Shown here: positions 1-64,000 of the stretch, in pieces | How the letters are laid out: each line of letters begins with the position of its first letter | Numbering within the stretch: the stretch's first letter is position 1 | IMG/VR virus record: IMGVR_UViG_3300002144_000477 | Location: 62,001-126,000 of that record | Reading direction: 5' to 3' (one strand) | From: a virus | DNA: 64,000 nucleotides | Position numbers and translations under genes: made by a program | Notes under the pieces: model-generated | The model's input: only the letters and a program-made list of their open reading frames with translations | Databases searched by the model: none | Told to the model about the DNA's origin: nothing

Positions 1-562
1 GAAAATGCCCTGTAAACACACTGTCAAACCCTACCAAGTCACGGTCCGGTTTAATTTCGCCTAAATCGGGCATTTGTACCATGGCATTCATGAAATAGCC
101 AGGCAGCTCAAAGTGACCAAAGCAATATGTGCCGCCTAGCTTAGCCAGTCGTTTATGATCGTCGCCAACAAGCCAAGGAGCGATGACAACATCACCGTCG
201 CAAAACCAATCGTTGCATATTTGTACGTTCGGTAAATGTTTCGCCCACTCTACAGACTGTATATCACGCTTATCGCGATAATATAAATCATGGTTACCTG
301 GGATAAAATAAACACGGTCAAAGTTTGCATTTAGATGCTCCAGTGCTTTGAGACTATAACTTAATGTTACGATATTAATACTAGCACGATTATTGTGCCA
401 GTCGCCTAAGAATAGTGCAGTGTCGCAGCCTTCTTCTTTTGCTTTAGCAGTTGCCCACTTAACAAAGTTAAGACAATCTTCGTTATGGAGCTGACTGTTT
501 GACTTCAATCCGAAATGGATATCAGTAAAGACGGCGGCTTTATTAAACAGGCGGTTACTCAT
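1..562 (-). CDS. 47: gp47-like recombination endonuclease subunit (SbcD/Mre11 family), partial
   Basis: The 187 visible residues form the N-terminal part of a calcineurin-type metallophosphoesterase; the gene runs off the left edge, so its C-terminus is missing. Metal-binding motifs appear in the family order: DIH near residues 14-16, GDWHN near 60, GNHD near 92, and GHF near 148. T4 gp47 is the nuclease subunit that works with the ATPase gp46 in DNA end resection and recombination-dependent replication. The gene starts just after gp55, an arrangement also found in T4, which supports gp47 over a generic phosphatase. The ATG at 562 follows the gp55 stop by six bases with only a weak GAG upstream, so translational coupling is likely (inference). 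Confidence 0.85.
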   Translation of the reverse strand, partial: MSNRLFNKAAVFTDIHFGLKSNSQLHNEDCLNFVKWATAKAKEEGCDTALFLGDWHNNRASINIVTLSYSLKALEHLNANFDRVYFIPGNHDLYYRDKRDIQSVEWAKHLPNVQICNDWFCDGDVVIAPWLVGDDHKRLAKLGGTYCFGHFELPGYFMNAMVQMPDLGEIKPDRDLVGFDSVFTGHF

Positions 563-568
563 ACTACG

Positions 569-1468
569 TTACTCTGATGCTGGGTTGTTGTAATCTGGGT
601 TGAACTCACGCGACATTTCGTTTGCAGCCTGTCGCGTATAACTAGGACTCAGACCATTGGCCTCTAAGATATCATCACGCAAACTTTGACTTTTCTTTTC
701 TGTTAGTAGTACGCGAGTAAACGAATTTGTTACTGCCGCGGTATAATAAGCAAACGGGTTTTGCGATTTACTTTCGTCGAATTGCAATCCAATTTGGCTA
801 AGTTGCAGTAGCGCAGTGCTACGCATTTCGTCGTTGTAAGTGTAACCACGCCAGTTACTTCTAGTTGCATATCGCTCAACTAGCTTCATATACATTCGTG
901 CAAGGGTGTTTGTGACCTGTCCGTGCTCTTGGCAAAACTCTCCGGTATCAAGCTCGCCTTTCCAATGGCTTTTGCCAACAATAACTAGTTCGGAGTTTTC
1001 GTTAAACACATAGTGGTAAAACGGTGGAAATTTCAACCGCACATACTTTGTTTTTGCGTCAGGATCAACCTCGTCTTCGACGGTCAATGAATCTTCATCG
1101 TCGATAGTAAACTGAACACCTACTTCTTTGTTAGACTTTGGTTTCTTTTTAACTGTCTCTTGTGGGATATGTTCCCGCTCTGTGATTCGGAATACTACAT
1201 CTTTAGCGTCAATATCTTCCAATGGAATGTCGAACTCGCTAAGTTTGCGTTTTTCACCATCTTTAGTTGCTTCCTCATGTGCTAATTTTGCAAGGCGATC
1301 AGCACGATTCTGTCGTGCTTCAAGTATAGTAGTTTCGTTGACATCATCAAGCGATGCTAAGATAATGTCGTAATCTTTGTACTTTTGGTCGGTGTACTTG
1401 CAGTACGTATTTTTACTTTTATGGATTTCCTTTAGGATATCCTTGTTATTTAGATAGTTATGACGCAT
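569..1468 (-). CDS. 55: gp55-like late-transcription sigma factor
   Basis: T4 gp55 is a small divergent sigma factor that directs host RNA polymerase to late promoters. Two gp55 signatures are visible. The N-terminus (NYLNNKDILKEI, residues 4-15) matches the T4 gp55 start. A region-2-like block at about 205-260 contains NWRGYTYNDEM and QNPFAYYTAAVTNSF. The protein has 299 residues against about 185 in T4. The extra length is a charged segment of about 160 residues between the two signatures, absent from T4. The ATG has AAGGA upstream, and a TATAAT hexamer lies at 1493-1488 without a convincing -35. GATAAATA octamers elsewhere in the window are its expected targets. Confidence 0.85.
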   Translation of the reverse strand: MRHNYLNNKDILKEIHKSKNTYCKYTDQKYKDYDIILASLDDVNETTILEARQNRADRLAKLAHEEATKDGEKRKLSEFDIPLEDIDAKDVVFRITEREHIPQETVKKKPKSNKEVGVQFTIDDEDSLTVEDEVDPDAKTKYVRLKFPPFYHYVFNENSELVIVGKSHWKGELDTGEFCQEHGQVTNTLARMYMKLVERYATRSNWRGYTYNDEMRSTALLQLSQIGLQFDESKSQNPFAYYTAAVTNSFTRVLLTEKKSQSLRDDILEANGLSPSYTRQAANEMSREFNPDYNNPASE

Positions 1469-1511
1469 ATTAGAAGTATCCTTTTAGATTATAATACCAG
1501 TTATTTTACAC

Positions 1512-1519
1512 GATAAATA
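1512..1519 (+). promoter_or_regulatory. Late promoter octamer GATAAATA before the tail tube gene
   Basis: GATAAATA differs at one base from the T4 late consensus TATAAATA. It lies 29 nt before the ATG at 1549, with AAGGA between them. It sits in the divergent gap after the gp55 start and opens the structural block. Confidence 0.7.
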
Positions 1520-1548
1520 CTACAATTGCAAGAAGGAAGATAACCAAA

Positions 1549-2445
1549 ATGCCTACAATTTTTAAAAATGGTATCATTAAAAACGCAGACGGATCGAATG
1601 CCGGACAATGGGTATCCGATGAGGAATATGCGGCTATGACTGCCCCTAAGGTAAATCAAGGCCCACCGCCAAACATGGATCAAATTGCTAATATTATGCA
1701 ACCGTTTGCACCTGGGCTAGCAAAACTAATGAGAGCGCAGTCTGGCGTAGCTGGTGCCTCCGGTGGAGCAAATGCTGAACCACCTGCAACCCAAACGCTA
1801 GGGTTTAATGCTGGGTCAGACCCAGCTGCGAATGATTGGCGTGTCCGAATTTCGTTATCTCCTCAGGCAACATATTTGTACAACGATCCTGCCAATGCTG
1901 GTATTATGGCACCGTTGTTTAACAATCCCGAAGGACACCGCGGGGTTATTTTCCCAAACAACCCGGCAATTAGTCTTACGCATACTGCAAGATACAATAA
2001 TACTAAGCTAACACATAGTAATTATGACGCAGTGTTTTATGAAGGATCAGAAGTTAGTTCGATCTCAATCGACGGCGAGTTCACTGTGCAGACACAGAAT
2101 GAAGCGAAGTACTTACTTGCGGCTGTGTACTTTTTCCGCTCTGCTACTAAAATGTGGTTCGGCAAGAGTGCAAGAGCAGGCATGCCGCCACCGATTGTAT
2201 TTTTAGACGGATACGGCGATCATTACTTCCCGCATGTTCCATGTGTAATTACATCGTTCCAGCATGCTATGCCTAACGATGTTGACTATATTGCAACAAC
2301 CGCTGACTCAGTTAGTACTAGAATACCAACGTTAAGCACTATTCAACTGTCGCTACAACCGATATATAGTCGCCGTAAAATTTATAACGATTTTAATCTT
2401 GACGATTTTGCAGCCGGGCGATTGATAACGAAAGGATTCATTTAA
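1549..2445 (+). CDS. Baseplate tail tube protein, gp54/gp48-like
   Basis: Probably the protein that caps the baseplate hub and starts tail tube polymerisation. The N-terminal 90 residues are low-complexity and Ala/Gly/Pro-rich. The remainder is a beta-rich domain with EVSSISIDGEFTVQ, an AAVYFFRSATKMWFG stretch and an MPNDVDYI segment near the end, a pattern I associate with gp54/gp48-type tube initiators of T4-like phages. The length (298) is near T4 gp54 (about 320). The start has AAGGA 11 nt upstream and follows a late promoter. Its stop overlaps the gp53 start by one base. I cannot separate gp48 from gp54 by eye. Confidence 0.65.
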   Translation: MPTIFKNGIIKNADGSNAGQWVSDEEYAAMTAPKVNQGPPPNMDQIANIMQPFAPGLAKLMRAQSGVAGASGGANAEPPATQTLGFNAGSDPAANDWRVRISLSPQATYLYNDPANAGIMAPLFNNPEGHRGVIFPNNPAISLTHTARYNNTKLTHSNYDAVFYEGSEVSSISIDGEFTVQTQNEAKYLLAAVYFFRSATKMWFGKSARAGMPPPIVFLDGYGDHYFPHVPCVITSFQHAMPNDVDYIATTADSVSTRIPTLSTIQLSLQPIYSRRKIYNDFNLDDFAAGRLITKGFI

Positions 2446-2753
2446 TGGCTACTAAACACGAGTATCATCCAACTAGTCCATACTACACTACGGAAACGTT
2501 TGGTGACTTCTTAGACTTACTAAATTTTAGACCAATTACTAAACGACCCGACGATATTGACTATGTAATTGAAAAAGCCTATGCTTATAGACCGCAGGCT
2601 CTAGCGTTTGATTTGTATGGCGACACTAGGCTCTGGTGGGTGTTTGCAGCCAGGAACCCAAATAAACTCAAAGATCCATTATTTGATTTTGTGTCAGGGT
2701 TAACTATTAAGATCCCGTATAAGCAAACATTAATCGACGATTTAGGACTATAA
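2445..2753 (+). CDS. 53: Baseplate wedge protein gp53
   Basis: Short gp53 family member (102 residues against about 196 in T4). Family features are visible: YRPQALAFDLYG followed by TRLWWVFAARNPN, then DPLFDFVSG and an IPY end, which form the LysM-like core of gp53. In T4 this protein helps join wedges around the hub. Its ATG overlaps the previous stop by one base (TAATG), indicating coupled translation, and the hub gene follows after three bases. It lacks the C-terminal extension of T4 gp53. Confidence 0.85.
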   Translation: MATKHEYHPTSPYYTTETFGDFLDLLNFRPITKRPDDIDYVIEKAYAYRPQALAFDLYGDTRLWWVFAARNPNKLKDPLFDFVSGLTIKIPYKQTLIDDLGL

Positions 2754-2756
2754 TAC

Positions 2757-5700
2757 ATGGCTGATAATGACCGCGACCTCTCGGACCAGGAATATAATCT
2801 ATTAAATGCAGAAGCAGACTTGCTTGCTCAACGTGCGGCATTAGATAAACGCGAGCAAGCATTACTAAGCGGGCGCGGCACAATCACTGATGCACAAGCC
2901 GAGCAGTTAGAGCTCGAGCGGAGTAAAATTAACAACCAGATAAAAAGTGTTGTTGCAGAAAGAACTGAAGTAGAGCAAAAACTAGATGCTGCTTATCCAG
3001 CAGTTAAACCTAACTCAGCCTGGTCCAACGCCAATGACGATGATGACGATGATGACGATGACGATGCTGATTTCTACGGCAACCGAGATAATGCATCTTC
3101 TGCAAATAACAACGCAAAAGTCCAGGCATTAACTAATAAAAAGATAAGCACACAAGAAACTTCAACGACAACAACGACCGGCGGCGGCGTAACTACTGTC
3201 GGTTACAACGAAGCCGAACTAGATGCGTATATCGATAAAAGATCGGCGGCGCAACAGGCAGACAGAGCTGAACAAAAGCGTGTTAACGACGCATATTTAC
3301 AATCTCAAGGTTTAGCTGACGCACCAGCAGGCGAAAGATTACGAGCAATATCTAAGGCAAAACGAGACGGTGCGATTCCAGAAGTATCAACTGCCACAGA
3401 CGAGTTTGAAGCAAACAACTCTAAGCCAGTTGCTGTAACTACTCGCGAAGAGGGAGAAGCAGTTGCTCAGGAAAAAGTTACAAACAACGAGACTGCTAAT
3501 AGCAACACTGCTGCTGGGTCGTTGCAGCCAACTAACTCAGAGTCTGGTACTGCTATAAAAACAGATGAAGATGAAGATGACAACCCAGGCGAAGAACTCG
3601 ACGATGAAGAACTTGCTGAACTAGAGGAAGGCATAGACCGTAACGAAAATTCTAATAGTGGTAATACCGGCGATCCGGTAGTTGAAACGGACAAGGCAGG
3701 AGTAGTAGTTGCGACTGAATCCGACACTGAGGGCAAAGGCGATCAAGCCGGGGATGAGATTACCGAAGCCGACAAAGCTATTGCAGCTGACGAAGTTCCG
3801 GTACCAGTAATAGATACTAAAGTAGTTTATCAATTCCCTAAGGCAACGTCAAGTCCTCAAGTAACGTTACCAAATGAAGTAACTGAGTTTACTAGTAGTG
3901 CAAATATATTGCACAATTATGCATCGTATACCTACCGTATAACATTGTATATGCTTAGTGTTCACGATTATAAAGTTATATCCGACACACCGCATTTATG
4001 GAAGCCAAGCAACGCAATTGTAAGTGGTGCTGGTAAGCACGACTTAGTTAGTGCGCACAGGCACCCAGAATTTAAAGATGATTTTTATTTTCAGGAACTA
4101 TCTATCCAGACTATGGTTGGATTAAATGCCAAGAGCAAAGCAAGTAATGCACTTGATTTAAACTTTTCCCTAATAGAGCCCTACGGTATTACATTCTTGG
4201 ACAGATTAGTTGCTGCCAGCAGATATTTTGGCAGTAAGAATTATCTAGATATGCCGTACCTGTTACAGATCGAGTTTTACGGCCAAACCGACTCGGGTGT
4301 AGCAGACTTTCAACCAATACCAAATACTACAAAGAGAATTCCTATTCGCTTACTTGGGATGGATATTGATGTTACTAGTCAAGGTGCAACATATAAAATA
4401 TCAGCAAGTCCTTACAACCATACCGCGTTTGACGAAAAGATAGCAGTTACTAGTGTTAACTTGCAAGTGACTGCTGGAGACGTTGGCGGATTTTTTAGAA
4501 GTAAAGACAGTTCCGAAATGGATAAAACGCTAGCAAATCGTGCTCGCGCAACTAACGCACTTAAAGCATTAGCTAAGATAAACCCAGAAGAAGCAAGAGA
4601 AGCAAAAGAAAAGTATGCTAAACAACTAAAGGCACCTATTAGAATCGAAACATATCCAGCAGGATTAAATTCCTGGTTTAATTACATGGTAACTGAAAAT
4701 GCAAGGGTGCATGCTGATAAGATACTGTTTAACATACATCCAGACATTGCTATATCAAAAATAGTACGGCCATCAAAAAATGCACATACTACAACTAAGA
4801 TGGCGCAAGCTGGTACAAAAGAAGGTGCGGCATTGTCACGCAATAACGGTGCTGGTCCAGACTTCAATGAAAAAGGCTTTATAATTAACGCCGGAACTAG
4901 TATCCTTAAAGTAATTGACATGGTTATTCGTAATAGCGAGTATATTAGTAATCAAATTAAAGATCCGGCAACTAGTGTTGATGCACAAAAAATGTCACCG
5001 GAGGAATTCGCTAAGGCATTAAACAAACCATTTAAATGGTACAAGGTAATACCTAGTGTGGAGCTAGGTGAGTTCGACGAAAAAGCAAATCGATACTCTA
5101 AGATAATAACGTATCATGTTCTGCCGCACGAAGTAGCAGATACTAAGCATCCGTATGGTCCTAGGAAAAAACCGACTCGGTTCCACAAAGCATACAGTTA
5201 CTTTTATACTGGCGCCAACCACGACATCATAGATTTCAAGATTGAATTCAACGCATTGTATTATAATGTTGTCAGTATAAATCGTGCAAACTCGCAAACA
5301 TCAACGGTTTCGCCTGGTAAAACTGAACAACGAAATAGCAAAATTGTAAATCCCAGTGGCGGCAAGAATGCAGTATTCGGACAACATTACGAGTTCACAG
5401 CTGGTGACCAATCAGGGCAAGGGTTAGATATGGATTCTAGCAGTACTACTAAGACTGTTAACGACATCCAGCACAATTTATATCAAAATAGCAAAGCAGA
5501 TATGCTGAGTTTAACTATGCAAATCATTGGTGATCCTGATTATATTAAACAAGACGACGTGTATATCAACCCAAGGCAGAAAGATTACGAAGATAAAACG
5601 TCCGGCGACAAAATAAACGGCGGTAGCTTAGTTTATGACAAAGGCGAAGTATATGCCTTGGTTAGATTTAAATCACCGACTGACATTGATGAAACGACAG

Positions 5701-6860
5701 GCTTAATCAGGACCGACGGCAGATACGTAGACACAGCGTTTACTGGACTGTACCGAGTCATGGGAGTTAAGAACACATTTAGACAAGGTACGTTTAAGCA
5801 AGATATTGATCTAATTAGAATATTGGACCACGATGTTAACTTAGCACTAGGTAATACAGTACCGACAGAACGTCAGGTTAAAGCGTCAATAAAACGTAAC
5901 CTTCCGATTATTCCAGCTAGCCAAGCTGGTGTCAATTTAGGCAAACAGCCAGACATTACATCAGCAACACTTCCGCAATTAGATAAATTTGGAAACGATG
6001 TAGCAGGTGCAGTAACTCAAGGAGTTGAGGAAATAACCAACGCAGCCAACGCATCCAATGGCCTAATGTCGAGAGTGGGCGGTGCAATGGCTGCGTTGAA
6101 TGGAGTTAACCAAATTACAGCGGCACTAAGCGGCGGCGGATTGGGTAGTTTGCCTGGAATTGTAGATGGAGTAGGACAGTTAGGCAGCGGATTAAATTCG
6201 TTAACAAATGGCCTAGCTGGTGTTTCTAATGCATTGCCAGGCAGTGTTAACGAATTAACCGGAGGTGTTGGTGCAGGGTTCCCAAGTCTCGATGCGTTTG
6301 GCGGAGCAGGAGATATTGTGCAGTCGGGTGCGTCAACATTAAAGCAATTTGCAATGGGCACAGGTATAACTGGAGCAAACCCAGACTTAACAGCAATAGC
6401 GGCCTTAGGGGACGAGATTGACATTGCAGGATTACAGTCTGAATTAAGAGAACCTATATCAGAAGTAGCTGCACCTCCAGTTATACTCGGGGGTTTCGCT
6501 CCAGTCTCGAGTAGTTTGTTAACAGCCGCCGCAAAAGCTAAACAAACAGTGTCTCAGTTAGCTGATAAAGCTGGCATAACGCTACCTAGTATGCCAGATA
6601 TTCAAAATGTAAGCACGGTGCTCAATGATGCAATTAATGCCGCAGGATTTGATGTAGCAAGTTTGGACGGTGCTGTTAGCAATGGAGTTAATTTAGGAGC
6701 CCTACGTGATATTGGTGCAAATGCTACATCACTGGATTCCAAAATGTCAGGTTTTGTCAATGGGGCGCTAAACGATCCTAATGCCCCGCCGTATACAGGT
6801 GATGATCCAATTGTGCGAGCACGACTAGGATTACCACCAATCCCAACTGACTTTACATAA
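2757..6860 (+). CDS. Large baseplate hub protein (gp27/late-control-D-like, inferred)
   Basis: A 1367-residue protein between gp53 and the gp5 spike, the place expected for the hub. Residues 1-80 look coiled-coil. Residues 94-105 are almost all Asp, and an acidic low-complexity linker continues to about 350. A folded section from about 358 to 1080 has hub-like signals: DMPYLLQIEFYGQTD, IPIRLLGMDIDV, YKISASPYNHTAF and a late LTMQIIGDPDYIKQDDV, the kind of segment seen in gp27/gpD proteins just before spike attachment. The last 250 residues are rich in Gly, Ala, Leu and Asn. T4 gp27 is only about 390 residues, so this is a much enlarged version. The hub assignment is inference from motifs and position. 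Confidence 0.6.
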   Translation: MADNDRDLSDQEYNLLNAEADLLAQRAALDKREQALLSGRGTITDAQAEQLELERSKINNQIKSVVAERTEVEQKLDAAYPAVKPNSAWSNANDDDDDDDDDDADFYGNRDNASSANNNAKVQALTNKKISTQETSTTTTTGGGVTTVGYNEAELDAYIDKRSAAQQADRAEQKRVNDAYLQSQGLADAPAGERLRAISKAKRDGAIPEVSTATDEFEANNSKPVAVTTREEGEAVAQEKVTNNETANSNTAAGSLQPTNSESGTAIKTDEDEDDNPGEELDDEELAELEEGIDRNENSNSGNTGDPVVETDKAGVVVATESDTEGKGDQAGDEITEADKAIAADEVPVPVIDTKVVYQFPKATSSPQVTLPNEVTEFTSSANILHNYASYTYRITLYMLSVHDYKVISDTPHLWKPSNAIVSGAGKHDLVSAHRHPEFKDDFYFQELSIQTMVGLNAKSKASNALDLNFSLIEPYGITFLDRLVAASRYFGSKNYLDMPYLLQIEFYGQTDSGVADFQPIPNTTKRIPIRLLGMDIDVTSQGATYKISASPYNHTAFDEKIAVTSVNLQVTAGDVGGFFRSKDSSEMDKTLANRARATNALKALAKINPEEAREAKEKYAKQLKAPIRIETYPAGLNSWFNYMVTENARVHADKILFNIHPDIAISKIVRPSKNAHTTTKMAQAGTKEGAALSRNNGAGPDFNEKGFIINAGTSILKVIDMVIRNSEYISNQIKDPATSVDAQKMSPEEFAKALNKPFKWYKVIPSVELGEFDEKANRYSKIITYHVLPHEVADTKHPYGPRKKPTRFHKAYSYFYTGANHDIIDFKIEFNALYYNVVSINRANSQTSTVSPGKTEQRNSKIVNPSGGKNAVFGQHYEFTAGDQSGQGLDMDSSSTTKTVNDIQHNLYQNSKADMLSLTMQIIGDPDYIKQDDVYINPRQKDYEDKTSGDKINGGSLVYDKGEVYALVRFKSPTDIDETTGLIRTDGRYVDTAFTGLYRVMGVKNTFRQGTFKQDIDLIRILDHDVNLALGNTVPTERQVKASIKRNLPIIPASQAGVNLGKQPDITSATLPQLDKFGNDVAGAVTQGVEEITNAANASNGLMSRVGGAMAALNGVNQITAALSGGGLGSLPGIVDGVGQLGSGLNSLTNGLAGVSNALPGSVNELTGGVGAGFPSLDAFGGAGDIVQSGASTLKQFAMGTGITGANPDLTAIAALGDEIDIAGLQSELREPISEVAAPPVILGGFAPVSSSLLTAAAKAKQTVSQLADKAGITLPSMPDIQNVSTVLNDAINAAGFDVASLDGAVSNGVNLGALRDIGANATSLDSKMSGFVNGALNDPNAPPYTGDDPIVRARLGLPPIPTDFT

Positions 6861-6891
6861 TTAACACCGACATAAAAAGGTAATTAACAGT

Positions 6892-9159
6892 ATGGCAATT
6901 AGCAGACGAACTGGCGGTAACCGAATTCCGGATTGGGCCGATCAAACAAAAACTGGCGGACAGGTCCTTGACTCTGGACCATACGTTGGTGTGATTAAAA
7001 ACAACTTGGATCCGACCCGCAGTGGTCGTTTACAAGTTTACATTCCAAATTTAGGCGGCGACGAAAACGAAATACAAAATTGGCGTACAGTTGTTTACGC
7101 TAGTCCGTTCTTCGGGTCAACGTTTCAACCCGAAGCAACTGAGATAACAAGTCACGATAAGGTTCATCACACATACGGAATGTGGGCTATCCCGCCCGAC
7201 ATTGGCAACGAAGTACTTTGTACATTTATAAGCGGCGACCCAGGAAAGGGTTACTGGTTTGCATGCGTTAATAAACACCTGTCACATAACCAGTTACCAG
7301 CCAATGGCGCATTTGGTATTCAAAATAAAGACACTGTTGTTAGTACACTTGTTAAGAATAGTTTAAATCGTGGCGGAATTTTACCCAGCGGCGAGTTTAA
7401 TGAAAACAAGACTGACAACGTTAGCGATAGTTACTTAACAGTTCCTCGTAGTGTGCATGAATATCAAGCCGAGATAGTTATTAACCAAGGTCTGGATTTA
7501 GATTCTACCAGAGGAGCTATTAGTAGTAGTAGCCAACGTGAAACACCTAGCCAAGTATTCGGAATTAGCACTCCAGGGCGTCCAACAGCAGATCCAACAA
7601 TCGATCCTGAGTATACGCAAAAGCTCAATGAAGGTCGCATAACCGAAGAAGATTATGCTATTAGGCAGCGCAGAGGCGGCCATAGTTTTGTAATGGACGA
7701 TGGTGACATCAATGGTAACGACCAGCTAGTACGCATAAGGTCGAGCGCTGGACACCAAATACTAATGAGCGATGATAATAAGTTTATACAAATTATCAAC
7801 GGTAACGGCAGTGTTTGGATGGAAATGACAGGTGACGGGCATTTAATGATGTACAGCTATGGCGGTATGCATTTTAGGACCGAAGGGGAAATGAATTTTC
7901 ATGCTGATAGTAACATTAATTTTAATGCCGGTGGGAAGTTTAACGTTCATGCCGCAGCCGATATAAATTTCGACAGTGCAAATAATTTAACTATTAAAGC
8001 AAATAGCACTATTACACAATACGCTGGCACTGTTAAAATTGGAGCCGGCGGCAATCTTGTTATGAATGCTGCAAGTAAGATTGATGTAACTGCATCTAGT
8101 AGTTTAAATCTATGGGGAAGTAGATTAGATTTAAATTCTGCCCCTGGAGCTAAAATTAGTAATCCAGGTAGTTTAAAAAAGTTCTTTCATACAGACGTTA
8201 CACGCCCATCATTGGCAGAACCATGGACTGAAAAGCCTAGAGCTACTACTAGCATTAACAGCATTGTACCAGCACACGAGCCGTGGACTAGACAAACAGG
8301 CGAAGCAGTTACTGATACTAGTTTTGTGGTTGGCCAGAACTTAGAAGCAACAGCAGCAAGTAGATCTGTTAATGTAGCAACTGCGTTTGCTTCAACAGGC
8401 GGGACTATTGCTGGTGGTTACCCTGGCCCTACAACTGCGGTAAACCAAACTTCGACAGCAGCAAGTAGTGCGTCGGGGTTTAATACTCCCATTGGCGGCG
8501 GTGCCGCAAGCGGTAAACCAGCTACTGGAAGCACACAAACTACCAGTACTGGAAATAACACTGGGCCTGACAGTGCTAATGGTCAACCTATTAAAAACGG
8601 CATTAGCAAAAGTGACTTATCCCGTCCGGATGCTCCTCCAGTTACTAAAGCAATTCCGCCATTGAGTGCAGAGCAAGCACAAGCACTAAAAACTCAAATT
8701 GCTAAAAGTGAGAGCGGATTTGATTACGGTGCAACTAACCAGTTTAATTACTTAGGTCGATACCAAGTTGGCGGCGCAGTGTTACAAGATCAAGGGTTAC
8801 TCCGACCGGAGTACGTTAAGAAATACGGTAATAGAGCTGCCCAGCACCCTGAAGCGTGGACAGCAAAAGCACATAGTATGGGAATTACAAGCCAGGCAGA
8901 TTTCCTTAAAAACGGTGCAGTTCAGGAGCAAGTAATGGATAACCTATTGGCATCTAATGCTAAAACACTATCGCGAATAGGCGGCATACGCCCAGGCGAC
9001 GACCCTGCTACGGCCGCCGGAATGCTACAAACTGCACACTTGCTAGGTGCCGGTGGCGCAAAGAATTGGCGCAACGGTGGTGGTGGCGCAGATGCAAATG
9101 GCACCACTGGTATCGCCTACTTCAACAAAGGTCGTGGTGCTATCGAAGCACTGGCATAA
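6892..9159 (+). CDS. 5: Cell-puncturing spike protein, gp5-like, with C-terminal lytic domain
   Basis: Central spike of 755 residues. Residues about 28-135 form the gp5 OB-fold (YVGVIKNNLDPTRSGRLQVY, later GNEVLCTFISGDPGKGYWF). Residues about 265-425 form the beta-helical spike, with repeats such as GGKFNVHAAADINFDSANN. A Ser/Thr/Gly-rich linker follows. The last 165 residues look like a lysozyme or transglycosylase-like domain (AKSESGFDYGATN, YLGRYQVGG, with a Glu near residue 605 as candidate catalyst). In T4 the lysozyme domain lies between the OB-fold and the helix; here it is after the helix. The gene follows the hub gene, and the start is preceded by AAAGG. Confidence 0.8.
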   Translation: MAISRRTGGNRIPDWADQTKTGGQVLDSGPYVGVIKNNLDPTRSGRLQVYIPNLGGDENEIQNWRTVVYASPFFGSTFQPEATEITSHDKVHHTYGMWAIPPDIGNEVLCTFISGDPGKGYWFACVNKHLSHNQLPANGAFGIQNKDTVVSTLVKNSLNRGGILPSGEFNENKTDNVSDSYLTVPRSVHEYQAEIVINQGLDLDSTRGAISSSSQRETPSQVFGISTPGRPTADPTIDPEYTQKLNEGRITEEDYAIRQRRGGHSFVMDDGDINGNDQLVRIRSSAGHQILMSDDNKFIQIINGNGSVWMEMTGDGHLMMYSYGGMHFRTEGEMNFHADSNINFNAGGKFNVHAAADINFDSANNLTIKANSTITQYAGTVKIGAGGNLVMNAASKIDVTASSSLNLWGSRLDLNSAPGAKISNPGSLKKFFHTDVTRPSLAEPWTEKPRATTSINSIVPAHEPWTRQTGEAVTDTSFVVGQNLEATAASRSVNVATAFASTGGTIAGGYPGPTTAVNQTSTAASSASGFNTPIGGGAASGKPATGSTQTTSTGNNTGPDSANGQPIKNGISKSDLSRPDAPPVTKAIPPLSAEQAQALKTQIAKSESGFDYGATNQFNYLGRYQVGGAVLQDQGLLRPEYVKKYGNRAAQHPEAWTAKAHSMGITSQADFLKNGAVQEQVMDNLLASNAKTLSRIGGIRPGDDPATAAGMLQTAHLLGAGGAKNWRNGGGGADANGTTGIAYFNKGRGAIEALA

Positions 9160-9183
9160 TTTTTTTACGGTAAATAATATACT

Positions 9184-9558
9184 ATGGCACGATACAGAGG
9201 TTTTAGCACTATTGGAAGATATAAGAAGTTTAGAGCGGTTGACGTAGATTTAATTAAACAGGATCTACTAAATCACTTTAACATTCGTCGCGGCGAAAAA
9301 CTAATGAATCCAACCTTCGGGACTATTATTTGGAATTGTTTGTTTGAGCCGTTTACTCCGGAAATTAGGCAAACGATAATCGACGATGTTGCCCGTATAG
9401 TTAACTACGACCCACGAACAAATGCAATAAATGTTATAGTCGACGAATACGATCTAGGACTACAAATAGAAATTGAGCTAGAATATGTTGGTGCTAACAA
9501 GCAAGACAGTCTGGTAGTAATGTTTGATCGAGATGCAGGACTAGCGCAACAATCTTAA
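9184..9558 (+). CDS. 25: Baseplate wedge protein gp25
   Basis: GPW/gp25 family, 124 residues against 132 in T4. The conserved core is clear: RRGEKLMNPTFGTIIW then LFEPFTPEIRQTII, followed by a short beta-rich tail. gp25 is the sheath-anchoring wedge component found in nearly all contractile injection machines and binds gp6. It lies between the spike gene and gp6, the usual cluster. A GGTAAATA sequence at 9169-9176 is too near the ATG to act as its late promoter. Confidence 0.9.
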   Translation: MARYRGFSTIGRYKKFRAVDVDLIKQDLLNHFNIRRGEKLMNPTFGTIIWNCLFEPFTPEIRQTIIDDVARIVNYDPRTNAINVIVDEYDLGLQIEIELEYVGANKQDSLVVMFDRDAGLAQQS

Positions 9559-9578
9559 TAATAGCCGTTTTTTACACT

Positions 9579-9586
9579 GATAAATA
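9579..9586 (+). promoter_or_regulatory. Late promoter octamer GATAAATA before gp6
   Basis: GATAAATA lies 30 nt before the gp6 ATG at 9617, the same spacing as the octamer at 1512. It is in a short intergenic gap after gp25, so gp6 and the giant gp7 gene probably have their own late transcript. Confidence 0.7.
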
Positions 9587-9616
9587 ATAGAATAAAGTTA
9601 TTTAGGTGTGTAAAAC

Positions 9617-12600
9617 ATGGCATTAAACAATAGACAAACAAGTTTACTGGTTCAACAGAATTGGACCAAAGTTTACGAAACGTTCAAAGAAGCTGATTTT
9701 CAGAGCTACGATTTTGAAACGTTGCGTAAAACAATGATCGATTACCTGCGTACTTACTACCCAGAAGACTTTAACGACTTCACTGAAAGTAGTGAATACG
9801 TTGCGTTAATTGATTTAATTGCATTCCTTGGACAAAGTTTAGCTTTTAGAGCTGACTTAAACGCCCGCGAAAACTTTATCGACACTGCTGAACGCCGCGA
9901 TAGCGTATTAAAACTTGCACGCCTAATTAACTACCACCCAAAGCGCAACATTGCATCGTCGGGATTACTTAAAGTCGAAAGTATTTCTACTACTGAGAGC
10001 GTATATGATAGTAACGGAACAGACCTTGCGAACTTAATTATTTCTTGGGACGATACTACCAACGATAGCTGGCAGGAACAATTTAATGCAATAATAAATG
10101 CGGCATTAGTTGATAGTCAAACAGTTGGCAAAGGCGGTAACTCGCAAGTAGTCAATGGAATTAATACAACTGAGTACACACTTAGCATTTCGCCTAATAG
10201 TGTACCGGCATACCGATTTGTGTCAGATGTAGAAGGAACATCACTTCCGTTTGAAGTTGTTAGTGCATCGACAGTAGGCAAGACTTTTGTGTATGAAAAA
10301 GAGCCAACTCCAATTGGACAATTTAACATACTACACCGCAATGATAAGCTAGGCAACAGTAGTAACAACACTGGCTTCTTTATGTACTTTAAGCAAGGTG
10401 CAGTAAACTCAGTTGATTTTAACATCGGTAGCGCATTACCAAACCGTATCGTTAACATTGATTTTGATAACATTAATAATAACGACACTTGGTTGTATAA
10501 GCTAACAGCTAATAACACAGTTGACACGCAGTGGACTAAAGTTCCTGCTATTGCTGGTATTAACATTGCTTACAACAAATCGTCAGAACGTAACTTATAC
10601 CAAGTGGTTACACGAAATGATGATAAAATTTCATTAAGTTTCGGCGACGGATCTTTTGCTAATATCCCACAAGGTAACTTCAGACTCTACTACCGTCAGA
10701 GTGCGGGCTACGAGTACAAGATTACTCCAGACGAAATTCAGAATATTAATATTCCGGTTACATACATTGACCGCAATGGCAGAACCCAGGTAATATCATT
10801 ACGTGTTAGTTTAAAGTACACTGTAGCAAATTCTTCACCGAGAGAATCAATTGCGGAGATTAGAGAAAAAGCACCGCAACAGTACTATACACAAAATAGA
10901 ATGATCACCGGGGAAGATTATAACATTTTCCCTTACACTGCGTATAACACAATTCAGAAAGTTAAGGCAACTAACAGGACTAGTTCCGGCGTTAGTCGTT
11001 TCCTTGATGTAGTGGATGTAACAGGCAAGTATTCAAGCACAAACATCTTTAGTGCCGATGGCGTACTGTACAAAGATGAATATACTAAGAGTTTAAACTT
11101 TAGTTACCAAACAGCTAACGAAATTTTTACAGTCATTTATAATCAGATTAATCCAATTCTTAAAGACAAGCCAGTGCAACACCTACACTATAATAAAGGC
11201 GCAAGATTTACAATTGAAGATAATAGCTGGAGATTTGAAAGCTCGTCGACTAACAAAACCATTGGTTATTTAATTGATGAGTCTGACGGCGTTAGTGTTG
11301 ACGCAATTGGTCCGGGCGTATCTGGTGTACTAGGTAAAATACTGCCTGGAGCTATTATTAAATTTAGTGCAGGCGAAGGCAACTATTTTAATACACGCGG
11401 ACAGATTAAAACCGGTGTAGTAACAAAGGACGGCGATAAGACATACATATATGCCGCAGTCCAACAAATAAACCAGACTACAAATCAACTAACTATTTCA
11501 GAGTATGTGCCAACTGGTGCGATTCCAGTGGAATTAATTCCTGTATTTAAGAATTTATTAAGCGATAGCATGCTTGACCAAATGGTTAACTTAATTAAAG
11601 TGTACAAGAACTTTGCGCTACGATACGACAATGAAATTAACGCATGGGCGTTAATTGATGCAGCCGACATTGGTACTGGGGGATATAGTAACGACTATGC
11701 CGGCGACACACAAGCACAAGGGCTGGATTCTAGCTGGGTTATAAAATTTGAATACAACGGAAACGAGTATACTGCAACCTATAGAGGCCTTGACTATTAT
11801 TTTGAAAGTGTAGCGGAAACTAAATTCTATTTTGATAATAGAGCCAAAGTATTTGACAGCAAAACCGGAACTACTATCACTGACACTGTTACTGTGTTAA
11901 AATTTAACAGCCAAGCAGATAGCGCATACCCGCTAGCTCAAAATTTAGCATGGAGCGTGTATAAGAACATTGTTGAAAGCGACGGTTACCAAGATAATAA
12001 AAAAATATTAGTAACGTTTCCGGATTCCGATGGCGATGGTGTGCCAGACAACCCAGACTTGTTTGATTTAATTGTTAACTCAACAGTTAACTCAACTACT
12101 AAATTTGTATTTTTTAAACAAAATCAGACTGATTCAAGTTTCATTGAATATCTACCGCTCGACTATTCAGCAGTTGAAATACTGGACTCTGAAGAAAGCG
12201 TTAGATTAAATGCCGACAGCTATTCAACTGGACAACTATTTTATTCGCACTCTAATAACCAGTTTTATCAACTAGTCACTGGTCAAACTAGCAACAGAGA
12301 AGTTATTAACGTAACGTCTGACTATAGAGCCAGAATAGGCAGAGACAAACTTAACTTCCAATACCGTCATAATAGTCCAAATAGCAGACGAATTGATCCG
12401 AGTCCAAACAATATTATGGATCTGTTTATTTTAACTAAACGATATGCAACAGACTATGCTGCGTGGATTAATGACACTAGCAATACACTGACTGCACCAG
12501 TTACTCCAACAAACGAGGAATTGAAATCGGAGTTCGCCGAGTTGGAAAATTACAAAGCAATGAGCGACAGCATTATATATAATGGTGCAACATTTAAACC

Positions 12601-12991
12601 TATCTTTGGAAATCGTGCCAACAGCGCACTTCAAGCTAAGTTTAAAGTAGTTAAGAATCCTAACATGATTATCAGTGATAGCGATGTTAAGACTAGCGTA
12701 GTTGCCGCTATCAATGCATACTTTGATATTAACAATTGGGATTTTGGCGAAACATTCTATTTCAGTGAACTAAGTGCATACTTGCACGCTGAGCTAACTC
12801 CTCAGCTAGCAAGCATTATCATTGTCCCAGGCAATAGCTCTGCACAATTTGGTAGCTTATATCAGATTAATGCTGAGCCCGACGAGATTTTAATTAGTTG
12901 TGCAACAGTTGACGACATTGAAATTATTAGTTCAATTACGGCGTCACAGATTAACCAAACCATGGCTGGTTTAATAACCACTTCTGTATAA
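9617..12991 (+). CDS. 6: Baseplate wedge protein gp6-like
   Basis: gp6 family, 1124 residues against about 660 in T4. The N-terminus carries a typical gp6/gpJ-like block: YLRTYYPEDFNDFTESSEY, then LNARENFIDTAERRDSVLKL and LINYHPKRN. In T4, gp6 dimers form the ring that couples baseplate conformational change to sheath contraction. The extra length is spread through the middle. One insert near residue 803 holds a calcium-loop-like DSDGDGVPDNPD resembling a thrombospondin type 3 repeat. The C-terminal region has a structural-protein pattern with SAQFGSLYQINA. It has its own late promoter, and the gp7-like gene follows after 16 nt. Confidence 0.85.
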   Translation: MALNNRQTSLLVQQNWTKVYETFKEADFQSYDFETLRKTMIDYLRTYYPEDFNDFTESSEYVALIDLIAFLGQSLAFRADLNARENFIDTAERRDSVLKLARLINYHPKRNIASSGLLKVESISTTESVYDSNGTDLANLIISWDDTTNDSWQEQFNAIINAALVDSQTVGKGGNSQVVNGINTTEYTLSISPNSVPAYRFVSDVEGTSLPFEVVSASTVGKTFVYEKEPTPIGQFNILHRNDKLGNSSNNTGFFMYFKQGAVNSVDFNIGSALPNRIVNIDFDNINNNDTWLYKLTANNTVDTQWTKVPAIAGINIAYNKSSERNLYQVVTRNDDKISLSFGDGSFANIPQGNFRLYYRQSAGYEYKITPDEIQNINIPVTYIDRNGRTQVISLRVSLKYTVANSSPRESIAEIREKAPQQYYTQNRMITGEDYNIFPYTAYNTIQKVKATNRTSSGVSRFLDVVDVTGKYSSTNIFSADGVLYKDEYTKSLNFSYQTANEIFTVIYNQINPILKDKPVQHLHYNKGARFTIEDNSWRFESSSTNKTIGYLIDESDGVSVDAIGPGVSGVLGKILPGAIIKFSAGEGNYFNTRGQIKTGVVTKDGDKTYIYAAVQQINQTTNQLTISEYVPTGAIPVELIPVFKNLLSDSMLDQMVNLIKVYKNFALRYDNEINAWALIDAADIGTGGYSNDYAGDTQAQGLDSSWVIKFEYNGNEYTATYRGLDYYFESVAETKFYFDNRAKVFDSKTGTTITDTVTVLKFNSQADSAYPLAQNLAWSVYKNIVESDGYQDNKKILVTFPDSDGDGVPDNPDLFDLIVNSTVNSTTKFVFFKQNQTDSSFIEYLPLDYSAVEILDSEESVRLNADSYSTGQLFYSHSNNQFYQLVTGQTSNREVINVTSDYRARIGRDKLNFQYRHNSPNSRRIDPSPNNIMDLFILTKRYATDYAAWINDTSNTLTAPVTPTNEELKSEFAELENYKAMSDSIIYNGATFKPIFGNRANSALQAKFKVVKNPNMIISDSDVKTSVVAAINAYFDINNWDFGETFYFSELSAYLHAELTPQLASIIIVPGNSSAQFGSLYQINAEPDEILISCATVDDIEIISSITASQINQTMAGLITTSV

Positions 12992-13007
12992 TAGGTAAGT
13001 AAGACAT

Positions 13008-16000
13008 ATGGCAATCATCAAAACAGTTAACTTCCTCCCAGAAATTTTTAGAACTGACACTAACGCTAAGTTTCTAAATGCAACACTTGACCAACTAATC
13101 AATGAACCGCAGTTTAAGCGAGTTGATGGGTATATTGGGCGCAAGTTTAGTCCTACTTATAAAAGTACCGACAACTATGTTGTTGAGCCAAGTAAGCCTA
13201 GACAGCAATATCAACTTGAGCCTAGTATTATTGTTAATAATAAAGATAATGATTCAATTGATTTTTACAGCTCGTATCTAGACCTACTGCAACAGATACA
13301 GTACTATGGTGGTAATATTACTAACCAAAGTAGGTTGTTTAAAAACGAAAGCTATAGCTTCGATGGGCAGTTTGATTATGATAAGTTTATTAACTTTAAG
13401 AACTATTATTGGTTAGAAAACGGACCAGCATGTGTGCCAGTCTCTAGCGGCAATGTACCAACACATAATGACTATGATGTAACTCGTAACATTACATTAA
13501 GCGGCTACAACTTTAGCGAGTCTGGAACAGAGAGTAACCCTGTTCTTGTAATGGCTCGCGGCGGTACGTATACTTTTAACATCAATGAGCCAGGTCATCA
13601 GTTCTGGATACAGACTGAACCGGGTATATCGGGTAAACGAGCACAGCAACAAAATATTAGCACACGAGAAGTATTTGGTGTTGCTAACAATGGAACTGAC
13701 GCTGGTACAGTTACCTTCAAAGTGCCACTAGTAACGGCACAGAATCGTTACAGCTCAATGCCGGTAGTTGACCAAATTGACATTGCTAGTGTAGATATAC
13801 ACTATAGCGAAATTCAAGGAAGTGCGTTAAGTGCGTTCCTTCGTAAATTTACAAATGGTATTGATGGCGCTAAGACTTACGCAGATTTGCATAATCGAAA
13901 TATGATTTTTGCAACAACAGACGACTCGCTTGATGAATCTTACTGGTCTAACAACGAATTCTTTGCAATGCTTAGATTTGGTGCGGCAGTCAAAGATCAA
14001 GTAGTGCCTGCTGCACAACGTAGGAACATTTGGAGAATTACATTAGTGCCATCAACTGATGTTAACCCAGACTCAGGGCTAGCAGACGATTACATAATTA
14101 ATCTAATACCAAGTACTGAAGTTCAATTTGATAACCGAGTCTATGTAAGAAACGGTATTGTCGCAGGCACAAGGGAATACTACCTTGATTTCGATAATAT
14201 GTTCCATCCGGTTCCAGTTATTACCTCCAATTTAGATGTGATATACTATCAAGATTCTGTTAACCCAGCATATTTTGGTGAAATACGTATCATTGATGCA
14301 AACAATTTTAGCATTGATGTTACTAGCAGTATACTTAATAAAGTAAATTATACTAGTCCAAACGGAGTAGTGTTTACCAATGGTCTTAAGGTATGTTTTG
14401 ACGAGTATGTTACCCCTGCATTGTATGCAAATAATGAATATTATGTTGAGGGAGTAGGATCTAGCATAACGTTAATACCAGTTAGTTCGCTAGTAGCACC
14501 CGAGGAGTACGCCATTAACGGGTTAAGCACTCCTGACTACCTTACTGTGAATCGGGCTAGCATAGACCTCAATGGCTGGACACGTAGTAACCGCTGGTTC
14601 CATGTTGATATTATTACAGAAACAGCCAATTACAACAAAGACTCACTGATTTATACATACACATACGATCCGGATTTTAATAACGAGTTTGTACCGTATA
14701 CTGATAGCGCTATTGTTTCGACTATTCGTAGTCTGACTGCCATTGAGTCATTGAAAACTGAATACCAAGTTGGGCAAATTTTTTATGCCTATATTGAAGG
14801 GTTGTTTTTCCAGCTAGATGCTGAGATGAATCTAGTACCATTGGCAAATTTCCGAGCAACGAATTCTAGTTTACCTGACCAAACATTACGTGCAACTCGC
14901 CCAATTATTGAATTTAACGCAGGCACTAAGTTATTTAATTATGGTCACAGCGCATTAGACCCAGTTGACTATTTAGACTTTACAGTAACTGATGCATTCA
15001 GTGACATTGAACGTAGCGGCAGTGTGTACAACACCCTTGCACCGTATCTTAACGGTGATGTTGTTATAGTCGGGGATCAAGTTTACGGCGCAACTAAGAA
15101 CGTGCAGAGTTTACCAACTGATTCAACAGTGTGGAACCAGTTATTCCAGTTAGTACCGTACGATTCATCTAGGCCGTACCTGAAAGACGAGAAGGTATCG
15201 TTCAACGGGTCAGCATATCAAGCATTAAACTATGCCGACGTTGCACCAAGTGAAGCAAACGAAGACGAACTATGGTTTAAATTGTTTGACTATGTTTCGT
15301 ACGATCCAGAGTTAGCTGACACTTATACAATTAACACTGTAGTAGACTACGCGGGTATTGCTTACCGAGCGTTAGAAGATATCCAACAAAACCCAGCAAC
15401 TAGTGGGTTATGGGAGTTATTGTTTAATTTAATTGACGGTAAGACAATCATCTTTGCAAATGAAGACGATCCTGAAATTAGAAAACGAGTATATACTATT
15501 AGGTTAGTTGAAATAGCAGGACAAGATACTATACATCTGGAACTAGCATCCGACAGGTTAGTACAGCCGCAAGATGCAGTAATTGTTAAAAGTGGACAAC
15601 ACCAAAGCGAGAATTTTTGGTATAATGGAACCAATTGGTACCAAGGGCAATCTAAGTCTGGGGTAAACCAGGCTCCTAAATTTGATGTAGTAGACGAAAA
15701 TGGTATTAGCTTTGGTGACCGCGCTACTTATGTAGATAGTACGTTTAACGGAACAACTATATTTGAATATGCAGTCGGTACAGGCACCCGCGATACAGTA
15801 CTAGGATTCCCACTAACTTATAAAAACTTTAACAGCGTTGGTGACATTGAGTTCTTAACAAGATTTAACACTGACACCTTTACGTTTGTTAACGGGATTA
15901 AAGTAGACACTAAACAAGTAAGGTCCGGCTATCTTCTTCAGATTAACCAGGACTTGTCTCTACAACATAAAAATATCTGGACAAAGAACGTAGATGACAC

Positions 16001-19000
16001 TAAGCAGTTCCAATTAATTACTCATCAGTATGGCACCGACGGTATAAACTATTTTGAAATTGATTGTTTACCGGACATTGTAACAACTACTCCTAACTTA
16101 AAAGTGTACGTTAACAACTTGTACTTAAAGAGAGAAGACTTTAGGTTAGAAAAAGTAGGAACAAAAACCTGCATGGTTATTAATCCTGATGTTCTAACGC
16201 CTCTTGCGAAAGTTGATATATTAATTTACACATCTACTGCTATTAGTAGCATGGGCTATTACGAAATTCCGTTAAACTTAGATTTCAACAGCGAAAACTT
16301 GGAACTAGCTAGTTTAACATTAGGTCAAGTTAAAGATCACTTTATACAACTTGAAGAACACAGTAACATTATTCACGAGTCAGTTGGATCGTTTACTAGA
16401 CAACGCGATATTGAATACAAAAGTAACACTGGTACGATTTTACAACATGCGTACCCAGTATTGTACAGCAATCTGTTTTTAACAAACGATACTACATCAT
16501 TGATTGACAGTTTAGACTTAGCAAGCCGTGAGTATAGTAAGTTTAAAAACAAGTTCTTGGAACTTGCAAGCAAAATTGCTGACGCAAGTCAGGCGTCACC
16601 TGCAGAACTAGTCGACGCTATTATCACTGAGATTAACGCAAACAAAGATGCCAGTTTCCCGTTTTATCACAGTGATATGGTTCCTTACGGCACTAACCGC
16701 GCAGTATATGCAGACACAGTAATCAACCCTAATAGTAAACAGTTTGATTTGCCAGCAGTATTCAACGATACTGAATTGGGCAATACTGCGATATTAGTTT
16801 ATATTAACGAAACTCAATTAATCAAAGATGTAGATTATTATTTCCCTCAGGACCGCACTGCGGTTACATTAACTGATGCAGTAACATTACAAGTGGATGA
16901 TATTATCCGTGTAGTTGAATATTATAATACGTGGGGAAGTTATGTACCGGAAACACCAAGTAAATTAGGGCTGTATCCTAAATTTCAGCCGATGCTGTTT
17001 GCTGACGCTACTTATGTAACTACTACAAATGTAATACAAGGGCACGATGGCAGTATTACACCAGCGTTCAATGATTTCCGCGATATGTTGTTACTAGAAC
17101 TCGAAAAGAGAATTTTTAATAATATAAAAGTAAATTACGAAAGTAATATTTTTGACTTACGCGAAACATTGCCTGGTTTCTTTAGGAGCACTGGTTATTC
17201 AGACACCGAATGGAAGCAAATATTAAATCGCAACTTTTTAAAATGGGCTGGATTTAACCAAGTTGATTACAGTACACATACTGGATTTACATCAGCAAAT
17301 CCATGGACCTGGAACTATAAAAATCAAATAAACAAACTCAATGGTACTAAACTTCCGGGTAGCTGGAGAGCAATCTATTTAAGTTTATTTGATACATGTC
17401 GACCTCACACAAATCCGTGGGAGATGCTAGGATTTAGTAGCGAACCATCGTGGTGGGCAGACAGGTACGGAGCTGCACCTTATACCGGCGGCAACGTATT
17501 ACTATGGGAAGACTTAGAGAAGGGTTATATCCACAGCGGTCCGACTGCTGGCATTAACTCTTTATATGCAAGACCTGGGTTAACTTCGATTATACCAGTA
17601 AACGATTACGGCGAACTAAAAAGTCCGAACGAGTTTGTGACAGCAGGGCTAGATACATCTATATTGAACTCCAGCTATGAAGTAGGCACAATGGGCCCAG
17701 CAGAATACAGCTGGGTGTGCAGTAGCGATTATCCGTTTGCAATTCAACGTGCAATTGCATTAGCAAAACCTGCATTTTACTTTGGCAGTTTATTAAACAT
17801 TAAGCGTTACAGATATAGCGAAAAACTTGACCAATTAGTGAATGTCGAAACGTTGCGCAGAATTAGTCCTACTGATGTAGTGATTCCTAACAGCGTTAAC
17901 GCCGATGGCACCACTAACTTTGTTGCTGGGTACTTAAGCTGGATTGTTGAATTCATGAAGTATCGCGGAGTTGATGCGCAAACAGAATTGCGTCAACTGC
18001 TAGACAACTGTTCGGTTCAATTAAGTTACAAAGCTGCTGGCTTTACTAGCAAAAATTATATTAATGTATTAGCTGAGCAGAGTAGCCCAACTAGTACAAA
18101 CGACAGTATTATTATTCCAGACGAAAACTATCGTATTATTCTGAATAAGAGTACACCAATTAAGAAAGTTGTATATAGCGGAGTTATTGTTGAGAGGTCC
18201 GACAATGGTTTCACCATCGGTGGTTACGACTTAACTAATCCGTACTTCACTATCATTCCAAGTTTAGCAAATAACAACAACCACACAGTTTCGTTGCTTA
18301 ACAGCCGAGTAGTTGTTTATCACGATTATCAGCCACGTAAAATTCATGTTCCGTATGGTCATGAGTTTGCTAACATCCAGCAAGTAACTGACTTTTTAAT
18401 TAGCTACGGGCGCTTCTTAGTAGGACAAGGGTTTATGTTTAACACCCGTGATCCACAGCTAAATGAAGATCGTAATTGGGAACTAAGTGTTAAAGAATTC
18501 TTAGCATGGGAATCACAAGGATGGCAAGCAGGCAGCTTACTAATATTAAGCCCAGCGTTTGATAGAATTAATTTAGTAACCCCTGGGGCTACAGTCGACT
18601 ATGTTTCAAATGTGTCCAACGGTAGTAAAGTACTAAACCAAAACTTCCAAACAATTAAAAGCACTGAGTTTACAATTAATCGTCAGAACAACGAGTTTTC
18701 GATTGAAACATTGGATGGCGCAACAATTTGCTTATTCGAAGGCAGACTAGTCCAATGGGAACATGTAATGGTATTTGATAATACCACAGTGTTCAACGAT
18801 GTTATCTACTTGCCAGAGTTAGGTAATCGACAGTTCCGATTAAAGTTAATTGGTAATAAGACAGCAGCCTGGGCTGGTGAGTTAAACCCAGCTGGCTTTA
18901 TTTACAATAGCCCGGATATCGATTCATGGGAACCGCACACTGATTACCGTAAGGGTAAAATAATTGAATACAAAACAAAGTATTATGTAAGTTTACGTAA

Positions 19001-22000
19001 GCTAATCGGTACGGCTGAATTTGAGTTAAGAGAATGGCAGCAGATTGATCGGTATAGCATCAAGACTGGATTATTGCCAAACTTAGCATTTAGTGCTCAA
19101 CAGTTTGAACATATATACGATGTTGAAAACGGCCCAGTCGACGAGAGGTTGCAAGAGTTCAGCGGCACATTAATTGGACTGCGTAAACGCAAGTATTTAG
19201 ATGATTTAAATTTAGACTTCACTAGCCAGATGAAGTTCTATCAAGGGTTTATTAAAGAAAAAGGCACAAAGAATGCTGTTACTGCTTTAACGAATGCGAA
19301 TTTTAATAACATATCTAGTGAAATAGAAATGTATGAAGAATGGGCAGTACGTGTGGGCGAATATGGTGCGCTTGAAAGCGATGCTCAAATTGAGATAGTG
19401 CTTGATGATACTAAGTTTACAAATGACCCAAGTGCATTTAACCTATTAGACGGATTAGAACTGCCTACTCCGGGTGTTGTTCCAGTATACAAGTCTGACT
19501 TGTATCGAACAACATCGTCGGTGTTTAAACGTGACTTATTCTTTGCCCGCGGTGACGATTCTGATTACAGTAAGGATATTGCTACGGCAGGATTCGTTAA
19601 CTTAGCTGACGTCAATGCAACAGTATTTGATTTAACGAATTACAATGCGCTAAACACGTACTTAAAGCAGTTAGCCGACGGATGGAAAATATGGGTTGCA
19701 AAAGATTTTGATTTAAATTGGAACGTATACAGAATAACAAATGCCGAATTTTCGGTAGTAGCGATTAACTACGAAATCGATAATGTAATGAGTGTTGAAT
19801 TTAGCAATCCTCATAATCTTGACATTGGAGATATTTTCTGTATTAAGGGATTTGATTCAAAATTCGATGGCTTTTACAGAGTTCGTGAAGGTGGAATCGA
19901 CACTGGCATGCGAGTGCTAGTAGACTTATACCAAAATGCAGATTATTTAAAAGAAGCTAGAACGATTGCTGACAACGGCATGGTATTCCATATGGATAGC
20001 CTACGAGTAGACGATCCTATGCATATTGATCTAGTAGCACCAAAGCGCGGATGGAAAAACGGAGATAAAGTTTGGGTCGACCAAATTAATAGCCAAGAGC
20101 AGTGGGGTGTATATGAAAAAACAAACCCATGGTCGGTACTACAAGAAGTGGTTTCGCAGCCAAGTGATTTCATCGGTGAAGACGGATTCGGCGCAAAAGT
20201 TAAACTTAATATTAATTCAGACCTAGCATTGGTATCGGCACCGGCAGCCGGTGCCGGCCGAGTAAATGTGTTTGTATGGTTACCCGAAGGCAACTTTGTA
20301 CAAACAACAAAATTACAGGCGCCCGACATTGATCCAGCTACTGTTGGATTTGGTGACACATTGTCAATTAGCGATTATACCGCAGTAATTGCGGCACCTG
20401 CGAATAACAAAGCATTTGTGTATAACTTTAGAGTTGGCACATCTGGATTGCCTGTGCAAATTATATCACTGCCAGTTGGAGAGAGCATCGACAGCAAGTA
20501 CGGACAAAGTGTTGACATAAGTGAAGACGGGCAGTGGATACACGTTGGCGCACCTGGCATTAACAAAGTATATTCGTATCATAAAAACGATGAAGCAGAC
20601 GTCATTACCGATTCAGTTACAGTTACTAACTATACCGCCGGACAAACATACACCTTACCGTTTACGCCATATAGCGAAGACAGTATAGTAGTTAAGTATG
20701 ATGAAACCCAAATTTTAACGCCGGGAGTCGATTACACATTTGATGAATTAGCTAACGAAATTACAGTGCTCGGTACCGTACCTTTAACGATATCTAAAAT
20801 AACAATTCAACAAGGCGACCACTACACACTAGTTGGTGCACTTTTGGTACCGGGTATAGAATCTACCGCACAATTCGGCGCAGAACTAATAACCGATGTC
20901 GACGGAAGCGAATTGTTTGTAACAGCGCCAATGGCAGAAGTAAGCGGTATTGCAGGAGCAGGTAGAGTATTTTCGTTTGATAGACGCACCGAGATAATAA
21001 AAAGCAACGCTAACTTAACCACATATAGACATAGCGAAGATATCGTTGCAGTGTCGGATATATTCATTGGTGATGTTAGATTAGTTAAAGGACTCGAATA
21101 TTCATACAATCAAGCTACCCGCGATATTACAATTAACGTTAATAACTTAGCATCGGTTAACTTTACTAGCGGATTACGAATTAAAGTGTCTAGCGATGAG
21201 TTTGATTTAACGCATGAGATATCGCAACCTGAATCGGACATTGTACCAAACGGTATGTTTGGTTATGTAATCGATACAGATGAACACGCCGCAGCAATCT
21301 TTATATCTGCCCCTGGGTATCGCAATAGTAGCTACGCATCTGGTAAAGTTTACCGATACATTAAGCCTAGTAGGTACTACGGAACAGTAACAAGTAAAGT
21401 TGCTAACCCGGTTCTAACACCTGGTTTAAATTTGTACATAAACGGATTCCAAGTAATTGCTACAGGTGATTCAGTTAACACTCTTGCTAGCGACATTAAT
21501 AGTGCGCAGTTGCCAGGCATATCTAGTTTCGTGGACTCATCGGGTTACATTACTATTCAGTCAACAAGTAAAGTCAACCGTAGTAAGTTGTTTCTTTCAT
21601 GCGCAGGTAATAACCTGCTGTCCCAAATGGATATTGGCAACTATGTGTTAGCACAGGAAATTACAGTACCAGGGGGTGCAAACAATGATTTGTTTGGCAT
21701 CTCGCTCCGTGTAACAAACGACAGCAACACACTATTAATCGGGAACGGAAACACAACTACCCGATTGGATTGTATAATTGATGCCAACACTACTCTAGTA
21801 GACAACGGTAGTACTACATTTAAAGATATTACATTTGGTAGTCAAGTTTACACATACGAGTTACTTGAGAACGAACAGTCAAATTTATCTAACCCAGGTA
21901 AGTTGATATACGTACAAAAGTTTGATGTTATCAGTGGTAGACTATTCCAACAATTTGGCACAGCGATTGACATCCGTAAAGGAAAAGTGCTAATAGGCGA

Positions 22001-25000
22001 CTTCGGCGACGATACTATCACTAATAACGGTGGTACGGCTTGGCTATATACTAATCAGACTGGAACTAATAGCTGGAACTTAATACGCTCACAAGGCGAA
22101 ACAGTTGACATTGATACCGTAAATCGCTTAACAGTTTACAGTAAGAAATCAAACACAGTACTAGCTAATTTAGATTACATTGACCCAGCTAAAGGTAAGA
22201 TTTTAGGTATTGCTGAACAAGATATTGATTTAAAAGTAGCATTTGACCCAGCGTATTATACACACAACCCTGGCGCAAACACTATTAATATCGATACTAT
22301 CAGCTGGGGCGACGAACACGTTGGAACTATTTGGTGGGATTTAAGTTTAGTCAGGTATGTAGATTACGAACAAGGCAATTTAATTTATAGACTGAAAAAC
22401 TGGGGCAAACTGTTCCCGGGAAGTCAAGTTGAAATTTGTGAATGGGTGGAGAGTAATGTTCCTCCATTGCAGTACACTGGCAGCGGAGAACCGAAATATT
22501 CGGGCAACGGCTCTTATGTAGTTAAAAATACAGTAGACAACGCAACAGGCATACTAAATCAAAAGTATTACTTCTGGGTTAAAAATAAAACAACATCAAC
22601 AATTGCAGGCAAGGCACATAGTATCTCTGTACTAGCAGACATAATTGAAAACCCGCACCTCCAAGGTATCCCGTACGCAACACTTCTTGCACGTAACTCA
22701 CTTGGTTTGCATTCTATTAATCAGTTGTTAAGCGGTAGTGACTCGGTCCTACAAGTGCGATACGATAACTTAAGAAATAGTAACATTATACACAGCGAAT
22801 ACGAGCTGTTACAGGAACGCAATCCAGCCAGCACAATTCCTACAAAGATTATCTCGAAGCTAATAGATAGTTTAGCAGGCACCGATTTAAGTGGTAGGGC
22901 TGTTCCTGATCTTAGATTACTCGAGCAGGATAGATACGGTATTAGTATTCGCCCACGTCAGACCATGATTAAAAATAGGTCTGAAGCTATTCGTAACTTT
23001 GTTAAAGCGGTGAACTCTGTTTTAATTAACTATCCTATTAGTCAGCAAAGAGTATTAACGGGACTGCTATCTGCTGACCCAATACCAAAATCAACTGAGT
23101 ACGATTTTGCAGTTGACATGGTTGACGAACTAGCGTACATTAACGTAGATAACATCGATCCAGGGTATACAGTATTAGTCAAGAGCGACTCTAACAATGA
23201 AAATTTGTGGAGCATTTGGACATTAAATGATGCAAAAACCTTCGCATTATCGCGTATTCAGACGTATAAAACTAGTTTGTATTGGGATTACGTAGATTGG
23301 TTTGCATCGGGATACTCTGCGCAAACTCGTCCAGACTACTCAGTGGAATATATCAAAGATGTAGGTCGTTTATCATTGGTTCCTGCGGGATCTATTATTA
23401 AAGTAAAGTACAACCAAATTGGTAACTTTACTTTGTTTAAGACCAAGCAATACAACAATCTATTAGATTTAGAACTAATTGGATTAGGCAACGGCACGAT
23501 CCAACTAAGCTCTAGACTATATGATAACAACAACTATACACTAGGTTTCGGAACTGACAATTTTGATAACGAGAGATTTGACATAAACCCAAGCACTGAG
23601 TTACGCAAAATATTTGAAGCACTCCAGAACGACATATACATTGGGGAGTTATCTGCAGAGTTTAATAAACTGTTCTTCAACATGATTGACTACATTTTAT
23701 ATACTCAGCGCGATGTCGATTGGATCTTTAAAACTAGTTTTGTTAGCGTAGTACACCAATTACGCGAGTTAACTCAATACCCTAGTTTTGTCAAAGATAA
23801 CCAAGACTACTATATTGATTATATAAACGAAGTCAAACCATACAGAACTAAAATACGCGAGTACTTGATTAGCTACGCTGGTAACGATAACTATTACGGA
23901 GATGTCACTGACTTTGATTTGCCTGCGTACTACGAGTCGACTATCAATGAATTCCGTAGCCCAAGTGGCGAAGGTATTAACGACGACCTATTGTTAAGCC
24001 AAGTACAGTATAAGAGCTGGGTAGATAACCACGAATTAACATTAGAAAGTATCCAAGTCGAGCAGCCTGGCAAAGGGTACACGGTTCCACCGATAGTTAT
24101 TGTGTATGATCATAATGGTGTAGAAACTAATGTTGTTGCAGAATCTCGTATTAATCCAGTAACTGGCCAGGTAACAAGTATTGTAATTAAGTCTGCAGGA
24201 CAAAATACATACACTGCAACTCCGTATGTGGTTTTAAACGGTAACGGTACTGGGGCTACTGCTAGTGCCACAGTACGCAATTTAAAAATTAGAAGCATAG
24301 CAACTACTATTAAATTTGACAGAGTTGCATATCGTAGCAATTTAGTCAAATGGGAAGCAACTACTTCGGTAGTAACAGGCGACTTAGTATATTACAACAA
24401 TGTTGTATATCGTGCAGCAGCTGATTTAACTCCGTCGCCTATATTTGATTATCGATATTTTACTAAATTAACTGGTAACGATGCAGGCACCGCATTAGAC
24501 CGTATAGTTGCATATTATGTTAGTGCAGACGGAACACCAGGCGAAGAGTTGTTGCAAAACTTAGTTGACGGCCTAGTGTACCCTGGTGTTAGAGTAACTG
24601 GATTACGATACGAAGACGAAAGTCTAGAATCGCTGTTACTCGACTCGTACATCCAAGGTACATTCTTGGATACAGCGATAGGTACTCGCCCAGAGGACAT
24701 TGATGTTGATGGCGGTCCGTATGTTGACACGAATGTAAGCCATGGACCACAAGAGTTGATACCAGGAGTTACATTTGACACATTAGTAATGGGAGTATGG
24801 ACCAGGGTAATTGATGAGAATAACGAAGTAGTCAGTGGACCACCAATTGGCTATCGAGTTGTGCATTCTCTACACAGTAGTAGCTTAGTAACTCCGACTG
24901 AATGGATATCGGACTTTGCTTATATACCCAACAGCTTTGTTGAGTTTAACGGTGATTTTTACATGAGCACAGCAAACATTGCAAATCATGATGTAGTAGT

Positions 25001-26156
25001 TGACCCAGCTAGTAGCCCAGATTGGCGTTTAGTATGGAGCGAGCCATCTGAATGGGACGGGTCAACATCGTATGTTAAAGGGCAGTTAGTGTCATATGAT
25101 AACAAAGTGTGGCAAGCCAAAGCATCGTTTAATAACAAAGGTACTGTTGCTACTTTGATTGATTTAGTTATTAGCCCGAGTAACGTACTCAATGACATGT
25201 ATTTTGTTACTAGCGAACAAACATACTACTACTGGGACGGAGAAGCGAATTGGTTCGCAGCTACATCTATGCCCTGGGCAGAAAAGACTAGCTACCGTCG
25301 CGGCGACCACGCTGTATTCGGAACCGGATTATATAAAGCAATAGCTGGATTCCGATATATAGACGAAGTCAGTGATGCAAGTGGATTACCGGCAGACAAT
25401 GACGAGCATTTAAACACTGGCGATATTTACTATGTAACCGCAGACAGTTCGTATTTCCGCTATGTTAGCATTGATGATGGATGGACAGATATTGGCGCAG
25501 TTCTGTATTACCAAACATCGATTTGGCAACAGGTGCTAACTACTGTAGATGAAGTTTTTGGAAGTACAGTATTGAGCCAGACCGAACTGTGGTCTGCAAT
25601 TAACTACGAAAACACACCACGAGCGTTTACTAACCCATCTACTAGACAGTACTACAGAATCTCAGCTGAGAGTTCAACGGTGCTAACACAAGACTTGCTA
25701 TTGTCTGACACAGTTATGCATGTGTCAGATGCATCGGTACTACCGGCACCAGATGCTAGCAGGGCTAACCCTGGTATAGTCTACGTTAACGGAGAGATGA
25801 TAACATACTATGAGCGTGATATTGTTGCTAACACAATTTCTAGACTTTCACGCGGTACAATCGGAACAGGCGCTGCATTAGTTATACCGGCTGGGTCACG
25901 TGTAGATGATGTAAGTAAGTTACAAAAACTACCTCAGGGATCCGATAGTATCGATTGGTTAAATTCGCTAACTGAGTTTGGCTTTGTTGAAGTGGGCGAT
26001 TTTGACTATGAAGCACCTGGATACGGATTTGCTGCAAATGCAGCCTATCCAAACGGCGATGCACCGTTTGATTACTCAATTAGCATTTCAAGCGGTTTAG
26101 CCCCAGTGACTGACCAAGCTCGCTTTTTATCTAATAAGCCAGCATATAATCCGTGA
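13008..26156 (+). CDS. 7: Giant baseplate wedge protein, gp7-like, multidomain
   Basis: At 4382 residues this is the largest gene in the window; T4 gp7 has about 1030. The position after gp6 and the opening KTVNFLPEIFRTDTNAKF point to gp7, the wedge component that reaches to the periphery. Visible modules: a cupredoxin-like stretch near 175-245 (GHQFWIQT, GVANNGTDAGTVTF); short CBM5/12-like repeats of the type SYVKGQLVSYDNKVWQA near 680-812, 1973-2013, 3778-3825 and 3965-4115; FG-GAP-like propeller blades at about 2394-3026 (FGAKVKLNINSDLALVSAP, YGQSVDISEDGQWIHVGAP, FGTAIDIRKGKVLIG); and a C-terminal VNGEMITYYER module. The extra modules may bind glycans or partner fibres (inference). The reading frame is unbroken. 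Confidence 0.75.
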   Translation: MAIIKTVNFLPEIFRTDTNAKFLNATLDQLINEPQFKRVDGYIGRKFSPTYKSTDNYVVEPSKPRQQYQLEPSIIVNNKDNDSIDFYSSYLDLLQQIQYYGGNITNQSRLFKNESYSFDGQFDYDKFINFKNYYWLENGPACVPVSSGNVPTHNDYDVTRNITLSGYNFSESGTESNPVLVMARGGTYTFNINEPGHQFWIQTEPGISGKRAQQQNISTREVFGVANNGTDAGTVTFKVPLVTAQNRYSSMPVVDQIDIASVDIHYSEIQGSALSAFLRKFTNGIDGAKTYADLHNRNMIFATTDDSLDESYWSNNEFFAMLRFGAAVKDQVVPAAQRRNIWRITLVPSTDVNPDSGLADDYIINLIPSTEVQFDNRVYVRNGIVAGTREYYLDFDNMFHPVPVITSNLDVIYYQDSVNPAYFGEIRIIDANNFSIDVTSSILNKVNYTSPNGVVFTNGLKVCFDEYVTPALYANNEYYVEGVGSSITLIPVSSLVAPEEYAINGLSTPDYLTVNRASIDLNGWTRSNRWFHVDIITETANYNKDSLIYTYTYDPDFNNEFVPYTDSAIVSTIRSLTAIESLKTEYQVGQIFYAYIEGLFFQLDAEMNLVPLANFRATNSSLPDQTLRATRPIIEFNAGTKLFNYGHSALDPVDYLDFTVTDAFSDIERSGSVYNTLAPYLNGDVVIVGDQVYGATKNVQSLPTDSTVWNQLFQLVPYDSSRPYLKDEKVSFNGSAYQALNYADVAPSEANEDELWFKLFDYVSYDPELADTYTINTVVDYAGIAYRALEDIQQNPATSGLWELLFNLIDGKTIIFANEDDPEIRKRVYTIRLVEIAGQDTIHLELASDRLVQPQDAVIVKSGQHQSENFWYNGTNWYQGQSKSGVNQAPKFDVVDENGISFGDRATYVDSTFNGTTIFEYAVGTGTRDTVLGFPLTYKNFNSVGDIEFLTRFNTDTFTFVNGIKVDTKQVRSGYLLQINQDLSLQHKNIWTKNVDDTKQFQLITHQYGTDGINYFEIDCLPDIVTTTPNLKVYVNNLYLKREDFRLEKVGTKTCMVINPDVLTPLAKVDILIYTSTAISSMGYYEIPLNLDFNSENLELASLTLGQVKDHFIQLEEHSNIIHESVGSFTRQRDIEYKSNTGTILQHAYPVLYSNLFLTNDTTSLIDSLDLASREYSKFKNKFLELASKIADASQASPAELVDAIITEINANKDASFPFYHSDMVPYGTNRAVYADTVINPNSKQFDLPAVFNDTELGNTAILVYINETQLIKDVDYYFPQDRTAVTLTDAVTLQVDDIIRVVEYYNTWGSYVPETPSKLGLYPKFQPMLFADATYVTTTNVIQGHDGSITPAFNDFRDMLLLELEKRIFNNIKVNYESNIFDLRETLPGFFRSTGYSDTEWKQILNRNFLKWAGFNQVDYSTHTGFTSANPWTWNYKNQINKLNGTKLPGSWRAIYLSLFDTCRPHTNPWEMLGFSSEPSWWADRYGAAPYTGGNVLLWEDLEKGYIHSGPTAGINSLYARPGLTSIIPVNDYGELKSPNEFVTAGLDTSILNSSYEVGTMGPAEYSWVCSSDYPFAIQRAIALAKPAFYFGSLLNIKRYRYSEKLDQLVNVETLRRISPTDVVIPNSVNADGTTNFVAGYLSWIVEFMKYRGVDAQTELRQLLDNCSVQLSYKAAGFTSKNYINVLAEQSSPTSTNDSIIIPDENYRIILNKSTPIKKVVYSGVIVERSDNGFTIGGYDLTNPYFTIIPSLANNNNHTVSLLNSRVVVYHDYQPRKIHVPYGHEFANIQQVTDFLISYGRFLVGQGFMFNTRDPQLNEDRNWELSVKEFLAWESQGWQAGSLLILSPAFDRINLVTPGATVDYVSNVSNGSKVLNQNFQTIKSTEFTINRQNNEFSIETLDGATICLFEGRLVQWEHVMVFDNTTVFNDVIYLPELGNRQFRLKLIGNKTAAWAGELNPAGFIYNSPDIDSWEPHTDYRKGKIIEYKTKYYVSLRKLIGTAEFELREWQQIDRYSIKTGLLPNLAFSAQQFEHIYDVENGPVDERLQEFSGTLIGLRKRKYLDDLNLDFTSQMKFYQGFIKEKGTKNAVTALTNANFNNISSEIEMYEEWAVRVGEYGALESDAQIEIVLDDTKFTNDPSAFNLLDGLELPTPGVVPVYKSDLYRTTSSVFKRDLFFARGDDSDYSKDIATAGFVNLADVNATVFDLTNYNALNTYLKQLADGWKIWVAKDFDLNWNVYRITNAEFSVVAINYEIDNVMSVEFSNPHNLDIGDIFCIKGFDSKFDGFYRVREGGIDTGMRVLVDLYQNADYLKEARTIADNGMVFHMDSLRVDDPMHIDLVAPKRGWKNGDKVWVDQINSQEQWGVYEKTNPWSVLQEVVSQPSDFIGEDGFGAKVKLNINSDLALVSAPAAGAGRVNVFVWLPEGNFVQTTKLQAPDIDPATVGFGDTLSISDYTAVIAAPANNKAFVYNFRVGTSGLPVQIISLPVGESIDSKYGQSVDISEDGQWIHVGAPGINKVYSYHKNDEADVITDSVTVTNYTAGQTYTLPFTPYSEDSIVVKYDETQILTPGVDYTFDELANEITVLGTVPLTISKITIQQGDHYTLVGALLVPGIESTAQFGAELITDVDGSELFVTAPMAEVSGIAGAGRVFSFDRRTEIIKSNANLTTYRHSEDIVAVSDIFIGDVRLVKGLEYSYNQATRDITINVNNLASVNFTSGLRIKVSSDEFDLTHEISQPESDIVPNGMFGYVIDTDEHAAAIFISAPGYRNSSYASGKVYRYIKPSRYYGTVTSKVANPVLTPGLNLYINGFQVIATGDSVNTLASDINSAQLPGISSFVDSSGYITIQSTSKVNRSKLFLSCAGNNLLSQMDIGNYVLAQEITVPGGANNDLFGISLRVTNDSNTLLIGNGNTTTRLDCIIDANTTLVDNGSTTFKDITFGSQVYTYELLENEQSNLSNPGKLIYVQKFDVISGRLFQQFGTAIDIRKGKVLIGDFGDDTITNNGGTAWLYTNQTGTNSWNLIRSQGETVDIDTVNRLTVYSKKSNTVLANLDYIDPAKGKILGIAEQDIDLKVAFDPAYYTHNPGANTINIDTISWGDEHVGTIWWDLSLVRYVDYEQGNLIYRLKNWGKLFPGSQVEICEWVESNVPPLQYTGSGEPKYSGNGSYVVKNTVDNATGILNQKYYFWVKNKTTSTIAGKAHSISVLADIIENPHLQGIPYATLLARNSLGLHSINQLLSGSDSVLQVRYDNLRNSNIIHSEYELLQERNPASTIPTKIISKLIDSLAGTDLSGRAVPDLRLLEQDRYGISIRPRQTMIKNRSEAIRNFVKAVNSVLINYPISQQRVLTGLLSADPIPKSTEYDFAVDMVDELAYINVDNIDPGYTVLVKSDSNNENLWSIWTLNDAKTFALSRIQTYKTSLYWDYVDWFASGYSAQTRPDYSVEYIKDVGRLSLVPAGSIIKVKYNQIGNFTLFKTKQYNNLLDLELIGLGNGTIQLSSRLYDNNNYTLGFGTDNFDNERFDINPSTELRKIFEALQNDIYIGELSAEFNKLFFNMIDYILYTQRDVDWIFKTSFVSVVHQLRELTQYPSFVKDNQDYYIDYINEVKPYRTKIREYLISYAGNDNYYGDVTDFDLPAYYESTINEFRSPSGEGINDDLLLSQVQYKSWVDNHELTLESIQVEQPGKGYTVPPIVIVYDHNGVETNVVAESRINPVTGQVTSIVIKSAGQNTYTATPYVVLNGNGTGATASATVRNLKIRSIATTIKFDRVAYRSNLVKWEATTSVVTGDLVYYNNVVYRAAADLTPSPIFDYRYFTKLTGNDAGTALDRIVAYYVSADGTPGEELLQNLVDGLVYPGVRVTGLRYEDESLESLLLDSYIQGTFLDTAIGTRPEDIDVDGGPYVDTNVSHGPQELIPGVTFDTLVMGVWTRVIDENNEVVSGPPIGYRVVHSLHSSSLVTPTEWISDFAYIPNSFVEFNGDFYMSTANIANHDVVVDPASSPDWRLVWSEPSEWDGSTSYVKGQLVSYDNKVWQAKASFNNKGTVATLIDLVISPSNVLNDMYFVTSEQTYYYWDGEANWFAATSMPWAEKTSYRRGDHAVFGTGLYKAIAGFRYIDEVSDASGLPADNDEHLNTGDIYYVTADSSYFRYVSIDDGWTDIGAVLYYQTSIWQQVLTTVDEVFGSTVLSQTELWSAINYENTPRAFTNPSTRQYYRISAESSTVLTQDLLLSDTVMHVSDASVLPAPDASRANPGIVYVNGEMITYYERDIVANTISRLSRGTIGTGAALVIPAGSRVDDVSKLQKLPQGSDSIDWLNSLTEFGFVEVGDFDYEAPGYGFAANAAYPNGDAPFDYSISISSGLAPVTDQARFLSNKPAYNP

Positions 26157-26162
26157 TAAATA
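26155..26162 (+). promoter_or_regulatory. Late promoter octamer GATAAATA overlapping the gp7 stop
   Basis: The octamer includes the last two bases of the giant gene's TGA stop. It lies 41 nt before an ATG at 26204 that has its own AGGA. Initiation about 6 nt after the octamer would exclude the GTG at 26153 as start of the next protein. Confidence 0.6.
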
Positions 26163-26203
26163 ATGCTATGAATAACGATAATGCTATGCAGGATAAACCA
26201 AAC

Positions 26204-26851
26204 ATGAACGAACAAATGCAAAAAAAGCCGGATGAAAACGGCGGGTTTCATATTCAAGGGCACATTAAAATTTTTAATCCCGAAACCCAGGAAGTGTATG
26301 TAAACAAACGAAATGCAATTCACTACGAAAATATAAGTGAGGCGCTAGCATACAACTTGGCAAACAAAGGTCAAGGTTACATTTATGAAATGCACTTTGG
26401 TAACGGCGGAACTACTGTTAATGCAACAGGGGTAATTACGTACAATCCTGCAAACACTAATGCGCAGAACAGTAGTTTATATAATCCAACATATAGCAAA
26501 GTCGTTGACAATACTGATGTAAACAACTTAGATGCAACTCGTAACAAAATGGAAATTCGGCACACACCCGGGCAGCCATATACTGATATACTAGTAACAT
26601 GCCTATTAGACTATGGCGAGCCTAGCGATCAAAGTGCATTTGACAATGTACAAGACTTAAACGGTGATTATGTGTTTGATGAATTAGGGTTGCGTGCTCG
26701 TAGTACTGACGGCACAACTGGGTTAGAATCAACGGGTAAACTGCTTACCCATGTAGTTTTTCACCCGGTGCAAAAAAGTTTAAACCGACTGATTCAAATT
26801 GATTATACTGTTCGTATTCAGACTCTAACAAACCTAAGTAGCATTTCATAA
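26204..26851 (+). CDS. Baseplate/structural protein, positional equivalent of gp8
   Basis: A 215-residue protein that I do not recognise firmly. It is in the gp8 position between gp7 and the fibre genes. Its sequence contains IKIFNPETQEVYVNKRNAIHY near the start, MHFGNGGT, and a VFDELGLRAR motif late in the chain that recurs in tail proteins. An upstream GTG (26153) would add 17 residues, but it overlaps both the giant gene's stop and the late promoter. ATG 26204 has AGGA at 26190-26193, so I choose it. Wedge or fibre-attachment function is inferred from position only. Confidence 0.6.
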   Translation: MNEQMQKKPDENGGFHIQGHIKIFNPETQEVYVNKRNAIHYENISEALAYNLANKGQGYIYEMHFGNGGTTVNATGVITYNPANTNAQNSSLYNPTYSKVVDNTDVNNLDATRNKMEIRHTPGQPYTDILVTCLLDYGEPSDQSAFDNVQDLNGDYVFDELGLRARSTDGTTGLESTGKLLTHVVFHPVQKSLNRLIQIDYTVRIQTLTNLSSIS

Positions 26852-26860
26852 GGATCGAAC

Positions 26861-28684
26861 ATGGCATACGTTATTAATAAAACAAACGGCGACATTTTAC
26901 TAAATTTGCCAGACGGGGCACTTGATAATAGCACCGGCTTATCGTTAGTAGGACGTAACTATGTTGGATACGGTGAATTGCAACAAGAGAACTTAGTTAA
27001 GTTACTCGAGAATTTTGCCAATGGTGTCCGACCTAGTACAGCGCTACCTGGACAGTTATGGTATGACACTACTGTCGGGCAGTTAAAGTACTATAACGGC
27101 AGTGTGTTTAAACCTATTAGCAACTTATCTATTAGCTCAGAGTTGTCTAAACCAACTAACGTAGTAGTTGGCGACCAATGGTTTAACACTGACCAAAACG
27201 AATTTTATATATGGAACGGAGACTCTTGGACACAAATTGGACCAACAGATTTATCTAAGTTATCAGAAATTAGAATTACTGGCACATTAGCGTCTGAATT
27301 TGACCTCCCTGCTGGCGTAGGTGTTGTAGCAGGAACATCGTATTTGATTGCAGGTGACTTATGGGTATGGGATACCGAGCGATGGTCTAACGTTGGTCAG
27401 GTAAGAGGCCCACGAGGTGACGCTGGTCCACAGGGCCCTACAGGTGAGCAAGGACCACGAGGCCCAGTTGGGTCTGAGGGTGCAATGGGCATTCAGGGCT
27501 TACGTGGCCCACAGGGTGTTCAAGGACCGCAAGGCATCACCGGACTCCAAGGACCGCAAGGCGTCAAAGGCGACGAGGGCACTGACGGTACATCGGTCAA
27601 TATTTTAGGAGCATTAGCTAGCTCTGCTGAATTACCTGTTACAGGAAACCCAGGCGATGCATATCTGATTTTAGGTAATTTATGGGTCTGGTCCGGGTCC
27701 GGTACATGGGAAGATGTAGGAAACATTAAAGGCCCGCAGGGAAATCCAGGCGCAACAGGACCTCAGGGTGCACAAGGTGTACAAGGTCCCAATGGCAATG
27801 CCGGACCGCAAGGGGTCCAGGGACCGCAAGGAACAATTGGACCGCAAGGTAATCAGGGACCTGCTGGTCCACAAGGGCCTGCAGGCCCTCAAGGTCCCAC
27901 GGGCGATACTGGATCGCAAGGTGCAACCGGAGCGCAAGGTTCAACAGGTCCAGCTGGTCCAGTAGGCCCGCAAGGAAATGTAGGACCAGCGGGTCCGGTT
28001 GGAACGACTGCATGGGCAGACCTGACTGGCATACCTAATTTTGCTGGTGTAGCAACAAGCGGTGATTATGGTGACTTAATAAATAGGCCAGGGCTGTCAG
28101 CAGTTGCAACAAGCGGCAGTTATACCGATCTAGCTGACAAACCAATATTAAATTTTATTCCAATAACTGGCTCTGCTAGTTTAACAGGAAGTTTAACTCC
28201 GGCTGTAACTGCTATTAGCGATATGGGTACATCTTCTAAAAGGTGGAACAATATATATGCAGAGACATTCAACGGAACTGCAACTAGAGCACAGTATGCC
28301 GACGTAGCAGAACGATTTGAAGCTGACGCAGTTTACAAACCTGGAACAGTAGTATCACTTGGCGGAACGAAAGAAATCACTGCATCATTAGGCGATGCTA
28401 GTGAAGATGTATTTGGTGTTATTAGCACAAGTCCAGCACACTTAATGAATGCTGAAGCAGGGTCCGATACTACTCACCCAGCTGTTGCTATCGGTGGGCG
28501 AGTACCAGTTAATGTAGTTGGGCCAGTTGCAAAAGGTCAGCGATTAGTTAGTGCTGGGAATGGGTTAGCAAGAGGTGCCGATCGTAACGAAATCACGAAC
28601 TTAAATGTAATAGGGCGTAGCTTAGAAACTAAAACAACAAGCGACATTGGAACCATTGAAGCTATTGTACGAATAAACACATAA
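26861..28684 (+). CDS. Collagen-like tail fibre with Peptidase_G2-type C-terminus
   Basis: A 607-residue fibre. The N-terminus ([19 protein letters not shown], then PGQLWYDT) is shared with the proteins at 29672 and 31224 and is probably the baseplate attachment module. Two collagen-like Gly-X-Y tracts (about residues 181-246 and 290-383, rich in GPQ triplets) flank a small repeated globular unit. The C-terminal 140 residues ([26 protein letters not shown] near the end) match the Peptidase_G2 / intramolecular-chaperone autoproteolytic pattern of phage fibres, predicting trimerisation followed by self-cleavage. The start has AAGGA upstream. The collagen tracts should form a triple helix, as in other phage fibres. 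Confidence 0.8.
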
Positions 28685-28692
28685 GGTATTGC

Positions 28693-29628
28693 ATGGCTAA
28701 CACAGTTACTAAATTGTTTCGTACTGCTGGAGTATTTCAGATTACTATCCCCAACGGAGTGAATGCTACAATTGACTACAAAATATGGGGAGCAGGTGGC
28801 GCAGCGGGAGGTGTTGACGGCAATGGCCCGCAAGGCAACGGAGCGTCGGGTGCATATACTGATGGGACATTATTAGCACGAAGTGGTGATGAACTGCTAA
28901 TAGCAGTTGGTGAAGCAGGCAAGCCTGGCACATCAGGGACAGGCTCCGGTGGTGGTGCAGGCGGTCGGAGTTTTTTTGGTCATGGAGGGGGCAGAGGCGG
29001 CAATGCAGGCGCTGCTGGCTGGTCCGGCGGCGGTGCAGGAGGCGGTGGCGCCTCGGTGATTGTAGTTAACCAAGGTATTGTTGCAATCGCTGGTGGTGGT
29101 GGCGGTGGTGGTGGTGGCAGCCATAATCGATCTGGCACCAATGGAAGAAATACACAAACAGCAACTACAGGATCGTACGGTAAACCTGGAATAAATATGG
29201 GCGGTGACGGCGCTGGCGGCGGTGGAGGTGGAGGCGGAGTACTAGGCGGCGTCGGCGGTGCATCAGGCCGAGATAATTCGGTAGGTGGGCAAGGTGGCGC
29301 CACTGGAACTGGCGGAACGCCCGGAACTAACGCTACACCGGTTAACACAGAATCCGTTGTTTGGGTCCCTCCTGCAGGATTAGGAGGCACAGGCGCGTCA
29401 GGTCAAGCTGGTAACGGATTAGTGCATTTAGAAATCACAATAACTGGATTTGGCAAAGTAAAAGTTAATAGTGACTGGCATGACGTTGATACCATTTATG
29501 TAAAAGAGCAAAATCTGTGGAAGCCAGTTAAAGACATGTATGTTAAAGAGAATGGGAAATGGGTTAATGTTGCAGTTGACCTTGGCAAACTAGCGGTGTT
29601 ACCAGCAAAGTCGTTTTTTGCTAATTAA
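28693..29628 (+). CDS. Glycine-rich tail fibre adhesin
   Basis: A 311-residue protein with a short beta-rich N-terminus (FRTAGVFQITIPNGVNATID), a core of about 190 residues dominated by glycine runs (several of six to nine Gly), and a C-terminal tail with repeated YVKEQNLWKPVK and YVKENGKWVNV segments. The glycine core resembles the polyglycine-II sandwich adhesins at T4-like fibre tips (gp38 of phage S16 type), where loops between glycine strands contact the receptor. The location between fibre genes agrees. Receptor binding is inference; the receptor is unknown. Confidence 0.7.
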   Translation: MANTVTKLFRTAGVFQITIPNGVNATIDYKIWGAGGAAGGVDGNGPQGNGASGAYTDGTLLARSGDELLIAVGEAGKPGTSGTGSGGGAGGRSFFGHGGGRGGNAGAAGWSGGGAGGGGASVIVVNQGIVAIAGGGGGGGGGSHNRSGTNGRNTQTATTGSYGKPGINMGGDGAGGGGGGGGVLGGVGGASGRDNSVGGQGGATGTGGTPGTNATPVNTESVVWVPPAGLGGTGASGQAGNGLVHLEITITGFGKVKVNSDWHDVDTIYVKEQNLWKPVKDMYVKENGKWVNVAVDLGKLAVLPAKSFFAN

Positions 29629-29634
29629 GCACAG

Positions 29635-29642
29635 GATAAATA
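29635..29642 (+). promoter_or_regulatory. Late promoter octamer GATAAATA before a fibre gene
   Basis: GATAAATA, 29 nt before the ATG at 29672, is in the gap after the glycine-rich adhesin gene. Confidence 0.7.
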
Positions 29643-29671
29643 CATTATTACTATTATAAAGCAGGATTACA

Positions 29672-31171
29672 ATGGACATTTACAAGAGTAACGGAGAACT
29701 TTTTACTTCTCTAGCCGACGGCACAACTAGCACAGTAAACGATGCGCCGGTTATTCTTGCTGGTCGCAACTTTGCAGGTTACGGCAAGATGCTAAACGAG
29801 AATCAACTACGCCTGGCAGAAAACTTTGCAAGTGATACACCGCCCCCAGGCAGCATAGTTGGTCAATTATGGTTTAACACACAAACTAATAGTTTGTCTG
29901 TGTATAGAAGTGACACAGTTGGGTACAAGGATTTATCAGTACAAACAATCACCAACCAAATGCCTACGCAAGCAGAAGTAGGAGATTTATGGTTTGACAC
30001 CATTGCTGACCAACTAAAAGTGTATGCTAGTAACACGTGGAAAGTAGTTGGTCCATTATACGATAAGAACTTAGGGCAATCGGGTATTGTCCCGGCCGTT
30101 GTTACTGATATTAATGCAATAGATCATGTGATCTCGCAGGTAATGCGAGCAGGTAATATAGTTGCAATTATTTCCGCCGCGGAATTTATCCCTAATAACT
30201 CAATCGCTGGATTTGATACTATCCGAGTTGGTATCAACGCAAGTAGTCTACTAGCAGGAACAGGATTTATGTTCCATGGCAAATCGGCAGACAGCTTGGC
30301 GTTAGGTAATACTCCTGCAAACATGTTTGTTCGCAAAGATCAAGATTCGGTTATTAACGCAGATGTGCATGTTAACGGTAAGTCAACTGTTAAGACGTAC
30401 TTAACACTAGATCTTCAGCCTACTACAAATAAAGCCCAGCTAGCCAACACATACGACAATGCGGACCTAGAGTTATTAGTAACTACTAACGGAGTAACTA
30501 GTCCAGCGATTACTATCGAAGGTGCTACTGCTGAAGCACAAGTAGCAAATGAGCCACAAACAGATCGCGGAATTAGCTCAAAACATTACGTTGACTCTGC
30601 AATACAAGCAATACAAGCGGCAGTAGACCAGCAAGTAGCGGGTATTACCGGCACGTTGCAACGTGACGTAGATTCGCTAACAGTGCGTATGTTGCAAGCT
30701 GAAGTAGAAGTTCGCACAAATGTTGGGCGTATGGATAATTTTGATACTGCATTACTAACAAAAGCAAACATTATTTCGCCAGAGTTTGTTGGTGTCCCTA
30801 CTGCACAAACGCCAGGGCTAGCATCAAACGATACTAGTTTAGCAACTACAGAATGGGTTAGAAGTACGAACGACACTTTACGTGAGGAAATAGCTAGTAC
30901 AACAACCATATCGATCGGAGCACTGAGTGCGGCACTAACCACTGAAGTAGCTAAGAAAGCACCGAGAAACAGTCCGGTGTTAACCGGCGAACCGAGGTCG
31001 ACTAACCCTGATCCGGTTGATAGTAGCACTAGAATTGCTACTACAGAATTTGTAAAACAAACGGTAAAGCAGAGTGCAAAATGGCAAGGCTCTAGCAGAG
31101 TAATATCATATGATGCACCTGCGCCAGCCGACGGAGTTGACGGGGATTTTTGGTTCGTTATCGGAACCTAA
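29672..31171 (+). CDS. Tail fibre protein with shared N-terminal attachment module
   Basis: A 499-residue fibre. The N-terminal 90 residues (LAGRNFAGYGKMLNENQLR, GSIVGQLWFNTQT) are paralogous to those of the fibres at 26861 and 31224. A middle region holds a predicted helical stretch (IQAIQAAVDQQVAGITGTLQ onward). The C-terminal third has two PxLTGxP-type units followed by LATTEWVR and IATTEFVK, a repeat common in phage fibre shafts. There is no Peptidase_G2 domain. It has its own late promoter. Receptor specificity cannot be read. Confidence 0.75.
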   Translation: MDIYKSNGELFTSLADGTTSTVNDAPVILAGRNFAGYGKMLNENQLRLAENFASDTPPPGSIVGQLWFNTQTNSLSVYRSDTVGYKDLSVQTITNQMPTQAEVGDLWFDTIADQLKVYASNTWKVVGPLYDKNLGQSGIVPAVVTDINAIDHVISQVMRAGNIVAIISAAEFIPNNSIAGFDTIRVGINASSLLAGTGFMFHGKSADSLALGNTPANMFVRKDQDSVINADVHVNGKSTVKTYLTLDLQPTTNKAQLANTYDNADLELLVTTNGVTSPAITIEGATAEAQVANEPQTDRGISSKHYVDSAIQAIQAAVDQQVAGITGTLQRDVDSLTVRMLQAEVEVRTNVGRMDNFDTALLTKANIISPEFVGVPTAQTPGLASNDTSLATTEWVRSTNDTLREEIASTTTISIGALSAALTTEVAKKAPRNSPVLTGEPRSTNPDPVDSSTRIATTEFVKQTVKQSAKWQGSSRVISYDAPAPADGVDGDFWFVIGT

Positions 31172-31182
31172 CTTTCAATTAA

Positions 31183-31190
31183 GATAAATA
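31183..31190 (+). promoter_or_regulatory. Late promoter octamer GATAAATA before a fibre gene
   Basis: GATAAATA, 33 nt before the ATG at 31224, lies in the gap after the preceding fibre gene, with CGGAG between octamer and start. Confidence 0.7.
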
Positions 31191-31223
31191 AAAGCAATAA
31201 GTACTCGACGGAGACACAGGAAT

Positions 31224-32768
31224 ATGCCATATACAATCACTAAAACAGACGGAACGACACTACTAAACCTAGCAGATGGTCTAACCGACGAAGCAACCAC
31301 AAGTTTGGTTCTAATCGGTAAAAACTATTCAGGTTACGGTGCGTTTCTGAACCAAAACTTTATTAAGTTATTGGAAAATTTTTCAAATACTCAAGCACCA
31401 GACGATCCTCTAAGAGGCCAGTTATGGTGGGATAATGCAAATCAGCTACTAAAAGTGTTCCAAGGCACAAACTGGAAAGTTATCTCTAGCTCAATGAGTA
31501 GCCCACAAGCACCTGCATCACCCGTTGTTGGTGACCTATGGTGGGACACTACTAATACGCAATTAAAAGTCTATGGCGGAACAAGCTGGGTTACAATTGG
31601 ACCTGCCTTCACAGCAACATCCGGACAGACTGGCGCAGTAGCTGATATTATTGCAGATAATACACCAAGTGCGGCAACACACGTAGTAGTTAAGTTCTTT
31701 GTTAACAATCAGTTAACAGCAATTTTAAGTCGTGATGCAGAATTTAGCCCATTAACCGGTGCTAGTGCACCTGGCTTTACTACTATTAAAACAGGCTTTA
31801 ACTTAAGTTCAGCAATCAGTGGATTAAAGTACTGGGGTGATGCAGATAACGCTTCGAACTTAAACGGTGTTGCGGCAAACTTGTATGCTAAACTTAATGG
31901 CACAACAGCATTTACTGAAGCACAAACAATTCAAAACAACAGTGGATTAACTGTTGGTCTAAGTGGCGACCTAAAGCTAACCACTGGATCTGGTGCAAGC
32001 AACATTACTAGCGTAACAAACGGAAACGCATTAGACTTTTATGTTAAGGTAAACAACGCAAACACTAAAGTGCTATCACTAACAGGTGCTGGCCGCGTTG
32101 AAGTCCCAATTGGTAAGCCAACTACAAATAATGGTATTGCTACAAAATTATATGTCGATGACGAAATTACAGCACTAACACAGGCTATTGCAGGTGCAGG
32201 TGGTTCGATTGGTGATATTCAATCCGAGCTAGCTACTTTCTTAAAGAAAGATGGATCAAATACAATTAACGGAAGTATTAGAGTTGCAGTTGGTAACAGC
32301 TTTAACTTAGGAAATGCGACCCACAAGTTTAGCACAGTTTATGCTACAACATTCAGCGGAACTTCAACTACTGCACAGTACGCTGACTTAGCAGAACGCT
32401 TCGAAGCTGACCAGCCATATGATGCTGGTACAGTTGTTTCGTTAGGTGGAGAAAAAGAAATTACAACCACTGTTAACGAATTAAGTGATGACGTATTTGG
32501 CGTGGTGAGTACCCAAGCCGCTTACTTAATGAATGCCGATGCAGGTGATAACCAAACACACCCAGCAATTGCTGTGAGTGGACGGGTTCCAGTAAAAGTA
32601 ATTGGGATGGTTAAAAAGGGTGACAGATTAGTTAGTGCTGGCAATGGTCGTGCTAGAGCCGCTTTTAAAGATGAGATTACACCTTGGAATGTGATCGGAA
32701 GATCACTTCAAACTAAAAATACAACTGGCGAAGGTACAGTTGAGGCAATTGTCAAATTAAGTTCATAA
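31224..32768 (+). CDS. Tail fibre protein with Peptidase_G2-type C-terminus
   Basis: A 514-residue fibre. The N-terminal module (LIGKNYSGYGAFLNQNFIK, RGQLWWDNANQ) matches the fibres at 26861 and 29672. The last 140 residues (QYADLAERFEADQPYDAGT, FGVVSTQAAYLMNADAG, GRSLQTK) are a close paralogue of the C-terminus at 26861, again suggesting a self-cleaving trimerisation domain. Unlike that fibre it has no collagen tract; its centre is a Ser/Thr/Asn-rich beta-type shaft. Two fibres with the same maturation domain but different shafts could form separate spikes or successive shaft segments (inference). Confidence 0.75.
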   Translation: MPYTITKTDGTTLLNLADGLTDEATTSLVLIGKNYSGYGAFLNQNFIKLLENFSNTQAPDDPLRGQLWWDNANQLLKVFQGTNWKVISSSMSSPQAPASPVVGDLWWDTTNTQLKVYGGTSWVTIGPAFTATSGQTGAVADIIADNTPSAATHVVVKFFVNNQLTAILSRDAEFSPLTGASAPGFTTIKTGFNLSSAISGLKYWGDADNASNLNGVAANLYAKLNGTTAFTEAQTIQNNSGLTVGLSGDLKLTTGSGASNITSVTNGNALDFYVKVNNANTKVLSLTGAGRVEVPIGKPTTNNGIATKLYVDDEITALTQAIAGAGGSIGDIQSELATFLKKDGSNTINGSIRVAVGNSFNLGNATHKFSTVYATTFSGTSTTAQYADLAERFEADQPYDAGTVVSLGGEKEITTTVNELSDDVFGVVSTQAAYLMNADAGDNQTHPAIAVSGRVPVKVIGMVKKGDRLVSAGNGRARAAFKDEITPWNVIGRSLQTKNTTGEGTVEAIVKLSS

Positions 32769-32780
32769 GGGTAAAAAACA

Positions 32781-33710
32781 ATGACATATTCATCGGGCGG
32801 ATTAATCCAAGCACTAGACTATAATACCTTTGCGCAAGGCGGTGCTAGTGTAAATCATAATGTTGCAAACGTTAACACTGTATGGGGTGTTGGTAATGGT
32901 AACAAAGGGTACGGCCAAACTTCGACTCTTTCTGCTGTTGCAGCCGGAAATACAGTAACTGCTACACAATGGTCAACATTGATTGCACGTTTAAACTCAG
33001 TACTATCACACCAGTCTGGTGCAGGTACAGGTATTACTCAGCCAACTGCCGGTAACACTGTTACTTACTTAAGCGCATTAGCTGGTAAAGTAACTACTGC
33101 ATACAATAATCGGTTATTGCATGCAACAAACGGTACTGATATCGCTGCCGCTGGTAGTGTAAACACATCGTTTACACAAGATACCGGATCACTAACTATT
33201 ACTAGAACTGTTACGTTCAGCAGTGGCGATACCGCTCGCTATTTCTTTAATGCAGGCGGAACATTAATTTTTAACTTTGCTGGCACTAACGTTGCTGGCA
33301 ACGCCAAAGGTAACGACTGGGTTTCATTAATTAACACCAAATTGGGTAGCATTATAGTTGATGGACTTACTAACAGTCGCACCGGTACAGGTGGTAGTGT
33401 TGTTAGTTCTAACGGTAGCTTAGGTTACTGGAATGCAGGCACAAGTAATGCTGCCATTATGGAATTAACTAGTGCAGTAGGTACAGCAGATTACGGAAGT
33501 AACAAAGTCAACCTTTACATCAAAACAAATGGCGTACAAGGTGCAAATGGCGACGTAGGTAGCTCAATCTCTCTTGTTGCAGTGTTTACTGACGTTGCAG
33601 CCGACAGTTTCGATGATGCGGTCAACGTTACTATTAACACTACAGTAACACAACGCCCACCATCAACCGCTTACCTAACTAATACATGGGGTACACCTAC
33701 ATATAGTTAA
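32781..33710 (+). CDS. Virion structural/fibre protein of unknown role
   Basis: A 309-residue protein rich in Thr, Asn, Gly and Ala, with no charged repeats or membrane segment. The opening (LIQALDYNTFAQGG, VWGVGNGNKGYGQ) and the beta-rich body (GSLTITRTVTFSSGDTARYF, LYIKTNGVQG) look like the receptor-tip or neck/fibre proteins found at the end of baseplate blocks in marine T4-like phages. I cannot name a T4 counterpart. It is the last gene before the hairpin terminator, so it closes the late structural transcript. Confidence 0.6.
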   Translation: MTYSSGGLIQALDYNTFAQGGASVNHNVANVNTVWGVGNGNKGYGQTSTLSAVAAGNTVTATQWSTLIARLNSVLSHQSGAGTGITQPTAGNTVTYLSALAGKVTTAYNNRLLHATNGTDIAAAGSVNTSFTQDTGSLTITRTVTFSSGDTARYFFNAGGTLIFNFAGTNVAGNAKGNDWVSLINTKLGSIIVDGLTNSRTGTGGSVVSSNGSLGYWNAGTSNAAIMELTSAVGTADYGSNKVNLYIKTNGVQGANGDVGSSISLVAVFTDVAADSFDDAVNVTINTTVTQRPPSTAYLTNTWGTPTYS

Positions 33711-33737
33711 TTTGGTAAATTTTTTTACTAAAACATC

Positions 33738-33766
33738 AAAAAGCCACTTGCAAAAGTGGCTTTTTT
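33738..33766 (+). terminator. Rho-independent terminator ending the structural block
   Basis: AAAAAGCCACTT (33738-33749) pairs with AAGTGGCTTTTTT (33754-33766) around a GCAA loop, with a T-run on the distal side. The T and A runs on either side could let it work in both directions. It sits 27 nt after the last structural gene. Confidence 0.9.
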
Positions 33767-33776
33767 GTTATATAAT
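33748..33776 (+). promoter_or_regulatory. Sigma70-like promoter inside the terminator hairpin
   Basis: TTGCAA (33748-33753), a 17-base spacer and a perfect TATAAT (33771-33776). The -35 lies across the terminator loop. Expected initiation is about 33783, which is the ATG of the next gene, so the message may be leaderless. Confidence 0.6.
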
Positions 33777-33782
33777 ACTGGT

Positions 33783-34097
33783 ATGAGCGAAATTAATAAA
33801 CTAGTAGAACGTGTTAAGCTGGCTACAAAATACCAGGCTAACAAACGAACATTAAAAGAAACTATTACAGCCGAGCTACATTTACCATTCAATGGCGGAT
33901 TGTTTATGCTAAGTCCGGCATTGTTGGCATTTGTTAGCACTTGGCCAGACCCAACTCTATTCATCGAAGATGCATACGAGAACCCCATTGAAGTAAATCG
34001 CGACGAGTTTTTAGTAGTTGCGAGAGAACGATATCATGCGGCTATGAACAGCTGGAATCATCAAAGCCAGGAAATTAAACGTGCCAGGAAAGTCTAA
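33783..34097 (+). CDS. Conserved hypothetical protein, first gene of the accessory operon
   Basis: A 104-residue protein that I do not recognise. It starts with a basic, helix-forming segment (EINKLVERVKLATKYQANKR), followed by a hydrophobic stretch containing GGLFMLSPALLAFVSTW, and ends basic. A longer frame opens at 33756 within the terminator, but ATG 33783 lies where transcription from the TATAAT at 33771 should begin, so I choose it; there is no ribosome binding site. The next gene overlaps its end by 17 nt. The hydrophobic stretch is too short and mixed to claim a membrane segment. Confidence 0.6.
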   Translation: MSEINKLVERVKLATKYQANKRTLKETITAELHLPFNGGLFMLSPALLAFVSTWPDPTLFIEDAYENPIEVNRDEFLVVARERYHAAMNSWNHQSQEIKRARKV

Positions 34098-34845
34098 AGG
34101 CGTACTATTATTTGCGACAAATACAGCCGAAGTTGACTATGTTAGCATCGCTGAAACTAATGCAAAATTAATTGACAGATATCTCGGGTTGCCTACAACT
34201 ATTGTTCAGGGCGATGTTGGTACAAATAAACGCTTAGTAAGTGGCGCAGTAGTAGAGTGGAATAACGGTGGTAGATGCAATGCATACGAGTTAAGTCCGT
34301 ATGATCAAACGCTAGTACTCGACAGTGATTATTTAATCTTTGACAATAACTTACTAAAAGTATTAGATACTGTAGTTGATTATGCTATCCCAAACAAAAA
34401 TGTATACATTAATTCAGCAAACACCATTGACACTATGGGGCAATACAGTGTTGGACCAATGCTGTGGGCTACTGCAATTGCATTTAATCGCACTGAAAAG
34501 AGCAAGCAACTTTTTCAGCTAGTGAAAATGATACAGCATAATTACGGATACTATCGAGCACTATACAACATCTCCCCTGCAAACTTTAGAAATGATGTTG
34601 CATTTACTATTGCAGATCGAATTGTTAATGGCTATGTTGACAATATTGAAAATAGAATACCCTGGCCGGTTGTTACAGTGTCTGGAAAAGTTAGCAATCT
34701 TACATTAGATAACACTACTCGACGTATAATAGTATATACAGACACAGAGGCGTTTATTGTCCCTTGGAATAGTCTGCACCTACATGATAAAACAGTGTTG
34801 CAGTCTGATGATTTTAAAAAGGCAGTTGCACATGTCGTTGCGTAA
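34081..34845 (+). CDS. GT-A-like glycosyltransferase protein (DSD motif)
   Basis: A 254-residue protein. The opening GVLLFATNTAEVDYVSIAET is a Rossmann-like strand and helix, and YDQTLVLDSDYLIF at about 80-93 carries a DxD-type metal/nucleotide-sugar motif of GT-A enzymes, as in GT8-like families. It starts with GTG, supported by AGGA nine bases upstream. It is paralogous to the next gene: both begin with a GxxxFAxNTAxxDY pattern and have an aligned acidic motif. Its location ahead of a sugar and radical SAM gene group suggests surface or glycan modification (inference). Confidence 0.6.
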   Translation: MPGKSKGVLLFATNTAEVDYVSIAETNAKLIDRYLGLPTTIVQGDVGTNKRLVSGAVVEWNNGGRCNAYELSPYDQTLVLDSDYLIFDNNLLKVLDTVVDYAIPNKNVYINSANTIDTMGQYSVGPMLWATAIAFNRTEKSKQLFQLVKMIQHNYGYYRALYNISPANFRNDVAFTIADRIVNGYVDNIENRIPWPVVTVSGKVSNLTLDNTTRRIIVYTDTEAFIVPWNSLHLHDKTVLQSDDFKKAVAHVVA

Positions 34846-35698
34846 ACAAGCACATCAAGCCCAGCGAGGATTTATAACATTTGCTCAAAATACTGCGTCA
34901 ACTGATTACCTTGAGCTGTCTTATCTCCAAGCGCTAAATATAAAAGCAACACAGCCTAACAGTCTATACGCGGTTATAGTTGATGTTGCTACTGAATCTC
35001 AAATAACTCCAACTCAACGCAGTGCGTTCGACTACGTTATTACCCTAGAACACGATGAAGCAACTGACTCTGAATGGAAATTGTCCAATGAGTGGCAAGT
35101 GTTTTGGTTGACCCCGTTTAAAGAAACAATTAAATTAGAATCGGATCTACTGTTTACTCGCGATGTAAGCCATTGGTGGCCAGTGTTACAAACTCAAAAT
35201 CTTGTTATGAGCCATGGTGTAGTTGATCATCAAGGTAAGCCAGCAACTAGTAGGCGATATCGTAAACTGTTTGATGAAAATAGTTTACCCGACGTATACA
35301 ACGGTATGATGTATTTTCGATTTAGTGCCGAAGCAACAACGTTTTTCTCTACTGCTAGGCAAGTTTATGCAAATTGGGATGATATCAAAAATAGCGGACT
35401 AGTTAATGTTCGGGACGATAACCCTACTACTGATGTAGTGTATGCAATAACTGCAATTCTAGTAGATTTTCCAACATATATTCCGACGCTTGATTTTTTT
35501 AAGTTTGCACATTTGAAACCCGGAATTCAAAATTGGTCCGATGATAAGTCTGTGTTTAGCCGGGTGCTGTTAGAAACAGAGATTCCGCATATTAGAATTA
35601 ATAATGTCTTGCAATTAAATCCTGTGCATTATTATGATAAAACAATTAACATTAAGGAATTAATAAATGAATACGAGCAATTTACAAGACCCGCCTGA
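34832..35698 (+). CDS. GT-A-like protein, paralogue of the preceding gene (ESD motif)
   Basis: A 288-residue protein. GFITFAQNTASTDYLELSY aligns with the start of the preceding protein, and FKETIKLESDLLFTRD aligns with its LDSD motif but has ESD in place of DSD, so metal binding may differ. I choose ATG 34832, preceded by AAAAAGG; a frame open from 34757 adds 25 implausible residues inside the upstream gene. It overlaps the upstream gene by 14 nt. A substrate cannot be named. Confidence 0.55.
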   Translation: MSLRKQAHQAQRGFITFAQNTASTDYLELSYLQALNIKATQPNSLYAVIVDVATESQITPTQRSAFDYVITLEHDEATDSEWKLSNEWQVFWLTPFKETIKLESDLLFTRDVSHWWPVLQTQNLVMSHGVVDHQGKPATSRRYRKLFDENSLPDVYNGMMYFRFSAEATTFFSTARQVYANWDDIKNSGLVNVRDDNPTTDVVYAITAILVDFPTYIPTLDFFKFAHLKPGIQNWSDDKSVFSRVLLETEIPHIRINNVLQLNPVHYYDKTINIKELINEYEQFTRPA

Positions 35699-36044
35699 GC
35701 TAGTTACTGCAATGCAAGAGTTTTTTGCAGACAATCAACAACCTGCGGTTACATCAAAAATTGAATACCGTTTGTATTATGATGCTTTGGGCAAGGTACT
35801 GTTTATGACAACTAACGACGAGCCCGGCAAATACATTGTAATTTCAAAAGAAGTGTATAACAAACCAAATTACTCATCTATGCGTGTAGTAAATGGAGAG
35901 TTAAAAATTGTAAACTTTGATGATCCAGACTTTGCGTTAGATAAAGCAGCCACCGGATACCAAACGGTAAAAGGCCACGCAGGTATTTTAGCAGACGATC
36001 AAACAACAACTGAGACACAAACATATGGCTTCAAACATAACTGA
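35667..36044 (+). CDS. Small acidic conserved hypothetical protein
   Basis: A 125-residue protein without cysteines and without a recognisable domain. The middle (KIEYRLYYDALGKVLFMTT, then GKYIVISKEVYN) looks like a compact beta-rich fold. The C-terminus is flexible and Thr/Gln-rich. Start ATG 35667 has AAGGA nine bases upstream and overlaps the preceding gene by 32 nt; the following gene overlaps by 20 nt, so it is embedded in a coupled operon. I considered a peptide substrate for the downstream radical SAM enzymes, but it has no leader/core layout. Confidence 0.6.
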   Translation: MNTSNLQDPPELVTAMQEFFADNQQPAVTSKIEYRLYYDALGKVLFMTTNDEPGKYIVISKEVYNKPNYSSMRVVNGELKIVNFDDPDFALDKAATGYQTVKGHAGILADDQTTTETQTYGFKHN

Positions 36045-36936
36045 TGTTGCAGACCTTGACTGCATTTACTTAACTTACGATGAACCGCAGAAAGAAGAGT
36101 TTTGGATTAAAATCCAAAATATGGTTCCGTGGGCTAAACGAGTAGATGGAGTTAAAGGAAGCGATGCCGCACATAAGGCTGCGGCAGACGCAAGTGATAC
36201 CGAATTTTTTGTATTAATCGACGGCGACAATTTACCTGACCCGGAGTTTTTTAATTTACAAATTGAAACACCGGACCACGACTGTGCATTTCGGTGGAAA
36301 GCCCGCAATGAAATCAACGGTCTCATGTACGGCAATGGTGGTATGAGTGTGTGGAGTAAAGGCTTTGTGTACAATATGAAAACACATGAAGCTAGTGATG
36401 GCAGTGATGAAACTGCTGTTGAGTTCTGCTTCGAAGAAACATATTATCCTATGCATAACTGCTATTCAACTACATATCCAAATGGCGATCAATATCATGC
36501 ATGGCGTGCAGGATTCCGCGAAGGTGTTAAGATGTGCTTAGATAGAGGTCGTAAACCCACATTGCCGGAGTTCGACGATGCCGCCAAAAAACGTAACTTA
36601 GACCATTTACAAATTTGGCAAACAATTGGCAAAGACGTACAACACGGAGAGTGGGCAATTGCAGGCGCACGGTACGGCACGTACAAAACTATGCTAACCG
36701 ACTGGGACTACACCGAAGTTCAGGACTTTGATAAACTAAAAGAAATGTACGCAGAGTTTGACATAAACAATCTGCCTGCGATTACAGAAAAACTAACACA
36801 TCGGTTAGGACTTAATATTGTTGAACTAGATGCGGAGCAAAGTGCTTTCTTTAAGTATCATTATAGCACGGGACATAAAAATCTTGAGTTGATGACTAAA
36901 GAAATTGATGTCATTCGTAGAATTGAGGGATGGTAA
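36025..36936 (+). CDS. Glycosyltransferase-like protein with DGD motif
   Basis: A 303-residue protein. CIYLTYDEPQKEEFW opens a GT-A-like fold, and FFVLIDGDNLPDPEFF near 54-69 holds a canonical D-x-D. The middle contains NEINGLMYGNGG and a later EWAIAGARYGTYK segment. The C-terminal unit of the 872-residue protein at 50347 has the same order (YISNGEPDAERWYEH, NPVNGLEYGHQA, WSILGAKDAL) but lacks the DGD. This is thus the copy likeliest to be catalytic. It lies directly upstream of a membrane protein and the radical SAM cluster. Confidence 0.6.
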   Translation: MASNITDVADLDCIYLTYDEPQKEEFWIKIQNMVPWAKRVDGVKGSDAAHKAAADASDTEFFVLIDGDNLPDPEFFNLQIETPDHDCAFRWKARNEINGLMYGNGGMSVWSKGFVYNMKTHEASDGSDETAVEFCFEETYYPMHNCYSTTYPNGDQYHAWRAGFREGVKMCLDRGRKPTLPEFDDAAKKRNLDHLQIWQTIGKDVQHGEWAIAGARYGTYKTMLTDWDYTEVQDFDKLKEMYAEFDINNLPAITEKLTHRLGLNIVELDAEQSAFFKYHYSTGHKNLELMTKEIDVIRRIEGW

Positions 36937-36937
36937 T

Positions 36938-37225
36938 ATGATTAAACGTATTAAAGAGTTTTGGGTTAACAGTTACCACAGTGATAAAACAGCATTTTAT
37001 TACGAGCTTATTAGCTTTGTTATCACGGTAGCGGCAAGCCTGACATTAGCACTTACAGCAGACGACCCTGACATGACACTGGTTTATCCTGGGTTCTTCA
37101 TTGGCAGTGTATTTGCAGTTATTGCATATAAGCGTCGACAGCTAGTTTGGCCATTCCTATTGACATTATACTTTGCATGTGTTAATATATTTGGATACGG
37201 AGTAGCAATGAGATGGTGGAACTAA
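36938..37225 (+). CDS. Small integral membrane protein
   Basis: A 95-residue protein with about three hydrophobic segments: ELISFVITVAASLTLALTA, FFIGSVFAVIAY and VWPFLLTLYFACVNIFGYG. The amphipathic N-terminus and short loops fit a phage inner-membrane protein. ATG 36938 is preceded by GAGGGA; a frame opening at 36905 lies within the upstream coding region. Two bases separate its stop from the first radical SAM gene. Function unknown. Confidence 0.65.
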   Translation: MIKRIKEFWVNSYHSDKTAFYYELISFVITVAASLTLALTADDPDMTLVYPGFFIGSVFAVIAYKRRQLVWPFLLTLYFACVNIFGYGVAMRWWN

Positions 37226-37226
37226 T

Positions 37227-38636
37227 ATGAACAAAGGCGACGAGTCAGTAGGTAACAAGAGTAAGTTTATGGCTTCGGCTGAGTTCATGAAAGAGAACTT
37301 AGGCGAAGGACTGTGTCTGGCTAAATGGAAACAGGTAAGCCTACATCTCCCCACTGGTCTAAACAATAGTTGCTACCATCCGCCATTGCATAAAATCGAC
37401 TCAGCAACACTAAAAGACAACCCGGGCGCACTACACAACACTGAGCATAAAAAGCAACAGCGTGTTATTATGCTTAAAAACGAACGGCCCAGTGAATGTA
37501 GTTACTGCTGGAATATCGAAGACACAGGCAACCTAAGTGATAGACATTATCGTAGTGGTGAGCCCTGGGCCGCTAGCGATTACGAAACTATTGTTAGCAG
37601 TAACGGAACTGAAGACGATGTTATTCCTAGTTATGTTGAAGTAAATTTTAACCATGCGTGTAACTTAAAGTGTAGCTATTGCAGTCCGCAGTTTAGTAGC
37701 AGTTGGATGGCCGAGACTGAGAAGTACGGTGCATTTCCGACTAGCGTACCGCACAACGCACCAGAGCACTTTGCCGGTAGCAGACGCCCTATTCCGCATA
37801 GAGAAGCCAACCCCTATGTTGATGCATTCTGGGAATGGTGGCCTAGTCTTTATCCTCACTTAAAACATTTTCGCATGACAGGCGGCGAGCCGTTAATGGA
37901 TAACAATACATATAGGGTGTTTGATTATGTATTGGCGTTGCCTAACCCTGAGTTGCACTTAAATGTTACAAGTAATTTCAGTGTCGAAGACAAACTTTTC
38001 GAAAAGTATCTAGGCTATGTTAAAAAGTTATGCAAAACTCAAATAGAGCATTTTATGCAATATGTGAGTTTAGACACTGGGGTACCTGCACATGCTGAGT
38101 ACATACGCAACGGGTTAAATTGGGATCGCATGTATCACAATGTTTACCGGTATATGAATGAAGTCCCAGAGCGCAACAGTTTAACATTTATTATCACTAT
38201 GAATAATTTAAGTGTTAGTGGTATCAAGCGCCAGCTAGAGTGGATTTTAGATTTGCGAAGTAGGTTTAGTCAAACATATCAACGTGTTTGGTTTGATACT
38301 CCATTGCTTCGCCAGCCAACATGGCAAAGTTTACAAATACTACCGTGGCCCTACGCCGATAAGCTAGAGGATGTTGCTAACTGGATGGAACAACATCTAG
38401 AAACCCCAGACGATCCGTTCCATGGGTTTAAGGATTATGAAGTACAGCGTATGCGCCGTGATATTGCATGGATGCGCAAAGGTGCTGAATTAGGTGCAGA
38501 TTATTTGCAAGCACAGCGAGCAGATTTTTATAGATTTTTTAACGAACACGATAAACGCCGTGGCACTGATTTCTTAGAAACATTTCCTGATATGGAAGAG
38601 TTTTGGAAAGAGTGTAGATACCACGCTAACAGATAA
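37227..38636 (+). CDS. Radical SAM protein 1 with N-terminal twitch-like cysteine domain
   Basis: A 469-residue protein. The radical SAM cluster motif is CNLKCSYC (Cys 145, 149, 152), followed by SSSW and later a TGGEPLMDN motif for SAM binding. Ahead of it, Cys 30, 49, 91 and 94 (GLCLAKW, NNSCYHP, CSYCW) form a twitch/SPASM-like auxiliary [4Fe-4S] site placed N-terminal to the barrel. This order matches the known N-twitch radical SAM family rather than the usual C-terminal SPASM. It forms a subgroup with the next protein. The substrate is unknown; the family is expected to modify a peptide, protein or sugar by 5'-deoxyadenosyl radical chemistry. Confidence 0.85.
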   Translation: MNKGDESVGNKSKFMASAEFMKENLGEGLCLAKWKQVSLHLPTGLNNSCYHPPLHKIDSATLKDNPGALHNTEHKKQQRVIMLKNERPSECSYCWNIEDTGNLSDRHYRSGEPWAASDYETIVSSNGTEDDVIPSYVEVNFNHACNLKCSYCSPQFSSSWMAETEKYGAFPTSVPHNAPEHFAGSRRPIPHREANPYVDAFWEWWPSLYPHLKHFRMTGGEPLMDNNTYRVFDYVLALPNPELHLNVTSNFSVEDKLFEKYLGYVKKLCKTQIEHFMQYVSLDTGVPAHAEYIRNGLNWDRMYHNVYRYMNEVPERNSLTFIITMNNLSVSGIKRQLEWILDLRSRFSQTYQRVWFDTPLLRQPTWQSLQILPWPYADKLEDVANWMEQHLETPDDPFHGFKDYEVQRMRRDIAWMRKGAELGADYLQAQRADFYRFFNEHDKRRGTDFLETFPDMEEFWKECRYHANR

Positions 38637-38646
38637 AGAGGACAAT

Positions 38647-40002
38647 ATGCCACGTAAAGATAACGAAACACATTTAGAATACAAACGCAGAGTTATTGAC
38701 ATTAAGTCAGATTCCTTCTGTGGGGCAAAATGGTACAATGCTACTATTTGGTTAGGCAGTGGTATGACTACCAGTTGCCATCATCCATTGCCTCACAAAG
38801 TAGACGTTGAGGACGTACTTAAGAACCCTAAGGCATTACATAATACTCAAAAGAAAAAGTTTGAGCGCGAGCAGATGCAAAAAGGCGAACGACCAAAAGG
38901 TTGCGAATACTGCTGGAAGATCGAAGACATTGGACGAGACAATATTAGCGACCGGGTTTACAAATCGGTAATTTACTCCGACGAGGATCTTGCCTATGCA
39001 GCCAGAATTCCGGCCAGCACCGATATTGATCTACAGACACTCGAAATCGCATTTGACCGTACCTGCCAGTTTGCATGTAGTTATTGCAATCCGGCATTTA
39101 GTAGTACATGGGTTAAAGATATTAAAAACAACGGACCGTACAATAATCTTGTAAGCGACGGGCGTAATCACTTTACTCACATTCACGATAGTGCTCAGTT
39201 ATACAAGTATGGTGACACAAATCCATACGTGGAAGCGTTTCACCAATGGTGGGAATCCGACCTGCATAAGACATTGCAAGAACTACGAATTACAGGTGGC
39301 GAGCCATTGATGACTGGCGGTACGTGGAAACTGATCGACTGGTTTAAAGCAAACAAAGGCAAAAGTACTACCCGTTTGGCAATCAACAGTAACTTGGGTG
39401 CTGATATTGATATTGATCGATTGATTTATAGTGTCGACGGTGTAGAAATTGACTTGTACACTAGTAATGAAGCAGTCGGCGCACAAGCAGAATACATACG
39501 AGATGGATTGGATTACACTGTTTGGATGCAGAACATGGTTAAACTAATCGAAAGTAAAAAGTTTAGAGGCATTCACGTAATGTGTACTATCAATGCCTTG
39601 TGCTTAGATAGCTTGCCAGAGTTTTTAGACCAATTAGTTGAATTGAAGAAACAGTACGGCAGAGATTATCCAAACTTTACCCTAAACATTTTGCGATTCC
39701 CTAGTTTCCAAAGTGCATTGGTGTTGTCCGACGAGCAACGAACGATATATAAGAATAAGCTAATTGGTTGGATGATGCATCATCGTGACACTGAGGTATT
39801 ACATGAACATGAACGCAATCACGTAACCAGGTTAATTGACTACTTGGATGTTGTTAAGACTCCGCATAGCGAAGCATTTGAAATGCCAAAGCTACACAAC
39901 GATTTTAAAAACTTTTATCAGCAGTACGACCAGCGTAGAAAAGATAAAGATTTTAATAAAACATTCCCTAACTTATCGGATTGGTATAATGGACTCAACT
40001 AA
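38647..40002 (+). CDS. Radical SAM protein 2 with N-terminal twitch-like cysteine domain
   Basis: A 451-residue paralogue of protein 1. The radical SAM cluster is CQFACSYC (Cys 140, 144, 147) and the SAM motif ITGGEPLMTG. The N-terminal auxiliary cysteines are 25, 44, 86 and 89 (FCGAKW, TSCHHP, GCEYCW). The closest relative in the window is protein 1: both have ALHNT and a C-terminal YDQRR or HDKRR followed by TFP. The ATG is preceded by GAGG. It overlaps the next gene by 14 nt. Confidence 0.85.
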   Translation: MPRKDNETHLEYKRRVIDIKSDSFCGAKWYNATIWLGSGMTTSCHHPLPHKVDVEDVLKNPKALHNTQKKKFEREQMQKGERPKGCEYCWKIEDIGRDNISDRVYKSVIYSDEDLAYAARIPASTDIDLQTLEIAFDRTCQFACSYCNPAFSSTWVKDIKNNGPYNNLVSDGRNHFTHIHDSAQLYKYGDTNPYVEAFHQWWESDLHKTLQELRITGGEPLMTGGTWKLIDWFKANKGKSTTRLAINSNLGADIDIDRLIYSVDGVEIDLYTSNEAVGAQAEYIRDGLDYTVWMQNMVKLIESKKFRGIHVMCTINALCLDSLPEFLDQLVELKKQYGRDYPNFTLNILRFPSFQSALVLSDEQRTIYKNKLIGWMMHHRDTEVLHEHERNHVTRLIDYLDVVKTPHSEAFEMPKLHNDFKNFYQQYDQRRKDKDFNKTFPNLSDWYNGLN

Positions 40003-41320
40003 AAAAGATTTCTACGAGAAGTACGATTATAATGAACGTTCTCCTCATTTTATTAAGCGTGAGGAATTAACCGATCAGCAATTTAACAGGTTAGTCAAAA
40101 GCGACAAGTTTTGTATGCTTCCTTGGGTACACATGCATGCATTTCCGGATGGCAGGGCATATCCATGTTGTTTAGGCGACTATTGGCATCCGGTTGGCGA
40201 TCTACGTAAGCACACAATGGAAGAAGTATGGAACCAGGACGCATATAAAACAATGCGTAAAAACATGCTTGAAGACAAGTCTTGTAAGGAATGCACTAAG
40301 TGCTACGAGCAAGAAGCCAATGGCTTTTTTAGTATGCGTAACGATGCGAATCGAAATTACGGACACTTGATTAACGAAGTAGATCAAACTGCTAGTGATG
40401 GCGAACATCCTGAGTTTAAATTGCGTTACTGGGATGTTCGATTTAGTAATATGTGTAACTTTAGATGCCGGTCGTGTGGCCCAATCTTTAGTAGCAATTG
40501 GTACAAGGATCATGTTAAACTATACGGTGTTAAGCCCGACGTGCTTAAGCGTGAAATGGCAGTAATCGAGTATACTACTGGCAATGAAGAAGACATGCTT
40601 AAACAGATGGAGCCGCACATCGAGCATTTAGAACAAGTCTACTTTGCTGGCGGCGAACCAATGATTATGAAAGAGCATTACTACTTACTCGAGCGCCTGA
40701 TTGATCTTGGCAAGACTGATGTGCGGTTAGTATATAATACTAACTTTAGCGAAATGCGATACAAAGATAAACACGTATTTGATTATTGGAAACATTTTAA
40801 AACTGTAAACGTTGGTGCAAGTCTTGATGGAATGGGATCACAAGGTGAGCTTATCCGCAAAGGACAAGATTGGGCACAAACAGAAGAAAACCGTATCCGT
40901 ATGAAAGAGGAAGTCCCGCACGTAGACTTCTATGTTAGTGCAACTGTTACTAGTCAGAACGTATTACATGTATTAGACTTTCATCGTGACTGGGTTGAAC
41001 GTGGCTTTATAAATCCACAAGACTTTAATGTTAATATATGTCAGAGCCCTGAATGGTATCGCATTGATATCTTTCCGGAGCAGTTTAAGCGTGAAGTAAT
41101 TGAACCTGCGTATCGCAAGCATATCGAGTGGTTGGACCCACAAGACAAGTTGCGTCGTGCTACAACAGGATTCGAAAGTGCTATTAATTTTATGATGAGC
41201 AACGACGGGTCCAAGTACTGGAACCGATTCGAGCACGAAATCAAACTACTCGATGATCTACGTAACGAAGACTTTTGGGCTACATTCCCTGAATTAGAGG
41301 CAGCACGTGGAAAACAATAA
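39989..41320 (+). CDS. Radical SAM protein 3 with N-terminal twitch-like cysteine domain
   Basis: A 443-residue protein. The N-terminal domain has FCMLPWVHMHAFPDG with CC at 60-61 and C-x2-C-x2-C at 99-105 (SCKECTKC), one cysteine more than its siblings. The radical SAM cluster is CNFRCRSC (156, 160, 163), then SSNW and FAGGEPMIM. The frame is open from 39836, but ATG 39989, overlapping the previous gene by 14 nt, gives the natural start. The CMLPW pattern groups it with proteins 4 and 5. Substrate unknown. Confidence 0.85.
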   Translation: MDSTKKDFYEKYDYNERSPHFIKREELTDQQFNRLVKSDKFCMLPWVHMHAFPDGRAYPCCLGDYWHPVGDLRKHTMEEVWNQDAYKTMRKNMLEDKSCKECTKCYEQEANGFFSMRNDANRNYGHLINEVDQTASDGEHPEFKLRYWDVRFSNMCNFRCRSCGPIFSSNWYKDHVKLYGVKPDVLKREMAVIEYTTGNEEDMLKQMEPHIEHLEQVYFAGGEPMIMKEHYYLLERLIDLGKTDVRLVYNTNFSEMRYKDKHVFDYWKHFKTVNVGASLDGMGSQGELIRKGQDWAQTEENRIRMKEEVPHVDFYVSATVTSQNVLHVLDFHRDWVERGFINPQDFNVNICQSPEWYRIDIFPEQFKREVIEPAYRKHIEWLDPQDKLRRATTGFESAINFMMSNDGSKYWNRFEHEIKLLDDLRNEDFWATFPELEAARGKQ

Positions 41321-42518
41321 CACAATTTGTATGTTGCCCTGGGTTAGCCTAGAAACTACTCCAATGGGCAATACTCGTCCCTGCTGTTTAGCAACTGAGG
41401 AAGTATTAAAACCCGACGGTACTAAGTTTAACTTAAATGTTGATACACTAGAAAGTATCTACAAAAGTGAATATATGGTAGACTTGCGCCAGCAGTTTAT
41501 AGATGGTAAGAAACCTAAAACATGCAACAGATGCTGGGATGAAGAAGATGCAGGTCGTACTAGTAAGCGTATGCACACTAACGTTCGCTTTAAACACGAG
41601 CGTCCGTTAATTGACTTTACCGACACAAAACCCGACAGTTTGTGGTTCATTGACTTAAAATTAGGCAACATTTGTAACCTCAAGTGCCGCATCTGCGGAT
41701 CATGGTCCAGTAGCAAGTGGGCACAAGAAGAAATGGATTACATTAAAGTATACGGCAAAGATCCTAAAAGTCATATTGCGTACCAGTGGTTAAAAGACGG
41801 ACGCTGGCCAAGAGATAGCGAAGTGTTCTGGGAAAACATGAGTCAATTGTTGCCTAACGTAAAGTATTTTGAGTTTACTGGCGGCGAGCCGTTTATGATT
41901 AAAGAGCACTTTGAACTATTGCAAGAAGCAGTGGATAGAGGTTTTGCTAGTCAAATTGAAATACATTATAATACCAATGGTACGCAGTATCCTGCGGAGT
42001 ATGTTGACCTATGGAAGAACTTTAAGTATGTTGAGATTGCATTTAGTATCGACAACGTAGGTGCCCGGTTTGAATACGAACGATACGGAGCAAAATGGGA
42101 CGAAGTAGAAGATAACATCGCTAAATTCAGACAGCTACGTAGTGAAACAAACAATATTAAATTGCAAATTTGTTTAACTGTTAATATTCAAAATGTATAC
42201 TACTTAGACGACCTATGCAACTGGGCGCTAACACAGGATTTTGACTACCACCATTTTAATATGTTGCACGATCCTAGACATCAGAATATCGGCACAATGA
42301 CACAGGATGCAAAAGATTTAGTAATTAATAAGTTAACCACTAGCGAGTTTACTCCTAAGCATCGAATTGAAATTGACAATATTATACAGTTTATTAAGAA
42401 TGGCCCAACTAGTGATGGCAAGCAGTTTGTTAAGCTAATGAAACAGACTGATGAGTATCGCAACCAGTCGTTTTTAGACTCGCATACTGACATAGCAAAG
42501 CCAATGGGGTATATTTAA
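41307..42518 (+). CDS. Radical SAM protein 4 with N-terminal twitch-like cysteine domain
   Basis: A 403-residue protein, the shortest of the five. The N-terminal auxiliary site starts at residue 8 (ICMLPWVSLETTPMGN, CC at 26-27, CNRCW at 73-77). The radical SAM cluster is CNLKCRIC (123, 127, 130), the SAM motif FTGGEPFMIK. It starts with GTG at 41307, supported by AGAGG six bases upstream and a 14-nt overlap with protein 3. The auxiliary site begins almost at the N-terminus, so no upstream domain is missing. Confidence 0.85.
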   Translation: MENNNTICMLPWVSLETTPMGNTRPCCLATEEVLKPDGTKFNLNVDTLESIYKSEYMVDLRQQFIDGKKPKTCNRCWDEEDAGRTSKRMHTNVRFKHERPLIDFTDTKPDSLWFIDLKLGNICNLKCRICGSWSSSKWAQEEMDYIKVYGKDPKSHIAYQWLKDGRWPRDSEVFWENMSQLLPNVKYFEFTGGEPFMIKEHFELLQEAVDRGFASQIEIHYNTNGTQYPAEYVDLWKNFKYVEIAFSIDNVGARFEYERYGAKWDEVEDNIAKFRQLRSETNNIKLQICLTVNIQNVYYLDDLCNWALTQDFDYHHFNMLHDPRHQNIGTMTQDAKDLVINKLTTSEFTPKHRIEIDNIIQFIKNGPTSDGKQFVKLMKQTDEYRNQSFLDSHTDIAKPMGYI

Positions 42519-42526
42519 TTTTTAAT

Positions 42527-43825
42527 ATGACTAAACCAGATAAGAAACCCGATACATTGTGCATGGCACCGTGGACACACACTTACTTAAGCCCGCAAAC
42601 GGAACGTAGAATGTGCTGTGCTAGCCGTGAACCAGCACAAAATTTTGAGCAATACATTGACACTAAAGCTGGTACTGGAACATATATTCCGTTGACTCTT
42701 GAAGAGCACTGGAACGGTGACCACATGAAGTCGGTGCGTAAACGTATGATGGCAGGAGAAACACTACCTGAGTGTGAAGTATGTAATGATAAACTTTTGA
42801 ATACGTCGGTATACCGGAGCTATTTTGGACACTTATTCAATCATAAATACGATAGCATATGGGAAACAACAGATGTCACTGGCTTTACAACTATGGAGCC
42901 AGTGAGCTGGGATTATCGGTTTAGTAACCTGTGCAACTTTAAGTGCAGAATGTGTGGCGATATGTTGTCTAGCGCATGGGAAAGCGAGCAACGTAAACAC
43001 AATATGATTAATTGGCACGATCCAAAAAACAGTTGGATGCGCCCTGAAATCAAGAAGCAAATCGAAACGTTCCAAACAACACAGATTGAAGAAGAGTTTG
43101 CGAAAGCAGTGGAAGAGCATCGAATTGAGGAAGTGTACTGGGTTGGCGGCGAACCATTGATGTATGAACAGCACTGGCGGTATATGCAACGTATCATTGA
43201 ATTAGGAGACGGACCAAATGTTTATGCTAGATACAACACAAACCTTAGTCGCATTGATTATCGCGGTGTTAATCTTTATTCTGATATTTTGGCTAGGATA
43301 CGTGACTGGCAAGTCTGTGCAAGCATTGATGGTACAGGAAGAATTGGAGAATATATTCGAACAGGTCTTAATTTTGACAACTGGCTTGAAAACTTCAGTA
43401 AGGGAGTTGAGATCAGCAAGCATTCGCGCCAAGTTCGTATTGACTTCACTCTTACACTACCGGGATTATTTGAGGTCCTCGAAATTCAAAGATTGGGAAA
43501 ACGACTCGGAGTAGACATACTTGCAAAAGTAGTGTTCAGTTTTAGTCCCGACATTATTATGTCGCCGCTAGCATTACCTAAGGAGGTATTGCACCCTATG
43601 TTAGACAGTTTGATTGCAGAGACCAGTGGCGAAATGCAGGCTATATTAAAGCAACTTAAACTACGCCCTACCTTTGCAGAACAGTGGCCGGACACCTACG
43701 AAGCCGGACTTCGCAAAGGAAAAGAGCGAGTACTACGATTAGAGCAAATACGTAAAGATACTTTTACGTTTGCTGATATTATTAGTGATAATATTGATAT
43801 TAAAAAATGGTGGGATAATATATGA
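42527..43825 (+). CDS. Radical SAM protein 5 with N-terminal twitch-like cysteine domain
   Basis: A 432-residue protein. Auxiliary cysteines: LCMAPWTHTYLSP (C12), CC at 30-31, CEVC at 83-86. The radical SAM cluster is CNFKCRMC (136, 140, 143), followed by SSAW and WVGGEPLMYE. The late segment contains FSFSPDIIMSPLALP, absent from the other four, so its substrate pocket may differ. The ATG lacks a clear ribosome binding site, eight bases after the previous stop. Its stop overlaps the next start as ATGA. Confidence 0.85.
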   Translation: MTKPDKKPDTLCMAPWTHTYLSPQTERRMCCASREPAQNFEQYIDTKAGTGTYIPLTLEEHWNGDHMKSVRKRMMAGETLPECEVCNDKLLNTSVYRSYFGHLFNHKYDSIWETTDVTGFTTMEPVSWDYRFSNLCNFKCRMCGDMLSSAWESEQRKHNMINWHDPKNSWMRPEIKKQIETFQTTQIEEEFAKAVEEHRIEEVYWVGGEPLMYEQHWRYMQRIIELGDGPNVYARYNTNLSRIDYRGVNLYSDILARIRDWQVCASIDGTGRIGEYIRTGLNFDNWLENFSKGVEISKHSRQVRIDFTLTLPGLFEVLEIQRLGKRLGVDILAKVVFSFSPDIIMSPLALPKEVLHPMLDSLIAETSGEMQAILKQLKLRPTFAEQWPDTYEAGLRKGKERVLRLEQIRKDTFTFADIISDNIDIKKWWDNI

Positions 43826-44013
43826 GCGAGACCATTGCATATTTTACGGCAAGGCCTGATTTAATTAAATATATACTAGGTGGCATATTAGTTGTAATGG
43901 CGCTCTCAGCGCACTGGAAAGTCGCAACACTAAACGACGAACGATTGATTCGGAAATACGGTAGTTACGATAAAATTCCCGAAGATGAAAAATTCCCACC
44001 TATAGGATATTGA
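43822..44013 (+). CDS. Small single-pass membrane protein
   Basis: A 63-residue protein with one hydrophobic segment (IKYILGGILVVMALSAHW) followed by a charged cytoplasmic-type tail (LNDERLIRKYGSYDKIPED). The ATGA overlap with radical SAM protein 5 and an upstream GGTGGGA support expression by coupling. It may anchor a complex to the membrane, but nothing in sequence shows a partner. Confidence 0.65.
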   Translation: MSETIAYFTARPDLIKYILGGILVVMALSAHWKVATLNDERLIRKYGSYDKIPEDEKFPPIGY

Positions 44014-44019
44014 GAATAC

Positions 44020-45087
44020 ATGAACAAAGTAAAAGTAGTTCTAGCAGATCCGTTAAACTCTACTAGAACAATAGACTACACCATTGAAGTTGCAGACCAT
44101 ACTATGGCTAATAATTGGTATGGGGCACTGAATAACCTACTAAGCAGGAACGCCTACTTAGAGAAAAACTTTTGCTTTATGGGTTTCCCGAACACTGCTC
44201 GAGATTTGTCTTACTTGTGTAACGAGCTTAAGTGGGCAACTGACACTATTAATAACTTCTTTGACGACTATAAAATCAATGAAGTTTATACACCGGATAC
44301 TCTACGCAATGGCCTAGAACCAAATCAGGATATCATGAATAAACTTCATAATCATTTTGAAGTTCTTCAGGGCACGGTGTGGGGACTAAGTGAATATTAC
44401 AAACGAGCAGACTACCAAACAAAATTTGCTATTAGGCAACTTAACAACATCTGCCACGAAGCAGAAAGTTTAATGTTAAGTCAAAAGAAGCAAGTAGAAG
44501 CACCGCAATGGATGCGCCCGAGCCAAATTACTACTTTTTTAAATGCACCGCGCTATGAGTATCCTGCAGAGTTTAAGCGCACATTTGACAAAAGCCGGTA
44601 CGATAGGACATTCGGCACAGTGTATCAACACTGGACTCAAATTGGGAAAACACTATACGAAGTGTTTATCGACGAAAACGGTAAAGACATAGATCAAGCT
44701 GAGTGCGAAGCAATTACACATTTGCGATACTACTCGGGTGAGTTTGATATCGAATGGAGCAGAGATATTACATATTCTGGAGATTATCCTTGGCACAAAA
44801 CACGAATGGACGAGTTCGAAGAATGGCTCTTGCGTAATCGATTTGATCTAACGGATACTGAGTACAATTTCGGTTACCACGATGTAGCACAAGTGAACTT
44901 ACTTGAAAGTTTTGGTACAACTGAACCAGAAGCAGTATGGGATATTCTCGGCAAGCATTTAAATATTGTTCGAATTGAAACACAGCAAACATCATGTGAC
45001 TTTAAGTACTCGTGGGCAGATGCAGACTACAAACAACAACAAATCGACATGCTGAAACCCGGATATGATTACAGTAGCAGGCGGTGA
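44020..45087 (+). CDS. Conserved hypothetical protein, 355 residues
   Basis: I do not recognise the family. The protein is soluble, mixed alpha/beta, rich in Trp, Tyr and His. Landmarks: TMANNWYGALNNLLSRNAYL near 28-47, a WMRPSQITTFLNAPR segment near 164-178, and FNPWP-free acidic stretches such as EFDIEWSRDITYSGDYPWH near 240-258. No signal peptide, membrane segment or nucleotide-binding motif is visible. It lies between a small membrane protein and the first SGNH-like gene, whose start overlaps its end by 23 nt, so it belongs to the operon. Confidence 0.6.
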   Translation: MNKVKVVLADPLNSTRTIDYTIEVADHTMANNWYGALNNLLSRNAYLEKNFCFMGFPNTARDLSYLCNELKWATDTINNFFDDYKINEVYTPDTLRNGLEPNQDIMNKLHNHFEVLQGTVWGLSEYYKRADYQTKFAIRQLNNICHEAESLMLSQKKQVEAPQWMRPSQITTFLNAPRYEYPAEFKRTFDKSRYDRTFGTVYQHWTQIGKTLYEVFIDENGKDIDQAECEAITHLRYYSGEFDIEWSRDITYSGDYPWHKTRMDEFEEWLLRNRFDLTDTEYNFGYHDVAQVNLLESFGTTEPEAVWDILGKHLNIVRIETQQTSCDFKYSWADADYKQQQIDMLKPGYDYSSRR

Positions 45088-45853
45088 TAGTTTTGTCTAC
45101 GGTAGCGAATTAGCAGACTGTAACAACACACCAAGCAACAACACATTTACAGCATTGCTAGCGCAAGAGCATACCTATCACTGTGCCGCGTATCCAGGAA
45201 ACAGTAACGAAGCCATTGCTAGGCAAACCGTTAATGCTTGTCACCGATACAATCCAGATCGTGTTATAGTCAGTTGGACATTTCCTGGCAGGTATGAATT
45301 TAGATTTGGTTACAATACTGGACAACGTTTAAGTCCATGGTATAGTATTAACAGTTGGACCGTTGAACAAAATGTTTCTGCAATTGAACAAGAGTTCATT
45401 ACCAAAGACGAGCATATTCTCAAAGCACAAATCGACACAATAGAACGTGCAAAGAAAACAGGTGTTGCAGATTTTGCAAGAACTTTTTACCAACACGTGG
45501 GGTCCACTGAATACTGGGAAGTGTATAGTAGCCTTAAAGAAATTGTATACCTCCAAAACTATTTAAAATCGAGAAACATTGCTTATTTGTTCACGCTAGC
45601 AGATTATTCTATATTTGACAATTACACAATACAACATTGCGATGCTACTATTGCAAGTTTAGTCGACTCAATTGATATGTCACGATTTTACTTTTTCCCG
45701 CCCGGAACACAAAACGGTGAAACAACCACACACAGAGGTTTCTACCAGTGGGCATTGGAAAATAAATACAAAGTGGGCACAACGCATCCACTAGAGGAAG
45801 CGCACTACGCCGCTTACTTATTATTACAGGACTACTTCAATGCAATGGATTAA
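45065..45853 (+). CDS. SGNH/GDSL-like hydrolase-fold protein 1
   Basis: A 262-residue protein. The start VAGGDSFVYGSELAD carries a GDSF block I with a candidate nucleophile Ser. PGNSNEAIARQ resembles the block III Gly/Asn region. The end has THPLEEAHYAAYLL, comparable to the block V His. Such enzymes hydrolyse or transfer acyl or acetyl esters on sugars and lipids. The same landmarks are in the gene at 45938, so the two are diverged paralogues. Enzyme activity is inferred; the WTFPGRYEF segment is not a classical motif. Confidence 0.6.
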   Translation: MITVAGGDSFVYGSELADCNNTPSNNTFTALLAQEHTYHCAAYPGNSNEAIARQTVNACHRYNPDRVIVSWTFPGRYEFRFGYNTGQRLSPWYSINSWTVEQNVSAIEQEFITKDEHILKAQIDTIERAKKTGVADFARTFYQHVGSTEYWEVYSSLKEIVYLQNYLKSRNIAYLFTLADYSIFDNYTIQHCDATIASLVDSIDMSRFYFFPPGTQNGETTTHRGFYQWALENKYKVGTTHPLEEAHYAAYLLLQDYFNAMD

Positions 45854-45941
45854 AAACATAATCAATCGAATCAAACTCGAAATTCAATATCGTAAGAAAC
45901 TAAAAGAGTTAAGAAAACGTGATCCTTTTATTTACAAATGA
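45840..45941 (+). CDS. Very small basic protein (33 residues)
   Basis: A 33-residue ORF, MQWIKNII then RIKLEIQYRKKLKELRKRDP and FIYK, overlaps the preceding gene by 14 nt and the following gene by an ATGA. The peptide is an amphipathic basic helix with a DPFIY end; I recall similar short peptides with that ending in aquatic myoviruses. The tight overlap at both ends and filling of the exact gap between the SGNH-like genes argue for a real gene. Confidence 0.6.
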   Translation: MQWIKNIINRIKLEIQYRKKLKELRKRDPFIYK

Positions 45942-46639
45942 CACGTAGACGAATTCTTACAGTAGGTGATAGTTTTACATTCGGGGAAGAACTCCCTGAC
46001 AGAGAACAGCATGCATTCCCTTATCTATTACGAGATTACCTCGGAGTCAACGAAGTAATAAATTTAGGGTTAAGCGGTGCAAGTTCTGACTATGTGTTCC
46101 GCACCACAATCGAAACATTAATCTCGGATCCTGATCCATTTGATTTAGTGCTAGTCTGCTGGCCAGAACAGAGTCGGTTTGAAGCAATACACAACCATCC
46201 ATCGTTTGTTCCAACTGAAAGTGCGCCTCATATTAAACCAATGGCGTGTTTGATACGCAAGCCAGGTAAAGCAACCCCCGGTTACGAACCAAAATGGGTG
46301 CAAGAGTATTACAAATACAGTTACGATACAGCATGGGGCTACCGTAAACAATTTAATCAAATGATTGCATTGCAAGCATTTTTAAAACAGCGTAAACAAC
46401 CGTATGCTATGTATAATGTAGCAGGACTACAGGGCGAGTACGGTAGATACAAAGTTTTTTTACAACATCAGTTTGCCGGGATAGATAGCAACAACTTTAT
46501 AGGATGGCCACTGGATGGATTATTAGAATGGCAAGGGGACTGCGTTAAAGCGCCAGGCGGACACCCTTTAGAATTAGGGCATCAACGAATAGCAAAGGTT
46601 ATCTATGAACATATTAGGAATAGCGGCTGGTTTTCATGA
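45938..46639 (+). CDS. SGNH/GDSL-like hydrolase-fold protein 2
   Basis: A 233-residue protein. LTVGDSFTFGEELPD holds block I GDSF, NLGLSGASSDYVF the Gly-rich region, LVLVCWPEQSRFE a middle block, and GGHPLELGHQRIAKVI the C-terminal His region. It matches the gene at 45065 in order and spacing of these blocks. The ATG overlaps the 33-residue gene stop. A role in trimming or adding acyl groups on surface glycans would fit the neighbouring carbamoyltransferase and glycosyltransferases (inference). Confidence 0.65.
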   Translation: MTRRRILTVGDSFTFGEELPDREQHAFPYLLRDYLGVNEVINLGLSGASSDYVFRTTIETLISDPDPFDLVLVCWPEQSRFEAIHNHPSFVPTESAPHIKPMACLIRKPGKATPGYEPKWVQEYYKYSYDTAWGYRKQFNQMIALQAFLKQRKQPYAMYNVAGLQGEYGRYKVFLQHQFAGIDSNNFIGWPLDGLLEWQGDCVKAPGGHPLELGHQRIAKVIYEHIRNSGWFS

Positions 46640-48104
46640 CGCCGCAGTCACGTTAATTAACGATCAGGGCGATATCCTGTTTGCAAGCTCAAGCGAAAGA
46701 TACAGCGGAATAAAAAACGATCCTAAGTTAGCAAGAGATATGCTAGCTGAAATTGATCTCTCGGAAGTACACAACGTTGCGTATTACGAAAACCCGCTGC
46801 AAAAGCAATTACGACAATTGTACGCAGGTCAATGTGTAGAGTTAAACAAACTAACTACTCGGCAGGTCCTTCGCTCAGTTGGATATCCTGCTAAAACCGG
46901 TTTGTTTGGCACTAGGTGTAACGTAAAGTCGTATCCTCATCATATGAGCCATGCTGCTGCCGGGTTTCAAACTAGCCCGTACGATGACGCTACGGTGTTA
47001 GTAGTGGATGCAATCGGTGAATGGAATACCGCAACTATATGGGATGCCCGGTACGATAGCGAGGGCAAAGCAGTATACAAAAAGTTATGGAGCCAATCGT
47101 ATCCGCATAGTATCGGATTATTCTACAGTGCATTTACTAAGCACATCAATCTTAAACCTCTAGACGAAGAATACATTTTCATGGGCATGGCAGCGTGGGG
47201 AGAAAATCGCTGGTTTGATCGTATCTATACTGACTTCATTGAGAATTCGAGCGAATTAACATTTAAGAAAAATTTACATATTGGTATAGATCCAAATTAC
47301 TTACCCGACGCTCTTAATGTTGATATTGCCGCTAGTGTGCAAAGCATCACGGAACATCTATTAGATCGATTAGTAAATAAAGCAAAGCACATGAATACAA
47401 GTAAGAATCTTGTATTCATGGGGGGAGTCGCATTAAATTGTGTTGCCAATGCAAACATCGGAGCGCATTACGAGAATATTTGGATTATGCCAAATCCGGG
47501 CGATGCCGGTAGTAGCTTAGGTGCCGCCGCACTGATGTACGGAAAAAAACTGAACTGGGATGGGCCATTTCTTGGTTATAATATTCCGGGCGAGTACCCA
47601 GTTAACCAAATGGTTGATCAGCTATTAGCAAATCAAATCGTTGGAGTTGCTACTGGTCGCGCAGAGTTTGGGCCTAGAGCGTTAGGACACCGCAGTCTGC
47701 TTGCTGATCCACGCGGCTCAGAAATTAAAGATAGAGTAAACGAAATTAAACGTCGACAAAAGTTTAGACCATTTGCTCCAATGATTTTAGAAGAAATGGC
47801 AGACCAATATTTTAACATGCCGAAAAATTGGAAAGCCAGCCCATATATGCAAACTGTTGCAGTAGTTAAAGACCCATCACAGTTTCCAGCTATATGCCAT
47901 ATCGACAATACTGCACGAGTACAAACAGTAGGCCGTGAACCTCAGTTTGCTGGAGTAAGAGAACTACTCGAAAAATGGTTCGTGTTAACTGGATGCCCGA
48001 TGCTGCTAAATACTTCGCTTAATATCAGGGGAGAGCCCATGGTTAATACTCGCTCGGATGCTGATAGATTCGAGGATCAATACGGTATAACAGTAATATC
48101 ATGA
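46605..48104 (+). CDS. Carbamoyltransferase, NodU/CmcH family
   Basis: A 499-residue enzyme predicted to transfer carbamoyl from carbamoyl phosphate to a hydroxyl, commonly on a sugar, through a carbamoyl-AMP intermediate. Family signatures are in order: ILGIAAGFHDAAVTLI at the start, HHMSHAAAGF near 105, FMGMAAWGEN, VFMGGVALNCVAN, EFGPRALGHRSLLADPR, FRPFAPMILEE and LNTSLNIRGEP. The last blocks form the YrdC-unlike C-terminal domain of TobZ-type enzymes. It is somewhat shorter than usual NodU proteins (about 560-600). The ATG has AAAGG six bases upstream and overlaps the previous gene by 35 nt. Confidence 0.85.
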   Translation: MNILGIAAGFHDAAVTLINDQGDILFASSSERYSGIKNDPKLARDMLAEIDLSEVHNVAYYENPLQKQLRQLYAGQCVELNKLTTRQVLRSVGYPAKTGLFGTRCNVKSYPHHMSHAAAGFQTSPYDDATVLVVDAIGEWNTATIWDARYDSEGKAVYKKLWSQSYPHSIGLFYSAFTKHINLKPLDEEYIFMGMAAWGENRWFDRIYTDFIENSSELTFKKNLHIGIDPNYLPDALNVDIAASVQSITEHLLDRLVNKAKHMNTSKNLVFMGGVALNCVANANIGAHYENIWIMPNPGDAGSSLGAAALMYGKKLNWDGPFLGYNIPGEYPVNQMVDQLLANQIVGVATGRAEFGPRALGHRSLLADPRGSEIKDRVNEIKRRQKFRPFAPMILEEMADQYFNMPKNWKASPYMQTVAVVKDPSQFPAICHIDNTARVQTVGREPQFAGVRELLEKWFVLTGCPMLLNTSLNIRGEPMVNTRSDADRFEDQYGITVIS

Positions 48105-48529
48105 AAATTTTAATATTTGGATTGCCAGGAAGCGGCAAGAGTACACTAGCAGAACCGTTTGCTAAATTAGTAGGCGGCATATGGCTTAATGCAGATGCAG
48201 TGCGTAAAGAATATGACGACTGGGACTTTACCCCCGAAGGTCGCATGAGGCAAGCACAGCGTATGAAATTTTTAGCAGATGGTGTAGTTAAAGCAGGCAA
48301 AGTTGCAATCGCAGACTTTGTTTGTCCCACTGTACAAGCTCGGGAGGAGTTTGGCGCAGACTTTGTTGTCTGGATGGATACTATCAAAGAGGGTAGATTC
48401 GAAGACACTAACAAGATGTTTCAAACACCTGCACATTATGACTATCACGTAAGTGCATGGTTTGATGATACGCATGAACAACTGGCAAAAGTAGTTTCGA
48501 AATATATGAAAGCTCAAAATGGAAAATGA
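48101..48529 (+). CDS. P-loop kinase, adenylylsulfate-kinase-like
   Basis: A 142-residue protein with Walker A GLPGSGKST (residues 7-15), a WLNADAVRKEYDDWDFTPEGR segment of 21 residues spanning roughly 32-52 that resembles the APS kinase substrate loop, and KVAIADFVCPT as the next strand. APS kinases phosphorylate adenylylsulfate to PAPS; relatives phosphorylate other small molecules. The neighbouring DUF2061 protein, which is often linked with CysC, favours the APS-kinase-like assignment. The start overlaps the previous stop as ATGA. Confidence 0.65.
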   Translation: MKILIFGLPGSGKSTLAEPFAKLVGGIWLNADAVRKEYDDWDFTPEGRMRQAQRMKFLADGVVKAGKVAIADFVCPTVQAREEFGADFVVWMDTIKEGRFEDTNKMFQTPAHYDYHVSAWFDDTHEQLAKVVSKYMKAQNGK

Positions 48530-48743
48530 AAAAGTATCACCAAAACGCCACTTAGCCAAAGCGGTTACCTGGAGAATTGCTGCCAGCACAATAACAGCAC
48601 TAATCGCTTTTGGTTTCGGTTTGCCAGCATCTGCAATAGGCGGCGTGTTCTTTGTTGACTTGGTACTGAAGTTTGTGTTATACTATTACCATGAACGCTT
48701 ATGGTATAAGCACATAACTTACGGAGTTAAAAAAGATGTTTGA
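48519..48743 (+). CDS. DUF2061-family membrane protein
   Basis: A 74-residue protein. The family pattern is RHLAKAVTWRIAASTITALI near the start, then two hydrophobic segments (ALIAFGFGLPASAIGGVFF and DLVLKFVLYYY) and an HERLWYK end. DUF2061 proteins are small two-pass membrane proteins of unknown function often adjacent to sulfate-activation genes. The start overlaps the kinase gene by 11 nt and the end overlaps the nucleotidyltransferase gene by 8 nt. Confidence 0.75.
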   Translation: MENEKVSPKRHLAKAVTWRIAASTITALIAFGFGLPASAIGGVFFVDLVLKFVLYYYHERLWYKHITYGVKKDV

Positions 48744-49146
48744 TAATCAACACCCCACAACACAGATGCTGGGAAGGTGGCAACCCTGGCATCCTGGACA
48801 TACCGCATTGTTTAAAAAAGCACTGATGGAAACTGGACAAGTTTGTATTCAGATTAGAGATGTTGGAGGCATTGTTGGCGCAGATGCAGGCGCAGGAAGA
48901 ACTGCTACACAAGCTGACAATCCTTTTAACTTTACCGAAGTTAAGAACAATATCATACAGGCATTGTTTGAAGAAGGTTTTACCTACAATGAGGAATACA
49001 TTATTATGCAAGTTCCTAATATTGTAGACATCAGCTATGGTCGTGGTGTAGGATATACATTTACACAGCACGACCTAGGTGAAGAAATACATGCTATCAG
49101 TGCAACTGAAATCAGAGCTAAGTTGCGAGCAGATGGAAAACTATGA
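48736..49146 (+). CDS. Cytidylyltransferase-like nucleotidyltransferase
   Basis: A 136-residue protein of the HxGH nucleotidyltransferase superfamily: GRWQPWHPGHTALF carries His19-x-Gly-His22, and ISATEIRAKL near the end corresponds to the ISxTxIR motif that contacts the nucleotide. Family members transfer AMP or CMP onto NMN, phosphopantetheine, glycerol phosphate or related acceptors. NAD salvage (NadM-like) is possible but not shown. It might instead work with the APS-kinase-like gene in sulfate activation, though ATP sulfurylases are much larger. A GGAG ribosome binding site precedes the ATG. Confidence 0.65.
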   Translation: MFDNQHPTTQMLGRWQPWHPGHTALFKKALMETGQVCIQIRDVGGIVGADAGAGRTATQADNPFNFTEVKNNIIQALFEEGFTYNEEYIIMQVPNIVDISYGRGVGYTFTQHDLGEEIHAISATEIRAKLRADGKL

Positions 49147-49262
49147 TTTTAGATTTAGCAGTAGGTATCGCACATTCACTATTTTGGTTCGCAGTAGTAA
49201 TGCTAGAGCTGTTTGTTATTATACAAACATTGAAGTGGTTAACAGGCGATAAGTTAAACTAG
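49143..49262 (+). CDS. Very small membrane protein (39 residues)
   Basis: A 39-residue ORF starting in an ATGA overlap with the nucleotidyltransferase stop. It is largely one hydrophobic helix (LAVGIAHSLFWFAVVMLELF) followed by a short polar end. It closes the plus-strand accessory operon, and its last 9 nt overlap the end of the convergent glycosyltransferase-like gene. Function unknown. Confidence 0.5.
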   Translation: MILDLAVGIAHSLFWFAVVMLELFVIIQTLKWLTGDKLN

Positions 49263-50348
49263 TAAATTATCTGTAAGCTCTTGCCATGCGCTGTCTAGGA
49301 ACGAAGATTGCTCAAACCATTTACGGTTATGAGTCAGCACTGGTTCCATTTGTTTAAGTAGTACTTCTAACTCGCTATTGCTACGAACACATAATTTAGC
49401 AATAGCATCATTTAATACTAGTATACGCTGTATTGGATCTTCAATGTCATCGTAGCTTTCGTCAATCCAGTCACTGAATGTTAAAAATCCATACGACCGT
49501 AGATACTTTAGGCTGTGTGCAGGACCTAATAACACAAATGGCATTTCACTAATTATAGGCTTAAACACTTTTTCAGTTAAGTGCTCTTTGCTACTCCAGA
49601 ATTCAGTTTCAGTGACAACAAACAGAAACGATTCCATGCATTGATCCACTGCACTTAATACCATACTGCCGTTTGGTATATGGTCCGACGAACTAGTATC
49701 AACTCGCAGTTCGGGTAACCCAGCAAGCTCATCGATTGCCCATTGTAGGTCTAGACCCTTTGTGCGTTCTGCCCATTGTAGTTGTTCAATATTGTTACCG
49801 TGCTCTGGACAGTCAACACTATAGCTAACGTGTCCTTGTTCTAATAGATTTCGACGCTTTAAGTCAGCTACTGCAATACTACGATAGCACCTTGCATTTC
49901 CAGTAATTCGGTTAAAGCTAATAAACTTTTTGTTGACTTTACGGTCGGATGGCTGTATAATATGAGGACTGTACCGGTAGCCACGGAACCAGTCGTGTGC
50001 GGCAAATATATGGTAGAAATAGTAACAATCGTCGAACTGGAATTTGTCTAAAAAATATTTTTTAGACTCACTCTGGCGTTCGGTGTTAAGTAGTATTATG
50101 CGCCTGTTGTCTGTACCAAAAGTGTTTTTAACATGGTTAAACAGTGCATCGTTGTACCCAGGTATAAGCGGTTCTTGATCATAACAAAACAATACTGGTC
50201 CTTCATCGTCGCCACCGGAGTTTAACATTTCTAGACTGTCGATACTGCTTGCACCAAAAGGAAAAGGATAAATGACCATAACCCCATTGGGCCACTTGTT
50301 GCAGGCCATGCGGAAAATGTTTTCATAATGCGAATGGATATTATACAT
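49254..50348 (-). CDS. Glycosyltransferase-like protein
   Basis: A 364-residue protein. The clearest block is at about 258-300: EHLTEKVFKPIISEMPFVLLG then LKYLRSYGFLTFSDWIDESY, the donor-domain pattern of exostosin/GT10-like glycosyltransferases, where TEKVFKP contacts the nucleotide sugar. The N-terminal half has FCYDQEPLIPGYNDALF and KKFISFNRITGNARCYR. The convergent small gene overlaps its 3' end by 9 nt, and its start codon shares bases with the divergent gene at 50347. A possible TATAAATA late element lies inside that divergent gene. The acceptor is unknown. Confidence 0.6.
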   Translation of the reverse strand: MYNIHSHYENIFRMACNKWPNGVMVIYPFPFGASSIDSLEMLNSGGDDEGPVLFCYDQEPLIPGYNDALFNHVKNTFGTDNRRIILLNTERQSESKKYFLDKFQFDDCYYFYHIFAAHDWFRGYRYSPHIIQPSDRKVNKKFISFNRITGNARCYRSIAVADLKRRNLLEQGHVSYSVDCPEHGNNIEQLQWAERTKGLDLQWAIDELAGLPELRVDTSSSDHIPNGSMVLSAVDQCMESFLFVVTETEFWSSKEHLTEKVFKPIISEMPFVLLGPAHSLKYLRSYGFLTFSDWIDESYDDIEDPIQRILVLNDAIAKLCVRSNSELEVLLKQMEPVLTHNRKWFEQSSFLDSAWQELTDNLLV

Positions 50349-52965
50349 GTTTGATGTTTTCTACTTTGGGCCTAAGCCAAATTTATTTGCGTTTGAACGC
50401 CCTGCAAGTTCTCTTCAGGAAGCATTGCACAAGTCAAGGACTCGTTACTGTTGGTATTTATACGGCGGCAACGACTATACTGACTTTAATTTTAATATTG
50501 TGCCCGAACCATGGATGTCGCAGTTTGTACATACATGGCCTAGTCAGTGGCAAGCCGACGGTGGGGTGTACTTAGCAAGCAAGCATATTGTAGGTACACA
50601 GTATCATTTTCGTGCTGACCAAACAGTAGTTCGGATGAGTGATCCGACTAAGTGGGAAAACACTAGCAATGTCACTGACTTTGATTATAGTTGGCATCCA
50701 AGCGTACACGAACCAGATTACGAATATCATTTCCCTACACAGCACCAAAGCGCAGGCGGCCCAATCTATCCGGGTACAGCAGGCATTAAGTTGTGCAGTG
50801 ACCAACGAGCAACAGTAGGTAGCACCACCAAAAATTGGCACATACCAACTGGCATGACAGTTGATACTAGTTGGCACCCTAATCCGTTGGATCCAAGTTA
50901 CACTTATCACTTTCCCACTAAGTGGCAGAGTGCCGGCGGAGTAATGTACATTTCGACGCACTCTAGTACAACTGCTATTAAGTTTGCAGATTTTGTAACT
51001 AGCGAAGAGCCTAGCAACGAGAATTGGACGGTACCAGACGACATTGACGAGTCCACCATTGACTTTACCTGGCGCCCAAATGTATTAGACCCTTCTTACA
51101 TTTACCATTTCCCCATTGGTGATATACAAAGTTCTGGATTAGTCTATACAGCACCTGGCGCAACAGAAGTTAAACTGATGGATTACTTCCCTGGGCATGA
51201 TATAGGCACGTTTAAAGAAGTTGATGTGTTTTACGTAGACAAAAGCAACACTTTATCACAAGCAAGGTACAAAAAACTACTAAAAACTTACCCTAAAATG
51301 CAACGAATTCGGTATGCTAACAGTATGCTGGAAACTATACGTCGATGCGTTAATAGGTCTAGTACTACGCGATTCTGGGTTATCAGCAGTGAAAATGTCT
51401 ACGATGACTTTCAGTTTGATTGGCGCCCCGAGAGCTGGCAAAGTTATATGACTCATGTGTTTGGGTCGCAATGGAATAAGTGGTCCGATACTTTCTTAAT
51501 TAATAAATGGGAATTTGAACGTTCAAGTAAGTGGGCAACCGGTTTAGAACATTTTCCTAATCTAAACTTTGTAACGGATCAGCAGGTGCTAGTGCCCGAC
51601 GACCTACATGCAATAGTTTATGTAGATTGGGGGTATGATGACAACAATCAGTTTGCTAGCTTACAAACTGCTCACCCTAATATACAAAAGACAAGATTTG
51701 TTGACAACTATCTAGATACATTCAAGCGGATTATTAATAACCATCAAGGTCACGACTACATCTGGGTTATTAGCAGCCTCTGTGACTACAGTAAATTTGA
51801 CTTTAGTTGGCAACCCGAGCCGTGGCAGGCCGAGATGATACATGTGTTTCCTAGTAGCACACAGCGCCGAGGTGACACCTTTTACATCCACGTGCCAAGT
51901 TTTGCAAAACAAATGCACGATCTAGAAATACTAGATTGGTTTAATGTTATTAACTATTGTAACGAACAACAGGTGTCCCGTTGGCCTGTTAACATTGTAA
52001 CATACAATGGAGACAGTGCAGTTGATGTTGTTAACACTTTAGAGTTTAGTACCGGGCCATACGAATTAGTAATGCACCATACTACTCCGGAGCGGAATGC
52101 TATCAACTGGGCAACAACTCCTTGCTTATGGAGATCGAAAGATCGCATGGCAATAAGTTTGTCTACCAACAATGCAACAGTGCTAGTTCCACGAGATATA
52201 AAGTTACAGCAACCTATTAAACAGATTTATGATTACCCATTTGTTAGTAAAACGGAATCGAGAACAGTAGTAGCACCCCCATTGGATATTGTATATATTA
52301 GTAACGGCGAACCCGATGCTGAACGCTGGTATGAACATCTAAAGTATCAAGTGCCTAACTACAGTAACAAATTACATCGTGTAAAAAACATCAATGGCAG
52401 AATGGAAGCATACAAAGCGGCTGCAGAAGCAAGTACAACTGAATGGTTCTTTGCTGTATTTGCAAAACTTCAAGTAAGCGACACATTCGACTTTACATGG
52501 CAGCCTGACTACTTCCAGGAAGCAAAGCATTACATATTTCATGCACGTAACCCAGTTAACGGATTAGAGTATGGGCATCAAGCAATGATTGCATATAACA
52601 AAAGATTAGTACTTGAAACAATGAACAGCGGGCTGGACTTTACACTAACTAAAGCGCACGAAGTAGTTCCTATACTAAGTGGTACAGCACACTTTAATCA
52701 AGACGAATGGACTACTTGGCGTACTGCATTCCGTGAAGTGCTTAAGCTAAAACAGTTCCACGACACTAAGCCCAGCATAGAGAACGAAAGTCGTCTTAAT
52801 GTATGGCTTACAAAAGGAGCAGATGTAGAAAATGGAAAGTGGAGCATCCTTGGTGCAAAGGATGCTCTTGACTATTATGCTAGCGTTAACGGAAATCCAG
52901 AAATGCTACAGTTGAGCTTTGAATGGGAATGGTTAAGAAATAAGTTCAATGAACTGGCTAGCTAA
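50347..52965 (+). CDS. 872-residue repeat protein built from degenerate GT-A-like units
   Basis: An internally repetitive protein. A motif of the form FxFxWxPxxxQ followed by a HxFPS or HFP block recurs about seven times, near residues 46, 110, 173, 238, 355, 485 and 714. Several copies follow a Rossmann-like unit (VFYVDKSNTLSQARYKK, IVYVDWGYDDNNQFAS, IVYISNGEPDAERWYEH) and a strand such as FWVISSENVYDDF. The C-terminal unit is paralogous to the DGD protein at 36025, but the acidic DGD is replaced by FAKLQV, so catalysis is doubtful. It could be a glycan-binding scaffold (inference). The start overlaps that of the divergent gene. Confidence 0.6.
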   Translation: MFDVFYFGPKPNLFAFERPASSLQEALHKSRTRYCWYLYGGNDYTDFNFNIVPEPWMSQFVHTWPSQWQADGGVYLASKHIVGTQYHFRADQTVVRMSDPTKWENTSNVTDFDYSWHPSVHEPDYEYHFPTQHQSAGGPIYPGTAGIKLCSDQRATVGSTTKNWHIPTGMTVDTSWHPNPLDPSYTYHFPTKWQSAGGVMYISTHSSTTAIKFADFVTSEEPSNENWTVPDDIDESTIDFTWRPNVLDPSYIYHFPIGDIQSSGLVYTAPGATEVKLMDYFPGHDIGTFKEVDVFYVDKSNTLSQARYKKLLKTYPKMQRIRYANSMLETIRRCVNRSSTTRFWVISSENVYDDFQFDWRPESWQSYMTHVFGSQWNKWSDTFLINKWEFERSSKWATGLEHFPNLNFVTDQQVLVPDDLHAIVYVDWGYDDNNQFASLQTAHPNIQKTRFVDNYLDTFKRIINNHQGHDYIWVISSLCDYSKFDFSWQPEPWQAEMIHVFPSSTQRRGDTFYIHVPSFAKQMHDLEILDWFNVINYCNEQQVSRWPVNIVTYNGDSAVDVVNTLEFSTGPYELVMHHTTPERNAINWATTPCLWRSKDRMAISLSTNNATVLVPRDIKLQQPIKQIYDYPFVSKTESRTVVAPPLDIVYISNGEPDAERWYEHLKYQVPNYSNKLHRVKNINGRMEAYKAAAEASTTEWFFAVFAKLQVSDTFDFTWQPDYFQEAKHYIFHARNPVNGLEYGHQAMIAYNKRLVLETMNSGLDFTLTKAHEVVPILSGTAHFNQDEWTTWRTAFREVLKLKQFHDTKPSIENESRLNVWLTKGADVENGKWSILGAKDALDYYASVNGNPEMLQLSFEWEWLRNKFNELAS
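50455..50462 (-). promoter_or_regulatory. Possible late promoter octamer TATAAATA for the minus-strand gene at 49254
   Basis: On the minus strand this reads TATAAATA, the exact T4 late octamer. It lies 106 nt upstream of the ATG at 50348, inside the divergent coding region. The distance is greater than the 29-41 nt seen elsewhere, so it may be chance. Confidence 0.3.
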
Positions 52966-52971
52966 GTGTTA

Positions 52972-54114
52972 TCATTTAAAAAACTCTATTACACTATTTA
53001 CAATATACTCAACTTCGGGATCTGTTAGCTCGGGATATATAGGCAAACTCAATGTTTGTTGGCATAAGTTGCGCCCTGCTTCGCTAGCAAATCCATCGTA
53101 GTCTGCGTACTCCGGATTAAAGATGTTAGATGCCGCTGACGAATACAATGGGTAATCGGCCAGCGGAGTAGTGTAATGAACTTTAGTCTCGATGCCCTGC
53201 TCTTTCAAGTGGTCAGCTAAACTATCTCTGTGAAACAAAAATATCGGAAACTTGTGCCATGCACATGTAACATTATCTTCAATTTCAAGTACACGCACGT
53301 ACGGTCTTAGTCTTTCTTGAAAGTATTTAGCAATTTCAGTTCTACGGGCTTGCCACGCATCGAAGTGATGTAGTTTAACTAACAACGATGCCGCATCAAG
53401 TTCGCTTAGTTTACTATTAGTTCCGCTTAGAACATGCCTTGATGTTTTACCGTTATCGCGTAACGACATAGCATTTAAGAACACTTCTTCGTTGTCGGTT
53501 AATAGCATTCCGCCTGACCCGTAGTTGTTTAAGTTCTTCATTGGATCAAAACTTAAACAACTAACATCGCCGAAGCTACCGCTTGGCATATCGTTGTAGG
53601 ATGCACCTAAACTTTGTGCGGCATCTTCGATAATCGGCAAAGAATCAATGTTACCAAAAAATTTAGTTAGCAGGTTTATCTTATCGTAGTCTACCATGTT
53701 ACCGTACAGGTTAACGGGCATTAGTGCATTAGTTTGGTATACGCCCAATTGGTCGGGCAAACTAGCTAAATCCATTAGCCCATGCAAGTCGGTGTCTACA
53801 ATATACGGTTTATGCCCTGTTTCGTATACGCAGTTAAGTGTAGCAACGAAGCTAACCGCAGGCACCATTATCCTGCTTTTATAAGGTAGTTTAAGGGCTC
53901 TTATTGCAAAAATAAGAGCCTGTGTGCCACTGTTTACAGCTACGGCATACTTACGCTTACAACGGAATGCTAATGCTTCTTCAAGCATTAAAGTGTAGGC
54001 ACCATCTAAGTGCCTACCCGAACTCCAAACTTGATCTGCTGTTTCTAGCAGTTCACTTCGTAAGTTTTTGTATTGCCTTTTGGTTCCAGTAAACGCTATT
54101 AGAGAGCCATTCAT
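52972..54114 (-). CDS. DegT/DnrJ/EryC1/StrS-family sugar aminotransferase
   Basis: A 380-residue PLP enzyme predicted to aminate a keto-sugar nucleotide. Family features: GTKRQYKNLRSE near the start, AVAVNSGTQALIFA, VPAVSFVATLN, IIEDAAQSLGASY, and SFDPMKNLNNYGSGG with Lys193 as the PLP-binding residue. The frame is open to a TTG at 54138, but ATG 54114 follows an AAGGA and places the conserved start correctly. It overlaps the epimerase gene by 62 nt. With the epimerase it suggests synthesis of an amino sugar for surface glycan (inference). Confidence 0.85.
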   Translation of the reverse strand: MNGSLIAFTGTKRQYKNLRSELLETADQVWSSGRHLDGAYTLMLEEALAFRCKRKYAVAVNSGTQALIFAIRALKLPYKSRIMVPAVSFVATLNCVYETGHKPYIVDTDLHGLMDLASLPDQLGVYQTNALMPVNLYGNMVDYDKINLLTKFFGNIDSLPIIEDAAQSLGASYNDMPSGSFGDVSCLSFDPMKNLNNYGSGGMLLTDNEEVFLNAMSLRDNGKTSRHVLSGTNSKLSELDAASLLVKLHHFDAWQARRTEIAKYFQERLRPYVRVLEIEDNVTCAWHKFPIFLFHRDSLADHLKEQGIETKVHYTTPLADYPLYSSAASNIFNPEYADYDGFASEAGRNLCQQTLSLPIYPELTDPEVEYIVNSVIEFFK

Positions 54115-55063
54115 ATTGTTTTGCGAATCCTTCTTCAATGTCTACTTTAGGGTCAAATCCAAAATCTTCTTTTGCACGAGTAATATCTAATGCACCGCGA
54201 CTTGGGAAATCTGCATGTTTTTCTTTTACAGTAACAGCACCCTTGCCAACTAGTGTAATTGCTAAGTTTGCGGCTTCGAGCAATGTTTTACTATGACTCT
54301 TAGTAATGTTGTAGGTCTTGTTGACAGCATTTGGGCTTAGTCCTGCAAGGACCATACCTTCAGCGGCATCTTCAACAAAGGTGAAATCTAGTGTTTCATT
54401 TTCTCCGTTGACAGTAAGTTCGCTATTGCCCATTGCAGTAAGCAGAAACTTGCTAATAACACGGTCACTGACATCAAGCGGTCCGTATACGGCACTCGGG
54501 CGAATGATAGTATACTCTAGGCCATATTTGCGACAGTAGTCTTTAACTAGCATCTCGCCCGTTAGTTTAAGGATGCCGTACTCGCCTTGCGGGTTTAGAT
54601 CTGCATCTTCGTTGACATGGTCGTCAAAGTCACCGTAGACCATGCTACTACTGATATAGACAAAACGTTTAACCTCATACTTAACAGACATTTCTAACAA
54701 GTTAAGTAGTCCACCAATCATAGTGTTACTTGAACCACCGGGGTCTGCACCTACTACTTTTTGCCTAGGAGGACTAGCCAGGTGAAATACAATGTCTGGG
54801 CGCATGAATGCCATAGAGCTATCAACAAACTTTTTGTCAACAATGTCTTTATGTAGGTAGTTGGTGCTAACTAGATTAGGCGGCAATGACATGATAACTT
54901 TCATACGTTCGCCCAACAGGTACCCAACTTCTTTCATGCTGACAGCACCGTTGTAGTTAGTAAGGTTATCGTAAATACTAACGGGAATTTGATGGTCGTT
55001 AACTAATTTCTGTACCACGTGGTGACCAATTAATCCTAGTCCACCAGTAACAAGTGCTTTCAT
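54053..55063 (-). CDS. NAD-dependent epimerase/dehydratase (extended SDR)
   Basis: A 336-residue extended short-chain dehydrogenase acting on nucleotide sugars. GGLGLIGHH at the start is the GxxGxxG NAD motif. YISSSMVYGD holds the Ser, YGILK the catalytic Tyr-x3-Lys, and IIRPSAVYGP the substrate-loop block. ATG 55063 overlaps the previous stop as ATGA; a frame from 55078 would add five residues. Whether it epimerises or dehydrates cannot be read. Paired with the DegT gene downstream. Confidence 0.85.
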   Translation of the reverse strand: MKALVTGGLGLIGHHVVQKLVNDHQIPVSIYDNLTNYNGAVSMKEVGYLLGERMKVIMSLPPNLVSTNYLHKDIVDKKFVDSSMAFMRPDIVFHLASPPRQKVVGADPGGSSNTMIGGLLNLLEMSVKYEVKRFVYISSSMVYGDFDDHVNEDADLNPQGEYGILKLTGEMLVKDYCRKYGLEYTIIRPSAVYGPLDVSDRVISKFLLTAMGNSELTVNGENETLDFTFVEDAAEGMVLAGLSPNAVNKTYNITKSHSKTLLEAANLAITLVGKGAVTVKEKHADFPSRGALDITRAKEDFGFDPKVDIEEGFAKQYEWLSNSVYWNQKAIQKLTK

Positions 55064-55383
55064 TTTCTGTTTCCCCATTTTAGTTCGTGAAATGTGTAAT
55101 TGACGTCTTCAAGCTCGCCGACAATGGCTATAGTATAGCTATAATTATACGAGTCAACGTCGGTGTAAAAAGTTATCTCTCCAATGGCATTTTCCATGCA
55201 CCATTTACCGTGCTCGGACTGTTGCCATTCGTAAATTGGGCCGGCAGCATACAATACCGGATCTTCGCAATCGCCAATTGAAAATTTATGCATTATGAGC
55301 TTTCGTGTTAACCCATTGGCAAGTTTTGGCATTTGGCGATGACTCCAAATCTTAGACGGCCATTGGTGCTTTAATTGTGCCAT
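55060..55383 (-). CDS. Small conserved phage protein of unknown function
   Basis: A 107-residue protein. The recognisable part is MHKFSIGDCEDPVLYAAGPI onward, with YEWQQSEHGKW, a pattern I have seen in small hypothetical proteins of aquatic T4-like phages. The end is beta-rich (YTIAIVGELEDVNYTFHELK). Three start codons are possible: 55383 (AGGA upstream, overlapping the thymidylate synthase gene by 32 nt), 55332 (GGAG upstream) and 55293 (start of the conserved part). I list the longest, with the N-terminus uncertain. Confidence 0.55.
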   Translation of the reverse strand: MAQLKHQWPSKIWSHRQMPKLANGLTRKLIMHKFSIGDCEDPVLYAAGPIYEWQQSEHGKWCMENAIGEITFYTDVDSYNYSYTIAIVGELEDVNYTFHELKWGNRK

Positions 55384-56263
55384 GGCTTTGGTATCCTACT
55401 AGCTTAATATCGTCCATTGTGAACTTATTAATGTCTGTGATGTCTGGGTTTAACCAAAGAGTTGGTTCAGGTAATGGTTCACGTGTTAATTGTTCTTTTA
55501 CCTGTTCAATATGATTTAAGTAGATGTGTGCATCGCCGAGAACGTGAACGAACTCACCGACCTTAAGGCCGCACACTTGAGCTATCATCGCCGTTAAGAG
55601 GGAGTAGCTAGCGATATTAAATGGGACTCCTAAAAACATATCACAACTTCTTTGATACATTTGGCAAGACAGTTTATTATCTTGACTAACGTAAAACTGT
55701 GCAAACATATGACAAGGCGGTAAAGCCATTTGGTCTAGTTCACCAGGGTTCCAAGCACTTAATATATGTCGACGTCCATATGGATCTATTTTAATTCCGT
55801 TAATTAAGTCTGCTAGCTGATCAGTTTCTTTGATGTGTATAGAGCCACCGCGATTGTAGTAGTTGCCGAAATCGTCTCTAAAAATTTCTTTACTGTGAAT
55901 AATAGGAGTCTGCCACTTGCGCCATTGCACACCATACACACGACCTAGGTCGCCTTCAGACTTAGCGTTAGGTTTCCAGTATGGTGCTAGTGCATTAGGA
56001 GTCCAGATAGTTACTGTGCCTTCGCTAGTACCGTGGGTAATCTCAGCAAGACGTCGTTCGTTACCACTGCCTTCGATGAACCACAATAGCTCACCAGTGA
56101 GCGCCTTCCATGCTAGTTTTTTAGTTGTTACCGCAGGAAATGATTCTTCTAAATTATATCGTTGTTGCATACCGAACAGACTGATAGTACCAGTTCCTGT
56201 GCGGTCGCCGCGAACGGAACCTTTATCAAGTACTTCTTTTAATGCGTTTAAATAAGTTTTCAT
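55352..56263 (-). CDS. thyA: Thymidylate synthase ThyA
   Basis: A 303-residue enzyme converting dUMP to dTMP with methylene-tetrahydrofolate. Motifs: SVRGDRTGTGT (Arg21 region, phosphate binding), LPPCHMFAQFYV with nucleophile Cys184, RSCDMFLGVPFNIASYS for substrate and folate, and HVLGDAHIYLNH near the end. Length is as usual (T4 Td 286). It overlaps the DHFR gene by 38 nt, so the two folate-cycle enzymes are translated from one message. No intron interrupts it, unlike T4 td. Confidence 0.95.
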   Translation of the reverse strand: MKTYLNALKEVLDKGSVRGDRTGTGTISLFGMQQRYNLEESFPAVTTKKLAWKALTGELLWFIEGSGNERRLAEITHGTSEGTVTIWTPNALAPYWKPNAKSEGDLGRVYGVQWRKWQTPIIHSKEIFRDDFGNYYNRGGSIHIKETDQLADLINGIKIDPYGRRHILSAWNPGELDQMALPPCHMFAQFYVSQDNKLSCQMYQRSCDMFLGVPFNIASYSLLTAMIAQVCGLKVGEFVHVLGDAHIYLNHIEQVKEQLTREPLPEPTLWLNPDITDINKFTMDDIKLVGYQSHGTIKAPMAV

Positions 56264-56741
56264 ATTTTACAAATGTTGCCTTGGAGTCTGGACTAGCACT
56301 GCATGTAACTGGATGCATTCCTAGTAGTAGTTCTTTTATATCAATTCTAACATCTATTTTATACGAACCCTTGACATGTGTCAAGTAACATCTGTCCAAT
56401 ACATCTTTAGCGGCAAGAACAATTTTAGGCCCACCGATAACAAATATCTGCTTAGTAGGATTAGCCTGTTCTAAAGTTAACAGTTCATCACCTAGGTTAT
56501 CGCCGTAAAGTGGTCTAGCATATACTCCTAACGTAGAAACTCTGTTAGTAACTACGTAACAAGTGCGCCCGCTCAATGGCTTAGGAAACTTATTGTCGTC
56601 CCATGTATTTCTACCCATAACAACAATGTTGTTCATGGTTAGTTTTTTAAAAAATTGTAGATCTTCGGGAAGGTGCCAAGGGAGGGAACCTTGGTATCCC
56701 ATCCCTCCCCGGCTGTCTACTGCTAATAATGCAGAAATCAT
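56226..56741 (-). CDS. folA: Dihydrofolate reductase
   Basis: A 171-residue DHFR (T4 Frd 193). Motifs: LLAVDSRGGMGYQGSLPWHLPE is the N-terminal substrate loop, DLQFFKKLT the acidic active-site helix, VVMGRNTWDD the NADPH strand, and FVIGGPKI the second cofactor site. It regenerates tetrahydrofolate used by the thymidylate synthase encoded just downstream. The ATG overlaps the previous stop as ATGA. Confidence 0.92.
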   Translation of the reverse strand: MISALLAVDSRGGMGYQGSLPWHLPEDLQFFKKLTMNNIVVMGRNTWDDNKFPKPLSGRTCYVVTNRVSTLGVYARPLYGDNLGDELLTLEQANPTKQIFVIGGPKIVLAAKDVLDRCYLTHVKGSYKIDVRIDIKELLLGMHPVTCSASPDSKATFVKYENLFKRIKRST

Positions 56742-57097
56742 TTTAAATTTCTAAGTATTTCGTCGGTAAGTGGTTGAACTGTATCAGCTACATAATCGAG
56801 GTTAATGTAAAAATCTACATCATCGATTATGTGATCAAGCGCTTCAAGTCTACTATTAATCATTAGCTCAACATCGTCTGGGTGAAGTCCTTGATCTACT
56901 AACAATTCAATCACGTCAATACGTACAATGGTGCCATCCTTAAGATTAACATCTAACCCTTCCAGGCAATGTACCGGCACTTGCGACTTATCGACGTCTC
57001 CTAAAATCTTCTCCCAGACTTCCTTCTTTGTTATCTTAAGCCGTTTGCCCCGCCTTGGTCCGGCCGGTTTTTTCGGTTCTTGTTTTTTTGCTGGCAT
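56738..57097 (-). CDS. Hypothetical basic-N-terminal protein
   Basis: A 119-residue protein. The first 30 residues are highly basic (AKKQEPKKPAGPRRGKRLK), possibly nucleic-acid contacting, followed by an acidic helical region (DVIELLVDQGLHPDDVELMI). No known domain. ATG 57097 has AAAGG eight bases upstream; a frame from 57118 adds seven residues without such a site. It overlaps the preceding gene by 62 nt. Confidence 0.6.
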   Translation of the reverse strand: MPAKKQEPKKPAGPRRGKRLKITKKEVWEKILGDVDKSQVPVHCLEGLDVNLKDGTIVRIDVIELLVDQGLHPDDVELMINSRLEALDHIIDDVDFYINLDYVADTVQPLTDEILRNLK

Positions 57098-57701
57098 TTG
57101 ATAAACCTTTGGCTTCATCTTTTAGTCGTTTTGCCTCAGCCAGTAGGCCCTTTGCTTGGGCTTCCATGTCAGTGGCTTGTTTAGTTAATCCTTGTGCGAT
57201 ATCTGAATCAGATAACACGCTGTCCTGTGGCGCCACTATAGCCTCAGTAACAACAGGTGGTTCTCCAACATCGCGCCCTCTAGTAAACGGGGTAGCTGAC
57301 ATGCCAGCGTTAGCATCCATATCGGCAGCACGTTTAGCGGCAGCATTACCAGCTGCCATGTCTTTAAGAATTTTATTAACTTCGTCTAGACGTTGCCTAG
57401 TTTTGCTATTAGGAGTTAGCAACACTTGATTGTTAGGCACTTTCTTAATTCGATGTTCGCTATGCAAGACATCTAAGATTCGACGACCATCGCTCATTGT
57501 AGTACGGTGCAATACATCGGCTAAGTCGATTGTATTTTGTGCCAGCACACCTTCAACAGTTCGCATTAACTCGTCATGCACCAATTGCGGGAGCTCGTCG
57601 CTGTATGTGATCAATGCCATCCAGTCCTCGTCTGGCACTTCTCGGAATAGTACAATACATCTACGTTGGTTATGTATTGCAACATGTTTTGTGAAACTCA
57701 T
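57036..57701 (-). CDS. Conserved T4-like phage protein of unknown function
   Basis: A 221-residue protein. Residues 1-110 are the conserved part, with SFTKHVAIHNQRRCIVLFRE, DEDWMALITYSDELPQ and HRTTMSDGRRILDVLH, a pattern I recall from uncharacterised proteins of aquatic T4-like phages. The C-terminal 90 residues are Ala/Lys/Glu-rich and likely coiled-coil (MEAQAKGLLAEAKRLKDEAK). An AAAGGAG precedes the ATG. Function unknown. Confidence 0.7.
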   Translation of the reverse strand: MSFTKHVAIHNQRRCIVLFREVPDEDWMALITYSDELPQLVHDELMRTVEGVLAQNTIDLADVLHRTTMSDGRRILDVLHSEHRIKKVPNNQVLLTPNSKTRQRLDEVNKILKDMAAGNAAAKRAADMDANAGMSATPFTRGRDVGEPPVVTEAIVAPQDSVLSDSDIAQGLTKQATDMEAQAKGLLAEAKRLKDEAKGLSNASKKTRTEKTGRTKAGQTA

Positions 57702-57712
57702 TTTGCTCTCCT

Positions 57713-57973
57713 TTATGCTTCTAGCGAAGCAGTTTCTTCTGGTGTTTCGGCATTTGCTGTTTCGGCATTTGCTGTTTCGCGAGTGATAGCACCGCTTGCT
57801 TCCAGGAATGCTAATAGTCGATCGTGCAAGCCGCCAATGTTAACCATCTCGTCTGCACGGAACGCACCACGCTTTGCACATACTTGCACAGTTTGCAACA
57901 TTAGCAACAAATCGGTAATACCCAATCCGACGGGTGCGGCTGCCGCTTCAGTTGTTTGTTCTACTTCACTCAT
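57713..57973 (-). CDS. Small conserved phage protein
   Basis: An 86-residue protein. The central block GITDLLLMLQTVQVCAKRGA followed by NIGGLHDRLLAFLEASGA resembles short helical proteins conserved in T4-like phages. The C-terminus has a tandem NAETA repeat encoded by a duplicated 15-base unit. AAGGAG lies just upstream of the ATG. It heads the minus-strand operon through thyA to the DegT gene. Function unknown. Confidence 0.65.
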   Translation of the reverse strand: MSEVEQTTEAAAAPVGLGITDLLLMLQTVQVCAKRGAFRADEMVNIGGLHDRLLAFLEASGAITRETANAETANAETPEETASLEA

Positions 57974-58003
57974 TAATAAAAACTCCTTATTGGTGTTGTA
58001 ATA

Positions 58004-58024
58004 TATAGTTATATTTAAACTATA
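58004..58024. other. Short AT-rich inverted repeat between two operons
   Basis: TATAGTT (58004-58010) pairs with AACTATA (58018-58024). On the minus strand it includes TTTAAATA (58019-58012), 38 nt before the ATG at 57973, which might be a degenerate late octamer. Both readings are weak. Confidence 0.3.
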
Positions 58025-58053
58025 ATACTCTGATTAAAAAATTATTTTTTGGA

Positions 58054-58353
58054 CTAAAACCATTCGTTAGATGGTTGATTTATTTGATTTAGCATAAGCG
58101 AGAAGTAAGTAGCTTCGCTATGCTCTTCAAATGCAACAGTAGAAAGTATGTCAAGTTTACGCTCAACACCGGATCGTACTTGAGTATCTCCAATCCAATA
58201 ACGACCTTCTAAATTCTCATATACCCAATTACTGATGTCGAGTTCGGACGCATTTTTACTAAATGAAACAGGCATAAAGTGAGGAGGGCAATGCGTAACT
58301 ACCCTCCTTGTACCCGATATGTTAAACCAATTTGGCTCAAGCAGTTTAAGCAT
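58054..58353 (-). CDS. Hypothetical protein, 99 residues
   Basis: Not recognised. Landmarks: LLEPNWFNISGTRRVVTHCP at the start and DISNWVYENLEGRYWIGD in the centre, a compact alpha/beta look. Its ATG overlaps the preceding gene by 8 nt. It is the last gene of the operon led by the exported hydrolase, with an AT-rich inverted repeat downstream. Confidence 0.6.
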   Translation of the reverse strand: MLKLLEPNWFNISGTRRVVTHCPPHFMPVSFSKNASELDISNWVYENLEGRYWIGDTQVRSGVERKLDILSTVAFEEHSEATYFSLMLNQINQPSNEWF

Positions 58354-58651
58354 TTACCGAATCTTGTTTGTTTGTTACCAGCACAATTTTAATTGGATCC
58401 TTGTCAACTTGCACAGGCATAATCTTAGTCTTTAGCACTTGCTCGGCACTGTCTTTAAAACTGTTAATTAGGTTCAACTGATTCATAGCAACTGCAATTT
58501 CAATACTGCGAGCCAAATCTTCTAGTACATGCTCGAGTGCTTTAATACGATCCACTGCTTCTTCTAGCGTTGCAGGCAAGTTAAGCCACGCATTATTATC
58601 TGAATCAATCTCTACATTCTCACTAGTAGCATTAACTACGATATCAGTCAT
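58346..58651 (-). CDS. Hypothetical protein, 101 residues
   Basis: Not recognised. It has an acidic N-terminus and a long predicted helix (LEEAVDRIKALEHVLEDLAR, then AMNQLNLINSFKDSAE), suggesting coiled-coil oligomerisation. It starts in an ATGA overlap with the hydrolase gene stop. Confidence 0.6.
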   Translation of the reverse strand: MTDIVVNATSENVEIDSDNNAWLNLPATLEEAVDRIKALEHVLEDLARSIEIAVAMNQLNLINSFKDSAEQVLKTKIMPVQVDKDPIKIVLVTNKQDSVNA

Positions 58652-59520
58652 TTAGTAACTCCTTGTTCTATAATTTTACGCATAAACTTTAGTGCGTCGT
58701 TGTAACTAGTTGCAGTAATTTCTTCGTCATAAATGTATGTTTCGCGCCCGTAGTATGTAGACTTCGAAAACCCGTTCAACCCACGACAGTCCCAGCAGTG
58801 TGATGCACCTTCGTAATCAATAAACTCGCTCAATGGCTGTTTAGATTTAATTTTGTTGTACAGCCGTGATACGCATCCAGTTCCGCGCTCAACATCGTTA
58901 GTGCCGCTCATCCAAATAATAGGGCGAGCAATGTCCGTTGACAACCAGGTATTATCAGTATATGAACACCCACCATAAAATGCAACTGCGGCAACTGGAA
59001 TGACATAGCCTTTTTCTTTAGCTTCTTCAATGATAAAATCTTGCAAGCCCATTGCAGATACCATTGCGCCAAGGCTTGTACCCGAAGTGAAAATCATATT
59101 GGGATTAACACCTGGGACTTTGGCCAACTCAGTTGCGGCTACATACATATCCTTAACAAGGCGTTCTTCGCCTAGTGGCTTGTCCTTGCCGCAATTTCTG
59201 CGAGGGCGACCTTGACCTGAAAAATCGGAAATAGCAACAGTATATCCTTCTTTTAGCATAGCCTTCACTAATCGCATAACATCAGTATCATTACGCTGAT
59301 GGATGCCTGCGCACGATGGCAAAAAGACTACCCCGGCACCATTCTGTTTTTCGGGCAAGTAAATCGGTGCACCATATGGCTCGCCGATTTCGGTAGTAGG
59401 TTGTTTAAACTTTAGATCTTCGTAGCCGTTGTCTTTAATGTAAGAGCGGCTCCATGCCATAGCAGAGCTAGCTACTAGAGACAAACTTACAATAACGGTT
59501 GCAGTTCTTAAAAATTTCAT
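58648..59520 (-). CDS. Exported alpha/beta hydrolase (dienelactone hydrolase-like)
   Basis: A 290-residue protein. Residues 1-22 form a Sec signal peptide (basic KFLR, hydrophobic TATVIVSLSLVASS, AMA cleavage site). The mature part has the alpha/beta-hydrolase triad pattern: GTSLGA with Ser149, SGTND with Asp209, and GASHC with His241. Cysteines at 70, 110, 185, 216, 242 and 245 would suit periplasmic disulfides. ATG 59520 has AGGAG six bases upstream; the open frame to 59580 crosses the promoter. It has a strong sigma70-like promoter, so early expression is likely. Substrate unknown; esterase or envelope-modifying activity is possible. Confidence 0.75.
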   Translation of the reverse strand: MKFLRTATVIVSLSLVASSAMAWSRSYIKDNGYEDLKFKQPTTEIGEPYGAPIYLPEKQNGAGVVFLPSCAGIHQRNDTDVMRLVKAMLKEGYTVAISDFSGQGRPRRNCGKDKPLGEERLVKDMYVAATELAKVPGVNPNMIFTSGTSLGAMVSAMGLQDFIIEEAKEKGYVIPVAAVAFYGGCSYTDNTWLSTDIARPIIWMSGTNDVERGTGCVSRLYNKIKSKQPLSEFIDYEGASHCWDCRGLNGFSKSTYYGRETYIYDEEITATSYNDALKFMRKIIEQGVTK

Positions 59521-59540
59521 GATAACTCCTGTGTGTATGT

Positions 59541-59579
59541 GTTGCTGTCTATGTATACTATTATACAGATCACCAACCA
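59541..59579 (-). repeat. Promoter-leader repeat, copy 1
   Basis: A 39-base stretch identical to 63115-63153. It includes the TATAAT box and the start of the leader and stops just before the -35. Copy 2 drives the small gene at 62897. Confidence 0.9.
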
Positions 59580-59588
59580 AAAGGTCAA
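59560..59588 (-). promoter_or_regulatory. Sigma70-like promoter of the exported hydrolase operon
   Basis: Minus strand: TTGACC (59588-59583), a 17-base spacer and TATAAT (59565-59560). The AGGAG and ATG follow about 40 bases later. Confidence 0.85.
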
Positions 59589-59598
59589 CCGAAATATA

Positions 59599-59642
59599 AC
59601 ACTTTTTCCAGAATTCTACAAAAAGATCACCGGAAAAAGTGT
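59599..59642. terminator. Inverted repeat after the VWA gene, possible terminator
   Basis: ACACTTTTTCC (59599-59609) pairs with GGAAAAAGTGT (59632-59642), an 11-bp stem around a 22-base loop containing AGAATTCT. It lies 16 nt past the minus-strand VWA stop and just before the hydrolase promoter. On the minus strand it is followed by TATATTT rather than a pure T-run, so termination is probable but not certain. Confidence 0.5.
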
Positions 59643-59658
59643 GGTTTTATTGCAACAA

Positions 59659-60921
59659 TTAGCGTTTAGCTACTTCTTCTTCGTAATGTGCCCAAATACC
59701 AAACGGTGGCTCAGCAGTTGGATTACCTTTAATAACAAACACTGTATCGCAGTAATTTGCGTCACCCCAGCTATTCCATGGATAACCATCTGTGAACATG
59801 ATAAACTTCTTGGGTTCAATCCCATGCTCTTTCATGTATGTCCAGTTAGCGTCGAAGTCGGTGCCACCGCCGCCCTCAGGGTGATATTCAGTGATGTCTT
59901 GCATATTGTCCGAAGTAAACTCTTGTTCGTTGTATACCTCGGTATCAAAGCTCCATACACGAATTTTATATTCGTCGTATTGTTGCATAATGCCCTGGAT
60001 CTCGCCAAGGAAGTCTTTGATATCCTGTTCGCCAATTGACCCAGATGTGTCAACTGCAACGCAAACATCAATTTGAGTTCCCGGAATACTGCCCGGCATA
60101 ATAGCATCGGTGTGCCATCCTTTACGACTTGGACGAGTCCAAGTAAAATCGTTTTTAACAGTACTTTGAATTTGTTGGTCAATCAAATCACGCCAGTTAA
60201 TAACCGGGCGAGTCAGATCTTTAATAAGACGTCGGACTCCAGCTGGCAACTGCCCAGCTTCGGCACTCTTTGCGGCATTTAGCATAGCCTCTTTAATTTC
60301 GTCCCTCACTGCACGCCGCTCTTCTTCGGACATGGTAGGGCGTTTGCCTTTTCCGTCTTTGCTATCACCATCACCATCACCGTCACCATCACCATCAAGG
60401 TGTTCGTCTAACAGTTGGTCAAGAAGCTCTGCAATTTCTTGCTGGTCGGCATTCTCTAATAAGTCGTCGTATACTTCTTCAGCGGACCAGCCGCGGTATT
60501 TTGGACTATACAGGATAGGTACTGAAACAATTCGATCGCCGATATTTTGATCTAGCAAGTCAGAGTTAACGCAGTAGTCTGCCGCAATGTTAAAAATCTT
60601 CGGGTCACGTTCAGCACGGCGCCCAACATGATCGTATACACAATGCAATACTTCGTGCCCAAACAAAAACTCAAGTTGTCGCAACGGCAACGATGTTACA
60701 AATTTACTATTGTAATAGAATTTGCGTCCGTCTGTAGCGGCAGTTGGGCACCAATCGTCTGCATTAACTAATTGCAATCGTGTAGCCAAATTGCCAAAAA
60801 ACGGCGCACGTAGTAGCAAGCCGACTCGAGCAGTAACAAGAGCTTCGACAGCCTTAGCGTCAACTACAGGATCTGTATTTGATGTATTTTTTGATTTCTC
60901 AGCAAGAGTAGTATCAGTCAC
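59659..60921 (-). CDS. VWA-domain protein with HExxH metallopeptidase-like N-terminus (DUF2201-like)
   Basis: A 420-residue protein. FLFGHEVLHCVYDH near 86-99 has an HEVLH zinc-metallopeptidase-like motif. A central acidic linker contains a run of alternating Asp and Gly. The C-terminal VWA-like domain has VAVDTSGSIGEQDI with the MIDAS DxSGS motif, and later MFTDGYPWNSWG. This matches the DUF2201/VWA-like family usually partnered with MoxR-type ATPases. The GTG start is supported by AGGAG six bases upstream and its own promoter. The MoxR gene lies immediately upstream on the same strand. A chaperone or protein-remodelling pair is expected; the target is unknown. Confidence 0.8.
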   Translation of the reverse strand: MTDTTLAEKSKNTSNTDPVVDAKAVEALVTARVGLLLRAPFFGNLATRLQLVNADDWCPTAATDGRKFYYNSKFVTSLPLRQLEFLFGHEVLHCVYDHVGRRAERDPKIFNIAADYCVNSDLLDQNIGDRIVSVPILYSPKYRGWSAEEVYDDLLENADQQEIAELLDQLLDEHLDGDGDGDGDGDSKDGKGKRPTMSEEERRAVRDEIKEAMLNAAKSAEAGQLPAGVRRLIKDLTRPVINWRDLIDQQIQSTVKNDFTWTRPSRKGWHTDAIMPGSIPGTQIDVCVAVDTSGSIGEQDIKDFLGEIQGIMQQYDEYKIRVWSFDTEVYNEQEFTSDNMQDITEYHPEGGGGTDFDANWTYMKEHGIEPKKFIMFTDGYPWNSWGDANYCDTVFVIKGNPTAEPPFGIWAHYEEEVAKR

Positions 60922-60950
60922 GGGCTTCTCCTTTTGTACAGTATTTAACT

Positions 60951-60979
60951 ATTATACAGTTAACATCTCAATTAGTCAA
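60951..60979 (-). promoter_or_regulatory. Sigma70-like promoter of the VWA gene
   Basis: Minus strand: TTGACT (60979-60974), a 17-base spacer and TATAAT (60956-60951), about 30 bases before the GTG start. Confidence 0.85.
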
Positions 60980-61000
60980 CCTAAATTTAGCTAAAGTATG

Positions 61001-61060
61001 CACGGGCAGTCTAATAAAGTTGGGGGACTTACGGAATAAATCCCGCCCCCATCGCCCGTG
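61001..61060 (-). other. GC-rich nested hairpin between the MoxR and VWA genes
   Basis: Outer stem CACGGGC (61001-61007) with GCCCGTG (61054-61060); inner stem GGGGG (61022-61026) with CCCCC (61046-61050); possible tip CGG with CCG. It lies 12 nt past the MoxR stop and has no T-run. It may end, stabilise or regulate the MoxR transcript. It is strikingly GC-rich for this window. Confidence 0.6.
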
Positions 61061-61071
61061 ACAGCGAACTA

Positions 61072-62175
61072 TTATCGAGCGTTAGCGGCAGTAATGTACT
61101 TGCCGAATCGTTGATGAAACTCGTTGAAGTTTTTCAACTTACCTGGAATCAGTGGCAAGTTGTAAGTAGTTAAAGCAACCTTTGCGCCAACGACTACTAG
61201 TTCGGTAGTGAAATTATCCATCATAAAGCGGATAAATCTATCGGCTTGCGTATGCCACTCACCGATATTAGCAGGACCGAGCTTTTTAAATTGCTCTTGA
61301 AGTTCGTAGCACATGCCTGTAACCAAAGAGTACATAGCACTAATTTCTTTAGTTTTAAGTTCAGTGACTTTGCCATTGAGCACGTCTTCGGGGTTAGGCA
61401 TTTCGCCAGACACACGTCGGTGTGCCATAAACTTAACTGCAAGGCCCTCGCCTACAGTACCTGCGATCAAATCGGTTAGTTCGTCGTGACTAATATCGCC
61501 TTCTTGCAAAAACTCGCTAACAAACGCCCATGTACGCGGAGTAGCAAAACTACGACTTGGGCTACGTGGGTCAAAGTCGAACAAATCAGCTTTGGCAAAT
61601 GTCAAGTAACCGACTACATCTTTATGCAAACGATTATTAACAGCCCACGTCTGCCATGACTCGAAGTCGGGGCGGACTTCCAGGTGAACAAATCGATTGG
61701 CTAGAGGAGTAGGCATACGGTAAGTAACACCTTTATCGCTTTCTCGATTACCAGCGGCAACTAGCACCACGTTATCAGGCAACACATACTTGCCAACCCG
61801 ACGATTCAGGATGAGTTGGTATGCGGCAGCCTGTACAGCTGGCGCCGCAGAGTTTAGCTCGTCGAGGAACAAGATAATAACAGGGTACTGACTTGCCATT
61901 TCTTCATCGGGCAAGTCAATCGGTGGAGCCCAGTCCATCTTACCGCTATCGCGATTAAAAAACGGAATGCCTCGAATGTCAGTGGGCTCCATTTGGCCTA
62001 GGCGCAAGTCAATCATATGGCCACCAAGGTCTGTAGCCAAGCCAGCGACGAGGTCGGACTTGCCAATGCCTGGAGGACCCCACAAAAACACAGGGCGCTT
62101 AATGTTGAAACAGCGAAGTACACGCCCCCGGGCTTCGGAAGGGGTTACGGTACGGGTAGTAGTAATATCACTCAT
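61072..62175 (-). CDS. MoxR-type AAA+ ATPase
   Basis: A 367-residue AAA+ protein. Walker A is GPPGIGKS (residues 33-40), Walker B VIILFLDELNSA (about 99-110), and sensor 1 LVAAGNRESDKG near 150. A RFVHLEVRPDFESW segment follows. This is the MoxR/RavA-like branch, whose members act as chaperone-like machines with a VWA partner, here encoded next. AAGGA lies upstream of the ATG, with a near-consensus promoter before it. The C-terminal 120 residues are helical and specific to this type. Confidence 0.85.
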   Translation of the reverse strand: MSDITTTRTVTPSEARGRVLRCFNIKRPVFLWGPPGIGKSDLVAGLATDLGGHMIDLRLGQMEPTDIRGIPFFNRDSGKMDWAPPIDLPDEEMASQYPVIILFLDELNSAAPAVQAAAYQLILNRRVGKYVLPDNVVLVAAGNRESDKGVTYRMPTPLANRFVHLEVRPDFESWQTWAVNNRLHKDVVGYLTFAKADLFDFDPRSPSRSFATPRTWAFVSEFLQEGDISHDELTDLIAGTVGEGLAVKFMAHRRVSGEMPNPEDVLNGKVTELKTKEISAMYSLVTGMCYELQEQFKKLGPANIGEWHTQADRFIRFMMDNFTTELVVVGAKVALTTYNLPLIPGKLKNFNEFHQRFGKYITAANAR

Positions 62176-62207
62176 GTCACGGGTTCCTTAAAAGTTACTA
62201 TGCTGTA

Positions 62208-62236
62208 AGTATATGACACTTTTTGGTTTGTGTCAA
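62208..62236 (-). promoter_or_regulatory. Sigma70-like promoter of the MoxR gene
   Basis: Minus strand: TTGACA (62236-62231), a 17-base spacer and TATACT (62213-62208), about 32 bases before the ATG. Confidence 0.85.
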
Positions 62237-62247
62237 GCGATTTGTTA

Positions 62248-62592
62248 TTAATCTAAGCGTGAGCCAACATAAATGTCGATATCGTTAAACGAGTTTTTCA
62301 TCACTGTGACAAATGCCTTTGCTCCTACTTCTTTGGCGTCAACGCTTTGGGTAAACGTCTTGTCCGGACTCCAAAACTTCAGTGACTTACTGTACGAATC
62401 CTTGCGGAACCCATTTGCAATCAGCGCCTTGCCCAGTTTGCTGTTGGCACGAACACCGTAGATGTCAACCCAGGTAAAGCCACATCCGCCACGTTCGCCG
62501 TGCTGGGCAATATAGTTTTGCGTCTGACGAGTAGCTTCTACCACCGCTTGATTAACTGCGGCTTCTGCGAGAACATTGATGTCTGTAGTCAT
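62248..62592 (-). CDS. Hypothetical protein, 114 residues
   Basis: Not recognised. A helical N-terminus (INVLAEAAVNQAVVEATRQT) leads into a mixed domain with GGCGFTWVDIYGVRANSKLG and KSLKFWSPDKTFTQSVDAKE. AAGGA precedes the ATG, and 12 nt separate it from the upstream small gene, so both probably share the promoter at 62844. Confidence 0.6.
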   Translation of the reverse strand: MTTDINVLAEAAVNQAVVEATRQTQNYIAQHGERGGCGFTWVDIYGVRANSKLGKALIANGFRKDSYSKSLKFWSPDKTFTQSVDAKEVGAKAFVTVMKNSFNDIDIYVGSRLD

Positions 62593-62604
62593 TTTTCAGG
62601 TTCC

Positions 62605-62811
62605 TTAAACAAAATCGTAAAATGTTGCTTCCATACCGGACTTGCCAAAGCAGATGCCAACTGTCTGATTGTTGACACTGAGCATACGGTAAACTTCAGT
62701 AGCAATCGCTGAGTCCTGTGTCTCCAGGAACATGGTGCCGTTGAAGAAAGAAGCATCAACATCAGTAACTGACTCGGTGATTGCCAAACAACGTTCTTCG
62801 AAATTCATCAT
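62605..62811 (-). CDS. Small protein, paralogue of the gene at 62897
   Basis: A 68-residue protein. DASFFNGTMFLETQDS aligns with KACFFNGSLFVECDSD in the neighbour at 62897, and both end in YDFV. ATG 62811 has AGGAG six bases upstream; a TTG at 62817 lies within the leader and is not chosen. Function unknown. Confidence 0.65.
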   Translation of the reverse strand: MMNFEERCLAITESVTDVDASFFNGTMFLETQDSAIATEVYRMLSVNNQTVGICFGKSGMEATFYDFV

Positions 62812-62843
62812 CTTCAACTCCTGTTTTGCTTTGCTATGTATAT

Positions 62844-62872
62844 ATTATAACAAATTTGGTAATTATTGTCTA
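62844..62872 (-). promoter_or_regulatory. Sigma70-like promoter of the small genes at 62605 and 62248
   Basis: Minus strand: TAGACA (62872-62867), a 17-base spacer and TATAAT (62849-62844), with a leader resembling those of other early genes. Confidence 0.75.
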
Positions 62873-62896
62873 CCAAAAACTTAGTTCTTGTTGTTT

Positions 62897-63100
62897 TTAA
62901 GCAACAAAATCGTAAACATATTCACCGCCTGCTTTGCTCTGTTGAACCTTACAGTTAGTGGATTCCTGCAACATTGTCAGCACCTGTTCAGCGGCATCAG
63001 AATCGCATTCAACGAACAGTGAACCGTTAAAGAAACATGCCTTACGCTCTTCCTGGATAACTTCTGCTACTTGATGTAAAACTACTGTTTCGAATCCCAT
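62897..63100 (-). CDS. Small protein, paralogue of the gene at 62605
   Basis: A 67-residue protein with ACFFNGSLFVECDSDAAEQV and a terminal YVYDFVA; see the paralogue at 62605. ATG 63100 has AGGAG five bases upstream, and the open frame to 63166 crosses the promoter. Function unknown. Tandem duplication of gene plus promoter is apparent. Confidence 0.65.
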   Translation of the reverse strand: MGFETVVLHQVAEVIQEERKACFFNGSLFVECDSDAAEQVLTMLQESTNCKVQQSKAGGEYVYDFVA

Positions 63101-63114
63101 ATCAACTCCTGTTT

Positions 63115-63153
63115 GTTGCTGTCTATGTATACTATTATACAGATCACCAACCA
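63115..63153 (-). repeat. Promoter-leader repeat, copy 2
   Basis: Identical over 39 bases to 59541-59579. The window end (63966-63976) has a shorter related piece, GTTGCTGTCTAT. Confidence 0.9.
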
Positions 63154-63162
63154 TAATGTCAA
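63134..63162 (-). promoter_or_regulatory. Consensus sigma70 promoter of the small gene at 62897
   Basis: Minus strand: TTGACA (63162-63157), a 17-base spacer and TATAAT (63139-63134), a full match to both consensus hexamers. Confidence 0.9.
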
Positions 63163-63199
63163 CCAAAATCTACAAAAATATTGTAAAAAATTGTTGTGT

Positions 63200-63619
63200 T
63201 TACACCACAGATTCAGGCAATGCGTCGATTAAATACTGCTCCGAAATGCCATGGGTATCGTATCCTTGCAATACCATATCGTAGTAACCGTTTGATGGGT
63301 CAGTTAATTGCGCACCTTCGGTCATGTAATACATAAGTGCTTCGATAGTATCTCCATTCTCGGTAGTTACTGTAACAAATTTGCGTAGATAATAATCAGG
63401 AAACCCCTCGAATGCATCTAATGATTGCAAGCATTCATTACTAATTTGCCATAATACTCCGGGCGCTATATGTCCATTATATTGAATCATATCAGCATGA
63501 TATTTAAATACCATTTTGTAATCTTTAATATATCCAACACCAATGGCACGAGCATTGGGGCACCTTTGAGACATTGAATCAAGATTGGTATTCATTCCGT
63601 AGGCAAAATAGTATGTCAT
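63200..63619 (-). CDS. Gamma-glutamylcyclotransferase-like (AIG2/GGCT) protein
   Basis: A 139-residue protein. YFAYGMNTNLDSM at the start is the YGxN substrate loop, and LDAFEGFPDYYLRK near 67-80 contains the catalytic Glu71 equivalent. GGCT-fold enzymes cyclise gamma-glutamyl peptides, releasing 5-oxoproline. In phages the substrate is unknown. AAGGA precedes the ATG. Confidence 0.8.
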   Translation of the reverse strand: MTYYFAYGMNTNLDSMSQRCPNARAIGVGYIKDYKMVFKYHADMIQYNGHIAPGVLWQISNECLQSLDAFEGFPDYYLRKFVTVTTENGDTIEALMYYMTEGAQLTDPSNGYYDMVLQGYDTHGISEQYLIDALPESVV

Positions 63620-63637
63620 TAATTGGTTTCCTTGCGG

Positions 63638-63805
63638 TTATTTAAATTTTACGTTGCGTAAATACTCAATTCGTTGTTTAATTTCAGCTACTCGTTCTGG
63701 AATTGTAACAGCAGATCTTACTGGCATATTAACTCTTTTAGGCTGTATTGGAGACTTAGGCCTAATAGGAAATATTGGTTTTACATCTTTTGCATTACGA
63801 AACAT
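63638..63805 (-). CDS. Short basic hypothetical protein
   Basis: A 55-residue protein, proline- and lysine-rich at first (PIFPIRPKSPIQPKRVN), then a helix (PERVAEIKQRIEYLRNVKFK). ATG 63805 overlaps the upstream small gene by 11 nt; ATG 63820 would add five residues. No clear ribosome binding site. Moderately likely to be real. Confidence 0.45.
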   Translation of the reverse strand: MFRNAKDVKPIFPIRPKSPIQPKRVNMPVRSAVTIPERVAEIKQRIEYLRNVKFK

Positions 63806-63947
63806 AACTATCAGAAACATCGGCAAGTTGGGTTACAATCTGATTTGTGATTACCACACCACCGTGTATTTGTTGGTATAACTCAGCAACCGATTTTACG
63901 TAGAAAGTATAGACTTTTCCAGTGCTAGTAATCAATGAAAATGGCAT
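63795..63947 (-). CDS. Small phage protein (50 residues)
   Basis: A 50-residue ORF opening with PFSLITSTGKVYTFYVKSVA, then YQQIHGGVVITNQIV. I recall short proteins of this TSTGKVYTFY type in T4-like phages of aquatic hosts. AAGGA lies six bases before the ATG, and a TATAAT box lies upstream. Function unknown. Confidence 0.65.
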   Translation of the reverse strand: MPFSLITSTGKVYTFYVKSVAELYQQIHGGVVITNQIVTQLADVSDSYVS

Positions 63948-63980
63948 GGTATTTCCTTGTTTGTTGCTGTCTATATATTT

Positions 63981-63986
63981 ATTATA
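63981..63986 (-). promoter_or_regulatory. TATAAT box near the window end
   Basis: On the minus strand TATAAT precedes a leader containing ATAGACAGCAAC like those of the repeats at 59541 and 63115. The -35 lies beyond the window edge. Confidence 0.6.
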
Positions 63987-64000
63987 GTGCCTGTGCCTTA

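Follow-up and report, generated by a model that had tools for sequence, protein, structure and literature searches.

The wedges of phage baseplates are usually viewed as conserved machinery, and host recognition is assigned to the fibres. In T4, the gene of gp7 (1032 residues) follows that of gp6 in the baseplate wedge operon. In RaK2-, PA5oct- and Atu_ph07-like jumbo phages, giant proteins of the family PHROG 10938, until now known only as "virion structural protein", are encoded at the same place, the gene lying immediately 3' of a gp6-type wedge gene in PA5oct, Atu_ph07, Phosso, RaK2, CBB and XacN1. In SCTP-2 and Vibrio phage 2.275 the gene beside the orthologue bears another name, and the gene 5' of the SCTP-2 orthologue (L014:17272-26562, minus strand) is annotated with 9,291 bases, far larger than the gp6-type neighbours elsewhere. 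The orthologues comprise 3313 (XacN1), 3326 (RaK2), 3340 (CBB), 3771 (Vibrio phage 2.275), 3807 (SCTP-2), 3857 (PA5oct), 4449 (Atu_ph07) and 4555 (Phosso) residues. The PA5oct protein is annotated as detected in the virion by ESI-MS/MS, and CBB_236 was found in CBB virions with 21 peptides (PMC5259590). The T4 homologues listed in the CBB analysis are gp6, gp25 and gp53, with gp7 not among them (PMC5259590).

We analysed a window of 64,000 nucleotides, a portion of the 170,893-bp virus record IMGVR_UViG_3300002144_000477 (positions 62,001 to 126,000), in which a gene of this family stands in the order gp5 - gp25 - gp6 - giant - 232-residue protein - several fibre genes, all on the plus strand. 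The gp5-type gene (6892-9159; PHROG 13211, Pfam Phage_base_V) encodes the baseplate hub and tail lysozyme, and the gp25-type (9184-9558; PHROGs 261 and 43) and gp6-type genes (9617-12991; PHROGs 10646 and 219) encode wedge subunits, the latter immediately 5' of the giant gene. The small gene on its 3' side (26153-26851) belongs to PHROG 11259; in several relatives a gene of comparable size also lies 3' of the orthologue. The first of the fibre genes occupies 26861-28684. The giant thus located is of a known kind of tail-tip protein; what sets it apart is an integrin-like propeller, present in many uncultured relatives, in a loop that others leave empty or fill differently. With RaK2 gp465, CBB_236, PA5oct gp355, Atu_ph07 gp180 and SCTP-2 140 it has in common the gene place (in most), the conserved core, the C-terminal blocks, a comparable giant size and CBM5/12 repeats, which occur in most members scanned, but in these phages the slot that follows the core is short or otherwise filled and none contains the propeller. 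The propeller form was seen in no isolate record examined; giants of this type are very common in environmental virus contigs.

Gene position, length and conserved scaffold

The giant gene (13008-26156, plus strand) is a frame of 4382 codons with no internal stops. The first-pass annotation of the window had described its product as a gp7-like baseplate protein of 4382 residues, about four times the length of T4 gp7, and had named a splitting of the gene by undetected frameshifts as one finding that would speak against it. Reading frame and length ratio (4382 versus 1032 residues) are both correct. A split is very unlikely, since another IMG/VR record (L007) encodes the same protein, identical at 4381 of 4382 residues with M1360T as the sole substitution. 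DNA repeats inside the gene are weak and resemble chance matches. Its product has a significant match to PHROG 10938 (1050 bits), and tblastn with the halves of the protein retrieved approximately 60 jumbo phages; neither megablast with the gene as query (phage records) nor phmmer with the full-length protein (PDB sequences) gave a match. As the relatives range from approximately 3,200 to 6,190 residues (median 4370 among 51 complete proteins, the largest being L025), 4382 residues are ordinary and the great length is a trait of the family.

The place directly 3' of the gp6-type gene is that of T4 gp7, and assignment to the baseplate agrees with the gene order, the PHROG family and the detection of orthologues in virions by mass spectrometry. 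The likeness to gp7, by contrast, finds no support beyond the position. The Pfam gp7 domains (helical, V and VI), which do match T4 gp7 in a control, were found neither in the window protein nor in 10 relatives at E values up to 1. In hhalign, 51 family members compared against five gp7 proteins reached probabilities of at most 0.5%, whether the whole protein or seven segments were used, which is weak evidence of absence because the alignment of gp7 has little depth (Neff 2.1). A fold search of the PDB with the model of the core alone returned CBM-like and weak Ig-like matches and nothing else; gp7 was unlisted, an absence that does not exclude it. Pfam and profile searches having been negative, we find evidence for "gp7" in the position but none in the sequence, and use the label gp7-position protein.

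The most conserved part of the family is a core at residues 1311-2150 (16938-19457), as revealed by the alignments, with a model pLDDT of 83. A second conserved block begins at residue 3024 (3024-3340, 22077-23027); its opening strand WNLIRSQ (W3023) closes the propeller described below. The core (approximately 1311-2150) and this later block (approximately 3024-3690) constitute the scaffold. When bacterial and archaeal genomes were scanned for the core, only seven loci were found, all in MAGs, and the scan therefore provides no reliable host assignment.

CBM5/12-like repeats and the domain at residues 150-260

The first-pass annotation had also listed several CBM5/12-like repeats as insertions. 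The repeats are real: Pfam CBM_5_12 scores 41.5 bits against a cut-off of 26.2, and a profile built from the family finds three strong repeats, at residues 1968, 3777 and 4015, and five weak ones, at 680, 724, 772, 3965 and 4090, with one weak chance match in a shuffled control. They are not all insertions, since the unit at residues 1968-2014 (18909-19049), recognized by the profile and by a fold match at 1968-2016, belongs to the conserved core and hence is not an added module. It superimposes on chain 8fqc_P1 of the phage Milano baseplate over 45 residues with an rmsd of 1.0 (Z 7.1). Three weak repeats at residues 680-793 (15045-15386) are missing in most relatives (column occupancy approximately 0.1). 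The C-terminal copies comprise a repeat at residues 3777-3821 (24336-24470; E 1.5e-13) and a group of three at 3965-4113 (24900-25346), the middle one of which (4015-4038) is the Pfam match. CBM5/12 chitin-binding modules are known also from the tail structures of the phages Milano and 7-7-1; the window copies resemble them in the fold match of the core and in the Pfam match, but they are short and degenerate, and one is built into the core. Chitin-binding members typically carry paired tryptophans, and none were seen in the matched stretches.

Residues 150-260 (13455-13787), which had been taken for a cupredoxin-like stretch, form a domain conserved across the relatives. This naming does not hold: neither Pfam nor PDB sequence profiles gave a convincing match to a cupredoxin family, and the full set of copper ligands (His, Cys, His, Met) is missing from the aligned stretch. 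Instead, PHROG 677, the baseplate wedge tail fiber protein connector, matches it in 9 of 10 aligned relatives; with this gp9-type connector the giant has nothing else in common.

A predicted seven-bladed propeller in a beta-hairpin

Between the two parts of the scaffold lies a seven-bladed FG-GAP propeller of the integrin alpha type (residues 2373-3026, 20124-22085), identified by its repeats, by its AlphaFold2 (AF2) model and by fold comparison. The repeats start at residues 2394, 2448, 2498, 2623, 2751, 2896 and 2983, and their spacing reveals long inserts that enlarge blades 3 to 6. The slot contains four copies of the strict FG-GAP motif where 0.30 are expected, a count reached in none of 2000 shuffles. 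Pfam FG-GAP_2 lies above its curated cut-off in the window protein, scores 39.9 bits on the propeller segment (cut-off 23) and matches all 42 aligned members. The single FG-GAP_2 model, run over the window genome, found nothing, since the cut-off is exceeded only by the repeats in combination. AF2 predicts residues 2290-3066 as one closed seven-bladed propeller with a mean pLDDT of 83.7 and a pTM of 0.84, and its limits nearly coincide with residues 2394-3026, which the first-pass annotation had proposed to model as a single propeller.

A Foldseek search with this model returned mainly propeller proteins, and in VIA-align the integrin alpha heads ranked first, with Z 39.6, an rmsd of 2.6 and 17% identity over 351 residues of the segment 2373-3026. 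The likeness to the integrin alpha-subunit head thus comprises the predicted fold and the FG-GAP repeats. The sequences, however, are only 17% identical, the Ca2+-binding DxDxDG loops of integrins occur neither in the window propeller nor in any other slot, and the propeller here is part of a phage tail protein. Blade 6 contains a long beta-hairpin (residues 2908-2953, 21729-21866) with a conserved motif of the type TxFDxxxTxxDxxSTxFxD, in which D2925 and D2932 are invariant across 42 sequences. In the openly accessible journal literature no account of a propeller in a protein of this type was found. With the propeller region as query, tblastn found no match in phage isolates (E 1e-3), so that the phage records yielded no experimental system in which the propeller is present.

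The insertion site is defined by close relatives with and without the propeller. L051 and L060, in which the site is empty, are close kin of the propeller-bearing L058 and L062 and have the same flanks. In the window protein the site is bordered by the first hairpin strand WGVYEKTNPW (residues 2366-2375, 20103-20132) on the left and by WNLIRSQGETVD (from residue 3023) on the right. L060 reads GWAVYTYNGSTWTRTRQQSPSVDI across the empty site, and at the corresponding place L058 has GWGVYTFNSPW, then the propeller, then TAWNLTRQQTPQVDI. Comparison of the empty with the filled site places the propeller in the turn of a beta-hairpin. That FG-GAP blades had been inserted, as first suggested from the sequence, is therefore confirmed by the seven repeats, the model and the relatives with an empty site.

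The slot, measured in 76 members as the region between the core (to approximately residue 2150) and the next conserved block (from approximately 3024), contains at least three FG-GAP motifs in 54, one or two in 4 and none in 18. It spans 200-317 residues in RaK2, CBB, Vibrio phage 2.275 and PA5oct as opposed to at least 598 residues where a propeller is present. The largest relative, L025, is a complete frame of approximately 6190 codons with a slot of approximately 1500 residues that carries propeller motifs. Other relatives have other fillings. A YHYH domain occupies the same hairpin in L048 (E 4e-29; L048:6018-8264) and L067 (E 8e-31; L067:2684-4249). A GDSL hydrolase follows directly after the core, at a neighbouring site, in L053 (E 6e-10), L061 (2e-11; slot L061:3933-5426) and L072 (8e-15), where it is possibly an enzyme borne by the wedge protein; L055, L077 and L080 contain sequence that, judged by eye, resembles the GDSL set. 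The slots of Atu_ph07 and Phosso contain arrays of GxGY repeats, and that of SCTP-2 contains a stretch without a Pfam match. Gene, family, predicted fold, insertion and the alternatives at the site are thus established, and a loop that is empty or differently filled in relatives suggests an exchangeable attachment module.

In a tree of 75 cores, 68 environmental members, among them 57 propeller bearers, form a clade with strong support, and the isolates branch outside it; such proportions are biased to the kin of the window since the loci were picked by core similarity to it. The state of the propeller requires 4 changes on the tree versus 16.4 with shuffled labels and would fit one gain and three losses: in L095, in L051 together with L060, and in a clade of eight members with YHYH or GDSL domains. 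Among close pairs (60, not independent of one another) identity is 0.56 for the propeller, 0.68 for the core and 0.66 for the block behind the slot. The propeller thus diverges moderately faster than the scaffold without being hypervariable.

Proposed role of the propeller and genes nearby

The gp7-position protein is probably a giant baseplate scaffold at the wedge of a myovirus akin to jumbo phages, with a peripheral, exchangeable interaction module. The core and the following block would make up the wedge scaffold, with the propeller inserted in the beta-hairpin between them. As both of its ends meet at one loop, the propeller should project from the wedge as a knob. Most likely it would serve as a platform for interactions on the baseplate rim, in one copy per scaffold chain, which makes contact with the surface of the host or receives a fibre or a neighbouring part of the baseplate, and the CBM-like repeats could act as further spacers or as sugar-binding units. 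That the domain can be missing from its hairpin or replaced there speaks for a role in peripheral interactions, and the peripheral receptor-binding or regulatory function proposed by the first-pass annotation is plausible. Arguing against it are several separate fibre genes downstream, which are the more usual determinants of host range, a divergence of the propeller only moderately above that of the scaffold, and the conserved motif of blade 6, which is as compatible with an internal, fixed contact as with one facing outward.

An internal contact is the essence of a rival reading, which we regard as rather unlikely, in which the propeller locks adjacent wedges, or the sheath to the baseplate, during assembly and plays no part in recognizing the host. 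The invariant aspartates of the blade-6 hairpin, the modest excess in divergence and the mostly vertical inheritance within the large clade would agree with such a lock. However, the propeller is dispensable, being missing in the close relatives L051 and L060 with the same flanks, in L095 and in all isolates examined, and unrelated domains sit at or near the site in other relatives. It is far less probable still that the propeller is an ancestral part of a T4 gp7-type protein that some phages later lost. The gene position equals that of T4 gp7, and the gp7 proteins of T4, V09 and leE each contain one Asp-box-like motif (SNDKGQTW/SNDGGKTW near residue 212), which presumably would fit a propeller there. 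Yet Asp-box and FG-GAP propellers are distinct repeat types, the sequence and profile comparisons found no similarity to gp7, and the isolates, which branch outside the propeller clade, have no propeller. An artefact, whether from motifs arising by chance, from the fusion of two genes or from misassembly, is already refuted by the relatives, many of which have the same architecture, by the same protein in L007 and by the motif count that shuffling never reached; nothing was found in its favour.

More tentatively, the wedge giant of environmental myoviruses may possess a dedicated exchange loop for surface-active modules, filled by the propeller, by a YHYH domain or by nothing, and a second site nearby that receives a GDSL esterase. 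If so, the baseplate wedge itself, besides the fibres, would be a diversified surface for interaction with the host. The loop, with its natural empty and filled versions, is a precise site at which a role of the wedge in adsorption or triggering can be tested, and the exchangeable module provides a function to be sought in this family of virion structural proteins.

Several genes 3' of the giant gene deserve mention. Three fibre-like genes (26861-32768, plus strand) have related N-terminal parts with 34-45% identity, and two of them also have a related C-terminal part (51%), which suggests duplication with a docking domain in common. Behind the fibre genes, four radical SAM genes start at 37227, 38647, 41307 and 42527 (37227-43825, plus strand), two of them with SPASM domains; their products are possible modifiers of virion or sugar parts. 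A Nol-like carbamoyltransferase and a nucleotide-sugar epimerase, at 46605-48104 (plus strand) and 54053-55078 (minus strand), suggest sugar modification functions close to the tail genes. At 59659-62175 (minus strand), a DUF2201 metallopeptidase/VWA gene adjoins a MoxR-like AAA gene with a weak match to the MoxR partner in MoxR-vWA-beta-propeller systems.

Follow-up and report, generated by a model that had tools for sequence, protein, structure and literature searches.

Radical SAM genes of marine viruses usually appear in lists of auxiliary metabolic genes, with no function attached to them. A stretch of 64,000 nucleotides from a viral contig (IMG/VR record IMGVR_UViG_3300002144_000477, positions 62,001 to 126,000), hereafter the window, raises the question of what a virus would do with five such genes placed one after the other (R1-R5; Table 1). 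We favour, with a probability of roughly 0.55, the reading that R1-R5 supply the central enzymes of a conserved phage cassette whose task is to tailor a surface glycan, or the sugar precursor of one.

The presence of five consecutive radical SAM genes of the N-twitch family, proposed in the original prediction, was confirmed by a search with the family model NF033640, which each of R1-R5 covers over nearly its full span with 277 to 395 bits (E-values of 2e-82 to 4e-118), above the curated cut-off of 170 bits. Translation of R3 most likely starts at the ATG at 39989; the longer listed ORF opens at an upstream TTG. The motifs CxxxCxxC and GGEP, an SSxW-type segment (FSSSW, FSSTW, FSSNW, SSSKW and LSSAW, from R1 to R5) and at least four extra cysteines ahead of the core (4, 4, 6, 5 and 5, in the same order) were found in all five proteins, as had been described, and R3, R4 and R5 match the Pfam SPASM model (PF13186) at their N-termini. 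Chance is excluded as an explanation. The whole contig of 170,893 bp carries seven N-twitch genes above the cut-off and two weak matches; therefore, R1-R5 are not the complete set.

Table 1. Features of the cassette and its surroundings (positions in the window)
Feature	Position	Strand	Description
Intrinsic terminator	33738..33765	+	12-bp stem and T-run; between F7 (last tail-fibre gene) and the cassette
Sigma-70-like promoter	33748..33776	+	TTGCAA-17-TATAAT; ends 6 nt before the F6 ATG
F6	33783..34097	+	small conserved protein; opens the cassette
F3	34081..34845	+	GT-A-like protein (DxD); without Pfam match
F4	34832..35698	+	GT-A-like protein; without Pfam match
F9	35667..36044	+	small conserved protein
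F5	36025..36936	+	GT-A-like protein, invariant DGDN; N-twitch genes always adjoin
F27	36938..37225	+	predicted membrane protein, hydrophobic by eye; close relatives only
R1	37227..38636	+	N-twitch radical SAM; NF033640 E 7e-93, 311.8 bits; own clade
R2	38647..40002	+	N-twitch radical SAM; NF033640 E 2.3e-82, 277.2 bits; own clade
R3	39989..41320	+	N-twitch radical SAM; NF033640 E 4e-118, 395.0 bits; fused to R4 in some relatives
R4	41307..42518	+	N-twitch radical SAM; NF033640 E 6.5e-109, 364.6 bits; own clade
R5	42527..43825	+	N-twitch radical SAM; NF033640 E 1.9e-87, 294.0 bits; own clade
F8	44020..45087	+	conserved, function unassigned; in 52/65 full loci
F11	45065..45853	+	weak SGNH/GDSL-like; Pfam E 0.02, under cut-off
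F15	45938..46639	+	SGNH/GDSL-like; DUF6071 above cut-off
F10	46605..48104	+	NodU-type O-carbamoyltransferase; Pfam E 8e-51 and 2e-39; PDB relatives
F14	49254..50348	-	GT-B-fold protein (predicted); model pLDDT 89.5
F12	50347..52965	+	conserved protein, function unassigned
DegT/DnrJ-type sugar aminotransferase	52972..54138	-	PF01041 E 2e-73; possibly associated
NAD-dependent nucleotide-sugar epimerase/dehydratase	54053..55078	-	PF01370 E 5e-40; possibly associated

Across 91 orthologues the cysteines of the core CxxxCxxC motif are invariant, and four auxiliary cysteines are invariant or nearly so among the orthologues of every copy, which supports the auxiliary cluster site that had been predicted. 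In SPASM and twitch domains the ligands of one auxiliary cluster follow the pattern CX9-15GX4C and then CX2C (PMC6231123); R1-R4 match it, R5 has the four cysteines without the glycine, and in all five proteins the putative ligands correspond to the first half of the SPASM motif. These conserved cysteines would fit a cluster fully ligated by four cysteines, like that of BtrN, the twitch radical SAM dehydrogenase of butirosin biosynthesis, although the twitch domain is C-terminal in BtrN and N-terminal in R1-R5. No close sequence similarity of the R proteins to solved radical SAM enzymes was found. The structure model of R3 (pLDDT 94.7) gave Foldseek matches to enzymes acting on peptides, nucleotides, lipids and cyclitols, anSME and sactisynthases among them.

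The five proteins share just 20-32% pairwise identity, and their orthologues from divergent phages fall into five separate clades. Each gene is under purifying selection (dN/dS 0.04-0.07, from one close pair). All five are present in 65 of 91 non-duplicate viral loci, and 49 of the 91 keep the exact order R1-R2-R3-R4-R5; some relatives encode R3 and R4 as a natural fusion. In the search of genome contigs an alignment as query gave matches, R3 alone none. Judging from the loci compared, the block is no oddity of one phage: a large group of uncultured T4-like phages has it as a core cassette. As for the idea that diverged copies carry out sequential or substrate-specific modifications, the copies are non-redundant, which is compatible with distinct steps or substrates; that they act in sequence we can only infer, and separate substrates for R1-R5 fit the data equally well.

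The neighbours of R1-R5 are also conserved. The N-twitch genes adjoin F5 in 75 of 75 loci, an obligate linkage, F3 and F4 lie upstream in 79 of 79, and the carbamoyltransferase gene is present in 47 of the 65 full loci. With five enzymes in order and the same partner gene, the cassette shows that viral radical SAM genes are not loose cargo. The proposed glycosyltransferase-like, SGNH-like and carbamoyltransferase surroundings were borne out by F3, F4, F5 and F14, by F11 and F15, and by F10, respectively. In the GT-A-like proteins F3, F4 and F5 an aspartate is invariant in 51 sequences, and their DxD aligned with that of a GT8 protein (P 0.0022), yet with an hhalign probability of 13%; among 89 proteins Pfam gave one GT2 and one Nucleotid_trans match. 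A GT8 model found no match in the phage's own contig, and neither did a GT10 model, a result of little weight given that control genomes gave none either. The leading PDB matches of the F14 model are GT-B enzymes (TarM, SdgB, WaaG; Foldseek probability up to 0.99, E about 1e-3, TM-score 0.3-0.4), and a GT-B fold is predicted for it; paralogues of F14 are interleaved between the R genes in many relatives. Other genes inserted in the cassettes of relatives encode an FkbM methyltransferase, an Stf0 sulfotransferase and a UDP-glucose dehydrogenase.

Because R1-R5 stand in order beside sugar-transfer-like genes and recur in dozens of distant phages, the cassette is read as a probable pathway for the tailoring of surface sugars. 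The glycosyltransferase-like proteins F3, F4, F5 and F14 would assemble or attach sugars. R1-R5 would be radical SAM enzymes of five distinct kinds, in which SAM is cleaved by the core [4Fe-4S] cluster and the 5'-deoxyadenosyl radical abstracts hydrogen from a particular carbon of the substrate; the remaining electron may pass to the four-cysteine auxiliary cluster of the N-terminal twitch domain, as has been suggested for BtrN, an aminocyclitol dehydrogenase. By analogy with BtrN, which removes two electrons from a sugar-like substrate, the outcome could be an oxidation or an epimerisation. The carbamoyltransferase and the SGNH proteins may attach or cleave off O-carbamoyl or O-acyl groups, and the pathway may alter the surface of the host, as in receptor masking or a change of serotype. 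We infer a glycan substrate also from bacterial N-twitch genes, whose neighbours include GDSL (10/126) and carbamoyltransferase (5/126) genes and of which loci L053 and L086 resemble polysaccharide loci; the interleaved GT-B-like F14, the downstream DegT and epimerase genes, the genes inserted in relatives, the mixed N-twitch and glycosyltransferase cluster of Vibrio phage K566 and the R3-R4 fusion are counted on the same side. Against it count the almost complete lack of Pfam support for F3-F5 as glycosyltransferases, and the fact that the cassette has no evident flippase, polymerase or exporter. The substrates of twitch and SPASM enzymes range over peptides, nucleotides, lipids and cyclitols, a spread seen also in the Foldseek matches of the R3 model, and we know of no N-twitch enzyme with a known substrate; both points weigh against a glycan too. 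A more specific version, in which R1-R5 form a radical assembly line whose members act one after another, R3 and R4 as a physical pair, on a single glycan or glycolipid from dedicated glycosyltransferases, making a sugar unknown from cells and remodelling the host surface, is tentative and in our view rather doubtful.

The substrate of the radical SAM enzymes and glycosyltransferases could instead be a virion protein, either the upstream tail fibre or adhesin or the products of F6 or F9, whose modification would change stability or receptor specificity. In most loci the cassette lies directly behind the tail-fibre genes F13 and F7, a position that fits this substrate too, peptides or proteins are what many SPASM and twitch enzymes modify, anSME and sactisynthases are among the matches of the R3 model, and TPR/Sel1 fusions, which in bacterial N-twitch arrays suggest protein binding by some members, point the same way. 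However, no recognition domain (e.g. RRE) was detected, some bacterial members occur in polysaccharide loci without phage tails, and the cassette is set apart from the tail genes by an intrinsic terminator and a promoter-like signal of its own. Hairpins occupy the same gap between F7 and the cassette in most relatives inspected, and the sigma-70-like signal is conserved and enriched at F6 starts among the viral loci; the predicted F6 promoter is apparently leaderless. Given a promoter-like signal of its own behind a terminator, expression of the cassette is probably separate from that of the late tail genes, and thus remodelling of the host surface fits somewhat better than decoration of the virion, which we regard as unlikely.

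Modification of DNA, in which the radical SAM enzymes, glycosyltransferases and carbamoyltransferase would decorate modified bases against host nucleases, finds a precedent in the DNA glucosylation of T4-like phages and in phage carbamoyltransferases that can act on 5-hydroxymethylcytosine (PMC8670742). According to the same study, contigs with modified cytosine mostly carry Asp177 in their thymidylate-synthase homologue, and the carbamoyltransferases of unmodified contigs are flanked by glycosyltransferases; the sole PF00303 protein of our possibly incomplete contig has His147 and Asn177, as a canonical thymidylate synthase does, and DNA hypermodification was marked down to very unlikely. Even less credit is given to the maturation of a small RiPP-like precursor by R1-R5: peptides are common substrates of SPASM and twitch enzymes, but the genes are so tightly packed (a 10-bp gap, two 14-nt overlaps and an 8-bp gap, from R1 to R5) that there is no space for a precursor ORF between them, and no small ORF is conserved with the block, in agreement with the absence of a precursor that had been remarked on. 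That R1-R5 are recent redundant duplicates, retained for dosage or by chance, is rejected as hardly tenable on the tree, the low identity, the dN/dS values and the kept order, even though additional N-twitch copies are frequent (each of 25 related viral records has 5 to 21 such genes).

The claim that the expansion is undescribed holds in part: no description of the ordered five-gene cassette was found in the literature, nor any characterisation of it, but the block is widespread, and it was already known that phages of this kind can be rich in radical SAM genes. One T4-like marine virus, TARA_ERS488813_N000010, has 12 radical SAM genes together with Fe-S assembly genes (PMC5332604), many in one genome as in the phages studied here; the passage that describes it gives no gene order, family division or function. 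Relatives of our phage have an Fe-S assembly gene (PF01883) within the cassette, whereas no Fe-S A-type carrier was found in its own contig. In pelagimyophages, radical SAM cassettes in a glycosyltransferase-rich host-recognition region have been read as means of surface alteration (PMC7029224); as here, they adjoin tail fibres and glycosyltransferases, but they are variable, in contrast to the fixed-order core of what is, going by the descriptions, apparently a different phage group. The NF033640 model names no function, and the ordered block with its partners lies outside the available description of the family. A reaction found for R1-R5 would be, to our knowledge, the first function for an N-twitch enzyme; the cassette offers a minimal gene set to express, the R3-R4 fusion marks a pair of partners, and the conserved neighbours narrow the substrate.

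Among cultured phages, megablast gave no match, and neither did tblastn with R1, F4, F5, F6 or F8; R3 matched four records with 23-25% identity. The isolated Vibrio phages K566 and K567 carry four N-twitch-like genes, two of them under the NF033640 cut-off, which in K566 are interleaved with two GT8 genes and one GT4-like gene. They are about 23% identical to R3, follow a different order and have no assigned orthologues of R1-R5; as a related cluster in an isolated phage they are suited to genetics.

With respect to other promoter signals, the T4 late promoter TATAAATA occurs below chance, and GATAAATA as such shows no enrichment (5 matches against 3.6 expected); four of these five matches sit 37-41 nt upstream of structural genes.

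The five adjacent genes R1 to R5 had been predicted to encode consecutive radical SAM enzymes with auxiliary cysteines at the N-terminus, and a search with the N-twitch model NF033640 bore this out, given that all five match (E 2e-82 to 4e-118) and the cysteines are conserved. The genes are tightly packed: two of the junctions are gaps (10 and 8 bp) and the other two are 14-nt overlaps. The cysteines of the CxxxCxxC motif are invariant in each gene (16-20 orthologues per gene), and so are the four at the N-terminus (C-x17/18-C ... C-x2-C), save in one of the 20 R2 sequences, which lacks three of them; the R2 set includes one sequence truncated 5' by the contig boundary. The glycine of the SPASM/twitch motif is absent from R5, and the second ligand is C-C in R3 to R5 whereas it is C-H or C-Y-H in R1 and R2. 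The auxiliary cluster of BtrN is fully ligated, in contrast to that of MoaA, where an iron site is left open (PMC9012708); judged from their sequences, R1 to R5 would be nearer to BtrN than to MoaA in their four ligand cysteines. The structure model of R3 is confident (pLDDT 94.7) and matches the barrels of radical SAM enzymes with many different functions, and a sequence search for an N-twitch relative with a solved structure found none. Elsewhere in the virus contig there are two further N-twitch genes over the cut-off and two weak matches.

Pairwise identity among R1 to R5 is 20-32%, and in a quick tree of 104 sequences, where extra copies lie on long branches, each gene forms a separate supported clade with its orthologues from other phages. 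For each of the five genes dN/dS is 0.04-0.07 in the close pair L012-L014. Copies were counted in relatives: among the matches listed, all five orthologues are present in 65 of 91 non-duplicate viral loci, and across the 91 the order is R1-R2-R3-R4-R5 in 49 and R1-R2-R3-R5-R4 in 6, with an R3-R4 fusion in 4. The sample is weighted towards close relatives (the best 80 of at least about 590 in each of two IMG/VR scans). The number of N-twitch matches per record ranges from 5 to 21 in 25 viral records, and is 6 in Vibrio phage K566. The phage cassette was also observed on contigs filed under bacterial or MAG genomes (L039-L043, L099 and L102), which are probably misbinned phage.

The block is flanked by conserved genes, F6, F3, F4, F9 and F5 upstream, and F8, SGNH genes, the carbamoyltransferase F10, F14 and F12 downstream. 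N-twitch genes were found in 75/75 F5 loci where the downstream sequence extends for 1.5 kb or more, and F3 or F4 in 79/79 F5 loci with room upstream. In many phages copies of F14 separate R1 from R2, or R4 from R5; the structure model of F14 is highly confident, and the top PDB entries that it matches are GT-B glycosyltransferases, with E values of only ~1e-3. Pfam gives nearly no support for F3, F4 and F5 as glycosyltransferases; one aspartate is invariant across the three, their profile aligns its DxD with that of a GT8 enzyme (P 0.0022), and on this sequence evidence they are likely glycosyltransferases. Directly before R1, the close relatives L012-L015 carry a small gene of the Fe-S assembly family PF01883, which is present in 5/5 records searched and fits with a block of Fe-S enzymes; the window itself has no such gene and may retain a short leader-like remnant.

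Coordinates of the features (window positions unless a locus is named)
Feature	Locus	Positions	Strand	Remarks
R1-R5, N-twitch radical SAM genes		37227-43825	+
R3 start codon (most likely)		39989		ATG
Strong terminator-like hairpin		33738-33765	+	between last tail-fibre gene (F7) and F6
Sigma-70-like promoter with overlapping hairpin		33738-33783
GATAAATA, candidate late motif		1512, 9579, 29635, 31183		37-41 nt before four structural genes
4382-aa ORF		13008-26156	+	between baseplate wedge and tail-fibre genes
Canonical thymidylate synthase gene adjoining dihydrofolate reductase gene		55352-56741	-
DUF2201/VWA protein gene adjoining MoxR-like AAA ATPase gene		59659-62175	-
Further N-twitch gene adjoining radical SAM gene without twitch match	L009, same contig	14431-16792	-
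Divergent N-twitch gene adjoining redoxin gene	L010, same contig	12372-14277	-
K566 cluster	L038 (OZ196521)	10506-21474		isolated Vibrio phage; gene annotated PagP comes next
Elusimicrobia TPR/N-twitch arrays	L054, L056, L057, L060, L062, L063, L065, L067, L069, L105

Hairpins occur in the same gap between the tail-fibre gene and F6 in most relatives inspected. In the window, 6 nt separate the end of the -10 box of the sigma-70-like promoter from the F6 ATG; in most cases listed this distance is 5-7 nt, hence a leaderless mRNA is predicted. With F6 starts picked by protein length, 74% of 113 F6 genes reach a promoter score of at least 9 of 12, vs 9.5% upstream of 1204 other genes (Mann-Whitney p 2e-39, relatedness ignored). 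The motif GATAAATA, possibly a late promoter variant of the phage, is absent from the cassette. Given the terminator, the promoter-like signal of its own and the absence of GATAAATA, the cassette is probably more than the last part of the late tail operon.

Tailoring of a surface glycan, or of a sugar precursor of one, is favored by the glycosyltransferase-like genes throughout the cassette, by the DegT and epimerase genes downstream of the block, and by the FkbM methyltransferase, Stf0 sulfotransferase and UDP-glucose dehydrogenase genes inserted, mostly as single cases, in the blocks of relatives. In phage K566, four N-twitch-like genes are interleaved with two GT8 genes and one GT4-like gene. 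Among neighbors of bacterial N-twitch genes, SGNH proteins account for 10/126 and carbamoyltransferases for 5/126 (raw counts). Two Bacteroidetes loci, L053 and L086, have a carbamoyltransferase and an epimerase after the N-twitch gene, identified by their matches to the models of F10 and F16; also downstream, and named by eye, are small membrane proteins, proteins resembling GTs, and the beginning of a nucleotide-sugar dehydrogenase. In L086 a coordinate match places an ABC-2 permease nearby. Against a glycan substrate, twitch enzymes act on substrates of many kinds, and one Elusimicrobia bin contains many tandem proteins of 600-1100 aa in which TPR repeats are fused to N-twitch radical SAM domains, an architecture that suggests protein binding. 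The next best explanation is that the cassette enzymes modify a virion protein, as the tail-fibre genes next door would favor; however, the separate promoter of the cassette and the existence of bacterial N-twitch loci speak against it. Maturation of a RiPP by R1 to R5 is left without a precursor, in agreement with the earlier observation that none is evident. Hypermodification of DNA is disfavored, because residues 147 and 177 of thymidylate synthase separate modified from unmodified contigs, and the contig's only PF00303 protein resembles the canonical enzyme at both.

The enzyme family and the general setting of this glycan-tailoring candidate are known. A T4-like environmental genome is reported to have 12 radical SAM genes together with Fe-S assembly genes (PMC5332604), and in pelagimyophages radical SAM cassettes lie in the host-recognition region, whose glycosyltransferases were interpreted as altering the surface (PMC7029224). 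The conserved cassette itself is undescribed, as had been proposed for the five-gene expansion: no report of the ordered block, its partner genes, promoter or function was found in the open-access papers searched. The 170,893-bp virus contig that contains the window belongs to a T4-like phage with a late sigma factor, a hub lysozyme and a baseplate wedge protein that shares 34-37% identity with its counterparts in jumbo phages, for example Atu_ph07.
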